DNA from: Carposina sasakii | Taxonomy: Eukaryota > Arthropoda > Insecta > Lepidoptera > Carposinidae | Reading direction: 5' to 3' | Assembly: GCA_014607495.2 (NCBI GenBank) | Contig: CP053163.1 | Span: forward strand, 7,172,716 to 7,236,715 | DNA length: 64,000 nucleotides | Shown: positions 1 to 64,000 of the stretch, piece by piece | Position numbering within the stretch: position 1 is the stretch's first letter | Layout of the letters: each line of letters begins with the position of its first letter | The notes under the pieces: model-generated | The model's input: only the letters and a program-made list of their open reading frames with translations | Told to the model about the DNA's origin: nothing | The model's database searches: none | Program-made: the position numbers and the translations under genes

Positions 1-214
1 TGGATGCAGGCTTACGGTCATCTCGGAGAAGGTATCACACGGTTTTTTCTTGTACTTACATTACTTCCACTTGGCTAATATCTGATCAAGAATAAGTTCT
101 TTGTACATAAACTGTCGATATAATAGCATTATATTATATGCTTATCTATATCTTCTATATCTATACATATAATAAAAATGTAACGGATCGCTGTCTGTAC
201 ATGGAAGATATATG

Positions 215-498
215 AGAAAAAATATTATAGGAGACCTTTATCAACGCAATAGGACCCAAAACGATGATTATTGGAATTTTTGTCTGCTTGTCGGTTTGTC
301 TGTTTGTCTGTGCGTTTGTGCACGCTAATCTCAGAAACGGCTGAACAGATTGCGATGTAGTTTTCAGAAATATATTGTGACAGGTCCCACTTAACATATA
401 GGCTACTTTTTATCCCGGGAAAATATTTTTATCCTGGATAATTTCGACATTTTGTTTTTTCTGTAGTCCACGCGGACGGAGTCGCGGGCGTCCACTAG
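215..498 (+). repeat. Helitron-like non-autonomous repeat, copy 1
   Basis: The last 100 bases (402-498) carry the block seen repeatedly in this window: TTTTTATCCCGGGAAAATA, then a CGCGGACG/GTCGCGGG hairpin and a terminal CCACTAG followed by T. A CTRR end preceded by a short hairpin and followed by T is the Helitron 3' signature. The 5' border is unclear, because the canonical TCCTACTAATATTATAAA start is missing. Assignment to Helitrons is inferred from termini; no Rep/helicase gene is present. Confidence 0.5.
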
Positions 499-1125
499 TT
501 TTTTAATATTTATGAACATGCCTGAGTTGTAACTCTCTAAAGTACTATTTGGAAAAATTTACATAACATTTTGTGTCTCAAACTTTGCGGCTAGGTTCTG
601 TATAATAAACTATTTTAACAGCGTTTCGTTTACCATACCCCTTTTGTTACAGCTTATATATAATTTTCAAGTTCATTCAATTAAAGATTCACCCCCATTA
701 ATTTTTATAGACTGTCAAGTTCCTTATTCAATTAGTGGAGACTGCCAAAACTTGGGGCACGTCAGCAAAGTGCCCTGGCGAGGGGCCAGCGATTAACAAC
801 TTAGTGCAAGCTGTTTAATTTCATGCCTGAATGCGCGCACTTTATACGTTCGACCTTTGTTGTACTACAAACAATGTAGGGGCATTTCGGGCGTGTAATA
901 GGTACTGTTCGTCTTTCGGATTGCTTTTCCCAGTCTGCTAAAGTGCGCTTTTCGGCATGGTTTTAGAAAAAAGGTATTTGGCAGGCTGATTACGTATTTT
1001 GCAAAAGCAAAGCAGAAGCGATGCGATAGCGAAAATTGTACAACATTCGCGTTAAAAAATTCATATAAATTTATTTTACAGAATACGTATTTGACAAGCA
1101 ATCAGCGAATTTTGTAAAAAAAAAT
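499..1125. other. Intergenic, no gene seen
   Basis: AT-rich DNA. Bases about 985-1125 (AGCGAAAATTGTACAA, then CAAGCAATCAGCGA) match part of the nested palindromic repeat at 26088-26250, so this part is a diverged repeat copy. No coding signal is seen. Confidence 0.5.
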
Positions 1126-1377
1126 CTCTATTGAGGGATCGCCCACCACCGGGCCCTATACCCTCCGCTGACCCTCGGATCTGCCGTCTCATGATCACGA
1201 ACACAAGACACTACAGTCGCAACGAGAAGCCAGATCCAAGCACCTAGCATGCAACCATAAATACATAGCTGCTAATCCGAAAACCAATTAAAATTTTAAT
1301 CGACATATGTTTCGCCAATACCCGTGGCATCATCAGGATTAGTTTTCCATGTTAGTTCTATCTACCGAACCAACTAA
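1126..1377 (+). repeat. Dispersed repeat family A, copy 1
   Basis: A segment of about 250 bp, from CTCTATTGAGGGATCGCCCA through GCTGACCCTCGGATCTGCC to the GATTAGTTTTCCATGTTAG region. It recurs nearly unchanged in inverse orientation at 7283-7545 and again in forward orientation at 32016-32262. The three copies show it is an interspersed repeat; the class is unknown, as no TIR or coding part is visible. Confidence 0.75.
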
Positions 1378-1925
1378 CTAACAACTAATGAGTTGTCGAT
1401 GAGCTATGTCTATCTGTCTGTAAGTTCGTCAGTCCGTATGATACGGCCACTTTATTGCGAAACTATAAGAACTATGTACATGTAGGTAGCTTAAAGATAC
1501 AACCGTTCAAACGATTGCTTGCCTGATGCCAATTCTTTTTGTTATATAATAATAATAATAATTTAATGATTTCCACTTAATGTTCGCCCACCAGGCCACC
1601 AATACGGTGGCACGTATTTGAATATTATATACTCGTAGGTAAGCATTTTAAACATGCGTCGTACATCTGGCGAACCAAATTTATTAAAGCTCCTAAATTC
1701 TAAATATATGTATATTGGATTAAATTATAGCCAGTTTATAGAACAAACGTTGCCCTAAGTGGTATTCGGTTATCGCACTCTCGCAACCTATCGCCATTTA
1801 ATCCATCCAACCCTTTCCTATCTCTTTCAGGGGATGGATTCCGAGATTTTTTTCCCTTCGATGATAAAATATGGATTCAGTACCAGAATTATACTATGTA
1901 GTTAATTTAGATAAGCGTTCTATTA
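1378..1925. other. Intergenic, no gene seen
   Basis: AT-rich sequence with a short ATA/AAT microsatellite at about 1545-1563. Nothing else is recognised. Confidence 0.5.
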
Positions 1926-2226
1926 CCCTTACTAATATTATAAATACGAATATAAAGAGGATATGTTCAGCGAAAACCTATGAATTTAGTCCACCATGAT
2001 CAATCTACCTATCCACAAAATCTCGAAATTACATGCTTATTTTCCCAAATAATATGGAGAATTCCTAACCAACTCAGGAATGTTCACACAATCATGGAAA
2101 TTAATCGTGTGATTTTAAGTCTCAAATTTTGGGGATAGGTTCTCTACAGTGGGTTATTTTTATAGCATTTCGCTTTTTATTACAATCTGTATAGTCTACG
2201 CGAACGAAGTAGTGGGCGTCCACTAA
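1926..2226 (+). repeat. Helitron-like non-autonomous repeat, copy 2
   Basis: Starts at CCTTACTAATATTATAAATA and ends at GTGGGCGTCCACTAA followed by T, the same ends as the better-preserved copies at 37734-37968 and 47486-47688. The interior is diverged. Confidence 0.45.
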
Positions 2227-5200
2227 TAATAAACATTAAATAAAATATAACAGCTACCTATTACTACTTACTATATAGGTAACAAACACGTGCGTGCATT
2301 ACCCTAATTATTAAGGATATTATTAAGTATTTACTTATAAAAATAACAAAATCCCTCACAACATAGGTATAAGGATAATGACAGAAAATTATTTTGCCCC
2401 AAAATCTGAGTTGTAAAAGTATTTTTACGCGCGTGAGTTATTTAGAACCGTACGTGACTTGAAATAACTGAAAAAGGATTCCTTTTCGAAGTGAATATAA
2501 AGAACATTTTCCTATTACTCGTATATAGGTATACCATTAGTTTTTGTATGTTTATGTTTATTTTTATCGTAGTTACGAGTAAATAGAGTCGCTAGTTAGT
2601 TATAAAAATGCATTCACGTACTCACCGGCTGGTTGCCTGTTTTACCAAGTTGCTGAATTTTATATTAGGTTTAGTAGTAGACTCGTAGGCCTTTGTCAGC
2701 GTAGAGATGACTATTAGGACATATTTACGTTTTAGACTGGCCGGACATAATAAAAAGAGTTAGGTTAAAAATACTACGACACGGAAATAATAATTATTAT
2801 AGTTAAATGCGAAAGTTACCTCTGTCTGTTGCGCTTTCACGCTAAAACTACTGAGTCTTAGTAAAGGTATACAAGTAGTCTAGATATAGACTACTTTTCA
2901 TCCCATCCCGGGATAATATTTCTAACAATTGTAATTGTTTTTTCTGCTGATGGAGGCGTCCACTTGTAGGTATTATGTAAAACTACCGAACAAATCTCCT
3001 GTTATATAAGCTCCTTAAAAAGGGTTATTAACATAATTTAATAATACAATACCATCTAGAAGGCGCTTGTATTCATGCCACGTCCGGTTCACAATTAGCT
3101 CTTGAGTTCTGTCGGTGTTCCGCGTCCGGCTTAATGCAAAAGGCGTGTCTAATTCAACATCAAGTGTTGTCTTAAAAGCTACGCAGGACTATGAATGGAA
3201 ATAACGAGTCAGACGTCTTTTGTTCTCGTTTTTCCTTATGCTCTTTAAGCAGACAGCATCGGGTTTAGTTTGCAAGGTTTACGGATTGTCTCCACGATTT
3301 ATACTTTCCTTACATATTCATCTATGACCTACCATTTCTCAATCCTGCAGTTCTTATCACCCCATCTTTGGGTGTGTCTACCTATATAGTCATAGAGGAA
3401 TTAAGGTCTGTTAATCAGAAATTATAAAAAAAATTAGGTACATCAATCCAATACTACTTATTATTTTTCAATCGACTAACTTTAACCCGTATCATGTTTA
3501 CAAATCAGTTAGTACAGCGTTAACACAGATCCAATTAGTGTTCGTTATCAGTTCTGTTACGAGTGACTGTTAATGCATACACGAAAAATACCGATATTTT
3601 GGGCGATAATGATCGTCAGAGTGTTCAGAATAAAGACAACCCACGGTATCTCATGTGTTGGGTATTTATTCCTAAAAGTTAGGCATATATTTTGATAACC
3701 TACGTTTTACTTATCACTCTATTTTACCCGAGGCGCGACGGCAGCGGCAAGCTGAAATGGGAAGGACCCATGACAAATGTCAGTGGAGCAACTTTAGCAA
3801 AGCAGCCTATGCTTATAGAAATGTACTATTATGATGATTGGGTGATTCCTTTTAACTTAAGCAATAAAGAGAAGTTGTTAATTGATAACTAGAGATGACG
3901 CTAATAACAAATAAATACATTATATTTAGTAACGAGTACGGAATGGTTTCGGAACCAACACGGGTATGCCGAATCCATGTGTCGAGAACCTTAAGGATTA
4001 CGAAAAACAATCGTGGAACAAATCCAGAATCCACTTTGCGTAAACAGCGAGGAATGTCAAATAAATTCCAACTAATAAATCTCGGAACCCAGTGTCGAAT
4101 AAGGGTTAGAACAAACTATCAGTCGCGACTAAAGGTTGCCAGCTCTTTCGTTTATTTTCGTCGCCTGCATTGATGCATTTTGGGTGGCAAGTTAACCTAG
4201 ATCTATTTACGTGTCACTGGCTAGACCCAGAATTACAATTGTGGAACCGTGGACGATACAGCTATAGAAGACTTATTAGTAGTTATTAGCGATATCAAGT
4301 TATTAGTGTCCGTGAGAAAAGACGCTTACAAGTATAAATAGATGGTCTAACCCATGCAAGAACTGACTAATCAATGTTACATAAAAACTAGTTAGTTACG
4401 GGATAAAATTTAGAATTTTCCTCGTTCCTAATTATATTCCTATAGATATATCCTAATTTTAATATCTACATTTAATGCCTCATTTTTCACTCTACATTGC
4501 AAATTTTTTAACCATATTTATAAGCAATTGCGTTTTTATAAGACGCACTCCTAGACATAGGTAAGTAATGTATTTTGAACTTTATGCTTGGCACGAAAAG
4601 AAAACTTTAAACCAAGGTTATTCTAAGAAAGCCGTGTAAGATTTATATGGTCGCTCGTTTTTGCGAACTACTCGTATATTGTGTTGTACTGGCTTATTTT
4701 GTTCAAATAAATATATTAACTAGACTATTTTATGCCATGAATGATATTAGTAAAAATTAGGTAAATATTGAAAATCTAGGTATATAATTCTTCGCAGTCT
4801 CAAAGAATTTGTCTCATACACATGCATACATCAACCTACTGCCATCCATTGCTAGCCCAGGGGGTGTTTTCCCATAGTCACTAGACTGGGCACTGGGCAG
4901 GCAGGTTGGTGATTTTCGGACTGTGTGTGTGTCATTATTACGATACCCACTGGCAGTCATAGGGTGATGCTATTTTACTCTGCCGACATCTCACGGCACA
5001 GCACTTAACTAACATGTACTAAACTGAAATAAAAACTCAAGTTGCAAAACTTACTTAATTCACTTATAAATTTGATAATAAAAAAGTCCATATCACGTAA
5101 GCCACAACATTAATTTTCATCTGTTGTAAGCATAGTGCAAGCAACACAAATTCCAACAAACTTTATAGGAAGGTTATTCACAAGTAAGTCTTTCAAAATG

Positions 5201-7282
5201 TATGCTATTTTTGTTCTCAAAGTAGCAAAGTCACAAACTAAGTTAGAGGTAATAGTACAGAAGCTGTTACATGGAGCAGAAATAATATTTGATCAAAAAG
5301 CGTCCATTACATCTGCTGCATAACAGAAAGGTAAAAGGGGTATGATATAATACCTATAGAGCAGACCACGGTAATACTCGTACATCATCAACTATTTATT
5401 AACGCGATAAATGTAATTCATGACTGGATAATGACACGTATAGCAAGCAATAATTTATACTAAATATAGGCTATTCTTACTAGATACATAGTTAGATACA
5501 CTGACCTGCACAATTATCCATCTAGCTTAGACACAACACTTTATACTAAAACCGCCACCAGCAATCGACTACCGGTCCGTCGCCATCGACCGCCAATGAA
5601 AGATTGACCATAGTGCCTCGGTGAACCACTCACGGCCGCCATTGCTGGCAGTGGAGGGTAGTCGATTACGTGTTACATATTTTGGTCATGTGATCGATTA
5701 AATATTCGAATTACTTTTAAACATGTCATAGTTAAAGTTAATGATATAATAAGTCTAAACAAATAACAATACTTATAGGTTATCCTTACAAAGGGTTACG
5801 TTAAGCCGGAATGTTATGAAAAGAGCCACTGTAGAGAACATATCCCCAGAATATAAACTCGAAAACACATATAGGTATATTGATAATGGAGAATCCCAAA
5901 AAAAATTAATATTAACCAATGAAAATAGCTATAATTTATTTATCCACAAAATTTTAGACTTTAAATTATTGGAACGAAGTTCCTTACGGCAGGCTTGGAG
6001 GAGATAGGGATTTTGCTGCGCGACCGAACTGAAAAAAATGTGATAGTAAAACCGTAAGAAAAAGTGCGAGGAATAGAACCGTTAAATGAAACGTGCGCAG
6101 GCGCGACAGTCGTATACACAAGCGAGTAGTGTATAATACCTTTCTCTTCTCCCTCTTTCTTTTCGTTCTCTCATCCCTTCTCTCTCTATTACTACTCCAC
6201 CCCGCCAATGCATAGTATATACTCATGAATTCATGGACAAGCACGTGGTGAATACTCACATTATAGATACATTTTAAACCTAAATAAAATTGAGCTCGAT
6301 TTTTCTTTTGCAAATTGTGTCGATTCTACATTTGAATATCTATGTCTCAAAAATGCGTCACACTCCCAGCCTATAATAATCAAGTTTAGAGGAAATGCAG
6401 CCAAGTTCCGGTGTAGAATTAACGACGTCAGATGAATATTCATGCAAACAGGAAAAGATTCTAACGATGTGTCCGGTCTTTTTACTTACTCCCAGTGGGT
6501 AAAGTTACAACTGGATAGATCTACATCGTTTATTATAAATATCGCAGGCATATGTCTAATCCTTACTTCCTTACCTTACTAATCACAACACTACAAAGTT
6601 GCTTCCTACTGTCTGTCTATGTCTTTGTAGATATGCTCAGATGTTTAAAAACAGGAGTTTGTATGGAAGTCCACGCGGTCGCAGGCAACAGCAACTCCAG
6701 CATATTATTTATTGTTAGGCATATGAATTGGCGTTTTCATCAATATATTATATATTATATTATTATAATATAGACAGTATATTGCATATATAGCATTATC
6801 GTAACAGTTATTTTAACAGTGGTAACGTAATCTTAACTATAGGGATTCCTCTATGTAACATTATTATTCTTTTAACTAAACCCTAGTAAGTACGTGAATG
6901 AAAACTGATACCTTGTATTCGAAAAGCCTAGACAGAATCTACCTAATATCTCACAGTTTGCTTTCGATATATACACAGGATGTAACAGAAATGTTAAGCG
7001 AATAGCTTTAAATACCTATTAGCTCACTGTAAAAAACCTTTCTACAAAATTTCACACTCAAAATCGCAGGTATATTTTTCCACATAGAAAAAATTCTTCA
7101 ACAACTATGGAATGTTTATACAATCTAGAAAAATAATCAAGTTTTGTCGGGCCTCAAATTTGATGGACAGGCTCTTTATATTGGGCTTCATTCATTTATT
7201 CTTTCATATATCATTGGCGTTCTCTTGACATATCCCCTTTATACACAGCCCCTGTATATGAGTATAATATGGGTATACAGGG
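2227..7282. other. Long intergenic stretch, no gene supported
   Basis: About 5 kb without a convincing gene. Open frames are all under 110 codons and show no family I recognise. A decayed Helitron-like copy lies at about 2808-2968. At 5533-5670 there is a GC-richer patch with AATCGACTACC and GGTAGTCGATTACG as inverted short arms. An AT-rich palindromic run lies at 6740-6775. The stretch is bounded by inverted copies of repeat family A (1126-1377 and 7283-7545). Confidence 0.5.
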
Positions 7283-7545
7283 TCTACCGAACCGGTAGGT
7301 AGGTTTCGGTAGATAGAACTAACATGGAAAACTAATCCTGATGATGCCGCGGGTGTTGGCGAAGCATATGTCGATTAAAATTTTAATTGGTTTTCGGATT
7401 AGCAGCTATGTATTTATGGTTGCATGCTAGGTGCTTGGATCTGGCTTCTCGTTGCGACTGTAGTGTCTTGTGTTCGTGATCATGAGTCGGCAGATCCGAG
7501 GGTCAGCGGAGGGTATAGGTGGTGGGCGATCCCTCAATAGAGAAA
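7283..7545 (-). repeat. Dispersed repeat family A, copy 2 (inverted)
   Basis: Reverse complement of 1126-1377 with very few differences, ending at GGGCGATCCCTCAATAGAG. With copy 1 it forms an inverted pair about 5.9 kb apart. It abuts a truncated MITE (7546-7757), which suggests one interrupted the other. Confidence 0.75.
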
Positions 7546-7757
7546 TTTATAGTGTCCAGTATTTATGCCAGTTTTTTCATAGACAGATATTAATGTGCAT
7601 TTGTGCAGGATAACGCTGTCTATTTACTCAACTTTGGACCCTAATATTTTGGAAACCCGACACTTCCCAGGTGTGCTTCCATGGAGAAAAATGATCGTGA
7701 TGATGAAGAGATTCTGTAGTTTTCGCGAACGTTGACGACCAAAAATCAACCTGTAGA
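7546..7757 (-). repeat. Truncated copy of the CAGGRTG MITE family
   Basis: Reverse-complement match to the left two-thirds of the complete 361-bp MITE at 49252-49612. Shared blocks are the TTTTCGCGAACGTTGACGAC arm, the GATCGTGATGATGAAGAGAT block and the TTGGACCCTAATATTTTGG block. The far end is missing, cut at the junction with repeat family A. Confidence 0.65.
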
Positions 7758-8263
7758 TATAATTACCTAGCTACTAAAGGATAATAAATGAAGCTCTTCT
7801 CTCGTTATTACAAAGCGGGAATAATCAACAAATCAGAAATCAGGTATATGCCGTACAAAATAAAAAAGGTATTTCAGCATTAAAAATATTTGTTTCGGTA
7901 CAATTCAGCCGCAAGAAGGAGTACCTTATCCATCAGAGGTTGAGGTTCCGAATACACGAGCATTCCGAATATAAAACATGAGCCAAACCGAATGTGGATT
8001 CGGGCAGGATTTAGAAGATTTGCTCCTGTTAATAAATCTAACTGGATAGAAATCTCTGGCTATTATTTAGCTATTGCGTGTGTACATTTATGTACATACA
8101 TATACTCACGACTGTAAGACCAGGGTCATAGAGGAGATTTCCTGGCCACGTTAAGCAATAGGTACATTTGTAAATAAACAAATTGCTAGTGACAAAGTGC
8201 TGAAATCAGCGGCAAATAGCAAAATTTAGCCTGGGTCGGGCTGTGTAACCCACACCATGTATA
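7758..8263. other. Intergenic, repeat-derived, no gene
   Basis: No coding signal. The part from about 8100 (CCAGGGTCATAGAGGAGATT to the CACACCATG region) reads like the body of the adjoining repeat that begins at 8264. Confidence 0.4.
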
Positions 8264-9252
8264 AATAAATAAATATTCACACACTACACAACACATTAAC
8301 CTAGTCCCACATTAAGATCCCTAAGGTCTTGTGTCGTGTGTACTAAGCAACGGTATATAAATACATAGATAAGTATAGAAACATCCATGACTCGGAAACA
8401 AACATGCAGGGTCACTACCCACTAGACCAATCGGCTGTCGATGTGTAAGGATTAAAGAAGTATTGAAAATATATTTTTTAAATTTTACATTATTCAATCC
8501 TTGAAGCATATTTAATTTACCCACATTACCTATATAAAAATTACTAGCCGCGTGGTGCCAGCAGAGTAGAGATTGTACCACCCCTGCCTGCCCGTGGTCA
8601 TCGTAAGAGGCGATTAAGGGTTTCCGGGAGGTGGGCACCAGCGCCTCCCGTACTGACAATATAGTCCGAAAATCACACTACGTTCACCAACCCGCTTGCC
8701 CAGCGTGGCGACTATGGGCAAAACCTCCCTATGGCAGTAGCTTTGTGTGCCCTGGGGGAAGCCTACGTCCATCAATAGGCTGAAGACGAAGAAGATATAA
8801 AAATAACGAGTAGTATTATTATAGTATAGTAGTATTATAATTCCATCAAATAACAAATAGCATAAATAACAAAATAAATAAAAGTAAAACTTGCAAAGAA
8901 AAGGTGATTTCACATAAAATGAAAGAAACAACATTTAGTTGGAATATTTTAGTTATAAAACTTTGTTTACTTATTTCAAAGTTGCTGTCTAACTTTAAGG
9001 TGAAGTGAGAATTGAAATATCTTGAACTCATTCCATTGAGTACGTATAAGTTTTACTAGACTCAAAACTTAATGTTTATATAACTTATTTTTGAAGTTCT
9101 TATTTAAGAGGTAATATTAACTGTGGATCCGCCCTCACTTTGCTTTTTTATATACAAATATTTCCTGTAGATAGGAATAAAAAAATAAGAAACGTGTCTT
9201 TTAATAATAATGTGGGACTAGGTTAATGTGTTGTGTAGTGTGTGAATATTTA
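8264..9252. repeat. Composite repeat bounded by ~47-bp inverted ends
   Basis: The left end (8264-8313, ATTCACACACTACACAACAC then ATTAACCTAGTCCCAC) is the near-perfect reverse complement of 9206-9252. Between the arms lies a stretch (8556-8800) with GTAAGAGGCGATTAAGGG and CACTACGTTCACCAACCCGC, motifs I associate with 3' parts of lepidopteran LINE/SINE repeats. It may be one element with inverted ends or two head-to-head copies of one repeat. No intact coding region. Confidence 0.5.
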
Positions 9253-9465
9253 TTATATATTATTATAATAGATTATTGCTTTATCTTTATCCCCAGCAAA
9301 TCAGTCTTAGCTTAGCTCATTTAAGACCTATAATGTATGTGTAGAGTTAGTCGGTTGCTAAAGAGACCTTCTCAATATTTAATCAATAAATCCTTATCCA
9401 GATAAAAAATCCATTAACCTATTCGAGGTAGGGCCTTTTACGCACGAGAGAATTTATATGAAAAT

Positions 9466-9544
9466 ATATACATACATACATATAATCAGGCTTTTTCCCT
9501 TACGGGGTAGGCAGAGCACCAAGGGCCGATAGAACCACATGGTG
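9466..9544 (+). repeat. Dispersed repeat family C, copy 1
   Basis: ACATACATACATATAATCAG followed by GGTAGGCAGAGCACCAAGGG and ending at ACCACATGGTGCCA. The same 75-80 bp recur at 18176-18258 (forward) and 63350-63435 (inverse). Short non-coding interspersed repeat of unknown class. Confidence 0.65.
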
Positions 9545-9764
9545 CCATTTCTGAAATGAAAATATATGAAAACTAAAATTGGTTAATGTTGGATATAGAC
9601 GAAATAGTGATAATGTATTAACGAGTGTGAGGCAATGCCGAAAAAAAACTTACACCACAAAGAGCTTTTTAGCTGATTCTAGTTTCATTTATCCTATCAA
9701 CCCGTAATATAAAATGTGGCCGTGAATACAATACAGAATCACATTACAAATTAACTAAATACAA

Positions 9765-9907
9765 CCACTAAGCCACCGGGTCAATTACTCAGATGACGAA
9801 TTTTACCATCTCTTTTCTAAATTACATATTGGCAACGTTATTCTTCATCCCGATAGCTATACACTAGCCAAATCTCGGCAAACAAAGTTGAATCCCTCAG
9901 CACAATA
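9765..9907 (-). repeat. tRNA-headed SINE, copy 1 (head truncated)
   Basis: The body matches 17440-17563: AATTTTACCATCTCTTTTCT, then CATCCCGATAGCTATACACTAG, CTCGGCAAACAAAG and AATCCCTCAGCACAAT. Only the edge of the tRNA-like head (AGCCACCGGGTCAATT) is left, so this copy is truncated. Confidence 0.6.
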
Positions 9908-10730
9908 AAATAACTCATAAATAGATGGCGTGAGCCCCCCACTTCACCTCCCCTATAGAGGAGAATAACTTAGGCCTCTCTCTGTTCGCGATCATACAGA
10001 ATTTCGGGTAGGAGATTCGCTCACGCCATCTGTCCAGGTGATCTGTACAAATTTTTTACCTTTAATAGTTGCCAGAAAATCCCTCATTATAACGTGATGT
10101 CATCCGTACGTACCTTTAATGCTAGCTTCCCTTGGTGCATGATATTGCGAACGGACGCAAAGGGGCTCGTCAGTAGTAGGTAATGCAGACTTATTTAGGA
10201 AGGTGCGTGTCTATCCGTAGTCTTCGGCCGTGCGCGATGATCCCCAAAATCACTCACCGTCGGAAGTTAGCATAATATATATATATAAATATATTTTTGT
10301 TGCCAAATGTAAAATCAATAGAGTTTTAATTGAAATCTCATAGTCAGCGTGACGACGACGATGACGACATGCGTTAGCATCTCTACTTAGTTTGTGACAA
10401 CGACTCGGCGTGCAAATCGATCCATTATTTGACTGTGACACGGTATCGATACAATTTTAACCATAGCTCGTGTAAAGTAATTCAACATGCAGATTTGCGG
10501 TCCACTTGAAATGTAATTTGAAAACACAATACTCTCTCTCTGGGTGGGACAGTTTCTCTTAATTAAATTGTCAGGTTCCAGAATTTTTTTAACCTACAAC
10601 GAAATAATGGCGGAAACGAGGAGAGAGGAGAAAGCTCTCTAGCCTATTTCAAAATAAATGTAGGTATTAGAATGTATGTAAATACGTGTTTTAAATGGGA
10701 CTATTTCCTTATTAGGGCCTCTTTTTTTTT
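9908..10730. other. Intergenic, no gene seen
   Basis: No coding signal. Short inverted arms GATGGCGTGAGC (about 9923) and GCTCACGCCATC (about 10019) suggest a small palindromic insertion. Confidence 0.4.
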
Positions 10731-11023
10731 ATTACCGACTTCAAAAAAAGGAGGAGGTTCTCAATTCGTCGGTATGTATAATATTTTTTTTTTTTTTTTT
10801 ATGTATGTTCACCGATATTTCCGTCAGTTATAAACGGATTTCAAAATTTTTTTTTTGGTTGGATAGAGTTCACTTCTGAGGTGGTCCCATTTTCACCAGG
10901 TCAGGATCTGATGATGGGATCCAGGAGAAATCTAGGGCAACCGCCGAAAATTGTATGCTCGTATGGTGCTTTTGTTACGTAATCATGTCCTACTCAGGTA
11001 TATGCTTCAGGGTGTCAACATCT

Positions 11024-12290
11024 AATGCTGCTGTGCTGATGATGAAGCTACAGAACTCCTTAACGGTTAGGAGTTGGGATACAGTACTGCAATTGGTCAA
11101 TGGAAACTATTAAGTAGTATGTAGGGCTAACGTGTTACTTGAATCAACATCTGATGCTTCTGTGCTGATGATGAAGCTATAGAACTCCTTGACGGTTAGG
11201 AGTTGGGAGACAGTACAGCAATGGGTCGATGAAAACTATTTAGTAGTGTGTAGGGCTGACGTGTTACTTGAATCAACATCTGATGCTGCTGTGCTGATGA
11301 TGAAGCTACAGAACTCCTTAACGGTTAGGAGTTGGGAGACAGTACTGCAATTGGTCGATGGAAACTATTTAGTAGTAAGCAGGGCTAACGTGTTACTTGA
11401 ATCAACATCTGATGCTGATGATGAAGCTACAGAACTCCTTAACGGTTAGGAGTTGGGAGACAGTACTGCAATTGGTCGATGGAAACTATATAGTGGTATG
11501 TAGGGCTAACTTGTTGCTTGTGAGGTATACTTGAATCAACATCTGATGCTGCTGTGATGATGGTTAAGCTACAGAACTCGTTAGCGGTTAAGAGTTGGGA
11601 TACAGTACTGCAATTGGTCAATGGAAACTATTTAGTAGTATGTAGGGCTAACGTGTTACTTGAATCAACATCTGATGCTTCTGTGCTGATGATGAAGCTA
11701 CAGAACTCCTTAACGGTTAGGAGTTCGGAGACAGTACAGCAATTGGTCGATGAAAACTATTTAGTAGTGTGTAGGGCTGACGTGTTACTTGAATCAATAT
11801 CTGATGCTGCTGTGCTGATGATGAAGCTACAGAACTCCTTAACGGTTAGGAGTTGGGAGACAGTACTGCAATTGGTCGATGGAAATTATTTAGTAGTATG
11901 CAGGGCTAACGTGTTACTTGAATCAATATCTGATGCTGCTGTGCTGATGATGAAGCTACAGAACTCCTTAACGGTTAGGAGTTGGGAGACAGTACTGCAA
12001 TTGGTCGATGGAAACTATTTAGTAGTATGCAGGGCTAACGTGTTACTTGAATCAACATCTGATGCTGATGATAAAGCTACAGAACTCCTTAACGGTTAGG
12101 AGTTGGGAGACAGTACTGCAATTGGTCGATGGAAACTGTATAGTGGTATGTAGGGCTAACTTGTTGCTTGTGAGGTATACTTGAATCAACATCTGATGCT
12201 GCTGTGCTGATGGTCAAGCTACAGAACTCCTTAACGGTTAGGAGTTAGGGGACAGTACTGCAATTGGTCGATGGAAACTATACAGGATGT
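11024..12290 (+). repeat. Minisatellite, ten ~129-bp monomers with 650-bp higher-order period
   Basis: The anchor AGAACTC occurs at 11052, 11181, 11310, 11431, 11573, 11702, 11831, 11960, 12081 and 12223. Spacings are 129, 129, 121, 142, 129, 129, 129, 121 and 142, so each of monomers 1-5 recurs exactly 650 bp later as monomers 6-10. The 121 and 142 variants come from an 8-bp loss and a 13-bp gain (the TTGTTGCTTGTGAGGTATAC variant). A 181-codon open frame runs through part of it only because 129 is divisible by three; it has no start context or domain and is not called a gene. Confidence 0.9.
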
Positions 12291-12330
12291 TTTTAGTTTT
12301 CGGGAACGTTAACGACCAAAAATCACCCTG
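12283..12330 (-). repeat. 48-bp miniature derivative of the CAGGRTG MITE
   Basis: CAGGATG...CACCCTG flanked on both sides by TA (12281-12282 and 12331-12332). Its reverse complement matches the first ~37 bp of the 361-bp MITE at 49252 and then goes directly to the opposite terminus, so it is an extreme internal-deletion copy. It lies just past the last minisatellite monomer. Confidence 0.6.
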
Positions 12331-12386
12331 TATAAACTAGCATCTATTTAAGTCCACAACGCATTAACACAACTAAAAATCGAGAA

Positions 12387-12954
12387 ATAAACTGACTTTT
12401 TTAAAAAAAATTAACCGACTTCAAACTTTAACTAAAAAGCGATAAATAACGTAACTAATTTATCTACTTAATACATATTAAATATCTCAAACTATTTAAA
12501 TATTTACAACTTAATACCTAATACTTTAACAAAGTCATCTTTAACTATTTAAATATTTATAATTATCACTTATTTTTTGGAGTCGGTGCCAGCCTAGGTA
12601 ACGTAGTGTTGATGGACGCGCGCGACTGGCAAAGCCACACACACGGCAAAATACAATACGGTGTAGTAGGCAGCGGTAATGCAATTTCCTATTCTTGGTT
12701 TTACTATTTAGTGTGGGTCAGTTTTCTTAATTACATTTATTTGTTTGGCTGGCACCGACTCCAAAAAATATGTGATAATTATAAATATTTAAATAGTTAA
12801 AGATGACTTTGTTAAAGTATTAGGTATTAAGTTGTAAATATTTAAATAGTTTGAGATATTTAATATGTATTAAGTAGATAAATTAGTTACGTTATTTATC
12901 GCTTTTTAGTTAAAGTTTGAAGTCGGTTAATTTTTTTAAAAAAAGTCAGTTTAT
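12387..12954. mobile_element. Fold-back element with ~210-bp inverted arms
   Basis: The left arm (12387-12597) runs from ATAAACTGACTTTTTT through CGATAAATAACGTAACTAAT to TTTTTTGGAGTCGGTGCCAGCC. The right arm (12745-12954) is its nearly perfect reverse complement. The ~147-bp loop contains no recognised gene. The transcript would form a very long hairpin. No clear target duplication is seen. The arm edges share ACCGACTTC with the preceding repeat, so it may be a rearranged inverted pair of that repeat's end. Confidence 0.8.
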
Positions 12955-14929
12955 GGAAAAACGGATAAGCTGTATTGTGACTTTGTCCAGCTATTTGCTA
13001 TTGGTGTCCTACTTTTCACACACATAAAAACATAGTAAGCAATTATTATTTTAACAATGAATCACTAATCATATATGCGATACTCGTATCACTCATTTAA
13101 TTTATAATATTGCACCCGTGTGAAGCCGGGGCGGGTCCTAAGTTTTATATATAAACCATCCACATGAATCACACTATTTAAAAAAAAATCGCATCGAAAC
13201 GTGCGTAGTTTAAAATATCTAAGCATACAGACAGACAGCGGGAAGTATCTTTGTTTTATACTATGTTATGACATAATCGGTTAGGTGATGGGTTATTTAT
13301 ATTTGTTCTATATATTATTATTATAATAACGGACTTTACGTTATACCTACGTATAAGTACGTGTATGGTTAGTACATAAATATATTTGAAAACTGAGCTA
13401 TCTTTGATCTTAGTTTTCGATGAATAGCAGTTTTTGCGGGACTATATTTGACCTTTATTATTGTGTTAAGAAATAAAAAAAACTAATCCTGTTCTTTAAT
13501 GGACTAGTAATGGCATAACCATAGAGAAGAAATAAAAGAGGAGTACCTAGCGACTAAGTATATTTTCATACAAAAATAGTGTGCTGCGGAGCGGGGGTGA
13601 AGTATGGGACGAAGGAAGCATTGAACACTGTAGCCCTGCCCATTTACATAGAAACCACCTTGTAGTGACTAGTCAAACTACTTGCTCATTATGAATATTG
13701 TTACAGTTTACAGTCAGCACCACATCATACATATGAATATATAGCGTACCTTATAATATTAATTATTATTATTATATAAAGTCAATTGATTAAAGGCTAT
13801 ATTTTATAAAAGTAGCTATTATGACTCCTGCAATATTGTTCTGGGAGGTTGCGATGGTTGTATAAATAGCAGGGTAGAAAGTAAATGGTGTCACTTTATT
13901 CTTGACTGTTGAGTTTGTAAGACGTTACTCTGCTCGATCTCTGTTCTATTTAAAAACATTGCAACGATATAATCTATTCACGGCGAATCGGGTTTCTTGC
14001 TGCTTCTTTCCCCGAATGTTATATCGCCTGAAGCAGCTTTAACTGTATAAGAGATAAATAAATAGTTCTACATAGCAACTGCGATGTTTGACTCCGCATC
14101 CTGAATATACTGCTGCGCCAACGAGTAATCATCGGTGACAATATGGTTTAAGATTGTTTTACTAGTGCAATTACTCATCACTAGATGGCAATATTATACT
14201 ACGTTTTAGTAATAAAGTACCCTGATAAAAGCGCTAGTGTCTTTGTAATTTTAAATCGGTTACATTTCGGAGTACAGGCGTGTGGTTACAGCTACTGCGT
14301 TACACTGTAGCTATGGGCGCTATGTAACGTAGATAGTTACTAAACTATCTATTTAGCTCAACAACGACAACGCGTTTTCTAGCGAGACACAACTATCTAC
14401 ACTTCATAACGCGCTATATGCCAGGCAGTCTCGCAAATGCAGGTAAGCGCAAACGTATCGAAAAAAGTAGCGCTATTAAACTATCTACAATAGCCGTTTA
14501 GTGCGAATGAATAAAATAATGCACGTTCGCGAGAGTGCGAGTGAGATAAATGCTAAAACGCGGGCGCTTGCCCGCTACTATTTCGTTGCATTAGAAAATA
14601 GTCCTTCTGTCCTGAACATAGGTTAGGGTAAGAGCTCAGCACCGAATGTATAATATAGAAAACTGTCTAAAATTATTTTTATTTGAACTTTTGACCTTGA
14701 CACCTGTGAATACAAGTATTCCATTTCTTTCGTAATATTTTAAGTATTTTTATATCGGTCACTAATTTTGCAAATACGCACGAGTACGAACGAGTATAAG
14801 TTACAACGAGCAAGTTATTATAACTAATAATAACTATAGAAAGAGCAATAACATTAAACTTCACAACTACTCAGTAAGCGCTTTTGAAAAATAGATAGTT
14901 GTGAAAATATATAGTTTTCAAAATATTGT
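12955..14929. other. Intergenic with a Helitron-like fragment
   Basis: No gene supported. At 13113-13260 (minus) there is a diverged repeat with GAAGCCGGGGCGGGTCCTAAG, the 3' end of another Helitron-like family. At 14320-14470 the motif ACTATCTA recurs several times in a GC-richer patch. The rest is AT-rich. Confidence 0.45.
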
Positions 14930-14937
14930 CTGCTAAC
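14930..14937 (+). repeat. hAT target-site duplication, left
   Basis: CTGCTAAC directly precedes the element and is repeated exactly at 16438-16445. Eight base pairs is the hAT superfamily length. Confidence 0.85.
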
Positions 14938-15439
14938 CAGAAGCGTAGCGTGCCTTGGTGGGGCCCCGTATAAAAATTTGTTTGGGAGCCCTTAGGAAGG
15001 GTAAAAATTTATCACAAAAGAAAAAGATTGCATAAAATTTAAATAAATATTTATTTATCGCAGGTAATTATGATCTGTTACTTTCCAAAATTTTTACAAA
15101 TAATTCAAATTAAATATATACTCTCTTTACCTTTTTTTCGGTGAACTGATTTATTAAATCATTCATAGCTAGGGCTGCCAACTCTTATACACAGATCTGC
15201 GGGACGGCGGGGTTAAATATGCGGGACTAGAGCAAGAAAAACGGGACATACCTACAAATTGCCAATTTTTTTAAATTTTTTTATAGAGAAATAAATATTT
15301 TGTGATATTCTATTGGAAACGAAGGTCTTATTTTACTGTAACCAGTGGCGCTTCAGATATATATTTGTATTTACCCAGCCGATAGTATACCTACTTTGTT
15401 AGGTACTTACTCATAGTCTTTAAGAATAAACATTAAAAC

Positions 15440-15760
15440 GCGAGCCGTGCGAGCGCGAAATTTTTGCACTTTTTTTAACAACAAATTTTTGTTTTTTTTT
15501 TAGAATAACACCTAAAATTCTAATTATAAAATAAATATCTTCTTCATATAATATTGTCCGTTTTGTGGTAGAAGCATAATAACGCGAGCGGAGCGTGCGC
15601 GAAATTTTTTCACTTTATTCTATATACTCCTTATTATGTATATTACTTTATTCCAATAACAACCTAAATTTCATGATAAAATAAATACCTCATTCATATC
15701 ATACTCTCAGTTTTTTAGTACAGCATAGTAACAATTTCTCGAAATTTTGAAATTTTATAC
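15440..15760 (+). repeat. Diverged ~142-bp tandem repeats inside the hAT element
   Basis: GCGAAATTTTTGCACTTTT at about 15456, GCGAAATTTTTTCACTTTA at about 15599 and CGAAATTTTGAAATTTTA at about 15740, each followed by a related AT-rich tract with ATAAAATAAATA and TTCATAT. Degenerate internal duplication. Confidence 0.5.
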
Positions 15761-16017
15761 GCCCATATGTACGCCATAGACCTAAGTAGTTAAAAGTTAA
15801 GTAGTGTATATATTTCTATTTTTTCTATCATCTGATTGTCTTAAATGTAAATAGAATCCGCCTATGAAAAATCAAAATTCTAGATTTATGTATCACGTGC
15901 TATCCGCGATAATAATCTGAAGAAGGGTTTTTCTATCAACTGGGGAGGAGTCACCTGAAAGCGGGATTGGGCATCCCACAGATACTTAAAATGGGACGCG
16001 TTATTTAGGCTCTGACC

Positions 16018-16215
16018 CTATTTATAACTGATGATGAATTTAGTTTTTCTAAAGTTTCTGCCTCTATGGACAATAGTGACAAGTCTGACAGGCGTTCCTG
16101 TCCCATAGAAGCTCTTAATTTTGAAAAAACGTCTTTCAGCAGTTGCGGTTGTAACTGGAAGGGTCAAGAATAATTTGAATTTTGAATTATGTACATCGAT
16201 TTTTGTGGGATTCAT
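16018..16215 (-). pseudogene. hAT transposase C-terminal dimerisation fragment
   Basis: The minus-strand frame contains FLTLPVTTATAERRFFKIK. This matches the conserved start of the hAT C-terminal dimerisation domain (LPVTTATAERSFSKLK in related transposases, recalled). Only about 65 codons are open, the region upstream is broken by stops and shifts, and the DDE catalytic core is absent. It sits inside the 1.5-kb hAT element in the orientation expected for that element's transposase, so it is a relic and not a gene. Confidence 0.85.
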
Positions 16216-16437
16216 CCGTTGCAGTAAATTACTTAAACAGGGAAATTCTGCATCCCGCGATAATAGATTTACGTTGTTGCCATTTTTTTTTAACGAACGC
16301 TTTACGCAAGAAAAAAAGTTTGTCTTTTATTATTTGTGAAATAAAAAAAAAATCGAAGGAGTTTATTAATTTTTTCATAGGCACTTTGGGGGCCCCGTAT
16401 AATTGATACGGCAGATATGGCGGTAGCTACGCCCCTG

Positions 16438-16445
16438 CTGCTAAC
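16438..16445 (+). repeat. hAT target-site duplication, right
   Basis: CTGCTAAC, identical to 14930-14937. Confidence 0.85.
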
Positions 16446-17360
16446 AACAAACGGTTTAGTTTCGTTGTCGAAAAAAGCCATAACGACACACCTCTATTAC
16501 ACTGGCGCTGAAGCTCCGCCCCTATCATGACGTCATGGCCTCATGATTGCCACACGACTCAGACATAGTCCCACCTCCTCTTTTATACCTTCTTCATGGG
16601 CATAACTTACGAGTGTGAATGTAAATATAATCCAGAGAGCAGGTGTGTTAAGCCTTTTATCTCGCAAATCCTCTTTATTTCTTTCCTTTTTTATCTTTAA
16701 TTTTACAACGTGTTAAGCTTTTAAATACATACATTTATTTTTTAGGAATAAATTCTGTGAGATTGTAGAATATTATTTATGTTGTTGGAGTACCTACCTA
16801 AGCCTACTATTTCACCCTAAATCACTGACTGAATAAATAAACGAATTTTGGTCAGTACAAATAAAATGTAACTAAAAAGGCTATTTTCGCCCACTCGTAG
16901 GTCTTCTTAAATAATGTAACGTATTAGATGGTTGCCTTTTTTCGTGACAGAATTATAGAGAATGTGCTTTGACTATAAAAATGATATACTAGATGTGAAC
17001 TAAAATAGTTTTTATGGCTTTAATACAATTAACTCCTGAAGTTTTATGAGAATAACAATTTTCTCCTTAATTTTATATTTTAATTACCTATTTTACCCCT
17101 GCTAGGTACTTCTATTTTAAGAGTCTATTAACTATTTGGAAAATTAAAAAAGACAGTAAAATACTACTATAAAAGTAGAATGAATAGTGTCTGGCTTGTC
17201 AATACAAATTAGTCAGTTGTGTAGAATCTACAAACGTTGGTCACTTAAATCATTTAGAGACTATTTTTTCAGTGGTAAGATATCTGAAGGATAAACCTTG
17301 AACAAACAACTGACCTAAATTAGCTTTACATTATAAAATTATTAATAAAAAAATGGAAAA
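16446..17360. other. Intergenic, no gene seen
   Basis: AT-rich. No coding signal or repeat recognised apart from flanking DNA of the hAT insertion. Confidence 0.45.
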
Positions 17361-17566
17361 AATTCTTCACCAGAGTGGGAATCGAACCCACGACCTCTGC
17401 ATTCCGTGCCAGCGCTCTTACTACTGAGCTACCGGGTCAATTTATCGAATGACAAATTTAACCATCTCTTTCTCAAATTACTTTTTGTCAATGTTATTTT
17501 TCATCCCGATAGCTATACACTAGCGAAAAACTCGGCAAACAAAGCTGAATCCCTCAGCACAATGTT
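17361..17566 (-). repeat. tRNA-headed SINE, copy 2 (most complete)
   Basis: On the minus strand the head shows ACCCGGTAGCTCAGTAGTAAG (A-box region) and GGTCGTGGGTTCGATTCCCAC (B-box and T arm), the internal polymerase III promoter of a tRNA. The body (17440-17563) matches 9765-9907. The tRNA-like head resembles an Arg/Ala-type tRNA but does not fold fully, so it is a SINE and not a tRNA gene. Confidence 0.75.
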
Positions 17567-18175
17567 TAATGATGAAACGACCACCAGTGGGATGAATGGG
17601 AAATTAATAAAATGTTACAATTTTGTTCCCGTTCTTCCCACTCACCGATTGTTTTAGGTTTATTTTTATTTATTTTTTGTTTTGTTACAAGTAATTTGTT
17701 ACATTAGGCATAGATGGGGATATTAACCGTGTTAGCTAAACATTGACATTAAAAGATACATTCACATATACATTTTGCTGTCAATTGTCATAATAATATT
17801 TAATTAAAGGAATGATTTTTTTTTTTTTAGTTTATCCCGAAGGAAAGGCAAGGGGAACTAAGCCCATACAGCCATTGTCTTTAGTAAATGATTTCTTCAT
17901 TATCATCCATCATAAATTCTGAAAGGAATGAAAGCGTAATTGATTGATTTTTTTTTCAGTGGACAGACAAAACACGCAAAGTATTTGGTTATACTTTTAC
18001 TATCATATAGACTAGAACTAGAGTATGTGTATTTATATTCGGTAGGTATGTTTGTTTATATACAGAAGGGTGGCTAACGATGTGGAAGTATGGCTCATGG
18101 GTGAGAAACAAACAACATCAACGTACCTATATGTATATTATTAGAAGTTATTAATGTAGTAGGGGCAGGTATAAT
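17567..18175. other. Intergenic, no gene seen
   Basis: AT-rich with short T runs (about 17817-17828). No coding signal. Confidence 0.45.
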
Positions 18176-18258
18176 CATACATACATACATATAATCACGC
18201 CTTTATCCCTTATGAGGTAGGCAGAGCACCAAGGGCCGACAGAACTACATGGTGCCAG
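18176..18258 (+). repeat. Dispersed repeat family C, copy 2
   Basis: Same sequence as 9466-9544: ATACATACATATAATCACGC, GGTAGGCAGAGCACCAAGGG and a terminal CATGGTGCCA. Confidence 0.65.
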
Positions 18259-18294
18259 GTATAAGCATGCTTACAGATAATTAAAGTTATGTTT

Positions 18295-18740
18295 AATGGG
18301 GTTTCGACTTAGGACCCAAAGTCAATACCGCCTGCCCGTGGTGCACCCTGCTATAGGCTAAAAGCTTATAATACCTAGTTAGAAATACGGGTTTTGGGAT
18401 GTTTCGGTCCGCTCGTGTTCGGGACGAATCGCCTAATAATAATAAAAATATGGGGTGATTCGTCCCGCGGGACGAATAGATCCATTCAGAAGGGATTGTT
18501 AGGCGTTTCGGTCCGCGGACCGAAACACGAGCGGACCGAAACGCCCCAAAACCCAGAATGACTCGGTAACATTTTTCATTAGATTAGTTACCAATAGCTA
18601 GATTATTGTATTTGTGACCGAATAGTCACGGTGGTAGGCTCACCTCTTACTACGTGGGATTTAAGAAGCTGACGTGAAATGTGGGTGAGTAAATTGGAGA
18701 CTTCTGCCCAATCTCTTCGGGGGATAATGGGCATGACTAA
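18295..18740 (+). repeat. Dispersed repeat family D, split by a palindrome
   Basis: The left part (18310-18388) has GGACCCAAAGTCAATACC, CGTGGTGCACCCTGCTA and GCTTATAATACCT; the right part (18555-18740) has GAATGACTCGGTAACAT, GTTACC and TACGTGGGAT. The same ordered blocks appear at 46110-46520, the left block alone at 34063-34165, and the right block inverted at about 61345-61465. Here a 166-bp palindrome separates the halves. Confidence 0.6.
18389..18554. repeat. Multi-level palindrome inserted in repeat D
   Basis: The outer arms (18389-18422 and about 18520-18554) read GGGTTTTGGG, then GTTTCGGTCCGCTCGTGTT, and its reverse complement. Inside are two perfect palindromes centred on CCGCGG or CGCG: ATTCGTCCCGCGGGACGAAT (18458-18477) and a 22-bp one at 18505-18526 (GTTTCGGTCCG/CGGACCGAAAC). 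GGGACGAATC and GATTCGTCCC form a further arm pair. It is non-coding and could be a small MITE. Confidence 0.8.
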
Positions 18741-19540
18741 ATATAATGTATGTGTTAATGGGGTAGGATGTCCAATTGTTTTAGGTTTAATTTTATTTGT
18801 TTTTGTTTTCTTTAGATTTCTTTGCTATTTGTAATTTAATTATACCTTTTCGTAAAAATATTATATTAATAAAAATATTATATTAGAACTAAAATATTAT
18901 ATTTACGTGGCAAGGCGCGTATAAGGGTCAATTTAAAAAAACAATAATATTTTTTTACTCCTCCTGAATGGCCGGACTGGAAAAAAAATGATGAACAACA
19001 TTTGTATTATAGGCTGTTCAAATATCAGCCAAAATAATAAAAAAAAACACCAATGTCGAGAAAAAAAAAGCGAAGGTTGAGCCGGTTTTATATAGCCGTG
19101 GTGATTTACCACGCCATGTATTAACACGGCGATATATTATGACTCTGAATTTCTGAATACATATAAACATACACTCGAAAAACATAACCCTCCTTTGGTG
19201 CAGTAGAGTAAAATGACTCGTCACCAATTACTGTGTCAGGGGAAAGAAAATTGTGAATTGTACTGTGGAAAATTCTTCAAGACAACCCAAAAAGTTTTCC
19301 GAAAGCAAATACATATCCACTGGATATATAGAGACTGACGTACCATAAATAAGGTATGTAGGTAGGTACGTATCTACCGTAAGTTCTTATACACAGTACA
19401 CTGCGCGTGTTTGAGTTATCTTATGTGTAAAGAAAATAAACAGTTTTTGGATGTATTCGCAAACCATATCGTATCATATATAAAATGAAAGGGCTCATTG
19501 TGAGGATTTTAAATATATTCTAGTTGTTTTTATAACATAA
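18741..19540. other. Intergenic, no gene seen
   Basis: AT-rich. Tandem AAATATTATATTA-like units at 18855-18903. No coding support. Confidence 0.45.
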
Positions 19541-19660
19541 ATGGTAAAATTCGTCATCCGAGTTAATTGACCCGATAGCTCAGTTGGTTAGAGCGCAAGC
19601 ACGGTTTGCGAGAGGTCGTGGGTTCGAGTCCCACTCGGGTGAAGAATTTTTTCTATCTTT
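19541..19660 (+). repeat. tRNA-headed SINE, copy 3, with near-complete tRNA fold
   Basis: Begins with GGTAAAATTCGTCATCCGAG, the inverse of the body edge of the other copies, then a 73-base tRNA-like head at 19569-19641. A cloverleaf can be drawn: acceptor ACCCGA/TCGGGT with a G-G mismatch at the end, D arm GCTC/GAGC, anticodon stem CGCAA/TTGCG with loop GCACGGT (would be ACG, Arg) and T arm GTGGG/CCCAC around TTCGAGT. Position 33 is C instead of the invariant T. Linked to SINE body sequence, so I treat it as a SINE. Confidence 0.65.
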
Positions 19661-20692
19661 ATTAATAATTTTTATAACATAAACTTTATTAAAGAAAGGA
19701 GGTAAAAATTGACCATTCTTCCTCCTGATCTTCGAAACCCAAATAAAAAAAACACTGGATAGCTTGTAGATTGCAGAAAAACCTATATATGAATTCCTAG
19801 AATTGTACGGAAGCATCTCCATGCGAATTTAACTCGCACTTGGTCGGTTTTTACAAGCCAAACTTGCTGATATTGTTTTTTTTTATTTAGCTGCCTGTGA
19901 GCAGTCCATAGGAGAGAAACTCTCTCTCTCTACGCACTGACCGTTTAACACAGTTATGTGTGCTATGTTGAGCACTTGTGGACTACTCCTACCATCTTTT
20001 ATTTTCCTGAACAGTTATAAAATCAAATTAATAAATTTCTTATGATCATGCCACGAATTTGTCGTAGATATAGAATACTGTAAATTAATAAACAATTTGA
20101 TTATTATAATTAAAAAATAAATACATAAAATAATTATATACTTATAGTTATAATACCAAGCCTGTATTTTTTAAATACTGATATGAACTTTATAAGCCTG
20201 ACCACAACACTTGTGCAAAATGAACTGTCAAACTACTCGTAGTCTCTCGAACTATGGTTTTTACTCTTTTTACTTTAGTGAAACAAGTGATATACAAGTA
20301 AATACAAGTTCTTGTTTTGTTAAATATATAAACACTGTTCGCTTACACTTATTCTTAGTTCACTTGGTATACTTTACTTTCATCAATCATCTAAGTAGAT
20401 ACTGATTGTGATACTGTGTTCAATTTCTACTCTGTGGCCTCAAATATATTTTTGTCACTCAACTTTAAAATTAATATTACAAAAATTTATGTATGATAAA
20501 CGTGACCAGAAATGAATTAATTACCTTCATATCGCTTATATTTATTTATTATGTTTTTTTTTTGTTTTTTTTACTAAAAATATTTTTGTTATGAATAGTC
20601 ACTCCACATCTAAATAACCTACGAACTAAAATTATTTGAAATAATTACTAAACCTACGTAAAAAAAACTAGAGCTACAAAATAAAATAAAAT
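19661..20692. other. Intergenic, no gene seen
   Basis: Very AT-rich, with a 30-base run dominated by T at about 20550-20572. No coding signal. Confidence 0.45.
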
Positions 20693-21294
20693 TTACAAAT
20701 AGAAGACTCCTTGCAAGTCCTCCACCGCTGGCAATGTGCCCAAAAGGCTGGCAGCGTTGCCCCGCTGGATAGCGAGGCTTAATCGCTGTCCAAAAAATGA
20801 GCCAGCCCTCTGGTCATGAGATGCCTCGACCAAACTTTTCGAAATATCATTAAAAAGGTTGTGGGCTCCTGGACCCCATGGCCTCATGGTTTCAACCCCA
20901 AACGGCTCAAGTAGGCAGTCACCACTGAGGTTTGCGTATTTGCGTCATTTGAGGTTTTCAGCTGCATTGGCCGCAGAGCCACTTTGATTGTTGTGCCTGG
21001 GAGATGGGACGCTGCTAAGGTGTCAACGCAGGTTGCGTCCCACACCAGAGAGCGCTCCATCTTCCCAGGCACAAGGGTCATGCCGTCGGGTCTTTTGCCA
21101 TCGTCTCGCACCAGGTCAACAGGTTTTAGTACTGATGGTGCCCCGGCGGTGGAAAGAGCCCGGCGGATAACGTCATTTAAATTGGCGTGGCGGGATATGC
21201 GGCCAGCGCTTCTCATACATGAGAGGCCATGGTGGCCTCGTTTATTTATTATATTTTGCTTTGTATTTGTCAAAAATACGGTGTTTTTTTTCAT
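20693..21294 (-). pseudogene. Decayed transposon fragment, restriction-endonuclease-like domain
   Basis: Two overlapping minus-strand frames make one degraded coding region of about 600 bp. The first contains [20 protein letters not shown], then [20 protein letters not shown] and [19 protein letters not shown]. The second contains [15 protein letters not shown], then FFGQRLSLAIQRGNAASLLG. I recognise this ordered set as a protein tail very common in invertebrate genomes and usually linked to retrotransposons. The RPDG...VWDATCVDT spacing suggests a PD-(D/E)xK-type nuclease fold, by inference. A one-base shift near 20905 breaks the frame and no reverse transcriptase is adjacent, so it is a dead fragment. 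Confidence 0.6.
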
Positions 21295-22006
21295 AAAAAA
21301 TTTGACACAGGTCTGTCACCTAAAGTGCCAAACGCAGTACTAATGTTACCAAACGAGCATGGAAAGTCAGAAATTTTTCTAGAATTTATTTTTTTTGATA
21401 ATTTACAAATTTTATGTATGAAGTGAAACCTAAATTTTAGCAGGTTCCCTGTAGTAATTAAAAAGGGATATTTCCATATAAAAATTGTTTGGAAAGTCAG
21501 ACATTTTATTATCAAACTATTTGTTTTAGATTTTACATTGAGCTTTTTTTGAGATAATATTTTATCGAGCAAAGTATACACTATCGTGTAACGAATTAGC
21601 ACATTCCTTAGACAATATCTTTAAGAATGTTGAGTATTATTTTCAAGATCGATAGTTAGTTGTAAATACCAAAACAATTTGTTCTAGCGAAAGGTGTTTT
21701 TGGCTTGTCCACTAGTACCTCGCCTTAATATCCTGCATTTCTGGCTACCTGTATGTATAATTACATAAAATAGAAATCCATACTATCAACTTGTTTTAAC
21801 TTAAATACTTATTGCAAATCCAATATACCTCGAAATTCCTTTACAGATTAAAATTAAGACAATATTACTGAATGAATTGGAGTAAAATTTGGTGCAGGGA
21901 GTTACCTATCTAAAATAATTACCTGACTTATGTTCCTGTGTTCCCTAGATAGGGCAGAGGGCCTCCAAAGATTGCTATCATCCCGTTTGGTTCTGAGCTT
22001 CGCGTT
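21295..22006. other. Intergenic, no gene seen
   Basis: AT-rich, no coding signal or recognised repeat. Confidence 0.45.
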
Positions 22007-22276
22007 TTAATTCGCTCCAGGTCTTCCCTGCTTTCTTAGCTTCTGCAATGATCGTCCGCCGACAGGTCTACTTAGAACGGCCACATTTACGTTTCCGTTG
22101 GGGGTTCCAATCCAGGGCTTGCCTCGGTGTATGTTTCTCGTCCTATCAAAGCATGTGGCCGATCCGAGATTCCACTTGCAGCATTTGATCTGCTGGTCGA
22201 TTTGTGTGTCACTGCAGCGTTCCCACAGCCCTAACCTTCCACGTTTGACACCCGTACAGCAACACGGTTTTAACAT
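22007..22276 (-). pseudogene. LINE reverse-transcriptase C-terminal remnant
   Basis: The minus-strand frame includes LWERCSDTQIDQQIKCCKWN and then NIHRGKPWIGTPNGN, an order that resembles the C-terminal tail of RTE-type LINE polymerases (a W-x-IGH block followed by ALDWNPQGKRKRGRP in intact copies, recalled). It is badly diverged, with no RT core and no other part of the element nearby. Family assignment is tentative. Confidence 0.4.
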
Positions 22277-23138
22277 TGAACCGGAAAATAATGATACGTA
22301 AGCAATAGCAAACTAACAACAACAACAGCAAAATAAAATACTTACCTATTCAACAAAATAAATTTTCAAATGTTTCCTAAAAAATTTCGTTATGTAGCAC
22401 TTCCATCTCTCATACTCAAGGGAAAAGTTACTATTTATTCGAGAGTCTGCACTGTCTACAACATACAATAATAAAAAGTTCCTTCTATACATATATGTAG
22501 GTATTTTCGATAAGCCTTTAATTAGTACCCATCTACTTATTACGTGATGCCGAAACGCTTGTACATTTTAGCTCAAGTTACAATAACCTAAAATAAAACA
22601 GCTTTAGCAAAGTATTTAGAGACGAAAGTTAATTAATTAGTTTGTTTATAAAGTCCTTGAAATCGTTCAAATGTACTTCAGTTCCTATAATTGAATTTCA
22701 CGTAAATAATCGCTACTAATTAGGTAGAAAATTTAAATTAATTAACTATTTACCTAAGTATGAAAATCTAAATAAAGTCTACTAATTAAAAGTTTACTTA
22801 TAAAACGAACTTCTGACGCAAAATAAATTAAATATCACTTCTTCTTTGGTATTAAATTTGCATCTTAAGTATATACAGTCCAAAACAAAAAGGTTTGATG
22901 CTTCATTAAAAAAAAAATTAAGTATTTTCGCAAAGCTTTAGACTTTTTAATTAGAATTCAGTTTCGATAACATTTATCGATCAACCAATTACGTAATTTC
23001 ATTCTTCTTATAAATTACGAGTAGGTACATATTATATTTTAAAGACGAAGTCCTGGATGTCAACTAGTAGAATATATGCAGCCACGAAAAGTGTGAGGGA
23101 GATTCATGAAGCAGCGAACCTGCTTTACGGGGAGAATA
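22277..23138. other. Intergenic, no gene seen
   Basis: AT-rich with many TAATTA and AATTAA motifs. Nothing recognised. Confidence 0.45.
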
Positions 23139-23140
23139 TA

Positions 23141-23560
23141 CCGGGTGTTTGTGACAGCCAGGCAAATATTGATATAGTGAGTTTAGACCATGATTCTGAG
23201 ATGAAAACCAGTGAAAATTTTCGCAGGAAAATTCCAAAATTTCCATACTTTTTTTAAAATAATGTTGTTCGTTTAAGTAGGCCTTAAATAATTACATAAA
23301 ACCAAAATTTTAACCTACGGAAGATTTAACCTAAGGAGAGTGATCCAAAAAATAGCAATGTTTCACACGATAATCAATAAGCCCATTTTACTTGTCACAG
23401 GATCGCCCGATACAATTGGCGCGGAAAGCAAACATTGCGTATAATCAAATCAAAAATTTATTTCCTGCGAGTAATAACACTGTCGTACCTGCTCGTATAA
23501 CCTAAAACAATAGTACTGGTTCAGTATCTCAGTATTTACCTGGCTGTCACACACACCCTG
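23141..23560. mobile_element. TA-flanked MITE with ~36-bp TIRs
   Basis: Left CCGGGTGTTTGTGACAGCC, right (reverse complement) CAGGGTGTGTGTGACAGCC, both continuing into AGGYAAATAYTGA. TA dinucleotides flank both ends (23139-23140 and 23561-23562). The interior has no transposase. TA target sites and CAGGGTG-type ends suggest a Tc1/mariner-like parent. Confidence 0.7.
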
Positions 23561-23562
23561 TA

Positions 23563-24081
23563 GGTATAACACATATAGATGAAACTTGACACAAAATACC
23601 TTCAAGTTAACTGTTTTATTCCTTGGTCTGTCGCTATGAAAATAAAATCAGAAATTATGTGTCTTGCAGGAGTCACATCAAGCAAAAACAATAAGGAACA
23701 TAAGAAGCTTTTAAGATAAAGATTTTTTGTGTAAGTATATTATAAGACCTTTTCTTATGCCTGGACAAATACTTTACTTTTCATTGGGTCTTATCTCAAA
23801 GAAGGATATTTAATTTGGTTATTTTTCAATTGATGATTAAAAATAAGTACTTGTGGGGGTGGTGAAAAGGGAAGCACTTCCGGCCCCACCGGACCACTAG
23901 TTGTTGTGTGGCCTATGTATATATTCGAATCATTGTGAGAAACTTCGATATCGCATTCTAGGATTTTGCATTCGATTGTGGTTCTCTCCTGCGTCCGATA
24001 AATGGGTCCGCTACATACTTAATACATTTTACATAATTAAAATCCACTACGAGTACTACGGCATAAACTAATTTACGGTTA
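23563..24081. other. Intergenic, no gene seen
   Basis: No coding signal. Confidence 0.45.
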
Positions 24082-24333
24082 AAGGCTCGAGCACACCGGA
24101 TGCGTGTGCGTGCACGTAAGCGTAGACGTACACGTACCTCTGAGTTTAAGGCTCGAGCACACCGGATGCGTGTGCGTGCACGTAAGCGTAGACGTGCACG
24201 TACCTCTGAGTTGTAATGTATGGAACTGTATAGGCACGGGCAGACCGGATGCGTATGCGTAGACGTAAGCATAGACGTCAAGCGGTGACAGTTCTATACA
24301 TTAAACTCAGAGGTACGTGTACGTCTACGCTTA
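24082..24333. mobile_element. CACACCGGATGCGT MITE, truncated, with a 66-bp duplication
   Basis: The TIR AAGGCTCGAGCACACCGGAT occurs at 24082 and again, exactly 66 bp later, at 24148, so the left arm is duplicated in direct orientation. The right arm (24304-24333, CAGAGGTACGTGTACGTCTA) is inverted but stops before the terminal CCGGTGTGCTCGAGCC. TTAA precedes the left end. Related copies lie at 25946-26366 and 62736-62945. Confidence 0.7.
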
Positions 24334-24474
24334 AACCCAAGGTGCGACTGCATTTAGTTTTAGGTGTATCCTACCTATCGTATCATTGGTTAGAACTAGG
24401 TATCTACATATAGGCGACCAAAGGCGGTTAGAACTTGATGTACCTAGGTATCCTAGGCTTATACAGGCGTGGCT

Positions 24475-24482
24475 AACCTAGT
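24475..24482 (+). repeat. Target-site duplication, left (hAT-type MITE)
   Basis: TAACCTAG, repeated exactly at 25254-25261. Confidence 0.8.
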
Positions 24483-25253
24483 AGTGTTGAGTAGGACACG
24501 ACTTGAAAAAGAGTTTGTAAGAGTAGCCTCGTTTTTGTCCTGAGCCAGTACAATGTCCCACTTCAAATGAGGCGAGGCGTACCTACTGACTGAACCATTT
24601 GAAGTTATTATAGTACGAAATATGCGCGCCTCCTGACGCCTCAAATGTCAGACGCGACGTGCTTTTGTCATGTCATTTGTTTGTTTAGTACAAATATTTT
24701 TAATTATAAATCTTACAAGTATAAAAAATTAATTTTATGTGTTTGTAGTAGAGATGGGTTATATTAGGTTATAACCTATACCTGTTCCTACTGCTTTGTT
24801 ATTTATAGTCAATTATAAATCATAATTACAAAGACTTACCTGAGTATCTTAAATTAAGACTCTTAATCTTTTTTTAAATTAAGATTCTTAATATATCTAC
24901 TTCAAAATCCGAAATATCAAAAAAAATACAAATTAAATGGCACTGACTCTCTAAACAACGCTAGATTATTATTATTTGAATTTTAAATACCTATTACCTA
25001 CGCGCCTCCTGGCTGGCGCCTCGCCTCGCATGGAAGACAATATATTTCTCTCTCGCTCAAAATGTCAGACGCGACGACCGTGACGTGATCACGTGACGTG
25101 CTTGTCGTTTGTCTGCCTGCCTCGCTCGACCGTTCAAGCTCGACCGCGACAAGAAAATTGAAGTAGTACAATTTAAAATTTCGAGGCACTCTTACATTTT
25201 GACGTCATGTCCGGGACAAATGAAGTGCCTCTTGTATGTCCTACTCAACACTA
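24483..25253. mobile_element. 771-bp non-autonomous hAT-type element
   Basis: TIRs TAGTGTTGAGTAGGACA and its reverse complement TGTCCTACTCAACACTA at the two ends, flanked by perfect 8-bp duplications TAACCTAG. The interior carries two related GC-rich blocks with GCGCCTCCTG and AATGTCAGACGCGACG (24624-24665 and 25000-25080). No transposase. The 8-bp duplication points to the hAT superfamily. Confidence 0.8.
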
Positions 25254-25261
25254 TAACCTAG
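25254..25261 (+). repeat. Target-site duplication, right
   Basis: TAACCTAG, identical to 24475-24482. Confidence 0.8.
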
Positions 25262-25945
25262 TGGACATGGTCCATCTCGCTGCTTCAAAGTACTCGTAAC
25301 TTCAGTATTAACTAACGATGTTAGTGAGAACTTAATTATATTTTCCATTATTGCCACTCAAGTTTCCTTCCTCAAAGTATTTGACAAAAGAGGTGAGCTT
25401 TTACCAGAATCGTTTGTGATATTGGAAAATTACTTCTGGTGCCTAACCGGAAAAGAATGAAAATAAGAAATTCTTTAGAAAAACTTTTATACAAAATGAA
25501 TATGTTAGAACAAATACTATGAAAAAATAAAATGCCTAATTTATCCGGGATAAAAAGTAGCCTATGTCCGTCCTCAGGCCCCTTAACTATCTCTGTGCTT
25601 TACTTTCGCATTTATTGTATTAGTAAGGTTTTTAATATACCTACAAAAAGAACTAGAAAAAGTTAGTACATATTTACTATTTCAAATTAATTATTGTCAT
25701 GTTAGACTTGGAATAGTTTAATTAAGTTTTAGCAGGCCTTTGTACATTATCATTGTACTAAATTCTTTTTCTGTTTGTGTATAATATTATAAGAATAAAT
25801 ATCAACGATCAAATTACGTACTTAGGTACACTAGCAGCAAATACATAGGTACTGGGTATATCTAAGATTTAAGTTAATACTGATTTAGCAAGCTCTTTCT
25901 GTTTATGTCAAAAAGCAAGACGGAATTTGTGCTAATCCTCCTCAA
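25262..25945. other. Intergenic with a decayed repeat
   Basis: At 25540-25630 (minus) lies GGGATAAAAAGTAGCCTATG followed by AACTATCTCTGTGC, a repeat motif that also occurs at about 61550-61685. No gene. Confidence 0.45.
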
Positions 25946-26366
25946 GCATACAGGATGCGTATGCTCACACGTAAGCGTAGACGTGCCCGTACCACGAATT
26001 GTAATGTATAGGTATAAGACATGACACACCGCTTACTGTCAACGCTTACGTCTATGCATACGCATCGGCCCCCTTATTACCTAACTAGCAGAAGCAAAGC
26101 GATAGCGAAAATTGTACAAAAATCGCTGATTGCTTGTCAAATACGTATAACGTAAAATTAATTTCAAAGGAACTTTGACATTTCAAGGCGAATATTGTAC
26201 AATTTTCGCTATCGCTTTGTTTCGGCTTTGCTATTGCTTTTGCGTAATCAGGGGGCCGGTCTGCCCGATTCCATACAGTTCCATACATTACAAGTTGTGG
26301 TAGGTACGTGCACGTCTACGCTTACGTATATGCTTACGTCTACGCATCCGGTGTGCTCTTCGAGGC
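25946..26366. mobile_element. CACACCGGATGCGT MITE containing a nested palindrome
   Basis: The outer arms ACAGGATGCGTATGC...GTAAGCGTAGACGTG (25950-25995) and the inverse ACGTCTACGCTTACG...CGCATCCGGTGTGCTC (26307-26360) define the MITE. At 26088-26250 an independent inverted repeat is inserted: GCAAAGCGATAGCGAAAATT at the left and AATTTTCGCTATCGCTTTG at the right. A piece of that inner repeat also occurs near 985-1125. Confidence 0.7.
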
Positions 26367-26375
26367 ATAAATCAA

Positions 26376-26381
<6 letters not shown>

Positions 26382-26409
<28 letters not shown>
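26382..26409 (+). repeat. Poly-T run
   Basis: About 28 consecutive T residues between the MITE and the 5' end of the LINE. It may be the reversed poly-A tail of an insertion or a length-unstable tract. Confidence 0.8.
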
Positions 26410-26414
<5 letters not shown>

Positions 26415-26696
26415 TGAATTTAATTTTGCTGTGAATGGACGTGCACTTTGATGCAATATTTTAAATTAACAATTGCATAAACAGTGACCTAGATTGGTTT
26501 CAGTGACTTGTTTTTGTTGTGTTAGAATTTTTCCGGACAAATGCTCATTAAAATAAATTAAGTTAAATATGGATAGCCCCTTTAATCGAAGTGGGTTAAC
26601 TGCCCGCTCCCCGCCACCAACCCCTCAAGCACCGAGCCATGCCAGCATCAAGATGAGGAACTGGAGGTTATCCGAACTCCTGAACTCCAGCAGTGG

Positions 26697-27782
26697 ATGA
26701 GCTCAATAGAACAATACCTAAAAGAAATTTACACCATCTCAGGAGAGAGTAAATTGAATACTGAGCAGAAAATGAAAATTGGAAACCTTTGCCGCCAAGT
26801 TGGACACGGAGTTTCGCAAATGGCTGTTCACTATCAGTCTTTAAAGCATAAAGCCATCCTAGCTAACAATAAGATTCAGGAACTACGACAAAAAGAAGAC
26901 CTTACAAAATGCCTTAATGAAATTAAGAATACCATAAAGGAGAGTTCAACTAAAGCAATTGCACCAAATTTATCCTTCTCCGACGTAGTAAAGAAAGGTC
27001 CCAATTTTGTCCAACCCAGCAATTTCAGCTCAATTGCAATCTATCCTGGTGATAAGCTGAAAACCAGTGAGGAAACCAAATCCCTGGTACAAAAAATTCT
27101 ATGCCCTGAACAACTAAAGCTGCAAGTTAGAGGTCTACGTAAGACAAAAAACGGAGGGGTGATAATTAGCACTGAGACCAAAGACGACTTAGAGAAACTT
27201 AGAAACTCAGTCCAGCTCGCATCTAATAACTTGACCGTAGATGAACCCCCCAAACGCCGCCCTAGAATAATAATTATTGGAGTTCCTACAGCTTTACAGG
27301 AAAAGGAAATATACACCTGCATTTATGAGCAGAACCTTGCAGACAAACTTGACCTATCTAAGGAGACTTTCTTGAACTCCATCAAACTTAGCCATAAATC
27401 GGGTAAAAAAGAAGCAGATTACTGCAACTACATACTAGAAGTCCCAGCGACAGTACGGAAAGCTCTTATATCCCAATCAAGGCTATTTATAAATTGGTCC
27501 TCCTGTCCCGTAAGAGACTTCACATTGGTAACAAGGTGCTATAAATGTCAGCAGTATGGTCATGCAGCCAAATCATGCAGGGAGACGTCGTCTATGTGCG
27601 GACACTGCGGTGATATAGGACATAGCATCTTAGAATGCACAAAGAAACAGGAGCCACCAAAATGTGCAACATGTCTTCGATTCAAAAAACCATCAGGACA
27701 TAAAACGGGTGATGCTGAGTGCCCTGCCAAAAAAGCTGCCGAATTCAGGTACATAAATTCAACAGATTATGGAGGCGCCTAA
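26697..27782 (+). CDS. LINE ORF1 protein (zinc-knuckle, Gag-like), N-terminus frameshifted
   Basis: This frame encodes 361 residues of the nucleic-acid chaperone that non-LTR retrotransposons use to package their RNA. The C-terminus carries two CCHC knuckles of form C-x2-C-x4-H-x4-C (from C281 and from C301) and a third cysteine/histidine cluster (C323-C342). The middle (about 190-275) matches the RRM-like/PRE_C2HC region usual in insect ORF1 proteins. The true start is probably the ATG at 26569, whose frame reads a proline/serine-rich leader. A one-base shift near 26650 moves that leader out of frame with the rest, which continues open upstream of 26697. The protein here is therefore probably N-terminally broken. 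ORF2 follows 60 bp downstream. Confidence 0.85.
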   Translation: MSSIEQYLKEIYTISGESKLNTEQKMKIGNLCRQVGHGVSQMAVHYQSLKHKAILANNKIQELRQKEDLTKCLNEIKNTIKESSTKAIAPNLSFSDVVKKGPNFVQPSNFSSIAIYPGDKLKTSEETKSLVQKILCPEQLKLQVRGLRKTKNGGVIISTETKDDLEKLRNSVQLASNNLTVDEPPKRRPRIIIIGVPTALQEKEIYTCIYEQNLADKLDLSKETFLNSIKLSHKSGKKEADYCNYILEVPATVRKALISQSRLFINWSSCPVRDFTLVTRCYKCQQYGHAAKSCRETSSMCGHCGDIGHSILECTKKQEPPKCATCLRFKKPSGHKTGDAECPAKKAAEFRYINSTDYGGA

Positions 27783-27842
27783 GAGCGCCAATTTTAAGTG
27801 TTTATTTTTGGACTTTATTACTTTTATAGCTTATTTTAAAAT

Positions 27843-30797
27843 ATGGATTTACAATTTATTAATGAATTAGATAATATATTTTTATGCGAATCAAATGTAT
27901 GTAAAGTTGAGGACTGTGTCACGTATCTTTCCAGACATCAAAATCCACTAACAGTACTAACTCAAAACATCCGCAGTATTTATAAGAATATAGATTGTTT
28001 AAATGTATTACTTCATAGACTGAAATTTGACTGTGACGTACTAGTTCTAACTGAGTGTTGGTCCCAAAACCGACAGGGTAATATTCCTCCTATGCCGGGA
28101 TATAACGCATTTTATACAACAAAAATGTGTAATAAATGTGATGGAGTAGTAGTTTATGTTAAAAATTCGATTGCGAATGTAACAGTAGAAAATGCGGGGT
28201 TAGATGACTGTAGCGGCTTAATTATAAAAATTGGTTCAAATATAGCTATTATCGCTATATATAGATCTCCTTCCTATCGTAATGTTGACTCTTTTCTTAA
28301 ATCATTGGATAAATTTCTCCAAGACTTGACCTATTTTAAAAATATAATCTTAACTGGGGATATTAATATAAACATTATTCCAGAGTGCTTTGAGGAACAA
28401 AGCCAGGACTACCTTGAAGTTTGCGCAAAACACGGACTTCTTCCAGGTCATAATCTGCCTACGCGTATTAGTGGTTCTTGCTTGGATCACTTCATGATCA
28501 AAACAAATCTACCATGTATCAATCTTGTCACTGAGTCCCCAATAACAGATCACAACGCTGTCCTACTTAGTATAAACCGCACGCTTACTAAGCAAAATCA
28601 CCTGCACACCAAAAGTACACTTAACATGCAAAAACTCGAATATGATTTATGCAATATAGATTTCAGCCCAGTTTTCATTTGTGCTGACGTAAACACCTCG
28701 CTATTGTTTGTAATAAAATCTGTACAAGCAGCAATATTACATAATACGACCGTACATAACGTAAATAGGAAATACCAAAATATTAAACCCTGGATAACAC
28801 CTGGTCTCATTCGATGCATAAGACATAGAGACAAACTGCATCAAAGAGCTAAGCATTATCCCGACAACGTTATAATTCAAGTAACTTACAAAAGGTATAG
28901 GAATTTCTGTAATAATCTCCTTAAAAAACTAAAAATCGCTTATGAAAAGAACATGTTACACGAGGCCGGCAAAAACAGTAAAAAGATTTGGAAATTTGTG
29001 AAAAACGTTACATACTCTACAAAAGAGCATAAATGAAATTCGAATTTACTAACATCCTGCCCGTCACCACATTTGTCAGCTAACAACGTAAATAACTTTT
29101 TTGTGAATGTAGGCAAAAATCTTGCAGAAGACATTTTGAAAAACTCGTACACAAGACTAACTTTTCCTCTGCAAGAATCTGATATAAAGGTAAGCAAAAA
29201 TAAGACATCTTTTGTTATACTAGACACGGACGAAAGTGAAGTAGCACGTATTATCTCAGGACTAAAAAATGATTGTGCAGTGGGCTGGGATAATATTAGC
29301 AATAAAATTCTAAAACAATTTAAACATGTACTGGTGCCCCCTTTAACCTATATTTTTCGTCTGTGCTTGTCTGAAGGAATCTTTCCGAAGTGTCTCAAAA
29401 AAGCTGTAGTGATACCAAGTCATAAGTCTGGCAGTAAAAATACAGTTACCAATTATAGACCAATATCATTACTTCCATCGATCTCAAAAATACTAGAAAA
29501 AATCATCAATAGTAGGTTAATTGATTACTTAGAAAAAAGTCATCTCCTCTCACCTAACCAATTCGGTTTTAGAGCCAAACGATCGACTGATGATGCAGTG
29601 CATTGTCTAACTAACCATATATCAAGCGAACTTGGCAAAGGTAACCTGACCATGGGAGTGTTCCTGGACTTAGCAAAAGCGTTTGACACGGTTTCTATAC
29701 CCGTCCTTTTAAATAAGCTCGAGACTTTAGGTATAAGAGGCACGCAGCTAAAAATATTTACAGACTATCTTCGCAATCGATACCAGTGTGTCAAAATTGA
29801 TAATTTTTATAGTGATGATCATCAGAACACTAACTATGGTATTCCCCAAGGAAGTATATTAGGTCCTACCCTGTTTTTGATTTATATTAACGACTTGTGT
29901 AATATTAATCTGGAACACGGGAGGATTATCTCATATGCTGACGATACTGCACAAATTTTTTCCGCTAACACTACTAATGACCTATTCGAACGCACGCAAC
30001 GAGGACTAAATATTGTAAATAACTGGCTTTAGCGCAATTTATTAACCCTTAATGCTGAAAAAACTAAATATATTTATTTTACAATGCGTAGACCTCAATA
30101 CCCTGTGAATAACCCACTATATGCACACCAACACCATAGTACACCAGACAACACAATATGCAATTGTCCGACTCTACAAAAATCCAGTAGCATGAAGTAT
30201 TTAGGTGTGATAATTGACGACACACTCTCTTTCCGGGAACATATTCAAAATGTTGTTGGTAGAGTACGTTAACTATTGTATATATTCAAAAAATTACGTC
30301 TTATCGCAGACCCACAGCTAGTTACTCAAGTGTATCTAGCTTTATGTCAATCTATCATACAATATTGTATTAGCTCATGGGGTGGTGCACATAAAACAAT
30401 CATATTACCCCTCGAAAGAGCTCAACGAGCAATCCTGAAAGTGGCTACTTTCCGTCCTTTCTTATTCCCTACCTGCCTTTTATATAAATCCTGCAATGTT
30501 TTAACAGTCCGTCAGCTTTTCATCATTCATATAGTGCTAAAACAGCATAAAACACTTGCCTACAGTCATGATATTACTAACAAAAGACAGAAAGATATAG
30601 TATGCACTGTTATCTCGACACCATTTAAATTTACCAACAGATTTTTTGCCTATATAGGTCCCTTACTTTATAATAGGATAAATAGATTAAATAATATATA
30701 TGACCTTACATATTTCCACTGTAAGAAAGTAGTTGATAAGTACTTAAAAACTTTATGTTATGATGACACAGAAAATCTGTTATTAGTTGATAAGTAA
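27843..30797 (+). pseudogene. LINE ORF2: endonuclease-reverse transcriptase with three in-frame stops
   Basis: One frame of 984 codons encodes the polymerase that nicks DNA and reverse transcribes element RNA. The endonuclease part (about 30-250) shows LTQNIRS, LVLTECW, IYRSPS, LTGDIN and SPITDHNAV, matching the exonuclease-endonuclease-phosphatase fold. The reverse transcriptase shows NYRPISLLPSISKILEK, FGFRAKRST, FLDLAKAFDTV, GIPQGSILGP and the catalytic YADD at codons 698-701. Stops interrupt it at codon 398 (TGA, 29034), codon 730 (TAG, 30030) and codon 810 (TAA, 30270), and the frame is otherwise maintained. The stops look like single-base changes. The product would be truncated before the RT domain, so this copy is not autonomous. 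Confidence 0.92.
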
Positions 30798-30981
30798 TTA
30801 AGTTTTTAAATAGTTAAGAAACGTATTCTCCTTAGTAGTATGCTATTTTTAATTGTTAATTTATTTTATAAGTTAATAAGAACTTTATCACCTGAAACAC
30901 AGGCTCAGCCTAGTTCAGGAATCATATTATTATTTACCTATCCATAGCGTAAGACATTGTACATAAAATGTGTGTCCATTG

Positions 30982-31010
30982 AATAAATAAATATTATTAT
31001 TATTATTATT
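30982..31010 (+). repeat. LINE 3' tail, AATAAATAAATA(TTA)n
   Basis: Seven or so TTA units follow AATAAATAAATA. Short tandem-repeat tails instead of poly-A occur in several LINE clades. It marks the 3' border of the element. Confidence 0.7.
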
Positions 31011-32015
31011 ATTTGCTGCAAGTGGACCTACTAAACAAAAGCCACCACGTGCAGAAATATTTTTTCTCAGTCGCGTTGGTAACAAAATATATTTCATTTC
31101 TCAGTTATTCTTGTTAATAAGGGTTAACTCGGCCGACCTATTTTTTCACTGACCGCTCGGAAGTACCTATCACCGTATCAACGTCCGCTCAGATGTAGAG
31201 TTTTCACAGAATAGTTCCCGTGGACGAATTCTGAACTATTTTTTTTTGTATGCAGTTAGATAGATGGTATGGTCATATATTAAACAACTAGCGCCGCCGG
31301 TTAAAGGAACTCTTAGGTGAAACACACTCCAGTAAAAAGCTTTTCCGGTTATACTTTATGTACACTGAAGTTGTTCTTGTCTAGGTAGAAAGATCCCTTT
31401 GATTCAGTTTTCCTGGAGAGCAACGACGAAGTTACTGTTAGTATGAGGAAAACAAACGAATGGACATCACTTGTCGCTTCCTATTAATGCAGTAATTGCT
31501 TACGTTACCTTGTCTTACTCCCATATCCGTTTCCTCGCAGAAAATCCTCCTCAATTATTTCATACCCCTTCAAGTGAGAGTACAGGCCTCAAGGGAAACT
31601 ATAAGTTAAAAAGTTTTCACTTAATTAGGCGAGGTATTTATTTCTCACACTTTAATCTCGACCTACTAGATAAGTATTTCAAATAATATTGAAATATAAT
31701 ATTGAAAAACATTACTTTTCCTTTACCACAATAAAGCCATAAACATGCAACGCTCACAAAAAAACATCACCGCAATATAATGGCAGGTTTTTTGCTGCGT
31801 CCTGTTCTTTTATTCTCCCTGCTCTCATCGGAAGGCGTTTTGTTTCTGGAACGCAGTGTTCCGTACATGAAATAAAATTCGTGCATTTATTCATAACTAC
31901 CGCGAGTAAGCTGGCCACTTAAGCGTTTTGACGGACCTAAAATATCTGGACGTGAATGTTGTTTGGGATTTCTAAGATAGTTGTTTAATTGTACCAGGCG
32001 TTACTATTCGGAAGT
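31011..32015. other. Intergenic, no gene seen
   Basis: No domain or repeat recognised. The open frame at 31471-31686 (71 codons) resembles nothing I know. Confidence 0.45.
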
Positions 32016-32262
32016 TCAAATTTCCATCGAGGACACGCCCACTACCGGGCCATATACCCTCCGCTGACCCTCGGATCTGCCGACTCATGGTCACGAACAC
32101 AAGCCACTGCAGTTGCAACGAGAAGCCAGATCCAAGCACCTTGCATGCAACCATAAGTACATAGCTGCTAATCCGAAAATCATCGACATATGTTTTGCCA
32201 ACACCCGTGGCATCTTCAGGATTAGGTTTCCAGGTTAGTTCTAACTACTAAACTAACTCAAC
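32016..32262 (+). repeat. Dispersed repeat family A, copy 3
   Basis: Matches 1126-1377 with somewhat more divergence: CCGCTGACCCTCGGATCTGC, AGAAGCCAGATCCAAGCACC and a gap where the other copies have AATTAAAATTTTAAT. It confirms family A is interspersed. Confidence 0.7.
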
Positions 32263-33547
32263 TTTAGTAGGATCTAGGATAGCGACACCGTCATATGGCT
32301 GCCGCACGTTTGTAAAACCACACCCATTTACCATACCAACATGTTCCTAGGAAACCAAAGGTCTAAATTAATAGCGCCGCCGTCAAATTACGATCAAATC
32401 TATGCTAACGTTTTCTGTATAAACCCCATATGACGGCCGCTATTGATGGCACGGCTATTCTAGTAAACCAGAGCTTTAGTAAACTGTATGGAGCGGAACA
32501 TTGCAATGTTGCACCTATATGAGAAACAAGTAAAATTAAAGCTTTTAAAAAGAGATAAGATTATGCCAGACTCACTTAAACAATTAATAATTTTAAAAGA
32601 CAATTTCATATATTTCTACATCAAAATAATTATAGGTATATTAGTTAGTCTGCAACTTCCATGTTCGTAGTTCTTTATGAAACTGGACAACTGGAGAACC
32701 AAGATAGCTGTACAACTATGTATAGACCAACATTGTCCAGCTAGTACCTATAGTCATTCCAGACATACAATATCCTTTGTTCCTAGCCCTGCATTGTTTG
32801 TATAAACACGCGCAAGTCACTGCCAATGCAGCGATGCTGAAGAATTCTTAACTCTTTCTATACAATAGTTGTTGGTAAACGTATTATATTTCTAAAAGAA
32901 TCTCGTTATTTCGTGTGTGAGGTTTTGTTGCACAGTTTTAGAAAAAAAAATCTAAACTCTATAACTTCACTTATTTAAATATATTAGGTACAGTTGTGAA
33001 CTTAATGAGTAGGTACTTTCTGGGTTCTAAATCATATTTGGGTAACTACCTATACACATTTTTACCCGACAAAGACGAAACTGAAATGTTTTTTGTGTGT
33101 ATAAGATGTTTACATAGCAACCTGGTCAATGAAGCATGGTATTAGAATTTAAAGAGCTACTTTGATCTCACCCAACAAACACAAACGGGTGTATCCAATC
33201 TGGCCCGGTGCCTGGCCCGGTGCCGGGCCAAATGGGAAAAAAAAGTTGCATCTGGCCCGGTGATATTTTTACCGGGCCATGTGACACAAATCAAGTCCCA
33301 TCGTCCCCAGTAATGGGAGAAAAGAGGATACGCCCTGTAACGTAGGTAACGAAAGAATGGCGTAAAATTCTTTATCACCGAATAATATCACTCAGTAATA
33401 CCGATGTGATACGAGTAGCGACGACGCTTCGAATTTTACGATTATTATATCAAAAAGTGTCTGAGCAGGTGGCGTTATGTTATAATATTGCCTTTATCTT
33501 ATTGTTGAATATAAAACTAATATAAGTGTGAGTTCAACTAGTACTTT
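32263..33547. other. Intergenic with short GGCCCGG repeats
   Basis: No gene. At 33196-33285 TGGCCCGGTG occurs three times and CCGGGCCA twice, forming small direct and inverted repeats. Nothing else recognised. Confidence 0.45.
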
Positions 33548-34062
33548 AGGAGGTTTCCGGTGACTGGGCCCGCAATTAATTCGACCCCCGTGCCCAGTTG
33601 TAGGATCTATTTATTTTAAATATTTTCCTTCCGGCGAATCGGCCCAGTCATATAACAAACAAAAAAACTATTGTTCAAGCCTAACACCTACAGTCAAACG
33701 AAAAAAAATAATTTTCTTTCTTTCGAAAAATCCATACTATACAATAATCACAGTCAAAATTCCAATTAAAAAGTTAGTAATGCCCAATAACGCCTTATAA
33801 AATCAGTTTTAATCATTTTTGGTTATCACCTTTATTATTTAAAATAAAGACCTTCAACAATCACAATCAAAAATACCTACTTAAAGATTACCGCCATATT
33901 TGGCTTAATAATTTTTGATTACTGTTATTTAACCTTTTTTCATTGACTGTACTAGTTTTGGCTTGTTAAGCAAATATTTCTTATTTATCTATGACTGGGC
34001 TGAGTCGCCGGAAGAAAAATATTTAAAATAAATAGATTGCGGGCCCAGTTGCTGGAAACGTC
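33548..34062. mobile_element. Non-autonomous element with ~75-bp inverted ends
   Basis: The left end (33553-33655) carries GTTTCCGGTGACTGGGCCCG, then ATCTATTTATTTTAAATATT and TTCCGGCGAATCGGCCCAG. The right end (33990-34062) is the inverse of the same blocks with a 25-bp gap. The interior is AT-rich with no gene. The right border adjoins repeat D sequence. Confidence 0.6.
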
Positions 34063-34165
34063 TATCACAGGACCCAAAGTCAATCTCACCAGCTCACGGT
34101 GAACCCTGCTATTTAACCGACAAGGCTCTGATGCTAATAGCTTATAAAACCTATTTAGAATTAAT
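34063..34165 (+). repeat. Dispersed repeat family D fragment
   Basis: CAGGACCCAAAGTCAATCTC, GTGAACCCTGCTAT and AGCTTATAAAACCT match the left part of the copies at 18295 and 46110. Confidence 0.55.
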
Positions 34166-34180
34166 CTGAAACATTTAGTA

Positions 34181-34345
34181 CTAGTGGACGCCCGCGACTC
34201 CGTCCACGTGCACTGCAGAATAAACAAAATATTGAAATTATTCGGGACAAAACATTTTCCCGGGATATGTAAGCTATATATTATTGTGAAATTTGAACAA
34301 AATTAATTCAGTAGATTTCGTATTAAAGAGCAACAAACATCCTTA
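34181..34345 (-). repeat. Helitron-like non-autonomous repeat (inverted)
   Basis: CTAGTGGACGCCCGCGACTC, then CCGTCCACGTG, is the reverse complement of the 3' hairpin and CTAG end of copies elsewhere in the window, followed by the TTTTCCCGGGATA block inverted. Confidence 0.5.
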
Positions 34346-35693
34346 CATACTTACAAAACCTTGACAACGCGAATCGCGAAGAATCACTTTGTATTATTGT
34401 ACAAGTGCCCTGTAGAAAATTTACCGCTAAATCCGGTCTAACAAGTTCTTAATTTTACTTGCCGTTCCTTTAAAAACGTACCAACATTTACAAAGAATAA
34501 TTTAGAATTGATTTGTCTCAAAAGAAATTCTGAAGAGCAATCCGGGACAGTGCTTGAGAGACTTTTATATTAAAGACTTAGATTAAATCTCGACCTCTTA
34601 CGAGTGATTGAACGAGTGATAGCTGAAACGTTAATGTTCCTTAAGGTGAAGTAATATATTAAGAAAGGATTTTCCGAAACTCCCATGGGAACGAGAAAAT
34701 CGGTATTTCTTAATTCCGCGGATGAAGTCCACTAGTATTAGTAGTATTTTCTAATTTGAGGCATTTTGCAGTATATCACCAATTCGTCGCACATCTTACC
34801 GCAAATTTGTCACATGGCCCAGGCAAGTTGAGCCTGAACTCATACGTTAGAACTCCCACGGGCCAAAAACAGGCTGAACCATTTATCCTCCACAAAGCGC
34901 GGTTTTCGAAACCGCCGTAAATGTCGATATCATGTCTCCCGATAAATCCTCGAATTATTCACACGGAGTAAATAACTTTTATCGCTTTATATAAGTCTGC
35001 TTTTATTAAGTATGGTTTAATATTGATATTTTGACATTTAAGATTAGGTGTGCGTTATGAATGTATGTAAGTGAGTTAATATTCATCACATGTGAGAAAA
35101 ATTCCGCCTTTTCTTATGGTATCTTGTGAAACATTATTTATGCTACGGATACAAATCAGCTTTCATGTTCTAGTAAGACCATATCTAAACTGGGTAAGAC
35201 CTAAAGATCAGAACGATAAGGATTACCGACTACAAACAACACGACCAAGTCCTAACACAACCCGAGAATTCTAAAGTTTGCCTAGACAATCTTTTGGGCA
35301 CTTATTATAACTAAAACGGTACGAAAAAAGGCAAACAGGCAGTCATAAAAGAGTTTTACTATCCTTAATACTTGACCTAATATCCGTCACAGGACCCGGT
35401 CGCGCCGCAATGATTTCATCGCATATTTCTTTGACATGCTCTCCCCGCGATCCTATTATATTTTGTTTAGACACCATTAACACTAGACCCTCATCAAAAC
35501 TTTGTGATGTGGCTCTTGTTAGTGTTGCTGGGATTAATTTGCACTTTCAGGTTGCTCGTGCGTCATTCAGATTAAACTCGTTTATTATCTAAAACGATGG
35601 ACAGAAAATCGGTATCTTTGCGTATTCTATGCTATGTTTACATGTTTATAAAAAGGGATTGCATAATATGACTTACTTTAATAATAATTATCT
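34346..35693. other. Intergenic, no gene seen
   Basis: No coding signal or clear repeat. A decayed hairpin end (GCGGATGAAGTCCACTAG) lies at 34720-34737, another Helitron-like terminus. Confidence 0.45.
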
Positions 35694-36560
35694 TTACATA
35701 TAAAAATCTTCTCTTCGTGTGTTTGTAATGGATTTCCCTCTAAACAGCTCAACCTATTTTAATGAAATTTTGTGTGTGTGTTCAAGAGGGTTCGAGAATG
35801 GTTTAGACTTACGATTCGGTCAACGACCTTTTTTTTACTCTGCAGTCCACGCGGACGGAGTCCAAAAACATTATTTAGTTGACCGAATTGTGAAGCTAAA
35901 CCATCCTCGAACTTACCTAAACATATAAATAAAATTTCATCAAAATTGGTCCAGCCGTTTAGAAGGAATTCAATTAAAAGTACACGAAAAGAAGATTTAT
36001 ATTGTTGTTTATGTTAGAACTTTTCTCATAGGATCCGGCAGACTTCGGTGCAGTCGCTGTTCAAGTGGGTTCTAGGATGGTTTAGATTCACAATTCGGTC
36101 AACTGAATAATGTTTTTGAACTCCGCCCGCGTGGACTGCAGAAATAACAAAATGTCGTTGACCGAATTGAAAATCTAAACAATTCTCGAATCTATTTGAA
36201 GACACACGAAATTTTTTATAAAAATCGGTCCAGCCGTTTAGAAGGAGTTCAATCACAAACACACTAACAGAAGATTTGTATTGTTAATATTAGAGAACCT
36301 TTTACATAAGATCCGGGAGACTGCACTGTAGTCGCTATGTCGATTACTCACAAGGATAATAGTTTCAGTTACGCCCGGTAGATAGTTGTTATATCTCGGA
36401 AATGTTTCCTTTTCCTTACATAAATAAATCTTCTATTCTTGCGTTTGTAACGGATTTCCTTCTAAACGGCTGGACAGATTTTGATGAAATTGTTTATGTG
36501 TATTGAAGTGGGTTCGAGGATGGTTTAGATTCACAATTCGGTCAATTAGACAATGTTTTT
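35694..36560. repeat. Three copies of one repeat in alternating orientation
   Basis: Copy 1 (+, 35694-35996) starts at AAAATCTTCTCTTCGTGTG and holds GTTCGAGAATGGTTTAGA. Copy 2 (-, 35998-36290) carries the same text inverted. Copy 3 (+, 36422-36560) starts at AAATCTTCTATTCTTGCG with GTTCGAGGATGGTTTAGA. Each copy contains a fragment like the Helitron-type CGCGGACGGAGTC hairpin. Similar open frames in copies 1 and 2 simply reflect shared DNA. Confidence 0.65.
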
Positions 36561-37733
36561 ATTACGGTCCATATTGTTACAGCTTATTTCAGAAAGTTTG
36601 CATTTAAGGGGTGGGACAGGACAACGTCTGTCGGTTCCGCTAGTTTAATATAATAATTACTTGAGTTTGCAAGTCTTTAGCAAACTAAAACATCTTGTTT
36701 ACTTTGTTGCTTTAGTACCTAATTTAAAGATTATACGTATGTAATTGATATGTAGGCATCAGCGCGATGATAATAATAAAGTCGTTCGTATCAGCGTTTG
36801 ATCAGGTTAGGTTAGGTTAAACTTTTGTCATATTGCGATAACTTTGCAAACATCGCTGTCGCTCGTAATTTTAACATTGTCTTAGCCCCCGCACTATCCA
36901 AGGCAGCCCCATCATTACGCAGAAAATGACTACAGGCCCAAATATACTTTAATGATCAAACTAAACTATACCGCGTAAAATGTTCTACTCAAAAATTTTT
37001 AATTAGCTATCGCTTACCAATAATAAGACCAAGTGCAATTAGAATTTTATGAAACTGTGTACCTACAAATTAACTTTTATTCATACTCAGACTCGAAATA
37101 ATTCCATTCAGCAAATTCATAGTCAACTCAGATATGAATTGCACCACGTATTGCTATCAATATGAGTTCGATCCTATTATTTCAATGAGATGAGTACGGA
37201 ACGATTGATCTGAATATTTGTAGCAGTCGTACTGAAATTCAATGCAATTTCACATGAATCCATACCACGTTGTGTAAAAACTGTTAGTGCAGTAGATTTT
37301 TTTATTTTATATTAACTGAACACACCGTCTACGGTTTTATTTAATTAAGTAATAGGTAAAGATACTGATATTAATAGTCTGTTTATATATACCAATAATT
37401 CAACAAAAATACAAGATTAAGGACAGTTAAATTTAGCAATTAGCAAATTTTTCATCTCCTTCCGTGGATGGCGTAAGAGTCGACTAAGGTACTGGTCATT
37501 TACATCTGTTTTCGCTATGCTAAACGTGGCTGTGGGATATCCTCAATGGTTTTGCAGTTCTGTATATTTCGGGAGCAGAGACCGAGTATACGAGCATGTA
37601 TGTAAATTTGGCATTTCAGTATCTTAAGAAAACATATCTCGAGGAATTCTTACGTGGACCGTACATTTGTGAATATCTACAAAAGGTACTACAACTAGCC
37701 ATAGTAATTGTTATTATCATCCTATAATTATTA
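36561..37733. other. Intergenic, no gene seen
   Basis: AT-rich; no coding region or repeat recognised. Confidence 0.45.
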
Positions 37734-37968
37734 TCCTACTTGTAATATTATAAACGCGAAAGTTTGTGAGTATGGATGGATGGATATTGTTACCCTTGTA
37801 CGTAAAAACGGCTAGAGCGATTTTAATAAAATTTGGTATGGTGTTTGCTGACACCCTAGATTAACACATAGGCTACTTTTTATCCCGGGAAAATATTTTT
37901 ATCCCGGATAATTTCGACATTTTATTTTCTCTGCAGTACACGCGGACGAAGTCGCGGGTGTCCACTAG
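37734..37968 (+). mobile_element. Helitron-like non-autonomous element, 235 bp, complete
   Basis: Starts TCCTACTTGTAATATTATAA after an A and ends GTCGCGGGTGTCCACTAG before a T. TC start, CTAG end, an A|T target and a GC hairpin (CGCGGACGAAGTCGCG) close to the 3' end are all Helitron hallmarks. Non-coding. Confidence 0.6.
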
Positions 37969-39572
37969 TGTATAATATATTTTAAATCGGGTAACAGTGT
38001 GATACATGCAAGATTATTATATATATTATATAATATATTAGTATTAGTGAGCAGCATTGAAAAAATCACCAATCTCAAGTGTGCCAACTTTTTGAAGAAT
38101 TGAATCAACGTCACCCAAATTCTCTAGAGTATAGAAGAGGCAAGTCTTAAAGAGATGTCAAAAGTTATAAAAAGTATTGAGGTTCGATACCCTGTCATGG
38201 ATCTAAATATTTCAGTGCCAGTTAAACTATCTCTTGAGCCAGGGCCGCGGGTTCAAATATATCTCGGATTTGGAATTATTTATTATACCCAAAAGGTTTT
38301 ATGTTTTCCTTTCCACATTTTTCACTCTAGTTAACGTAAACGAAATCTACTGTTTAGGAGTATTCCGTTCGATGTAGGTATAACAAATAATTTAAATCCT
38401 ATGAATATCTATCCAATATAGAACTACAACAAAGTATGAAATTAGAAAGTAGTTTAAAAAAAAGAATTTTCGATTTCGTTCCTACCCAAAGGTATGCTAA
38501 AGTTATGCCAAATGGGCCCCTATAGGTACTAAGCTGTCATATAACTTCGCTGTCCATCTATCTCTTACTCATAGCTGTATATATTTCTGTCACCGCTATA
38601 ACAACAAAGTATACTTAAATCTAAAATAAATATTTAAGAAGGTACAATTAACGTTTTTTTTTTTGTACAGATTCCTTCGTGTGCTAGTCCTTGTCACATT
38701 TGGCCGATCTTTATACAACAAAAATATTCGATTGTGTTTAATTTACCTACGAGTATTACGGGTCAACCTATATGATATTATCTCCCATTATAAGCGCAAC
38801 GGTTTGTTTTTCTATTCTACCAGCAAAATTATATTTTTAAACAATTCAATCTGAAGTCAATTATATGCAGTTAAATAAACATCATTATTGAACATTACGG
38901 TAATTTAATTTCACTTAGTAAAATGTATAAATGTAATGTTATTACATTAGCATTGTTGTCAGTAAATAGAATTAACTGTAAAAACCAACATTAAATATTT
39001 ACAAACAGGTTGATAATACGAAACATGAAATAGCATATTAAAACAACATTTTAATAAAAGTACATTAAATATGATATTCATGTGCATACCTACCGTAAGA
39101 TCTTAAGGGCTGTGGGCTACCAAGTATCGAATTTAGCCTTAGTTGCCCCAAGTGTTTAATGGTTAACTTTGGCCCAAACCAAAAAGGTAAAACTTCCTGT
39201 GCCAGGCTGTTCGTCGTGAGAGGATGATGATGAATGATGATGATGATGAAATGATGAACCCACAGGGCTAAAGTAACCCGATATTATGGTATAATTGAAC
39301 ATAGATACTGAAGACAAAATAATCACTAACCGCATGTCAGGTTGAAATGGGTTGAAATAATAATATTTTATTATCAATCTACCTATAAATACTTGGTGTT
39401 CAGCACGTTTGTGGGTAGGTATGTACCTATACCTATAGATTTTTAATTATTGTTTAATCTAGTTACCAATAAAATTTATCAGATACTTGTGCAGCTCATG
39501 ATAATAATTATGAAGCCTGGATTTTAATAAAATAATTCATTTGAAATAGTTACATTATTCATTAAAAGATAT
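37969..39572. other. Intergenic downstream of the first esterase
   Basis: No gene. Short AT palindrome at about 38018-38042 and a GATGAT microsatellite at 39223-39257. Confidence 0.5.
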
Positions 39573-42196
39573 CTAAAATCCAGTTAGGATAAAAAATAGG
39601 TCCGTCAAAGTACAATCGTTGTATTTCACATAGTGAGAGGAGGTTGTATTACTTCTGTATCCTTTTTCGTATTTCTTATTCATCTCGTAGAATATATCCC
39701 AAAATGCATATCTATCATGAAACATTCTCGTTCCAATACTTAACTCTAAATCGACATTTAGGTAATGTAAAGACTCAGCGGTAACCGGTGGCCAAATCAT
39801 CGGGATAATTTCCGTGGTAATTGGCGTAGGATTGCTAAAAAAGAGGAGTTACATTTTTAAAATAGATTTTGTACTTTCCTTTTCTGTGAAAGATTTAGTG
39901 CATTGAACAACACTCCCAGCACACGCATGTCCTCTCTCACACAGTCCATCCAACATTTCTTCGTTCTACCTCTTCCTTTATCCACATTCATGCACAATGC
40001 TCTCATCCCGTCGCTTTACATGTTTTTTTTTTCAAATTCAAAATCATTTATTCGACATGAAAGCATTAACACTTGTTTGTCGATTGTCTAATTATATGTT
40101 ACTTTCTATGTTCGCACCCCAAAAATGAAACCGCTACCAAACAAAAAAGGAGGTGAATTTAAACAACCCAAAAATAAATAAATCGCAAAGCTTTTGCTTT
40201 GGCAACGGTCACCACCCCAAGGTGCGATTTGTTACGGTCTGTCAGGCATAAGTTAGCGATTCGGGGCTTAATAGCCACCAACGTGGAGAATAAGAGTTGA
40301 AGTCGCCTAAAGACGAAATCCAGAAGAGCTGCTACACAGTTCTCCTTTATGGCAAAACCAACATTAGGTCTGACACACCGCATGATTCTACTATTTACTG
40401 TTACACTATCTCAGTGAAGTGTCACTGCTTGGAAGAAGAAATAGCAAGAAAACTCCCAGCGACACAGTCAAAACTAAGTAACATATTAACAAAAGAATCT
40501 TACTTTGGATAAGATATCAGATAGTAACACTTAACTCATTTAGTGTGTATAAATTCAATTATCATAACATAATTAATTTAAATTCATATAAATTACATGC
40601 CCGTACCAAGACGGTTACTTCGTAACTTGTCTGTGATCGGTGCGAAGGTGAAGGACACATCAACTTACCCATATTTTACAAAGTTAGAAAATAAAGCAGT
40701 AATCCGATTAATCATAAGTTGATCCTCAGGAGTGATAGGATCAGTCAAAAATGAAACATCAAATAAATATCCAATTTCATCGTTATGAGCTGCACCTGGC
40801 ATTGTGATCCTATTAACTGTTTTTACGTAATTTCTTTGACCATCGTGGGTAAAAATATAAAAATATAGGTTGCTAACTCCATTATCCAAATACTTATGGA
40901 TTGTTCGTAACGATGGATATGTATATATTATATCCGTGAAAAAAATAACCAACTCTTTTATAATTTTAGGGCTGAGGGAATTGTCTCCAATATAAAACTG
41001 ACGAACTAATTTTTCCAGTTTTTTCATTTGTTTAGAATCAAAATCAAATGCTATATTCAATATATCATGAAATGGTCGCAATGATTCCACATTTTTCAGT
41101 CGTTGAATCCAATAACCAATTGTACTTAGTGCTTCAAAATTTGTATGACCAATTAAAACATCCATGTCCTTGACTTTTGCTCTACCTTTATTAACCGGAT
41201 AATCTGTAATAAATCTTTTTTGACCAAAGTCCTTTTCTACGCAAGCTGTAAATGTTATATTTAGGTCCAATGTTGCTTTTGTTATGAGATCTGGATGGGA
41301 TCTAGAAAGAAAGTTGACAGCTTCATTAAGGTCATCAGTTGTTATACCAAGATATTGTGCTAATTTCAATGCTGACGTTTCGTCACCTTCTCGTGTAATA
41401 CCAGGAATAAGGGAGCAACCACCTTGTAGTATTACTCTATTATATAATTTCTCATAAGACGATTGTAGATGAAAGTCCACAGATACAGATCCAGCACTCT
41501 GTCCATAAAGTGTTATAAGATTTCGGTTACCGCCAAAGAACTCTATGTTGTCATATATCCATTCAAGGGCAATATGTTGGTCCTTCAAACCTTGATTTCC
41601 AGGTACTTCAGGAGTATTTAGGCACATAAAACCGTAAGCCCCGAGTCGGTAGTTTATTGTTATCAATATTATCTCGTGATCAACTAGAAATTTAGGTCCA
41701 AATGTGTATCGTCCAGAAAATCCTATCGAAAATTGACCACCATGAATTGATATTAACACAGGCAATCTATTAATATCACTAGCCGATCTTGGCACATATA
41801 TATTCAGATGTAGACAGTCTAAAGTACCTGTTATTGTCAAATTGAATTCTTCTCTTTGAGGGCATTTTGTAGAATCGTCAAAAGCTTTAAATACACCATC
41901 AAATTTAGGAAAAGGTATGGCTTCCTGAAAGAATGCTAAGGCAAATATAAACACGCACCTCCGTATAGATTTTAAAGTTAAAACTATAGTCTGTAAGTCA
42001 ATAAAAATATATTTTCTGCTTAAAATTTACTCACCCCAAAAGGGTTATCCGGATCCACTGTAGCATAAGGAATTCCCATGAACATATCATATTTAGCGTC
42101 ATCCGACTCTAAACCCTGAATTAAACCAACATTTGTCTGGATATACATACACTTGATATTTTTAAATAAACATATAAATATAAGAATTCGCCACAT
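39573..42196 (-). CDS. Carboxylesterase (type B), three exons, complete
   Basis: Predicted secreted serine hydrolase that cleaves carboxylic esters. Exons are 42196-42035, 41924-40669 and 39834-39573, with GT/AG borders, giving 559 residues, the usual family length. The start was chosen at the methionine of the signal peptide MWRILIFICLFKNIKC; the frame is open 19 codons further upstream. Family landmarks in order: GLIQGLESD and GIPYA, CLHLNIYVP, the oxyanion-loop HGGQF, NYRLGAYGFM, the nucleophile elbow GQSAG with S197, E318 in NFEALS and H434 in AAHNDEIGYLF. The triad is complete. The two introns are 110 and 834 bp, the longer holding repeat debris. The neighbouring gene at 42850 has the same exon plan, so both arose by tandem duplication. 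Substrate cannot be told from sequence; pheromone or odorant breakdown, hormone metabolism and detoxification are all seen in the family. Confidence 0.93.
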
Positions 42197-42849
42197 TTTT
42201 TTACAAACCAGACATGAATATTGATAAAAAGAAACTAAACCAAAATGCATCACCTAATAATTGAAAATAATTTTGATAAAGTATTCTAGTTTACCTACCT
42301 ACTATTGTGCGAGAAAAATTTACATTGTTATAATGAAATTGTCTGTGACATGGTTATAAACAAGCCTCCCGGTGACTGCTTTGGTTGCTAATTGTAGATA
42401 TTTAAATTCAAACCTATATTACACCTGCTGAAACTTATTTAATCAGATTTGAGCGACTGTGGCCCAAACAATATAGCATAATTATAAATAAACTCTTACC
42501 CCGGGCCTATAGAGGGCATCTAGGACCTTATCCCTGAGGAGAGAGATTTGTTATTTGATTATATATATATATATATATTATTAAGTAATCCCAACTTAAT
42601 TGTAAGTAAGTAGTGGTTGAACATTTTTAATCGACTTCAGTAATAAACTATGTACCTGCCAACTTACTTGTGTAGATTTTCATCAGACAAATCAACTATT
42701 TATTAATCACAGTATATGGCAAAAATTAGGCAATCCTTTTTTAATTGAATTTTATTTTAACTGAGTCTTTGAATTTTAGACATAGTCCTAAGAACAATAA
42801 AAACTAAACCAATTACTAAAGGCATAAAAGTTACATTATTTCATTTATT
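42197..42849. other. Spacer between the two complete esterases
   Basis: 653 bp holding the downstream region of one gene and the upstream region of the other. AT microsatellite at about 42560-42577. No clear promoter motif was identified. Confidence 0.5.
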
Positions 42850-44890
42850 TCATATTTCACATACAGTATTGTTATTTCCGCTTTTATAAAATTTAATATA
42901 TTTTCTATTGAGCTCAAAAAAAATATCCCAAAAAGCAATCCTATCGTGAAACATACCGGTTCTGGAAGTCAGCTCATTATCTATGTTCAGGTAGTTCTGA
43001 TTGTCTCTGGAAACTGGAAGCCATTTTACTGGAGTAAGGTCGGTTATAGTCGGTGTAGGATTTCTGAAAATAGTGAAAATCCTTGATATTATTATGCCTT
43101 ACACCTAAAGGTATTTTATTATCTTTCTTCAATACAAAAAAAATACATTGGTAAAGACAAACAGGTATTGTTTTATAAATGTTTTTATAAGTTGTCTGTC
43201 TTAGAAAAAGCTTTAATACGTCCTATACTTAATTGTACCTACCCAAATCTCACAAAGTTAGAAAATAACTTGGTCATCCGGTTAACAGTTAGTTCATCAT
43301 TATGTGTAAGAGGATTTTTCATAAATGAAGGATCAAATAAATAGCCGAGGTCATCGTTATGTGTAGCGCCTGGCATTGTCATGTTTTTAATAGTTTTCAA
43401 AAAGTTTCTTCCTCCTTCATAAGAAAATTTGTAGAGGAATATATTTTGTGCATCATATTCGATAAACTTTTTGATTGTTCTTATTGATGGATATATAAAC
43501 GCAATATCAGAAACGAAATTTGCTATATCTATTGCAACATCAAAGCTTACCGATCGTTCACCAATATAAAAATGTCTGACTGTATTTTCCATCTTGATTA
43601 ATCGTTCATTATCAAAAGAAAATTTTTTGCTCATGTAATAATGAAATGGGTTAAATGTCTCATAATATTTTTCAGATTTGGAATCAACTAGTAATAGCGC
43701 TTCAATCTCCGAAACACCTACTATAACATCAACATTTTTAACTTTAGCTCTATTAACATTAACCGGGAAGTCACTTATAAACCTGTTTTGCCCAAAATCA
43801 TGTTCCACGCAGGGTCGCCAAGAAATATTCAATTTATCAACTATTTCTATCACGGTCTCAGTTTTTATTTTTGAAAGAAAACTAAGTGCTCGATTTATAT
43901 TTGATGCGTCTAACCCTAGGTGTTTAGCAACTATCAAAGGAATTGTTCTGTTACTTTCATTCACTTCCATTAAAGAAACACCACCTTGTAATATTACTCT
44001 TTTATACAATTTATGATGAGGCGATTGTAGATGTAAATCTACGGACATAGCGCCAGAACTCTGACCATAAACGGTTATTGCTCTTATGTCGCCGCCAAAG
44101 TATTCTATATTTTGATATATCCATTCCAAGGCAATTTGTTGATCTTTAAGACCTTGATTTCCGGGTACTTTTGGTATATCTAGACACATAAATCCGTAAA
44201 TTCCAAGTCGGTAGTTTAATGTCACCAATATTATGCTATTTGCTACTAAATATTTCGGCCCAAAAACATACTTTGAGGAGAAACCGAATTCAAACTTGCC
44301 GCCGTGGATTGATACCAGAACTGGTAGTTTATATGTTGTATTTGCTGATTTTGGTACGTAGATATTCAAATGCAGGCAGTCTAAGCTTCCAATTATAGTG
44401 TTATTATACTCTTCTCGTTGTGGGCATGCCACTGAATTATTGGCGTAAAATAAATGTTTTAACACTGGAAAAGGTAAGGCTTCCTGAAATTCATAAAATT
44501 ATCTCTTTATATTGACATTTTACGTTATTTGTTTACAGTTACCGATACAATATTGTAAACAGTTTTCTATTTAAGTTTAAACTGTCTTGTTGGTATATAA
44601 TAATTAATAAGGAAAATACTATTTATAGGCCTTCAAGACTTAAGTTAGTCAAAATGTTAATATTCTACTAAAACTATAATCGTATTATTTCTTGTACATA
44701 TTTTCTTAAAAGGCTAAAAGAGACTTACCCCAAATATATTTTCAGGGTTCACAATAGCATATGGAATGCCCAGAAACTCATAATATCCATCTGTGTTGTC
44801 CAGCCCTTGGATCAATCCAACATTTGTTTCTACAACGAGACTACATTCAAATAACTTTAAAAAACAAATTAAAATCAAAAATGTATCCAT
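42850..44890 (-). CDS. Carboxylesterase (type B), three exons, complete
   Basis: Second esterase of the tandem cluster. Exons are 44890-44729, 44483-43243 and 43063-42850, with GT/AG borders and introns of 245 and 179 bp, giving 538 residues. The start is set at the signal peptide MDTFLILICFLKLFEC; eleven more codons are open upstream. Landmarks: GLIQGLDNTDG, GIPYAIV, CLHLNIYVP, HGGKF, NYRLGIYGFM, nucleophile elbow GQSSG with S196, E315 in SEIEALL and H429 in ATHNDDLGYLF. The elbow has Ser where the first gene has Ala, still within GxSxG. Exon borders fall at the same codons as in the first gene (after NIFG, and within the RFG/NPTP codon), strong evidence of duplication. Catalytically competent by residues; substrate unknown. 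Confidence 0.93.
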
Positions 44891-46109
44891 TCTGTTTTTT
44901 TTATTCAAAACACTGTCTAACATACACGCCCGTATTACGAATTCGATTTCAATAATTAATTAAATTGCTATAATAGATAATTAACTAACCAGTTTTCTAA
45001 GCAACATTAAAATTAATAAACGATTTACTTCGCACGGTAAATTAATATGAATTGGTATTAGGTATGTGAATCTCCCTATCTAACTCCAAATAGAATCAAA
45101 TAAAAAAATCTGAAATTCCGTAAATAGTGATACAGTGCAGGAAGGCTGTCAGAAACCTCAGAAAATGATATTTGTTTTGATCGAATACAATGCACTTATA
45201 TACCTAAAAACTACATTTTGACCAGGTCACGGTCAGACATAAAAACCACACGCAACATCTGGGGTGTATTTATTTAATCAGGTACATCTCAATTTATACA
45301 GTTGGAAAATTTATAAATATTTCTGACTAACTTAAAACTATGTACTTAAGACTATGGAGATCGATTGACCATCTTAATTATTATCGTGGAGTCCACACGT
45401 GACCAAAATGCTGGCTGCTACCTAGACCAAAAAATTTGCATAGCCATACAGCGCGGCAACGCAGCCAGCATTTTGAGCACGCTACCCGATAAGTTAGACC
45501 GGTTGGCCACCTCGTAACATGTTACTTGTTCTCGTAACTTAGCTCATACATTACGGATAATCCAAGCTTGTATATACGAGTATAACAGTTTCTCATAACC
45601 TATTCACGTTTATCCCTATTACTAATATTAAAGGAGGGTCCAACCCCATTTGAAATACTATATGACCCATTTCCTTTGTCCGTTTCAATTTAAACTATTT
45701 TAACAATGGGATGGTTTAGACTACTCGTGAAAGGGTTAAGTTTGTAGGTAGCATTATTAGCGTGTTTTGCATGTAAACATGTAGTCGTACGTCCATTACA
45801 AATTGTCCATGCTTGTTAATATGTTAAGCGCCGATTTTTTCTTTAAATTTCGTTGCCACTGTATACGAGTACGAGGGGTAAGTACTACTTTACATAAAAT
45901 AAAGTAAGTTTATGCCAAAAAAAAAAAATTTCAGGCAATTTTTTTCTTTATTTTATTGCGCGGAATGTATGGTCTCAAGTGTTTGCATTGGATTATAAAT
46001 AGAACATGTTTTTTTTTTCGTGGATAATGTTTGTTACACGCGTACATTTCTGCAAAAAATGCAATCTAACTGTGTGTGTCACTGGAGTGTAAGTGGGTTC
46101 GGCTAATAG
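44891..46109. other. Upstream of the second esterase, no gene
   Basis: AT-rich. Short inverted arms AAAATGCTGGCTG (about 45408) and CAGCCAGCATTTTG (about 45460). No coding signal. Confidence 0.45.
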
Positions 46110-46520
46110 GATTAATAGGACTATAAGACCCAAAGTTAACCTCACCTGCTCGTGGTGCACCCTGCTAGTTCAACGACAAAACTAACGCTTATAAACGCTA
46201 TAATACCTGGGGGCAATTCTCGAAAAGTCTCGAGTTGGAACGAAGCCGAAACGGAACCGTTGTAGACGCTCAGAACAAAGCAATAATTAGGTACTTTATG
46301 GCGATGTAATTAGACACATTTCAGCACGGGACAGATATTTGTTTATATTTTATCATACTCGTGACCGATGCGTGCTATAATATACCTTATTACTCAAGCG
46401 GTTGCTCCCCCTGTTTAGGATGACTCTGTAACATGTCCCGTTGGATTCGTTACCGGCAACTGGATGTTGTATTTGAAAAGCGGCAGAAGGTTAACCCTTT
46501 ACCACGTGGGACTAATCAGA
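46110..46520 (+). repeat. Dispersed repeat family D, copy with a different insertion
   Basis: ACCCAAAGTTAACCTCACCT, CGTGGTGCACCCTGCTAG, ATAATACCT at the left and AGGATGACTCTGTAACAT at the right, the same block order as 18295-18740. The intervening sequence here (46215-46415) is unrelated to the palindrome in the other copy. Confidence 0.55.
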
Positions 46521-46851
46521 CAAGAGGTAGATTAGAAAAAAAATGACACTTTTTTCTTCTAACTTACGGGAAAATAGGTAAGTAAGTAGCACAGAAGTAG
46601 CATAAATAAGAAAATGAAAACTTCAAAGTATTGTAAAACAAACTTCCGGGACAACTTTTACAACACCAACTTCAATCCGCAGGGGCTTTTGTAGAACAAT
46701 GCTACTGAGCTCCTGACATTCCACTTTTATCGTCACATCGCTGCATTTTTATAGTTCTAAGCACACCGGTGGGAACACTCGTCGCTTGCAGCGTGTATGT
46801 ATAGACTACCATAACCATTAACTTCGTTCGAGCTTACAAAATATTCTAGAC
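46521..46851. other. Intergenic, no gene seen
   Basis: No coding signal. Confidence 0.45.
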
Positions 46852-47042
46852 TAACGGCCGCCCACGACTTCGTCCGCGTGAAAGGGCATTACACCCGTGC
46901 GAAGCCGGGGTGGGTTGCTATATAGCCTTCCTCGATAAATGGGCTATTTAACAATGAAAGAAGTTTTTAAATCGGACCAGTAGTTCCTGAGATTAGCGTG
47001 TTAAAACAAACAAACTCTTCAGCTTTACAATATTAGTATAGA
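46852..47042 (-). mobile_element. Helitron-like non-autonomous element (second family)
   Basis: On the minus strand it begins TCTATACTAATATTGTAAAG with GCTAATCTCAGGAACTACTG, and contains CCGGCTTCGCACGGGTGTAA, a hallmark of a widespread lepidopteran Helitron-type repeat (recalled). The end at 46852 reads TTAG before T. Confidence 0.5.
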
Positions 47043-47485
47043 TTTGTATGCTAAAATGCTAAAGAAGCCGATGCACACGATTTCGTCTGCGTAAACTTTA
47101 TACGAGATGTTGTCAGTCTATTTTGTCCTTGTGGACAACAAAATGTCTAAAGCCCTTCTCCGTACGTACAACTACATACTCGTATATGTTTGCAAAATGT
47201 CAAGAAAATTGGTCGAGTAAATAAATCGTGATAACAAAGAAACTTTGATTGTTACCTTTTATAAGCAATTATGCCATTTACGAGTATAAGCAACATTTGT
47301 TGGGATTTATAAATCCGTTTGTTAGTTTTTGCATGAAAAACTAATAATAATCCAGTGAATCCATAAATAAAAACGGGGTTGACCATATAAATGGTCCGTT
47401 TATTTTGAATATTTACCCAACTGCGCCAGAAGGAGGGTAATATTTTTCGAATGTGTGAATGTATGTACCTAGATATGTATCCTAA
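47043..47485. other. Intergenic, no gene seen
   Basis: No coding support. Confidence 0.45.
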
Positions 47486-47688
47486 TCCTACTAATATTAT
47501 AAACGCGAAAGTTTGTAAGTATAGATGGATCATTGTTACTCTTTCACGTAAAAACGGCTGTAGCGATTTTAATAAATTTCGCTATGAAATTAGCTGATAC
47601 CTTCGATTAACACATTACTTATCCCGGATAATTTCGACATTTTGTTTTTTCTGCAGTCCACACGGACGAAGTCGCGGGCATCCACTAG
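47486..47688 (+). mobile_element. Helitron-like non-autonomous element, 203 bp
   Basis: Starts TCCTACTAATATTATAAACG after A and ends GTCGCGGGCATCCACTAG before T; the interior matches 37734-37968. Confidence 0.6.
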
Positions 47689-48479
47689 TTTATATTTCTG
47701 TGGCATGCTCGTCTCGGTGTTTTACTCGGGGTTTTTTCTTAAAAGAGATTAGGTTATTTATAATTATGTTGTCTAAGATTGTTAGTGAGTGTTTTAAATG
47801 GAAAATGCACAAATCTCCCCCTCATCCTCGCCCTCCCCTTCGTACCCACCACCATTTTAAAAAAAACTAGAAAAAAGGTTCAAGAGGAAGGTATAATAAC
47901 ATGTATAACTCTAGCGACCAACCCCGTCTTAATTACAAGATATAATGCTGATAGGAGATACAATGCTGATACAAAATTACTCTTCGGCAGACTTGAGTGC
48001 CGCTATTTTATAGTATTAGTGATTAGGATTATAAATATGGATAAAAAATATGTCATAGGAACATAAGTACAAATAGATCAAAAAAGAATAGCATAGGAAG
48101 TTGTCGTCAACCACACAAAACGATTCAGATTGTTATGATATGTAATTCTATGATGACGAATTGACGATGATCTCGGTATTTCCAGTCAGTATGAAATACT
48201 ACTGTGGGCTGATTTTTCGAATATTCAGATAGCCTTCCCAAAGGATTAAGTTGATGCGGACTCTATCTTGCTTGATTTAAAGAAAGACAGTAATAAACTT
48301 TATCCTTAAGATAACCGGCCATCGTATCCAATATGATTAATCTATAATAAAACTGACGTTGCCGTCATTTCCTATTGAATGTTCTCAATAACAGAGGATA
48401 GGATTTACAAGAGCCTTATCTTTTCACCTAACCACAGCATATCCAATTTGCAGTAAAGTTATACAAATTGCATTTCGAG
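47689..48479. other. Intergenic, no gene seen
   Basis: The 95-codon frame at 47779-48066 has no recognised similarity and no sign of being a gene. Confidence 0.45.
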
Positions 48480-48481
48480 TA

Positions 48482-48854
48482 CAGTCAGCATCAAAAATCG
48501 ATGAACACATTCAGATTTTCAAAATCACTGAACACTATATAACACATAAATCGCTTAACAAGATAGGCGCCAGAATTGAATGAACATCATTAACTGAACA
48601 CTACTCGTCCAAAGTCACTAAACATAATTTGTTCAAAAATTGCTGATCGTAATAACATCCGAAAACGTCATAACATTCAGTTTATCAAAAGTCACTGAAC
48701 AATATAAAATGCTTGTTTTAGTTATCAAGTGCAATAACGGCTATATCCAAAAATAACTTGACATCGTAAATGACAAAAGTTACTGAACATTACTTTGTTT
48801 CTTTAGAGGTTTAACGCGGCTCAACTTTCAGTCATCAACTTTTGATGCTAACAG
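48482..48854. mobile_element. TA-flanked MITE with TIR C(A/T)GTYAGCATCAAAA
   Basis: Left CAGTCAGCATCAAAAATCGA, right (inverse) CTGTTAGCATCAAAAGTTGA, each continuing TGA and flanked by TA (48480-48481 and 48855-48856). The interior repeats the phrase CACTGAACA or close variants at least five times at irregular spacing. No transposase. Confidence 0.6.
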
Positions 48855-48856
48855 TA

Positions 48857-49249
48857 CCTGGAGGGCGTTCGATTACGATCACGAAGAAAAACAAAGAGGA
48901 GAAGCGTTTACCAATACACCTGCAACGGTGTTACAACTGGTGAAAGTGACACATCGATTTGTCCTAGTTTGGATGGCGTCCGGGAAGCGTCCGGGCGGGG
49001 TTTTTAAATAACCGGGCTTAACCCGGACACTTTTTATGTCAGGGGAAATATAATTAACTGATAGAATGGAATATTTTTCAATAAATTACGCCATTTCATA
49101 GTAAAAAATTTACCCACCCCATTCCGCGCACCCTGCTCTATGTATCAGGGACGTAGCTATCACTGCATCGGCTGTATCAATAATACGTGGCCACTGGTCT
49201 AATATGTGTAAATCTAACATTCTCTGATGAGTATAATAAAATACTACAA
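48857..49249. other. Intergenic, no gene seen
   Basis: Short GTCCGGG/CCCGGAC inverted motifs at 48967-49030. No gene. Confidence 0.45.
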
Positions 49250-49251
49250 TA

Positions 49252-49612
49252 CAGGATGATTTTTGGTCGTCAACGTTCCCGAAAACTACGGAATCTCCTC
49301 ATCATCACGATCATTTTTCTCAATGGAAGCATACCTGGGAAGTGTCTAGTTTCCAAAATATTAGGGTCCAAAGTTGAGTAAATAGACTGCGTTTTTCTGC
49401 ACATAGACGCGCGTAGCAGGATTTTTTCACGAAATATAATTAATATCTGTCTATAAAAAAAACTAACATAAACACTAGACACTATAAATTTCGCACGATC
49501 AAGGAATTTTAATTTAAAAAAAAAACCCAGTATTTTTTTTGGCATAAACTTACTTTATTTCATGTATAGAATACGTACCCTTCATTAAAGGTGGCCACAA
49601 AAAAACACCCTG
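49252..49612. mobile_element. Complete CAGGRTG MITE, 361 bp
   Basis: CAGGATGATTTTTGG at the left and CACCCTG at the right (inverse CAGGGTGTTTTTTTG), flanked by TA at 49250-49251 and 49613-49614. It is the reference copy for the truncated one at 7546-7757 and the 48-bp miniature at 12283-12330. Confidence 0.7.
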
Positions 49613-49624
49613 TATAGGTGTACT

Positions 49625-50090
49625 ATTTTTTAAAGAAATAATCGAAGCTTTAATAGTAAAAAATGGTAAATAATTCTTGTTCACTTGGTGAGTGTAATCA
49701 TTTCTATTATACTTTAGCGATCGTTACACATTCTTTGTAGAACCTGCATTTCCAGATATAATTAATAACTTATGTGCAAAAAACCATAAATAATTCACGC
49801 TCGCTTCGCTCGCGCTACGGGTTCCCCAAGTGTACTTCAAGCAAAAAATACAACTTCTCGTTAGTGCCTATCTATATGTTTTTTAAGAATTTATAATCTA
49901 AGCTTTTACAGTAAAAAGTGGTAAAAATTTCACGTTCGCCTCGCCCGCATCACAATTTCCATGATGCATTAGCGATCGTCATAAATTCTCCATAGAGCCT
50001 GTATTTTCAGAAGTAAATGGCAACTTGTGTACAAAAAACCTTAAATAGTTTGCGCTCGCTTCGCTCGCACTTCTATTCCCGTTTGATCTA
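49625..50090 (+). repeat. Degenerate tandem duplication, ~253-bp unit
   Basis: TTAGCGATCGT occurs at about 49714 and 49967. AAAAAACC(A/T)TAAATA followed by CGCTCGCTTCGCTCGC occurs at about 49781 and 50034. AAGCTTT...AGTAAAAA(A/G)TGGTAAA opens each unit. Two diverged units, non-coding. Confidence 0.6.
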
Positions 50091-50607
50091 TTTTTAAGAA
50101 TTATTGTCGGTATCGCCTATAAATTAGTGCGGTAAATATACTCGTACATAGACACCCTGTGCCTAGGCATGTATGTTTTTATTTTACTCTATTCTTTGTC
50201 GAGAGGGTCCGGGGAAATATCTTTATTAACTGTATATTTATTTTTATTAATAAATGTATATATTTTTATTAATTTCGACCAAATGTACAGGGTTTTCGAA
50301 GTTTTTGTCCTGGGTCCATAATTTTAATAATGGCAGCCCTACACATCCCGTAAGCAAGACTAGAGCTAAATCCAAAGTACTTCTATTAGTGAAAATACAT
50401 TCAGTCCTGTCCCCATAACTAGCTTCTATTCTTACGTTACTAAAGTACCTGCATACACTTATTTAGTGTACCTAGTTATTTTAGAGCTCTGTGAATTTGA
50501 TGTTTAATAAATGTGAATGTGCCGCCTTCCCCGATCTCATGCTACTCGTACTAGTGCTGCCAAATCACTGGTTTACCAGTTACTCTCCTTTTCTACCCAT
50601 CTACCAA
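50091..50607. other. Intergenic, no gene seen
   Basis: No coding signal. The last bases (50608-50613, TCTTAC) are the 5' tip of the Helitron-like repeat that continues at 58998, split by the retroelement. Confidence 0.5.
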
Positions 50608-50608
50608 T

Positions 50609-50613
50609 CTTAC
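50609..50613 (+). repeat. Retroelement target-site duplication, 3' side
   Basis: CTTAC, repeated exactly at 58998-59002. Five bp is usual for BEL/Pao and other LTR elements. Confidence 0.9.
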
Positions 50614-50817
50614 TGTACGGTGAGGTCCGTACATACGAAATGATAGGCCGTAGTTAAGATATAAAATAGAGAAACTTTATTAATTCCAAACTATGGCTAA
50701 AATGGTATGATAATGAGTACACGCGGGTTGATTGGTGTCCGAACGTGAACTGGTTATAAAAGGCACAATAGGGTAAAAATGCTGACCGCGTGATAATGTA
50801 CGCTGTTGCACCGTACA
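50614..50817 (-). repeat. 3' LTR (204 bp)
   Basis: Ends TGTACGGTG/CACCGTACA, a 9-bp inverted repeat. I find no difference from the 5' LTR at 58794-58997. A minus-strand AATAAA lies at 50676-50681, a plausible polyadenylation signal. Confidence 0.95.
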
Positions 50818-50835
50818 TGCTCCCACGGGAGAAAA
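50818..50835 (-). promoter_or_regulatory. Polypurine tract, short
   Basis: On the minus strand GTGGGAGCA lies directly before the 3' LTR, as expected for the plus-strand primer. It is short and imperfect. Confidence 0.5.
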
Positions 50836-50969
50836 GATGATGAAGATGGTAATGTGAGTGAAAGTGATATAAGGTGATCGACAATATTTTCTTATATTAG
50901 GATGATCATACAAAGTAGTTAATGTAATAAACATCAACGTGAGGTTGACTTATAAAAATAGTTATATTA

Positions 50970-53900
50970 CTAAAATCTAACTCGTTCAACGATAGGCGAG
51001 TTAGCAATGTTGACGCGCTCACACACAGTAGGGGCAAGTCTGTGAACCCCTTTATTGGAACACTGAACACTTTGGTCTGCCACTTCACTTGTACACGGAT
51101 CACTTTGCTCTGCTTTTACACTCACGCACTGGTCATTGCTACGATAAGTGACGGGCGCGTTCTCCAGCGCTCGCCGCAGCTGCATGCTGGAGCGGCGCGC
51201 GCGCATTCGGCGCACGCAGCACACTACTGCAGTCGCTCCCGCCGCACACAACACCAAATAAAAGGCGACGTAATGATGAATGTCGTGGTAAGATATCTGG
51301 TCTACTGGAGCGGTTTCGCTCTTCATCTGGTCTATTTGGTTTTTTAGATGCTTCAAATCGACCGTGTTGTCTACGGCCGTTGAATCGACCCTGCTCACAG
51401 GAATTGTCAAATTGATGACATTATTAATCGGTGGAATGTCTAACTGCACTATGTCCGCTTGCAGTCTTACTTCATTCGATGACTGTTTATGTGAGAGAAC
51501 AGTCATATCTTCCGTTTTAATAATACAGTCGTCGCCTAATGAGACGATGCCGACCTTGCTAAGTCGATCTGCGGTAACTCGATGCCCACATATAATTCTT
51601 ATCGGACACTCGCCGCAACAAAAATACAGAAATGTATTCAATTTGCTTAGTTGCATCCACGTGTCTCTGCACGGAACTAATTCTGTCTTACAGCGTTGCG
51701 TTTTTTGATCTTTAAAGCATAAACTCTCATCAGATCTCATGATATAAATTGGTTTTTGCAAATGACACAATTGAGTGTGGGTCTCAAATTGTATACATAA
51801 TTGAATGTCATTCTCTGATAATGGTACATACGAATCTTTTTGTAGGTTCAATGCAATGTAACTTGATATGGGAACTAGGGTAACCATATCGTTATTGATA
51901 TTTTGTGGAAGTGGTATTATTTTAAAAATTTCGTAGTTATCTCTGCTTACAAGAGGAATTTTTATCTCAAAAATAAGATACTCTGTGGTCATTCTGGCTC
52001 TTACTTTTAACAGATTATATATTTTTGGTAGTTCTATCTGTATGTTATCTATAGGTAAACACAGATCTTTTGTAAGTTGACTTGATATGGTGCTTAATTC
52101 TTTTAACAGCTGCTCGGGTGTCAAAAGATGAATGTTAAACTTTCCATAGTAAATATTTGTTACAGAATCTAATAAGGTACTTTGTATATTTTTCAAACTC
52201 ATCAAAATGCTGTTAGCGGTGATAGAAGTTAGAGCGAATTCATTGGTAGTTTCAACTCTGGCAATTTCGGTTTTCAGTGCATTAGCTATGTTTTCTATAT
52301 TATTGAGATGATGTGTGAATATTTTGTGCTGCTTGTTCATCGATTCTTCTACTCGTTTTAGTAAATTATATTCCGACTCTACTACGGAAGTTTGGTTTTT
52401 CCATAATAAAGCAAGATGTTTTTGGTTGCTTCTAATTAAGTTGATATCCTTTTCATATTTTTCGGCGAATTGGTCGTCGAGTACACCGAATAAACTATGT
52501 GCAATATTACCTACGCCATTGATAAGCCCACGACGACGTAATCGTAATTGTCCGCCGGGAATCTGCCGACCTAGCAAAACCTTATTGTAGTGCTCTAGTT
52601 CTGTTAATCCGTGGCGTAATTGTAATAATATTAAATCGCAGTGCGTTTTGATATCAGATTTTATACATATGTCTTCCAGATGACTTATGTAGTTACTATA
52701 CAGATTATTTCCTTGCCAGTACGGACTCATGTCAAAATACACTATAAGATTCCATGTGTCTCGAACAAGGTGCATGTTTGATATCTTATCGAAATACATG
52801 CCTTGGTTTATATTCATACTTGATATATTATATGTACAATGAATTGGTGGTACGATAAACATAAATAGCATAAGCGCCACTGTTATAAGATAACACAAAC
52901 CTTTACCATTTCGTTTTGTTGTGGTCGATTTAGTGATTTTGTCGACGCTGCTGTTTAATGATTGTTGGTTGTTTTGTTGGGTAGCAGGTATAATGTTAAA
53001 TTGGTTTGTTTGGTTGTTGGTAGGAAGTATTGATATTTTTAGGACCGGTCTTTTGATGATTCCACCTTTGGTTTTCAAGGTAACCACCCGGACATAACCG
53101 TCTTTTCCTGGATGAAGCTCCATAACTCGTCCAAGAGCCCACTTTCCTGGCGGTAAGTTGGCGTCATGTATAATTACTACGTCATTAATTTCAACATTTT
53201 TCTGAGTATTCTGCCACTTGGTTCGTGCAGTCAACTGAGTTAGGTATTCACTTTTCCATCTCTTCCAGATATCTTGGTATATTTTTTGAGTGAGTTGCCA
53301 TCTGGTTCGTTCGTCCTTTTCGGTTTCAATAATGGTCAATAGTGGTCCGCTTGACAAGAAGTGTGACGGGGTGAGATAATCTACATCGTTAGGGTCTTCG
53401 CTGATTGCACATAGTGGTCGGGAATTAAGGCAGCTTTCTAATTGCGCTAACAACGTAGAAAACTCTTCGTAGGTTAACTTCTGCTCTCCTATAACTCTTC
53501 GCAAATGGTACTTCAGGCTTTTTACAGCCGCCTCCCAAAGACCTCCAGCACTAGGCCATGAAGGTGCGTTGAAGTGCCATTGTATTTCCATATTGGTCAG
53601 TTCTGTGTAAAATTCAACATCCATCGTTGACTTTATGTCAAAGATTTCTTCTTGCAGCTTTCTGTTAGCTTTTACAAAATTGGTCCCGTTGTCACTATAG
53701 ACATGGCGAGGAGCTCCCCGTCGGGCGGCAAGCCTACGAAGAGCTGCCAGGAACGATGACGCCGTCAAGTCGGATACTAATTCAAGGTGTACAGCCTTTG
53801 TTGCCATGCACACAAAGACCGCCACATAGCCCTTGGTGCACTTGACACCGCGACCTTTGGCTGATTTGACTTCTATAAACCCTGTAAAGTCAACCCCCGT

Positions 53901-56900
53901 ATGGTAAAAGGATCGGGTTGCATTAGTCCTCGATTCTGGTAGATCTCCCATTATTTGGTTTTGTGTGGTAGGATTTATTCTCCTACATCTGGTACAATTT
54001 CGTAGATTACTTTTGACAATGCTGTTACCTCCTATTATCCAAAACTGCTGCCTGAGCCAAGCTAGAGTCAGACGAGCACCCCCATGGAAGGTCATTTGAT
54101 GACCTTGGTCAATAAGCATATTTGTTAGAGGGTGCTTATGAGGTAAGATTATTGGATGTTTCATATTTTCGTGAATATGCGCGTTATTAATACGTCCGCC
54201 CACTCTCAATAATCCTTCTTTATCAATAAATGGTTTCAAGTTCAGTAATTTGCTTTTGGTGTGAACTTGGCTAAAAGTTTTTATGTGGGAGATATCATCT
54301 TCAAATTCAGTTTTTTGAACATATTTAAACAAAATGGTTTTAGCTTTTCTTAGCTCTGGTAGGGTTAAATAAGATGGTTTGTTTTGACGTTGCAACTTTA
54401 CCCGTAACATCCAGGCAAGGACGCGCGTAATACGAGTAAATTTGCTGTATCTTTGAAATAAATAATATATTACATCACTTTCGTGTTGCTTTATTATAAC
54501 GTTAATATGTAAACAAGTTTTAAGTTCTTGATCTGTAATAAATTGAAATGAATCCTGTTTCCTTTCATGGTTAAACGTGGAAAGCCAGCTAGGTCCATTC
54601 CACCATAATGAATGTTTCGTAAGCTGTTCTATTGTGATGCCCCTGCTAGCACAGTCGGCAGGGTTGTCACTTGATTTTACATAGTTCCAATTATTTGGTG
54701 GTATTATATCTGTGATTATTGACACTCGGTTAGCAACGAATGCCTTCCATCTGTTTGGATCTCCATGGAGCCAACCAAGAACAGCTGTAGAGTCTGACCA
54801 ACCGAAGATTTTGGTATCATAGGCGGACAGACATTCCTTTACTATTTTCATTAGTTTTGATAGTAACTGAGCAGCGCATAATTCTAATCTAGGTAATGAT
54901 ACATTTTTCTTAACTGGAACTAGTCGGGATTTGGCAGCCACAATGATTACTGATGCTTGTTCTGACTGATTATTCCTATTGACCTTACAGTATATTACAC
55001 TAGCATATGCCTTAGTAGACGCATCACAAAATCCATGTAATTCTATGTGGTCGTTTTCATGGATTTGTAGCCATCTTGGTACTTGAATGGCATTTATATT
55101 CTCAAGGTCTTTTCTGGTCTGTTGCCAATTAGCGCTCATATTATTTGGTAAATGATCATCCCACTCGAGAGCTTGAAGCCAGCTCTCTTGGAATAAAAGT
55201 TTTAGACTTGTCGTCACTGGTGATAGCCATCCCAAGGGATCGAAGATCTTGGAGATGTCAGATAGGAGTGATCGCTTAGTTGGTTTACATTGCGTGCTAT
55301 TTATTTTTAGCTGAAAACTAAATTGGTCGTAATGTGGTTCCCAGCGTAATCCAAGTGTTTTGGTAGATTCTTGGTGTTTGAAATCAAATGCTTGGCTTTT
55401 TAATTTCATTGGTTGAACGTCATCCAATAGCTCTGATTCATTCGATGACCACTTTCGTAAATTAAAACCTCCTAATTTTAGTAAGGTGATTAGTGTGGAT
55501 TTTAGCTGTTTAGCTGATTTGATATCATGATGACCATGTAGCAGATCGTCCATGTAGAAGCTATTTTCTAAAACTTTTGCTGCTTCAGGAAATTTTAGAG
55601 CTTCATCCTTGGCTAACTGTTTGAGAGTCATCATTGCTAAAAATGGTGCGGCTTTGGTGCCGTATGTTACCGTTGACAATTGATATGAACTTAATGGTTG
55701 AATCGGAGAATCTCTCCAAATAATCTTCTGGTATGGCTGATCATCATCATGGACAAGAATTTGTCTGAACATTTTCTCAATGTCAGCCGTGAAAGCTATC
55801 TTGTATTGCCTCCACTTAATGATAAGTGATAATAAATCTTGTTGCAGATTTGGTCCGCGGTACATAAGATCGTTCAAACTATTTCCTGTAGACGTTTTTG
55901 CTGACGCGTTGAATACTACTCGTATCGGTGAAGTAGATGAGTCGTCACGTAACACACAATGGTGAGGTAAATAACATTCAGGTGTCTGGTTACCTGAGCA
56001 CTCACGCATGTGACCTAGATTGTAATATTCGCTAATAAATTCATGATAACGTTTTGAAATGGTAAGATTTTTGGTAAATTTTCGTTCTAGCTGTTGAAAT
56101 TGAGCTACTGCTTTTGGTTTCGAGGTTCCCATTTTTTCATTGATATCTGGTTTTAGTGGTAACCTAACAACATAACGTCCATCTGGTTGACGTATCGTCT
56201 CTGACTGGTATTGCAAGATGCATTGTTGATCTTCGATTGACAAAGCATTTGATGTGTTATCTGCGATGTCCTCAATTTCCCAAAATCTTTGAATGTCCTT
56301 TAAATTAACCATAAGGACGCTTCTACCATACGGATTAATGTTTGCACACTTTCCGCTTATCATCCAACCCAGTTGCGTCTGTTGTGCAATATGGTGAGAT
56401 GATGTTTGACGGATCAGGCCCGGAAGAATAATTAAAGTATAAACTTCTACGCTTAATATAAGATCGATTGGTTGGCTTTTATAAAATTCCGGGTCTGCTA
56501 ATTTGATATTTTTCTGGTACGGCCATGACGGTTTTTCAAATGTTTGTCGTGGTAAATTAGCATCATGGATCATGTTTTTCATAACAAATGCTGTAGTGGT
56601 GAAAGTGAAATTGTTGTATATTGAAGATGCAGTGATCTTTATATTGCCTTTGCTGTGGTTTGCTTTCGATCCGTCACCAAAGACTAACCACTCGCACCGT
56701 TGCCTTGGTAGGCATAATCTTTGCGCGGCGTTCTCTGTAATCAGAGATGATTGTGCGCACGGGTCGACGAGAGCTCGCATAGTATGGTAGGATCCATCTG
56801 CTGCTTGAATGTTAATTTTCGCAGTTGCTAAAAGGGATTCAGTTGTATTTTGAAGTGGTGATTGTGAAACGCATGCCAAAGATTTATTATGATTTTTCTC

Positions 56901-58505
56901 TTTTTCCGGCATATCAATGGTCATATTTTTGGTAGTTATATAAGCGTCATGTAGCAGCGTGTTATGTTTGTCGCCACAGTGTCGGCATGTTTTGTCAGAT
57001 AAGCATTCTTTTCCATTATGGTTATAAAGACAATTGACACATAAATCCATTTTCGTAACTGTTTTCCGTTTCGCATCGGGTTTCGATTCTAAGAATACCT
57101 TACATTGGTATAAGGCGTGATGATTACTGCATAGTGGGCATTTACGTGGTAAAATTGATGCACCTTTGGCAGTAGAATGATTTATAAATAATTTATTTTG
57201 TATAGTTTTATAAGAATTTTTAGGATTAGCTACCGAAGAGTTCCATGGCTGTCTCCTGTAATTATCTTGTGGTAATGATTTCGATGAATCTTGTTTGCGA
57301 CGCGATGATTCAAGTGAAGTAAATTTGCTTTCTAAGAAATTTAGAAAGTCGCTAAGGATTGGTAGGTCCCTAGGATTCTGCAGGGACTCTATGTAGTCAT
57401 GATGTGTTTCAGTATCTAGCTTCTGCGTAAGCAAATGAACGACAAGTGGGTCCCATGTTGATATATCTGTACCCAAACTTTTGATTGCATTTAAACATTC
57501 GTTGACGGTGTCATGAAGTTTTTTGATCTGCGCGGCTGATTGCTGCTGTATGGTCGGTAGTGATAACATAATATTAACATGCGAGCTGAATATTAATTTG
57601 GTATTATTATATCGATGGTTAAGTATATCCCAGCTGATTTGGTAGTTGTCAGTCGAAATCCTTAAATGTTGTACTAACTTTTCTGCTTCTCCCCTCAATT
57701 TGCTTTTTAAATATTGCATTTTTTGAGCACTCGACAAACATTTATTGGTATGGATAGATTCTGTGTACAAATCTTTAAATGATAACCACTGGTGATAATT
57801 TCCGCTGAAGATTGGGATGTCAATTTTTGGTGTAGATTGCACCTGGTGAGAAATTGCACACATCTTGCTATTTATATCTCTTTTGATATTTAGAAACTGT
57901 TTTTCATATTCAGTAAAAGCCAAATCATATTCCTCATTTTCCTCAAATTGTTCGCAATCGATCTCCCAATGCAAGGAGTCGATAGCAGACCACCGTGATT
58001 GCACTGATTTTATTACATCTTCATATTCCCATTTTTCGGAAATACCTTCAAGATCAACATTGTTAATAGTACGAGAGAATGCTTTAAAATTACTTTTTTG
58101 TTTACGCAACATCTCCTCCAACTTGCTAGCGTTGCCCTGGGGAGTGTATGTTGCCAATGGTTGCCTGTTACTGATACTAGCTGCTGGCTGCGATTCGTCT
58201 ACTACGGGTTTGGTGAAAGTAGTAGAAGGTAATGGAAGCGATAATTGTATGTAACTCTTACAGTTGTTGTAATATTCTAAAGTCTTTTGGTATAGGTTAT
58301 CTTTAAAATATGGTATCTCTGGGTCCTGGTAGTTACGCAAAGCAATATCGTTGCTTTCAAACTCGTTCCAGTATGTTTGCAAAGTCTCCAATTGCCTATT
58401 AATGAAATGAACGGTTCTACGGTCACGCCCCGTTTTTTTAAAGGAAGACAGGAGTTGCTCGATTGCAGATTTTAACTGCTCTTGGTTTGCTAAAAGATCT
58501 TCCAT
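50970..58505 (-). CDS. Gag-Pol-Env polyprotein of the BEL/Pao element, 2511 aa
   Basis: One open frame without stop. Gag: DUF1759-like region from about residue 226 to 370, then cysteine/histidine clusters around 455-520 (CRHCGDKH from C507). Protease: LVDPCAQSS with D581, where DSG or DTG would be usual. RT: catalytic YMDD at 984-987. RNase H: GFCDAST with D1161. Integrase: HHCC zinc site ending C1504/C1507, core acids D1539, D1605 and E1658. A DUF5641-like tail ends near 1828. Envelope-like part: hydrophobic signal-like segment 1870-1890, cleavage motif RLRRR ending R1992, then GLINGVGNIAHSLFG as a candidate fusion peptide, coiled-coil-prone stretch about 2030-2110, many cysteines at 2270-2350, membrane segment about 2412-2433 and a basic, ~78-residue tail. 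The envelope layout matches the errantivirus/baculovirus F type. How Env is separated from Pol is not known. Confidence 0.93.
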   Translation of the reverse strand: MEDLLANQEQLKSAIEQLLSSFKKTGRDRRTVHFINRQLETLQTYWNEFESNDIALRNYQDPEIPYFKDNLYQKTLEYYNNCKSYIQLSLPLPSTTFTKPVVDESQPAASISNRQPLATYTPQGNASKLEEMLRKQKSNFKAFSRTINNVDLEGISEKWEYEDVIKSVQSRWSAIDSLHWEIDCEQFEENEEYDLAFTEYEKQFLNIKRDINSKMCAISHQVQSTPKIDIPIFSGNYHQWLSFKDLYTESIHTNKCLSSAQKMQYLKSKLRGEAEKLVQHLRISTDNYQISWDILNHRYNNTKLIFSSHVNIMLSLPTIQQQSAAQIKKLHDTVNECLNAIKSLGTDISTWDPLVVHLLTQKLDTETHHDYIESLQNPRDLPILSDFLNFLESKFTSLESSRRKQDSSKSLPQDNYRRQPWNSSVANPKNSYKTIQNKLFINHSTAKGASILPRKCPLCSNHHALYQCKVFLESKPDAKRKTVTKMDLCVNCLYNHNGKECLSDKTCRHCGDKHNTLLHDAYITTKNMTIDMPEKEKNHNKSLACVSQSPLQNTTESLLATAKINIQAADGSYHTMRALVDPCAQSSLITENAAQRLCLPRQRCEWLVFGDGSKANHSKGNIKITASSIYNNFTFTTTAFVMKNMIHDANLPRQTFEKPSWPYQKNIKLADPEFYKSQPIDLILSVEVYTLIILPGLIRQTSSHHIAQQTQLGWMISGKCANINPYGRSVLMVNLKDIQRFWEIEDIADNTSNALSIEDQQCILQYQSETIRQPDGRYVVRLPLKPDINEKMGTSKPKAVAQFQQLERKFTKNLTISKRYHEFISEYYNLGHMRECSGNQTPECYLPHHCVLRDDSSTSPIRVVFNASAKTSTGNSLNDLMYRGPNLQQDLLSLIIKWRQYKIAFTADIEKMFRQILVHDDDQPYQKIIWRDSPIQPLSSYQLSTVTYGTKAAPFLAMMTLKQLAKDEALKFPEAAKVLENSFYMDDLLHGHHDIKSAKQLKSTLITLLKLGGFNLRKWSSNESELLDDVQPMKLKSQAFDFKHQESTKTLGLRWEPHYDQFSFQLKINSTQCKPTKRSLLSDISKIFDPLGWLSPVTTSLKLLFQESWLQALEWDDHLPNNMSANWQQTRKDLENINAIQVPRWLQIHENDHIELHGFCDASTKAYASVIYCKVNRNNQSEQASVIIVAAKSRLVPVKKNVSLPRLELCAAQLLSKLMKIVKECLSAYDTKIFGWSDSTAVLGWLHGDPNRWKAFVANRVSIITDIIPPNNWNYVKSSDNPADCASRGITIEQLTKHSLWWNGPSWLSTFNHERKQDSFQFITDQELKTCLHINVIIKQHESDVIYYLFQRYSKFTRITRVLAWMLRVKLQRQNKPSYLTLPELRKAKTILFKYVQKTEFEDDISHIKTFSQVHTKSKLLNLKPFIDKEGLLRVGGRINNAHIHENMKHPIILPHKHPLTNMLIDQGHQMTFHGGARLTLAWLRQQFWIIGGNSIVKSNLRNCTRCRRINPTTQNQIMGDLPESRTNATRSFYHTGVDFTGFIEVKSAKGRGVKCTKGYVAVFVCMATKAVHLELVSDLTASSFLAALRRLAARRGAPRHVYSDNGTNFVKANRKLQEEIFDIKSTMDVEFYTELTNMEIQWHFNAPSWPSAGGLWEAAVKSLKYHLRRVIGEQKLTYEEFSTLLAQLESCLNSRPLCAISEDPNDVDYLTPSHFLSSGPLLTIIETEKDERTRWQLTQKIYQDIWKRWKSEYLTQLTARTKWQNTQKNVEINDVVIIHDANLPPGKWALGRVMELHPGKDGYVRVVTLKTKGGIIKRPVLKISILPTNNQTNQFNIIPATQQNNQQSLNSSVDKITKSTTTKRNGKGLCYLITVALMLFMFIVPPIHCTYNISSMNINQGMYFDKISNMHLVRDTWNLIVYFDMSPYWQGNNLYSNYISHLEDICIKSDIKTHCDLILLQLRHGLTELEHYNKVLLGRQIPGGQLRLRRRGLINGVGNIAHSLFGVLDDQFAEKYEKDINLIRSNQKHLALLWKNQTSVVESEYNLLKRVEESMNKQHKIFTHHLNNIENIANALKTEIARVETTNEFALTSITANSILMSLKNIQSTLLDSVTNIYYGKFNIHLLTPEQLLKELSTISSQLTKDLCLPIDNIQIELPKIYNLLKVRARMTTEYLIFEIKIPLVSRDNYEIFKIIPLPQNINNDMVTLVPISSYIALNLQKDSYVPLSENDIQLCIQFETHTQLCHLQKPIYIMRSDESLCFKDQKTQRCKTELVPCRDTWMQLSKLNTFLYFCCGECPIRIICGHRVTADRLSKVGIVSLGDDCIIKTEDMTVLSHKQSSNEVRLQADIVQLDIPPINNVINLTIPVSRVDSTAVDNTVDLKHLKNQIDQMKSETAPVDQISYHDIHHYVAFYLVLCAAGATAVVCCVRRMRARRSSMQLRRALENAPVTYRSNDQCVSVKAEQSDPCTSEVADQSVQCSNKGVHRLAPTVCERVNIANSPIVERVRF
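52869..52890 (-). promoter_or_regulatory. Candidate splice acceptor upstream of the Env module
   Basis: On the minus strand TTATCTTATAACAG ends at 52880 and is followed nine bases later by an in-frame ATG at 52871 (residue M1879) inside the signal-like segment. With the donor-like sites at 58509-58541 it could yield a spliced Env message, as in gypsy-type elements. Sequence-only inference. Confidence 0.3.
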
Positions 58506-58793
58506 CCTTACTGATATGATAGTAAAATTAGAAAGATCTTACTTGATATTCTGGAACCGACAGTGATGACTCCTTTTTCACTGACGACACGTGGCCGTGT
58601 GGTTGTCCACGTGCTCGGAATCCTCCAAGTAATCCGAATAATTGTAGAAATCCAGATAATAGTTTGGTAGTCCAGGCACTGGTTAATGGCACTGAACTTT
58701 GGTTTGTGGTCACTATTTAATAGCACTAATGGTTTATGGTCACTGGTTTTTAGTCAATTTTCACATACGATTGACTCGCTCGAAGGACCACGA
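58506..58793 (-). other. Retroelement leader with donor-like sites
   Basis: 288 bp between the 5' LTR and the polyprotein ATG. Two minus-strand GTAAG motifs, CAAGTAAGAT (about 58536-58545) and CAGTAAGGATGG just before the start codon, resemble 5' splice sites. A 72-codon frame in the leader has no recognised domain. Confidence 0.5.
58779..58790 (-). promoter_or_regulatory. Primer-binding site, probably tRNA-Tyr
   Basis: The plus strand reads CTCGAAGGACCA, three bases from the 5' LTR. It ends in CCA like a charged tRNA, and CTCGAAGGA matches the 3' end of animal tRNA-Tyr as I remember it. The tRNA identity is from memory. Confidence 0.65.
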
Positions 58794-58997
58794 TGTACGG
58801 TGAGGTCCGTACATACGAAATGATAGGCCGTAGTTAAGATATAAAATAGAGAAACTTTATTAATTCCAAACTATGGCTAAAATGGTATGATAATGAGTAC
58901 ACGCGGGTTGATTGGTGTCCGAACGTGAACTGGTTATAAAAGGCACAATAGGGTAAAAATGCTGACCGCGTGATAATGTACGCTGTTGCACCGTACA
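58794..58997 (-). repeat. 5' LTR (204 bp)
   Basis: Same sequence as 50614-50817. On the minus strand CTTTTATAACC (about 58931-58941) is a possible TATA element. Confidence 0.95.
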
Positions 58998-59224
58998 CTT
59001 ACTAATATTATGAACGTGAGAGTTTGTAAGTATGGATGGATGGATGTTTGTTACTCTTTCACGTAAAAACGGCTGGAGCGATTTTAATAAAATTTGCTAT
59101 GGAGTTAGCTGACACCCCGGATTATAGGCTACTTTTTATCCCGGAAAAATATTTTTATCCCTGATAATTTCGACATTTTGTTTTTTCTGCCATCCACGCG
59201 GACGAAGTCGCGGGCGTCTACTAT
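58998..59224 (+). mobile_element. Helitron-like element interrupted at its tip by the retroelement
   Basis: CTTACTAATATTATGAACGT, CGTAAAAACGGCTGGAGCG, TTTTTATCCCGGAAAAATA and GACGAAGTCGCGGGCGTCTA match the other copies. Its first six bases (TCTTAC) are at 50608-50613 on the other side of the insertion. The 3' end is diverged (CTAT). The first five bases are the target duplication. Confidence 0.65.
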
Positions 59225-59923
59225 TCATCAATAAAATGGTCATTTGAACATTTTTTCTGAGCGCCACCTCTTCATGATTAGGTGCAATGCACCGCTGCCC
59301 TTATGCACATGCGATGAAATTTAATGTTAAATAGCTTATCGGTTTTAAGTATCAAAGTTTTCCCAATCATGAAAATCCTACATGTACGAGTATTACCTAT
59401 TGGTTTATTTTACGGTAATGGTCTTATCTTAACGTTATATAATTACGAGATAGAATCTGTAAAACAATAATTGGACATGATTTGGTATAGAGTACCCAAT
59501 AATTTGTCACGTGATTTATTAGACGAAAGCTTTATTAAAAAAAGAAAATATGTACATATGATATTGTTTTAATCACTTAATTTGAAGAACTCTACTCGTA
59601 TTTCTAAGTGTAAAAGATATATTAGAAACATCACGATGTCACAATAATGATATTCTATTAAACTGCTTATACAATATTCCTTTTTTTCGTGATATCATTG
59701 CTTTTGCTAAGAATTTTACAGTTCTTATTGTTTTTTTGAGTATCTGTTATATGCACTTTATCAGAAGTTTATTAGTACCTTGTCAAAAGATTGAAAAAGA
59801 ATTAAATATTTGATCTAAACAACATTATGCGAAGTGATATAAATAAAAAATGTGAAAAAGATACAGGCATCTAGGTAATTTAATTAATGAATTAAAGATT
59901 ATTATCCTACTCATGAGTATTAC
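59225..59923. other. Intergenic, no gene seen
   Basis: AT-rich. No coding signal. Confidence 0.45.
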
Positions 59924-61168
59924 TTATAATATATTTAATACACCAATTATCGTTATGATTAGAAGACTAATCGTATTTGATACGAGATAAGCATTATTCC
60001 TATGATAATAATCTTCATACTCCTGATTTAATTCAAAGAATAACTCCCAAAACGCATATCTGTCATGAAACACCCTCATTCCAGTAGATATTTCTGTACT
60101 TATATTGATGTAATGAAGTAATTCACTTGTAACTGAATACCACGGCATGGGGATGAGGTCTGTAGTCGTTGGTGCAGGATTCCTGAAATATGCACAAAAT
60201 AATAGGTAAAATATTGAATTTAACATGCATATTAAGATTATTATCAATGTGTCGCTTGATTTCATGTCATAAAAAATCTGGCCAGTTATCATACTTTGGC
60301 AATTCCTGAAACAGATAAAGCTCACGAAGCCGTGTTTGTGGTAGGAACACGATGCCCCATTTCTTAAATTTATTCAATAACATAGTGAAATCAATATTCC
60401 AAATGATTTTCCTCGTCAAATATTTAAGATTGTCGTTCTATTTCGTGAATTAAAAAAAAAATATTATTGAATTCATCCACTGGCGGACTAAGACTTTTTG
60501 AGGCCCGGGGCGGTCTTTAATTTTAGGGCCCCCTGGCGCCCGCCCTCCAGATTTACTGAATTAAACAAATGCAGATATCTTCCGGATATCTTATCCGCCA
60601 GATATGTGTGATGCCGTCTCTTTCGGTTCGTACTAACAAGAGGGAGATGTCAATAGAGATATCTGTCAGATAATTATATCGGGCACTTATCAGTAAGTGT
60701 TGAAATAGGCCCTATGAATGCGTTATGAACAGAGTTCGGAATTAGGTAGAGTCATTTATGTACTTGCACTGATTTCATACAGCGAAAGAATAAAGTGGAT
60801 ATGCCTCAAATTACAAACTAATAAACATTTTATGTTAATTATCTTTGTTTTATTTGTCTATCTCTGAGCATTGAGTCATCGAATGCCTGATAGACATCAT
60901 GAAATGTTGGAAAGGGTATAGCATCCTGAAATAAATTGTTCGTTGTACTAATTTTCCTTCAATATTTTAAAATAAAGTTTTATTATTTATTACTTACCCC
61001 AAAGATGTGTTCAGGATCTACTTTAGCATAAGGTATTCCCATAAACATGTTGTATTCGCCATCTGTTGCTTCTAATCCTTCTATTAAGCCAATACTTGTC
61101 TCAACAATAACATTACCACTACTATTTTGTAACAAGCCAATTAATAAAATAAATGATAACATTTTCAT
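59924..61168 (-). pseudogene. Third carboxylesterase, catalytic exon lost
   Basis: Exon 1 (61168-60998) encodes a signal peptide (MKMLSFILLIGLLQNSSG) and GLIEGLEATDG...GIPYAKVDPEHIFG, ending in a good donor at the same codon as in the two intact genes. Exon 2 starts normally (60925, after CAG) with DAIPFPTF...QAFDDSM, but homology stops after about 22 codons and a stop follows. The usual ~1.2 kb with the oxyanion loop and all three catalytic residues is absent. Exon 3 (60182-59924) is open and well conserved (NPAPTTTDLIPMPWYSV, MRVFHDRYAFWELFFELN) and ends in a hydrophobic tail, NTISLLIITIIGVLNIL, a probable membrane anchor or GPI signal. Spliced exons 1 and 3 could not make an enzyme. Conserved ends and splice sites imply recent loss. 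Confidence 0.85.
60476..60560. repeat. GC-rich transposon fragment at the esterase deletion
   Basis: CACTGGCGGACTAAGACTTT, then GAGGCCCGGGGCGGT and GGGCCCCCTGGCGCCCGCCC, resembles the end of a hAT-type element. It sits where the missing catalytic exon should be. Confidence 0.4.
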
Positions 61169-61935
61169 AACTATTTATAATGAACGTTTATGCTTTAGGA
61201 GAGTTATTAGGAAAAGCAATAGTTTTAAATGAGTGCAAAATTAAATATTAAGATAACAATCGAGATAACGCTCGTGACTTCGTCAGCGTGGAGGGTAAAA
61301 TTTTACTAACTTTAATTGTCGTATTTATTTACATATATATAGTCACGCCCATTATACCCCTAAGAGGTTGGGCAGAGGTCTGCAAATTACGCACCCACTT
61401 TTCGACACTTAGCCTATTAAGTCCCACGTGGTAGGTGATGAGCCTACCGCCATTTTGTTTCTATTTATATGTATGTACTTACCCAAAATCTAAAAAAATA
61501 AGTTTCAAGCTTCTAGATTTAAACATGATGTAAGTTTCGTACAAACTATCATCCCCTTATTCAACCAGTAGCCTATGTCTTTTCTCAAACTATCTCTGTG
61601 CCAAATGATGTTTAAATTGACTCAGAAATTTTGACGTGAAAACTTGACAGACAAAAATACTTTCACATTATAATATTAATAAGGATGACAATTTGATATC
61701 ATTTTATTGTTATTAATTAACATTAATCTTATTATATTGTAATCTGTATTTTCATCGATTGGATAATGCTATAACTTTTATGAATTAAGATTAGGAAGTA
61801 CGTACGATAATTGTGACGTTAGTTGTTAATCAGAGACTCCACGTAAAGTATAACAGTATCTCAATATTTATAAACGTAGAGTAAAAGATGAATAACTAAT
61901 AACAAATAATCGAATACTCAACTTTCTATGCTAAA
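61169..61935. other. Intergenic with repeat debris
   Basis: Inverted fragment of repeat D at about 61345-61465 (GTCCCACGTGGTAGGTGATG, GAGCCTACC). The AACTATCTCTGTGCCAAAT motif at 61585-61605 marks another decayed repeat. No gene. Confidence 0.5.
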
Positions 61936-62209
61936 CCATAGAGGAATAAAATGTAGACATAGAGTGCTAATATCATACTTACAGTTTCGATGCACCATTA
62001 GACTTTTCGGTGCCTCACAATTCCAGTCCTTGATACTTAGATTGCATTACTATACGTTACAATATATTAGTAATGTAGTAAATTACTAAACATTACACTA
62101 ATAGAATCTAACTGTCAAGGACTGGAATTGTGAGGCACCGAAAAGTCTAATGGTGCATCGAAACAGTTAGTATGACATTAGCACTCTATGACATCTTATT
62201 CCTCTATGG
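61936..62209. mobile_element. 274-bp MITE with ~110-bp inverted arms
   Basis: Ends CCATAGAGGAATAA and TTATTCCTCTATGG, flanked by CTAAA on both sides (61931-61935 and 62210-62214). The arms share an uninterrupted stretch from TTTCGATGCACCATTAGACT through TTTTCGGTGCCTCACAATTC to CAGTCCTTGA with no mismatch. The short AT-rich loop holds no gene. High arm identity implies recent origin or selection for pairing. Confidence 0.85.
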
Positions 62210-62214
62210 CTAAA

Positions 62215-62735
62215 CAGAACTTTAAATGTAGAGATAATGTTAGTAACATATGAAATATGATTTCTTATTGTATAAATATTTTAGTTCTTAGATCTTATAC
62301 TTATTTTCCTCACATTCATCATTTATTCTTAGTCAGTATCGGGTCAATGATGATAATCTTTATAAAGATGTAATAACAAAAAATATTCGATAAATGTATA
62401 ATTCCCACTTAGGTGTGTATAAAGTGATACCGTGTTATTACAAAAGAATTAAAATATTATTTAAGCTAAATATGTCCTAAATTTGGCAGATATGCCATAC
62501 ATTTTGCTGTCAAATGTCATATTTAAATCGAGTCTAACTTTAGGCGCTCTTTTATAATAACACGCTTAGGGTTTAATGTGTAGTTAAAAAGATATCCATC
62601 CATTTGTCTATCCACATAAGCATTAACTGTCTATAGCAAAATTATAGGTAAAGATTAAGGCTGGCTTTTCATCAGAGATGTGCTTTATTTCGTTGGTAAT
62701 GGATCCGTTTGGTATTCACGAATCGAATTCATTAA
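62215..62735. other. Intergenic, no gene seen
   Basis: AT-rich. No coding signal. Confidence 0.45.
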
Positions 62736-62945
62736 AGCCTTGAGCACACCGGATGCGTAAATATGCGTAGACGTAGGTAAGCGTAGACTAGTACATACCG
62801 CAGAGTTGTAATGTACGAGTATGGAACTCTTGTAATGTCCGTCAACGCATACGCATCGGGTCTGCTTGCGCATATAGAGCTCCATACATTTCAACTTATA
62901 CGTGCTCGTCTACGCTTAAGTTTATGCATCCGGTATGTTCGAGGC
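62736..62945. mobile_element. CACACCGGATGCGT MITE flanked by TTAA
   Basis: Left AGCCTTGAGCACACCGGATG, right TTATGCATCCGGTATGTTCG followed by AGGC; TTAA lies immediately outside both ends (62732-62735 and 62946-62949). TTAA duplication is the piggyBac-type signature, so this family may be piggyBac-mobilised. No transposase. Confidence 0.65.
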
Positions 62946-62949
62946 TTAA

Positions 62950-63349
62950 CGTCATGGACCAATGAATATGTTTGGTGGGTATCACACGCATTCATAGCAA
63001 CTAGAGGTGTAAAAGTAACGAAAAAAAGCGTACCCGTATGTATTCGTTACTTTGACCATTAGTACTCGTTACTATCGTATCGTTATGTTACTCATCATTA
63101 CTTCTGATACCGCATGGTATAGTATGTAGTATGGTAACAAGTCGAATCGACGAGAACTGTCGACGTAATCTACCAAATTTGCAATGTATTTACTATTTAC
63201 TAAAATTATATTACAGCTGCTTCTCTTCCCAGGCATACTGTATAAGTCAGTAGAGGGACAAGAGGGTCTTGGTGTTTTGTAGGCGATGGGCTGACCACCT
63301 GTCACTACTAACCGAACTTGTACATCTCAACTATAACCTCAAAATTGGT
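62950..63349. other. Intergenic, no gene seen
   Basis: Many GTAACGA/CGTTAC motifs but no structure I can name. Confidence 0.45.
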
Positions 63350-63435
63350 CAGAAGTGGCACCATGTGGTTCTATCGGCCCTTGGTGCTCTGCCTACACCG
63401 TAAGGAATGGAGACGTGATTGTATGTATGTATATA
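63350..63435 (-). repeat. Dispersed repeat family C, copy 3 (inverted)
   Basis: TGGCACCATGTGGTTCTATC, CCCTTGGTGCTCTGCCTAC and ATTGTATGTATGT are the reverse complement of 9466-9544. Confidence 0.65.
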
Positions 63436-64000
63436 ACAGTATAAAACCTTGACAATTTTTTTAAAAATATACTTTAAGAAAACCTAAACATCGTTCTTTG
63501 AAATTAGGGATTTAAATTAACCGCATCACACGCATGGGTAGATCATACGATCAAAAACAAACGTATGTATACACCATTTGCGATCCGAAACAGTGTATTA
63601 TACGAAAAATACGCATGATAACGAAATATGCGAGTAACGACACGAATTCCTTTGTAACGTTTCGTTACTCGGTACTGAATGGAGAACCCGTAACTCAGTA
63701 ACGAATACATACGGTTTATTACGGCTTTTTGGTGAAAAGGCAGCCTGAGATAGGTCCGCAGATTATTTTGTTTTAAGAACTAGAGAATAAATCTGAGATA
63801 TATTTAGGTATATGAATTTGGTTGATTAATCATAATGAGCTAACGGATCCTATTCTCTCCTTATCTTGGCGAAAGTTTGTGAAAGACTATTAATTGGATT
63901 TAGATAAACCTTGCTACGTATATATCTCATCTTAGCTTATATATCTCATCAGAATAACACAAAGGCTATAAAGTACCAGCAGGCGAAGTCGCGGGCGACC
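63436..64000. other. Intergenic to window end
   Basis: No gene. GAAGTCGCGGGCGACC at 63985-64000 is the start of another hairpin-type repeat end, cut by the window border. Confidence 0.45.

What the first reader, a model, noticed from the sequence alone, without database searches (positions are those of the whole stretch)
50614..58997. Young, apparently intact BEL/Pao element that carries an F-type envelope: candidate insect endogenous retrovirus
The element has a full BEL/Pao Gag-Pol plus about 645 residues with envelope layout: signal-like segment, RLRRR cleavage motif, a Gly-rich hydrophobic segment right after it, a membrane anchor and a basic tail. Envelope-bearing BEL/Pao lineages are known but few; an F-type module on a Pao backbone in Lepidoptera, with identical LTRs and no stop, suggests recent and possibly ongoing infectious or germline activity.
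Basis: partly seen in the sequence, partly recalled or inferred. Interest (0 to 1): 0.85.

Follow-up and report, generated by a model that had tools for sequence, protein, structure and literature searches.

The report
Moth retrovirus-like element with baculovirus-type envelope
This is a young, intact insect endogenous retrovirus of the BEL/Pao kind that carries an F-type membrane-fusion envelope, one of at least fifteen such families in the same genome, and natural selection seems to be keeping the envelope working, which hints that these elements spread by infection.

Summary
Window 50614-58997 (minus strand) is a complete BEL/Pao element: identical 204-nt LTRs, 5-nt target duplication, one 2511-residue frame. 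Gag-Pol domains are BEL/Pao; the last 645 residues match Pfam Baculo_F (E 4e-34), and the Env model matches baculovirus and pneumovirus F.

It is not alone. The host genome holds five copies (env 98-99% identical). Of 70 env matches 50 were read: 15 families. Thirteen LTR pairs differ by 2 substitutions in about 3040 nt. In a 121-row Pol tree all 18 env-linked rows fall in one 46-row clade; its 37 named members are Lepidoptera.

Strongest new evidence: within 11 families env variants are depleted in amino-acid changes (dN/dS-like 0.35) as in integrase (0.36). Env is under selection while these elements multiply, as expected if they spread by infection. Infection is not shown.

Env probably comes from a spliced mRNA (donor-like site in 7 of 9 leaders); here splicing would create its start codon. 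That is inference.

The kind is known: Drosophila roo is a one-frame BEL element with a homologous env. The open-access searches made found no report of this lepidopteran lineage.

The parts
58794..58997 (-). 5' LTR, 204 nt, TGTAC...GTACA, AATAAA at LTR position 137
50614..50817 (-). 3' LTR, identical to the 5' LTR
58998..59002 (.). target-site duplication GTAAG, upstream copy in the sense direction
50609..50613 (.). target-site duplication GTAAG, downstream copy in the sense direction
58773..58790 (-). primer-binding site; its 13-nt core TGGTCCTTCGAGC is shared by all 13 LTR-paired copies read; fits a tRNA-Tyr 3' end (tRNA recalled)
58506..58793 (-). 5' leader, 288 nt (322 nt in the three other copies of this family whose leader was read)
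58537..58545 (-). candidate splice donor CAA|GTAAGA (last exon base 58543), intron start 37 nt before the gag ATG
50970..58505 (-). single Gag-Pol-Env open frame, 2511 codons plus stop
57381..57809 (-). Gag domain DUF1759
56949..57140 (-). three Cys-His boxes, residues 456-519
56667..56786 (-). aspartyl-protease-like stretch, Pfam match below the curated cut-off, motif LVDPCAQ
55458..55829 (-). reverse transcriptase RVT_1, YMDD at residue 984
54789..55280 (-). Peptidase_A17 (Pao) domain
53970..54134 (-). integrase zinc-binding domain
53652..53915 (-). integrase core match; D1539, D1605 and, beyond the Pfam match, a GLWE glutamate near residue 1658 (assignment by eye)
53025..53306 (-). DUF5641, the end of Pol
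50973..52907 (-). F-type envelope, 645 residues (P0001)
52836..52907 (-). signal-peptide-like segment; no in-frame ATG directly in front of it
52879..52880 (-). candidate splice acceptor ...TTATAACAG|TGGCGC (last intron base 52880); with the donor's final A it makes ATG in the env frame
52530..52544 (-). cleavage motif RLRRR
52467..52529 (-). fusion-peptide-like segment GLINGVGNIAHSLFGVLDDQF
51213..51269 (-). membrane anchor, Env residues 547-565

Best explanation
The element is an endogenous retrovirus of the BEL/Pao (Belpaoviridae) kind in a lepidopteran genome. It makes Gag, Pol and an F-type class I fusion envelope from one long frame. Gag-Pol comes from the full-length RNA. Env most likely comes from a spliced RNA: a leader donor joins an acceptor inside the signal-peptide codons, and in this family the join itself would make the AUG. 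Env would then be cut at RLRRR, exposing a fusion peptide, and let particles enter other cells, germ cells above all. Shown here: structure, domains, copies, youth, and purifying selection on env equal to that on integrase. Inferred: splicing, cleavage, fusion and infection.
Against: No expression, particle or infection data. The acceptor is clear only in this element's family; in 11 other families the best-scoring acceptors do not all lead to an in-frame start. Splice scores come from a matrix that I wrote from recall; in one other family a higher-scoring donor lies elsewhere in the leader. The protease motif is DPC, not D-T/S-G; a passage of PMC554778 calls such motifs likely inactivating. 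Copies for the selection test were ranked by env similarity to the window's Env, which may favour less damaged copies; stops (2 env, 2 integrase) and codons with partial gaps (6 env, 8 integrase) occur in both. The BFVD list also holds chu-related and other glycoproteins at weaker E. Within the ingroup the Pol and Env trees are only weakly comparable: Mantel 580 of 5000 permutations reach the observed value with 23 rows, 28 of 5000 with 14 rows.
Confidence: 0.8

Rival explanations
1. An ordinary BEL/Pao retrotransposon that moves inside the cell; the env is an inherited passenger that is no longer needed.
For: Env sits in frame after Pol with no start codon directly in front of it. Many public env matches cover only part of the query. 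The ICTV profile describes replication by virus-like particles within the cell and calls the function of belpaovirid env-like genes unknown (PMC8742986).
Against: Env variants are as depleted in amino-acid changes as integrase variants, in all 11 families tested. Env is open in many young copies of several families.
Confidence: 0.13
2. Env is not made from spliced RNA but released from the Gag-Pol-Env polyprotein, or read from an internal start.
For: One uninterrupted 2511-codon frame. Other matches lie in open frames of up to 2563 residues. Several families have an in-frame ATG just before the hydrophobic core.
Against: A donor-like site in 7 of 9 otherwise mostly unlike leaders. In this family the best-scoring acceptor of the tested stretch falls at the signal peptide and would create the start codon. 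The protease motif is unusual.
Confidence: 0.3
3. The env is kept for a host use, like the Drosophila gene Iris, not for the element's own spread.
For: Domesticated F-type envelopes are known in insects (recalled). One public match is named Iris-A.
Against: Selection is seen within young, multi-copy families, LTR-flanked where tested, and equally in integrase. A host gene would sit at one locus.
Confidence: 0.03
4. The window's fusion of Pol and Env is an assembly accident or a chance insertion beside an unrelated env.
For: None found.
Against: The same order occurs in other copies of this family and in other families of this genome (integrase part found in frame upstream of env in the copies used) and in 38 of 185 public proteins by BLASTP, one of them doubtful.
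Confidence: 0.01

Closest known systems
roo (Semotivirus roodrosophilae), Drosophila, Belpaoviridae
   Same: BEL group, one open frame, env homologous to the errantivirus env (passages of PMC5408687, and PMC7642597).
   Different: Roo is said there to have gained env after Drosophilidae split off, so the lepidopteran env is probably a separate gain or an older one. The passages of Senti et al. 2025 that I saw report env-F in 17 Metaviridae lineages of D. melanogaster, all gypsy/gypsy, and name none in Belpaoviridae.
Errantivirus (gypsy, ZAM, springer; Metaviridae)
   Same: F-type env with furin-like site and fusion peptide; [quoted passage not shown]
   Different: Backbone is BEL/Pao, not Metaviridae. 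LTR ends are TG/CA, not AGT/AnT (PMC5408687). Env lies in the same frame as Pol.
Anakin (Pao with chuvirus glycoprotein, mosquitoes)
   Same: A BEL/Pao element that took an envelope gene and multiplied (PMC7642597).
   Different: Its envelope is attributed there to chuviruses. Chu-related glycoproteins also match our Env model in BFVD, but more weakly (best one so named E 8e-15, against 1e-26 for baculovirus F), and our sequence matches Baculo_F. No direct comparison with Anakin was made.
Tas and Cer7 (nematode BEL/Pao)
   Same: BEL/Pao with an env-like gene.
   Different: Envelopes attributed to phlebovirus- and herpesvirus-like sources (PMC7642597); not compared here.
BmERVs (Bombyx) and AyLTRs (Antheraea)
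   Same: Lepidopteran LTR elements, some with F-like env; BmERV-47/187 close to roo by RT (passages of PMC6085415; PMC6563192).
   Different: The Bombyx paper found no full-length env frame; the passages seen of both describe no BEL/Pao lineage with env.

Membership tests
Belpaoviridae (BEL/Pao) | Gag-PR-RT-RH-IN order with BEL/Pao domains | tested here: met
   DUF1759, RVT_1, Peptidase_A17, H2C2, rve, DUF5641 in order; the protease match is weak, below its cut-off; nearly all of the 120 best Pol matches listed carry PF05380
Belpaoviridae (BEL/Pao) | LTRs of 0.2-1.2 kb, whole element 4.2-10 kb (PMC8742986) | tested here: met
   LTR 204 nt, element 8384 nt
Belpaoviridae (BEL/Pao) | TG...CA LTR ends, as stated for BEL in PMC5408687 | tested here: met
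   TGTAC...GTACA
Belpaoviridae (BEL/Pao) | Primer site complementary to tRNA-Arg or tRNA-Gly (PMC8742986) | tested here: inconclusive
   No match to the one tRNA-Arg(ACG) in the window; the core fits tRNA-Tyr (recalled); other isoacceptors were not at hand
Belpaoviridae, Pao sub-group | RT placement with Pao rather than BEL, roo or others | not tested
   No named reference elements were at hand
F-type envelope | Baculo_F sequence family | tested here: met
   PF12259 E 4e-34, score 118.5, cut-off 24.1 bits
F-type envelope | Basic cleavage site followed by fusion peptide, then heptad region and anchor | tested here: met
   RLRRR|GLINGVG in this element; RGLI invariant in 18 aligned rows; long helix 162-253; anchor 547-565. 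In the genome a narrow pattern found GLI[ND]..[GS] in 35 of 45 pieces, with RX[KR]R directly before it in 26 (it misses RLRRR), and RGLI in 1 of 5 divergent pieces, though all 5 have an RX[KR]R site
F-type envelope | Class I F fold | tested here: met
   model of moderate confidence
F-type envelope | Membrane fusion activity | not testable with these tools
   needs bench work
Errantivirus | Metaviridae Pol | tested here: not met
   BEL/Pao domains
Errantivirus | AGT/AnT LTR ends | tested here: not met
   TG/CA; rule from PMC5408687
roo lineage | One open frame that includes an F-type env on a BEL/Pao backbone | tested here: met
roo lineage | Shared ancestry of Pol and Env with roo | not tested
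   roo sequence not at hand
Infectious endogenous retrovirus | Env under selection during multiplication | tested here: met
   copies were collected by Env similarity
Infectious endogenous retrovirus | Particles that infect cells | not testable with these tools
   needs bench work

The most novel reading that the evidence does not exclude
Lepidoptera carry a third insect retrovirus lineage beside the errantiviruses and roo: a BEL/Pao clade that has kept an F-type envelope through a radiation across many moth and butterfly families, still spreads by Env-dependent infection in at least fifteen families within one genome, and makes Env from a spliced RNA whose start codon can be created at the splice junction.
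Probability: 0.45. Interest if true: 0.75.

Novelty: new member of a known kind. Interest (0 to 1): 0.55.

Why it matters
The insect endogenous retroviruses in the papers seen here are mostly errantiviruses of flies. A young, multi-family BEL/Pao lineage whose env is under the same constraint as its integrase gives another natural system for asking how a retrotransposon becomes and stays infectious, and what piRNA defences in lepidopteran ovaries face. The within-family selection test makes env-dependent spread testable from genomes alone.

Tried and rejected
Searches that gave nothing: IMG/VR viral contigs with Env, with the Env alignment and with a Pol piece (no relative); annotated phage records (no match). 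A profile search with 18 Env rows listed 68 proteins, none named as belonging to a baculovirus or an errantivirus, so no tree of origins was made. PDB rows beyond the F proteins are not read as absence of other folds.

Rejected readings: domesticated host gene, assembly accident, unrelated 3' region (see rivals). The names 'Orbi_VP5' (Pfam) and 'lone7_assoc_B' (NCBIfam) were set aside as probable coiled-coil noise.

Dropped rows and limits: of 17 copies examined for LTR pairs, four gave no repeat (C10, C23, C5b, C25b) and one (C22b) a spurious 86% repeat without LTR ends; these five were dropped, leaving 12 plus the window. Searches counted 3 substitutions, and two gaps besides; with exact LTR ends three of those pairs are identical and the total is 2. 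The first donor scan listed nothing at its cut-off; the cut-off was lowered, so donor scores are descriptive. Acceptors were looked for only near the env start. 'Env-linked' in the Pol tree means BLASTP in the same protein; P0080 may be spurious (overlap noted) but lies in the clade anyway. Rows without env may be cut gene models. That the 37 named clade members are Lepidoptera is my knowledge of the genus names. The Mantel test on all 28 rows (0 of 5000 permutations) was driven by distant rows; without five of them it weakened. Six public Env matches are from an aphid, Uroleucon, at E 1e-11 to 4e-10. Counts of solo LTRs and of env-less BEL/Pao copies in the genome were not obtained.

Papers: PMC8742986 was read whole. 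PMC6085415, PMC12992720, PMC12440569, PMC3118150 (abstract too), PMC6563192, PMC13172572, PMC12451622, PMC7642597, PMC554778, PMC5408687 and PMC4276936 were seen as passages. Malik 2000 and Malik and Henikoff 2005 are not held; what I say of Iris is recalled. The claim that the lineage is not in print rests on search listings and on the passages named, open-access papers only; Repbase was not searched.
Full report
What is there. Two 204-nt direct repeats, identical, bound 8384 nt. Read on the minus strand they begin TGTAC and end GTACA, and GTAAG stands on both outer sides. One frame runs from 58505 to 50970, 2511 codons. Pieces of it, searched apart, give DUF1759, a weak protease match, RVT_1, Peptidase_A17, integrase zinc and core domains, DUF5641 and Baculo_F in that order. 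Three Cys-His boxes and YMDD are present.

Other copies. The window lies in a 399-Mb assembly of 31 contigs. A search of the genome with Env gave 70 matches, a lower bound because 68 of 237 candidates were scored. Five belong to this family at 98-99%; one of these stops at Env residue 388, and one (C10) shows no LTR at the expected 5' place. Fourteen of the 70 matches lie in open frames of 2400 residues or more, two of them with a stop inside the match. I read 45 env copies: they form 12 families at 85% DNA identity, 1 to 7 copies each, 97.8-99.6% alike within a family. Five more divergent pieces form three further families, none near the twelve; the two of these pieces tested also match Baculo_F.

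Age. LTR pairs were looked for in 17 copies besides the window. Twelve pairs were found. With exact ends, the 13 pairs hold 2 substitutions in about 3040 nt. Nine show a 5-nt duplication as called by the scripts; three more do when the exact ends are used, and the last (C14b) has 4 nt as called, or 5 if the end is set one base earlier. With a rate of 2.9e-9 per site and generation, which I recall, the mean age is about 110,000 generations (worked by hand; one search gave 170,000 with 3 substitutions). Besides the window and its own family, these copies were chosen for long open frames and so are biased young. For the window's copy alone, zero differences in 204 nt bound the age only at 2.5 million generations.

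Selection. Within 11 families with two or more copies (44 copies) I counted variable codons once each. In env there were 117 nonsynonymous and 118 synonymous singletons and 9 and 21 variants shared by two or more copies; the neutral nonsynonymous fraction is 0.719. The dN/dS-like ratios are 0.39 and 0.17. In the integrase part of the same pieces they are 0.38 and 0.21. Pooled, env gives 0.35 and integrase 0.36; 11 of 11 families lie below neutral for env and 10 of 11 for integrase, and no single family drives it. Two stops occur in each, and partial-gap codons 6 in env and 8 in integrase. So env has been kept by selection as strictly as an enzyme that every new insertion needs. This is the pattern expected of elements that multiply by reinfection. 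Copies were ranked by Env similarity, so a set collected by LTR or Pol should be tested too.

Relatives. The best public Env matches are proteins of many lepidopteran genera, often with integrase or DUF5641 in the same protein; six weak ones are from an aphid. In 38 of 185 fetched proteins both Pol and Env match by BLASTP, one of them doubtful. In a quick tree of 121 Pol rows all 18 env-linked rows fall in one 46-row clade with SH-aLRT 98; none of the other 75 rows has env by BLASTP. Of the 45 other rows of the clade 37 carry an organism name, and all are Lepidoptera (names). Rows without env may be cut models, so losses cannot be counted. The host's env families lie among those of other genera, which means the diversification is older than the host species or has crossed hosts. 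Pol and Env trees of 14 rows share two groupings; inside one of them the two trees join different pairs, and most Pol branches are unresolved.

How Env may be made. No in-frame ATG stands just before the signal peptide. The best-scoring donor in the first 2.2 kb is CAA|GTAAGA in the leader. The same site, CAA or AAA before GTAAGA, begins 33-43 nt before the gag ATG in 6 of 9 distinct leaders, and CAA|GTAAGG at -104 in a seventh; two leaders lack it. Apart from the primer site and this island most of these leaders align little, although three share a stretch of 114-129 nt. The best-scoring acceptor near env ends at 52880; joined to the leader's final A it makes ATG in the env frame, giving MALMLFMFIVPPIHC. 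An AU dinucleotide exon is reported for the springer subclade of errantiviruses (PMC12992720). In the other families the acceptor is not settled. This step is inference.

Primer. TGGTCCTTCGAGC follows the LTR in all 13 LTR-paired copies, and TGGTCCTTCGAGCCGGAT in two. It fits the 3' end of tRNA-Tyr as I recall it. ICTV names tRNA-Arg or tRNA-Gly for the family (PMC8742986).

Comparison with the known. It is a BEL/Pao element with an F-type env, and Drosophila roo is the precedent: one frame, BEL backbone, env homologous to that of errantiviruses (PMC5408687). It is not an errantivirus: Pol and LTR ends differ. I therefore file it as a new member of a known kind. What seems new is the lepidopteran clade, the number of young families in one genome and the selection result; the searches named in Tried and rejected found no report of them.

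Noticed in passing
window 56667-56786 (residues near 577-589): The protease active-site stretch reads DPC in this element and in its nearest public relative P0067 (Colias eurytheme); 15 other rows of the clade read DQG. D-T/S-G was seen in none of these 16 rows, though in 15 rows outside the clade.
   Followed up: partly
window 58506-58793: The window copy's leader is 34 nt shorter than that of the three other family copies whose leader was read.
   Followed up: no
public proteins P0017 and P0021: Env of Heliothis virescens and Spodoptera exigua is 90% identical over 585 residues, a possible case of transfer between hosts; no host-gene comparison was made.
   Followed up: no
public proteins P0150, P0116, P0140, P0109: A sister group to the main env clade. 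P0150 and P0116 have weak BLASTP matches to Env (46 and 45 bits) and P0140 a signal-like start, but Pfam finds no Baculo_F in P0150, P0116 or P0140 at E 0.01. It may hold an older, diverged env.
   Followed up: partly
window 10886-12222: Tandem array of about nine 129-nt units; a 191-codon open frame lies in it.
   Followed up: no
window 40668-42026 and 43242-44498, minus strand: Two long carboxylesterase exons or genes (Pfam COesterase, E 6e-87 and 9e-84).
   Followed up: no
window 26586-30797, plus strand: Separate frames with a weak endonuclease match and a reverse-transcriptase match, probably a non-LTR retrotransposon.
   Followed up: no
window 19568-19643 (+) and 17367-17438 (-): A tRNA-Arg(ACG) gene found by ARAGORN and Rfam, and a second tRNA-like stretch found by Rfam alone.
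   Followed up: partly
public proteins P0008 and P0049: Gene models that join the env with a Dock TPR region (Euphydryas) and an odorant receptor (Arctia), probably annotation errors.
   Followed up: no
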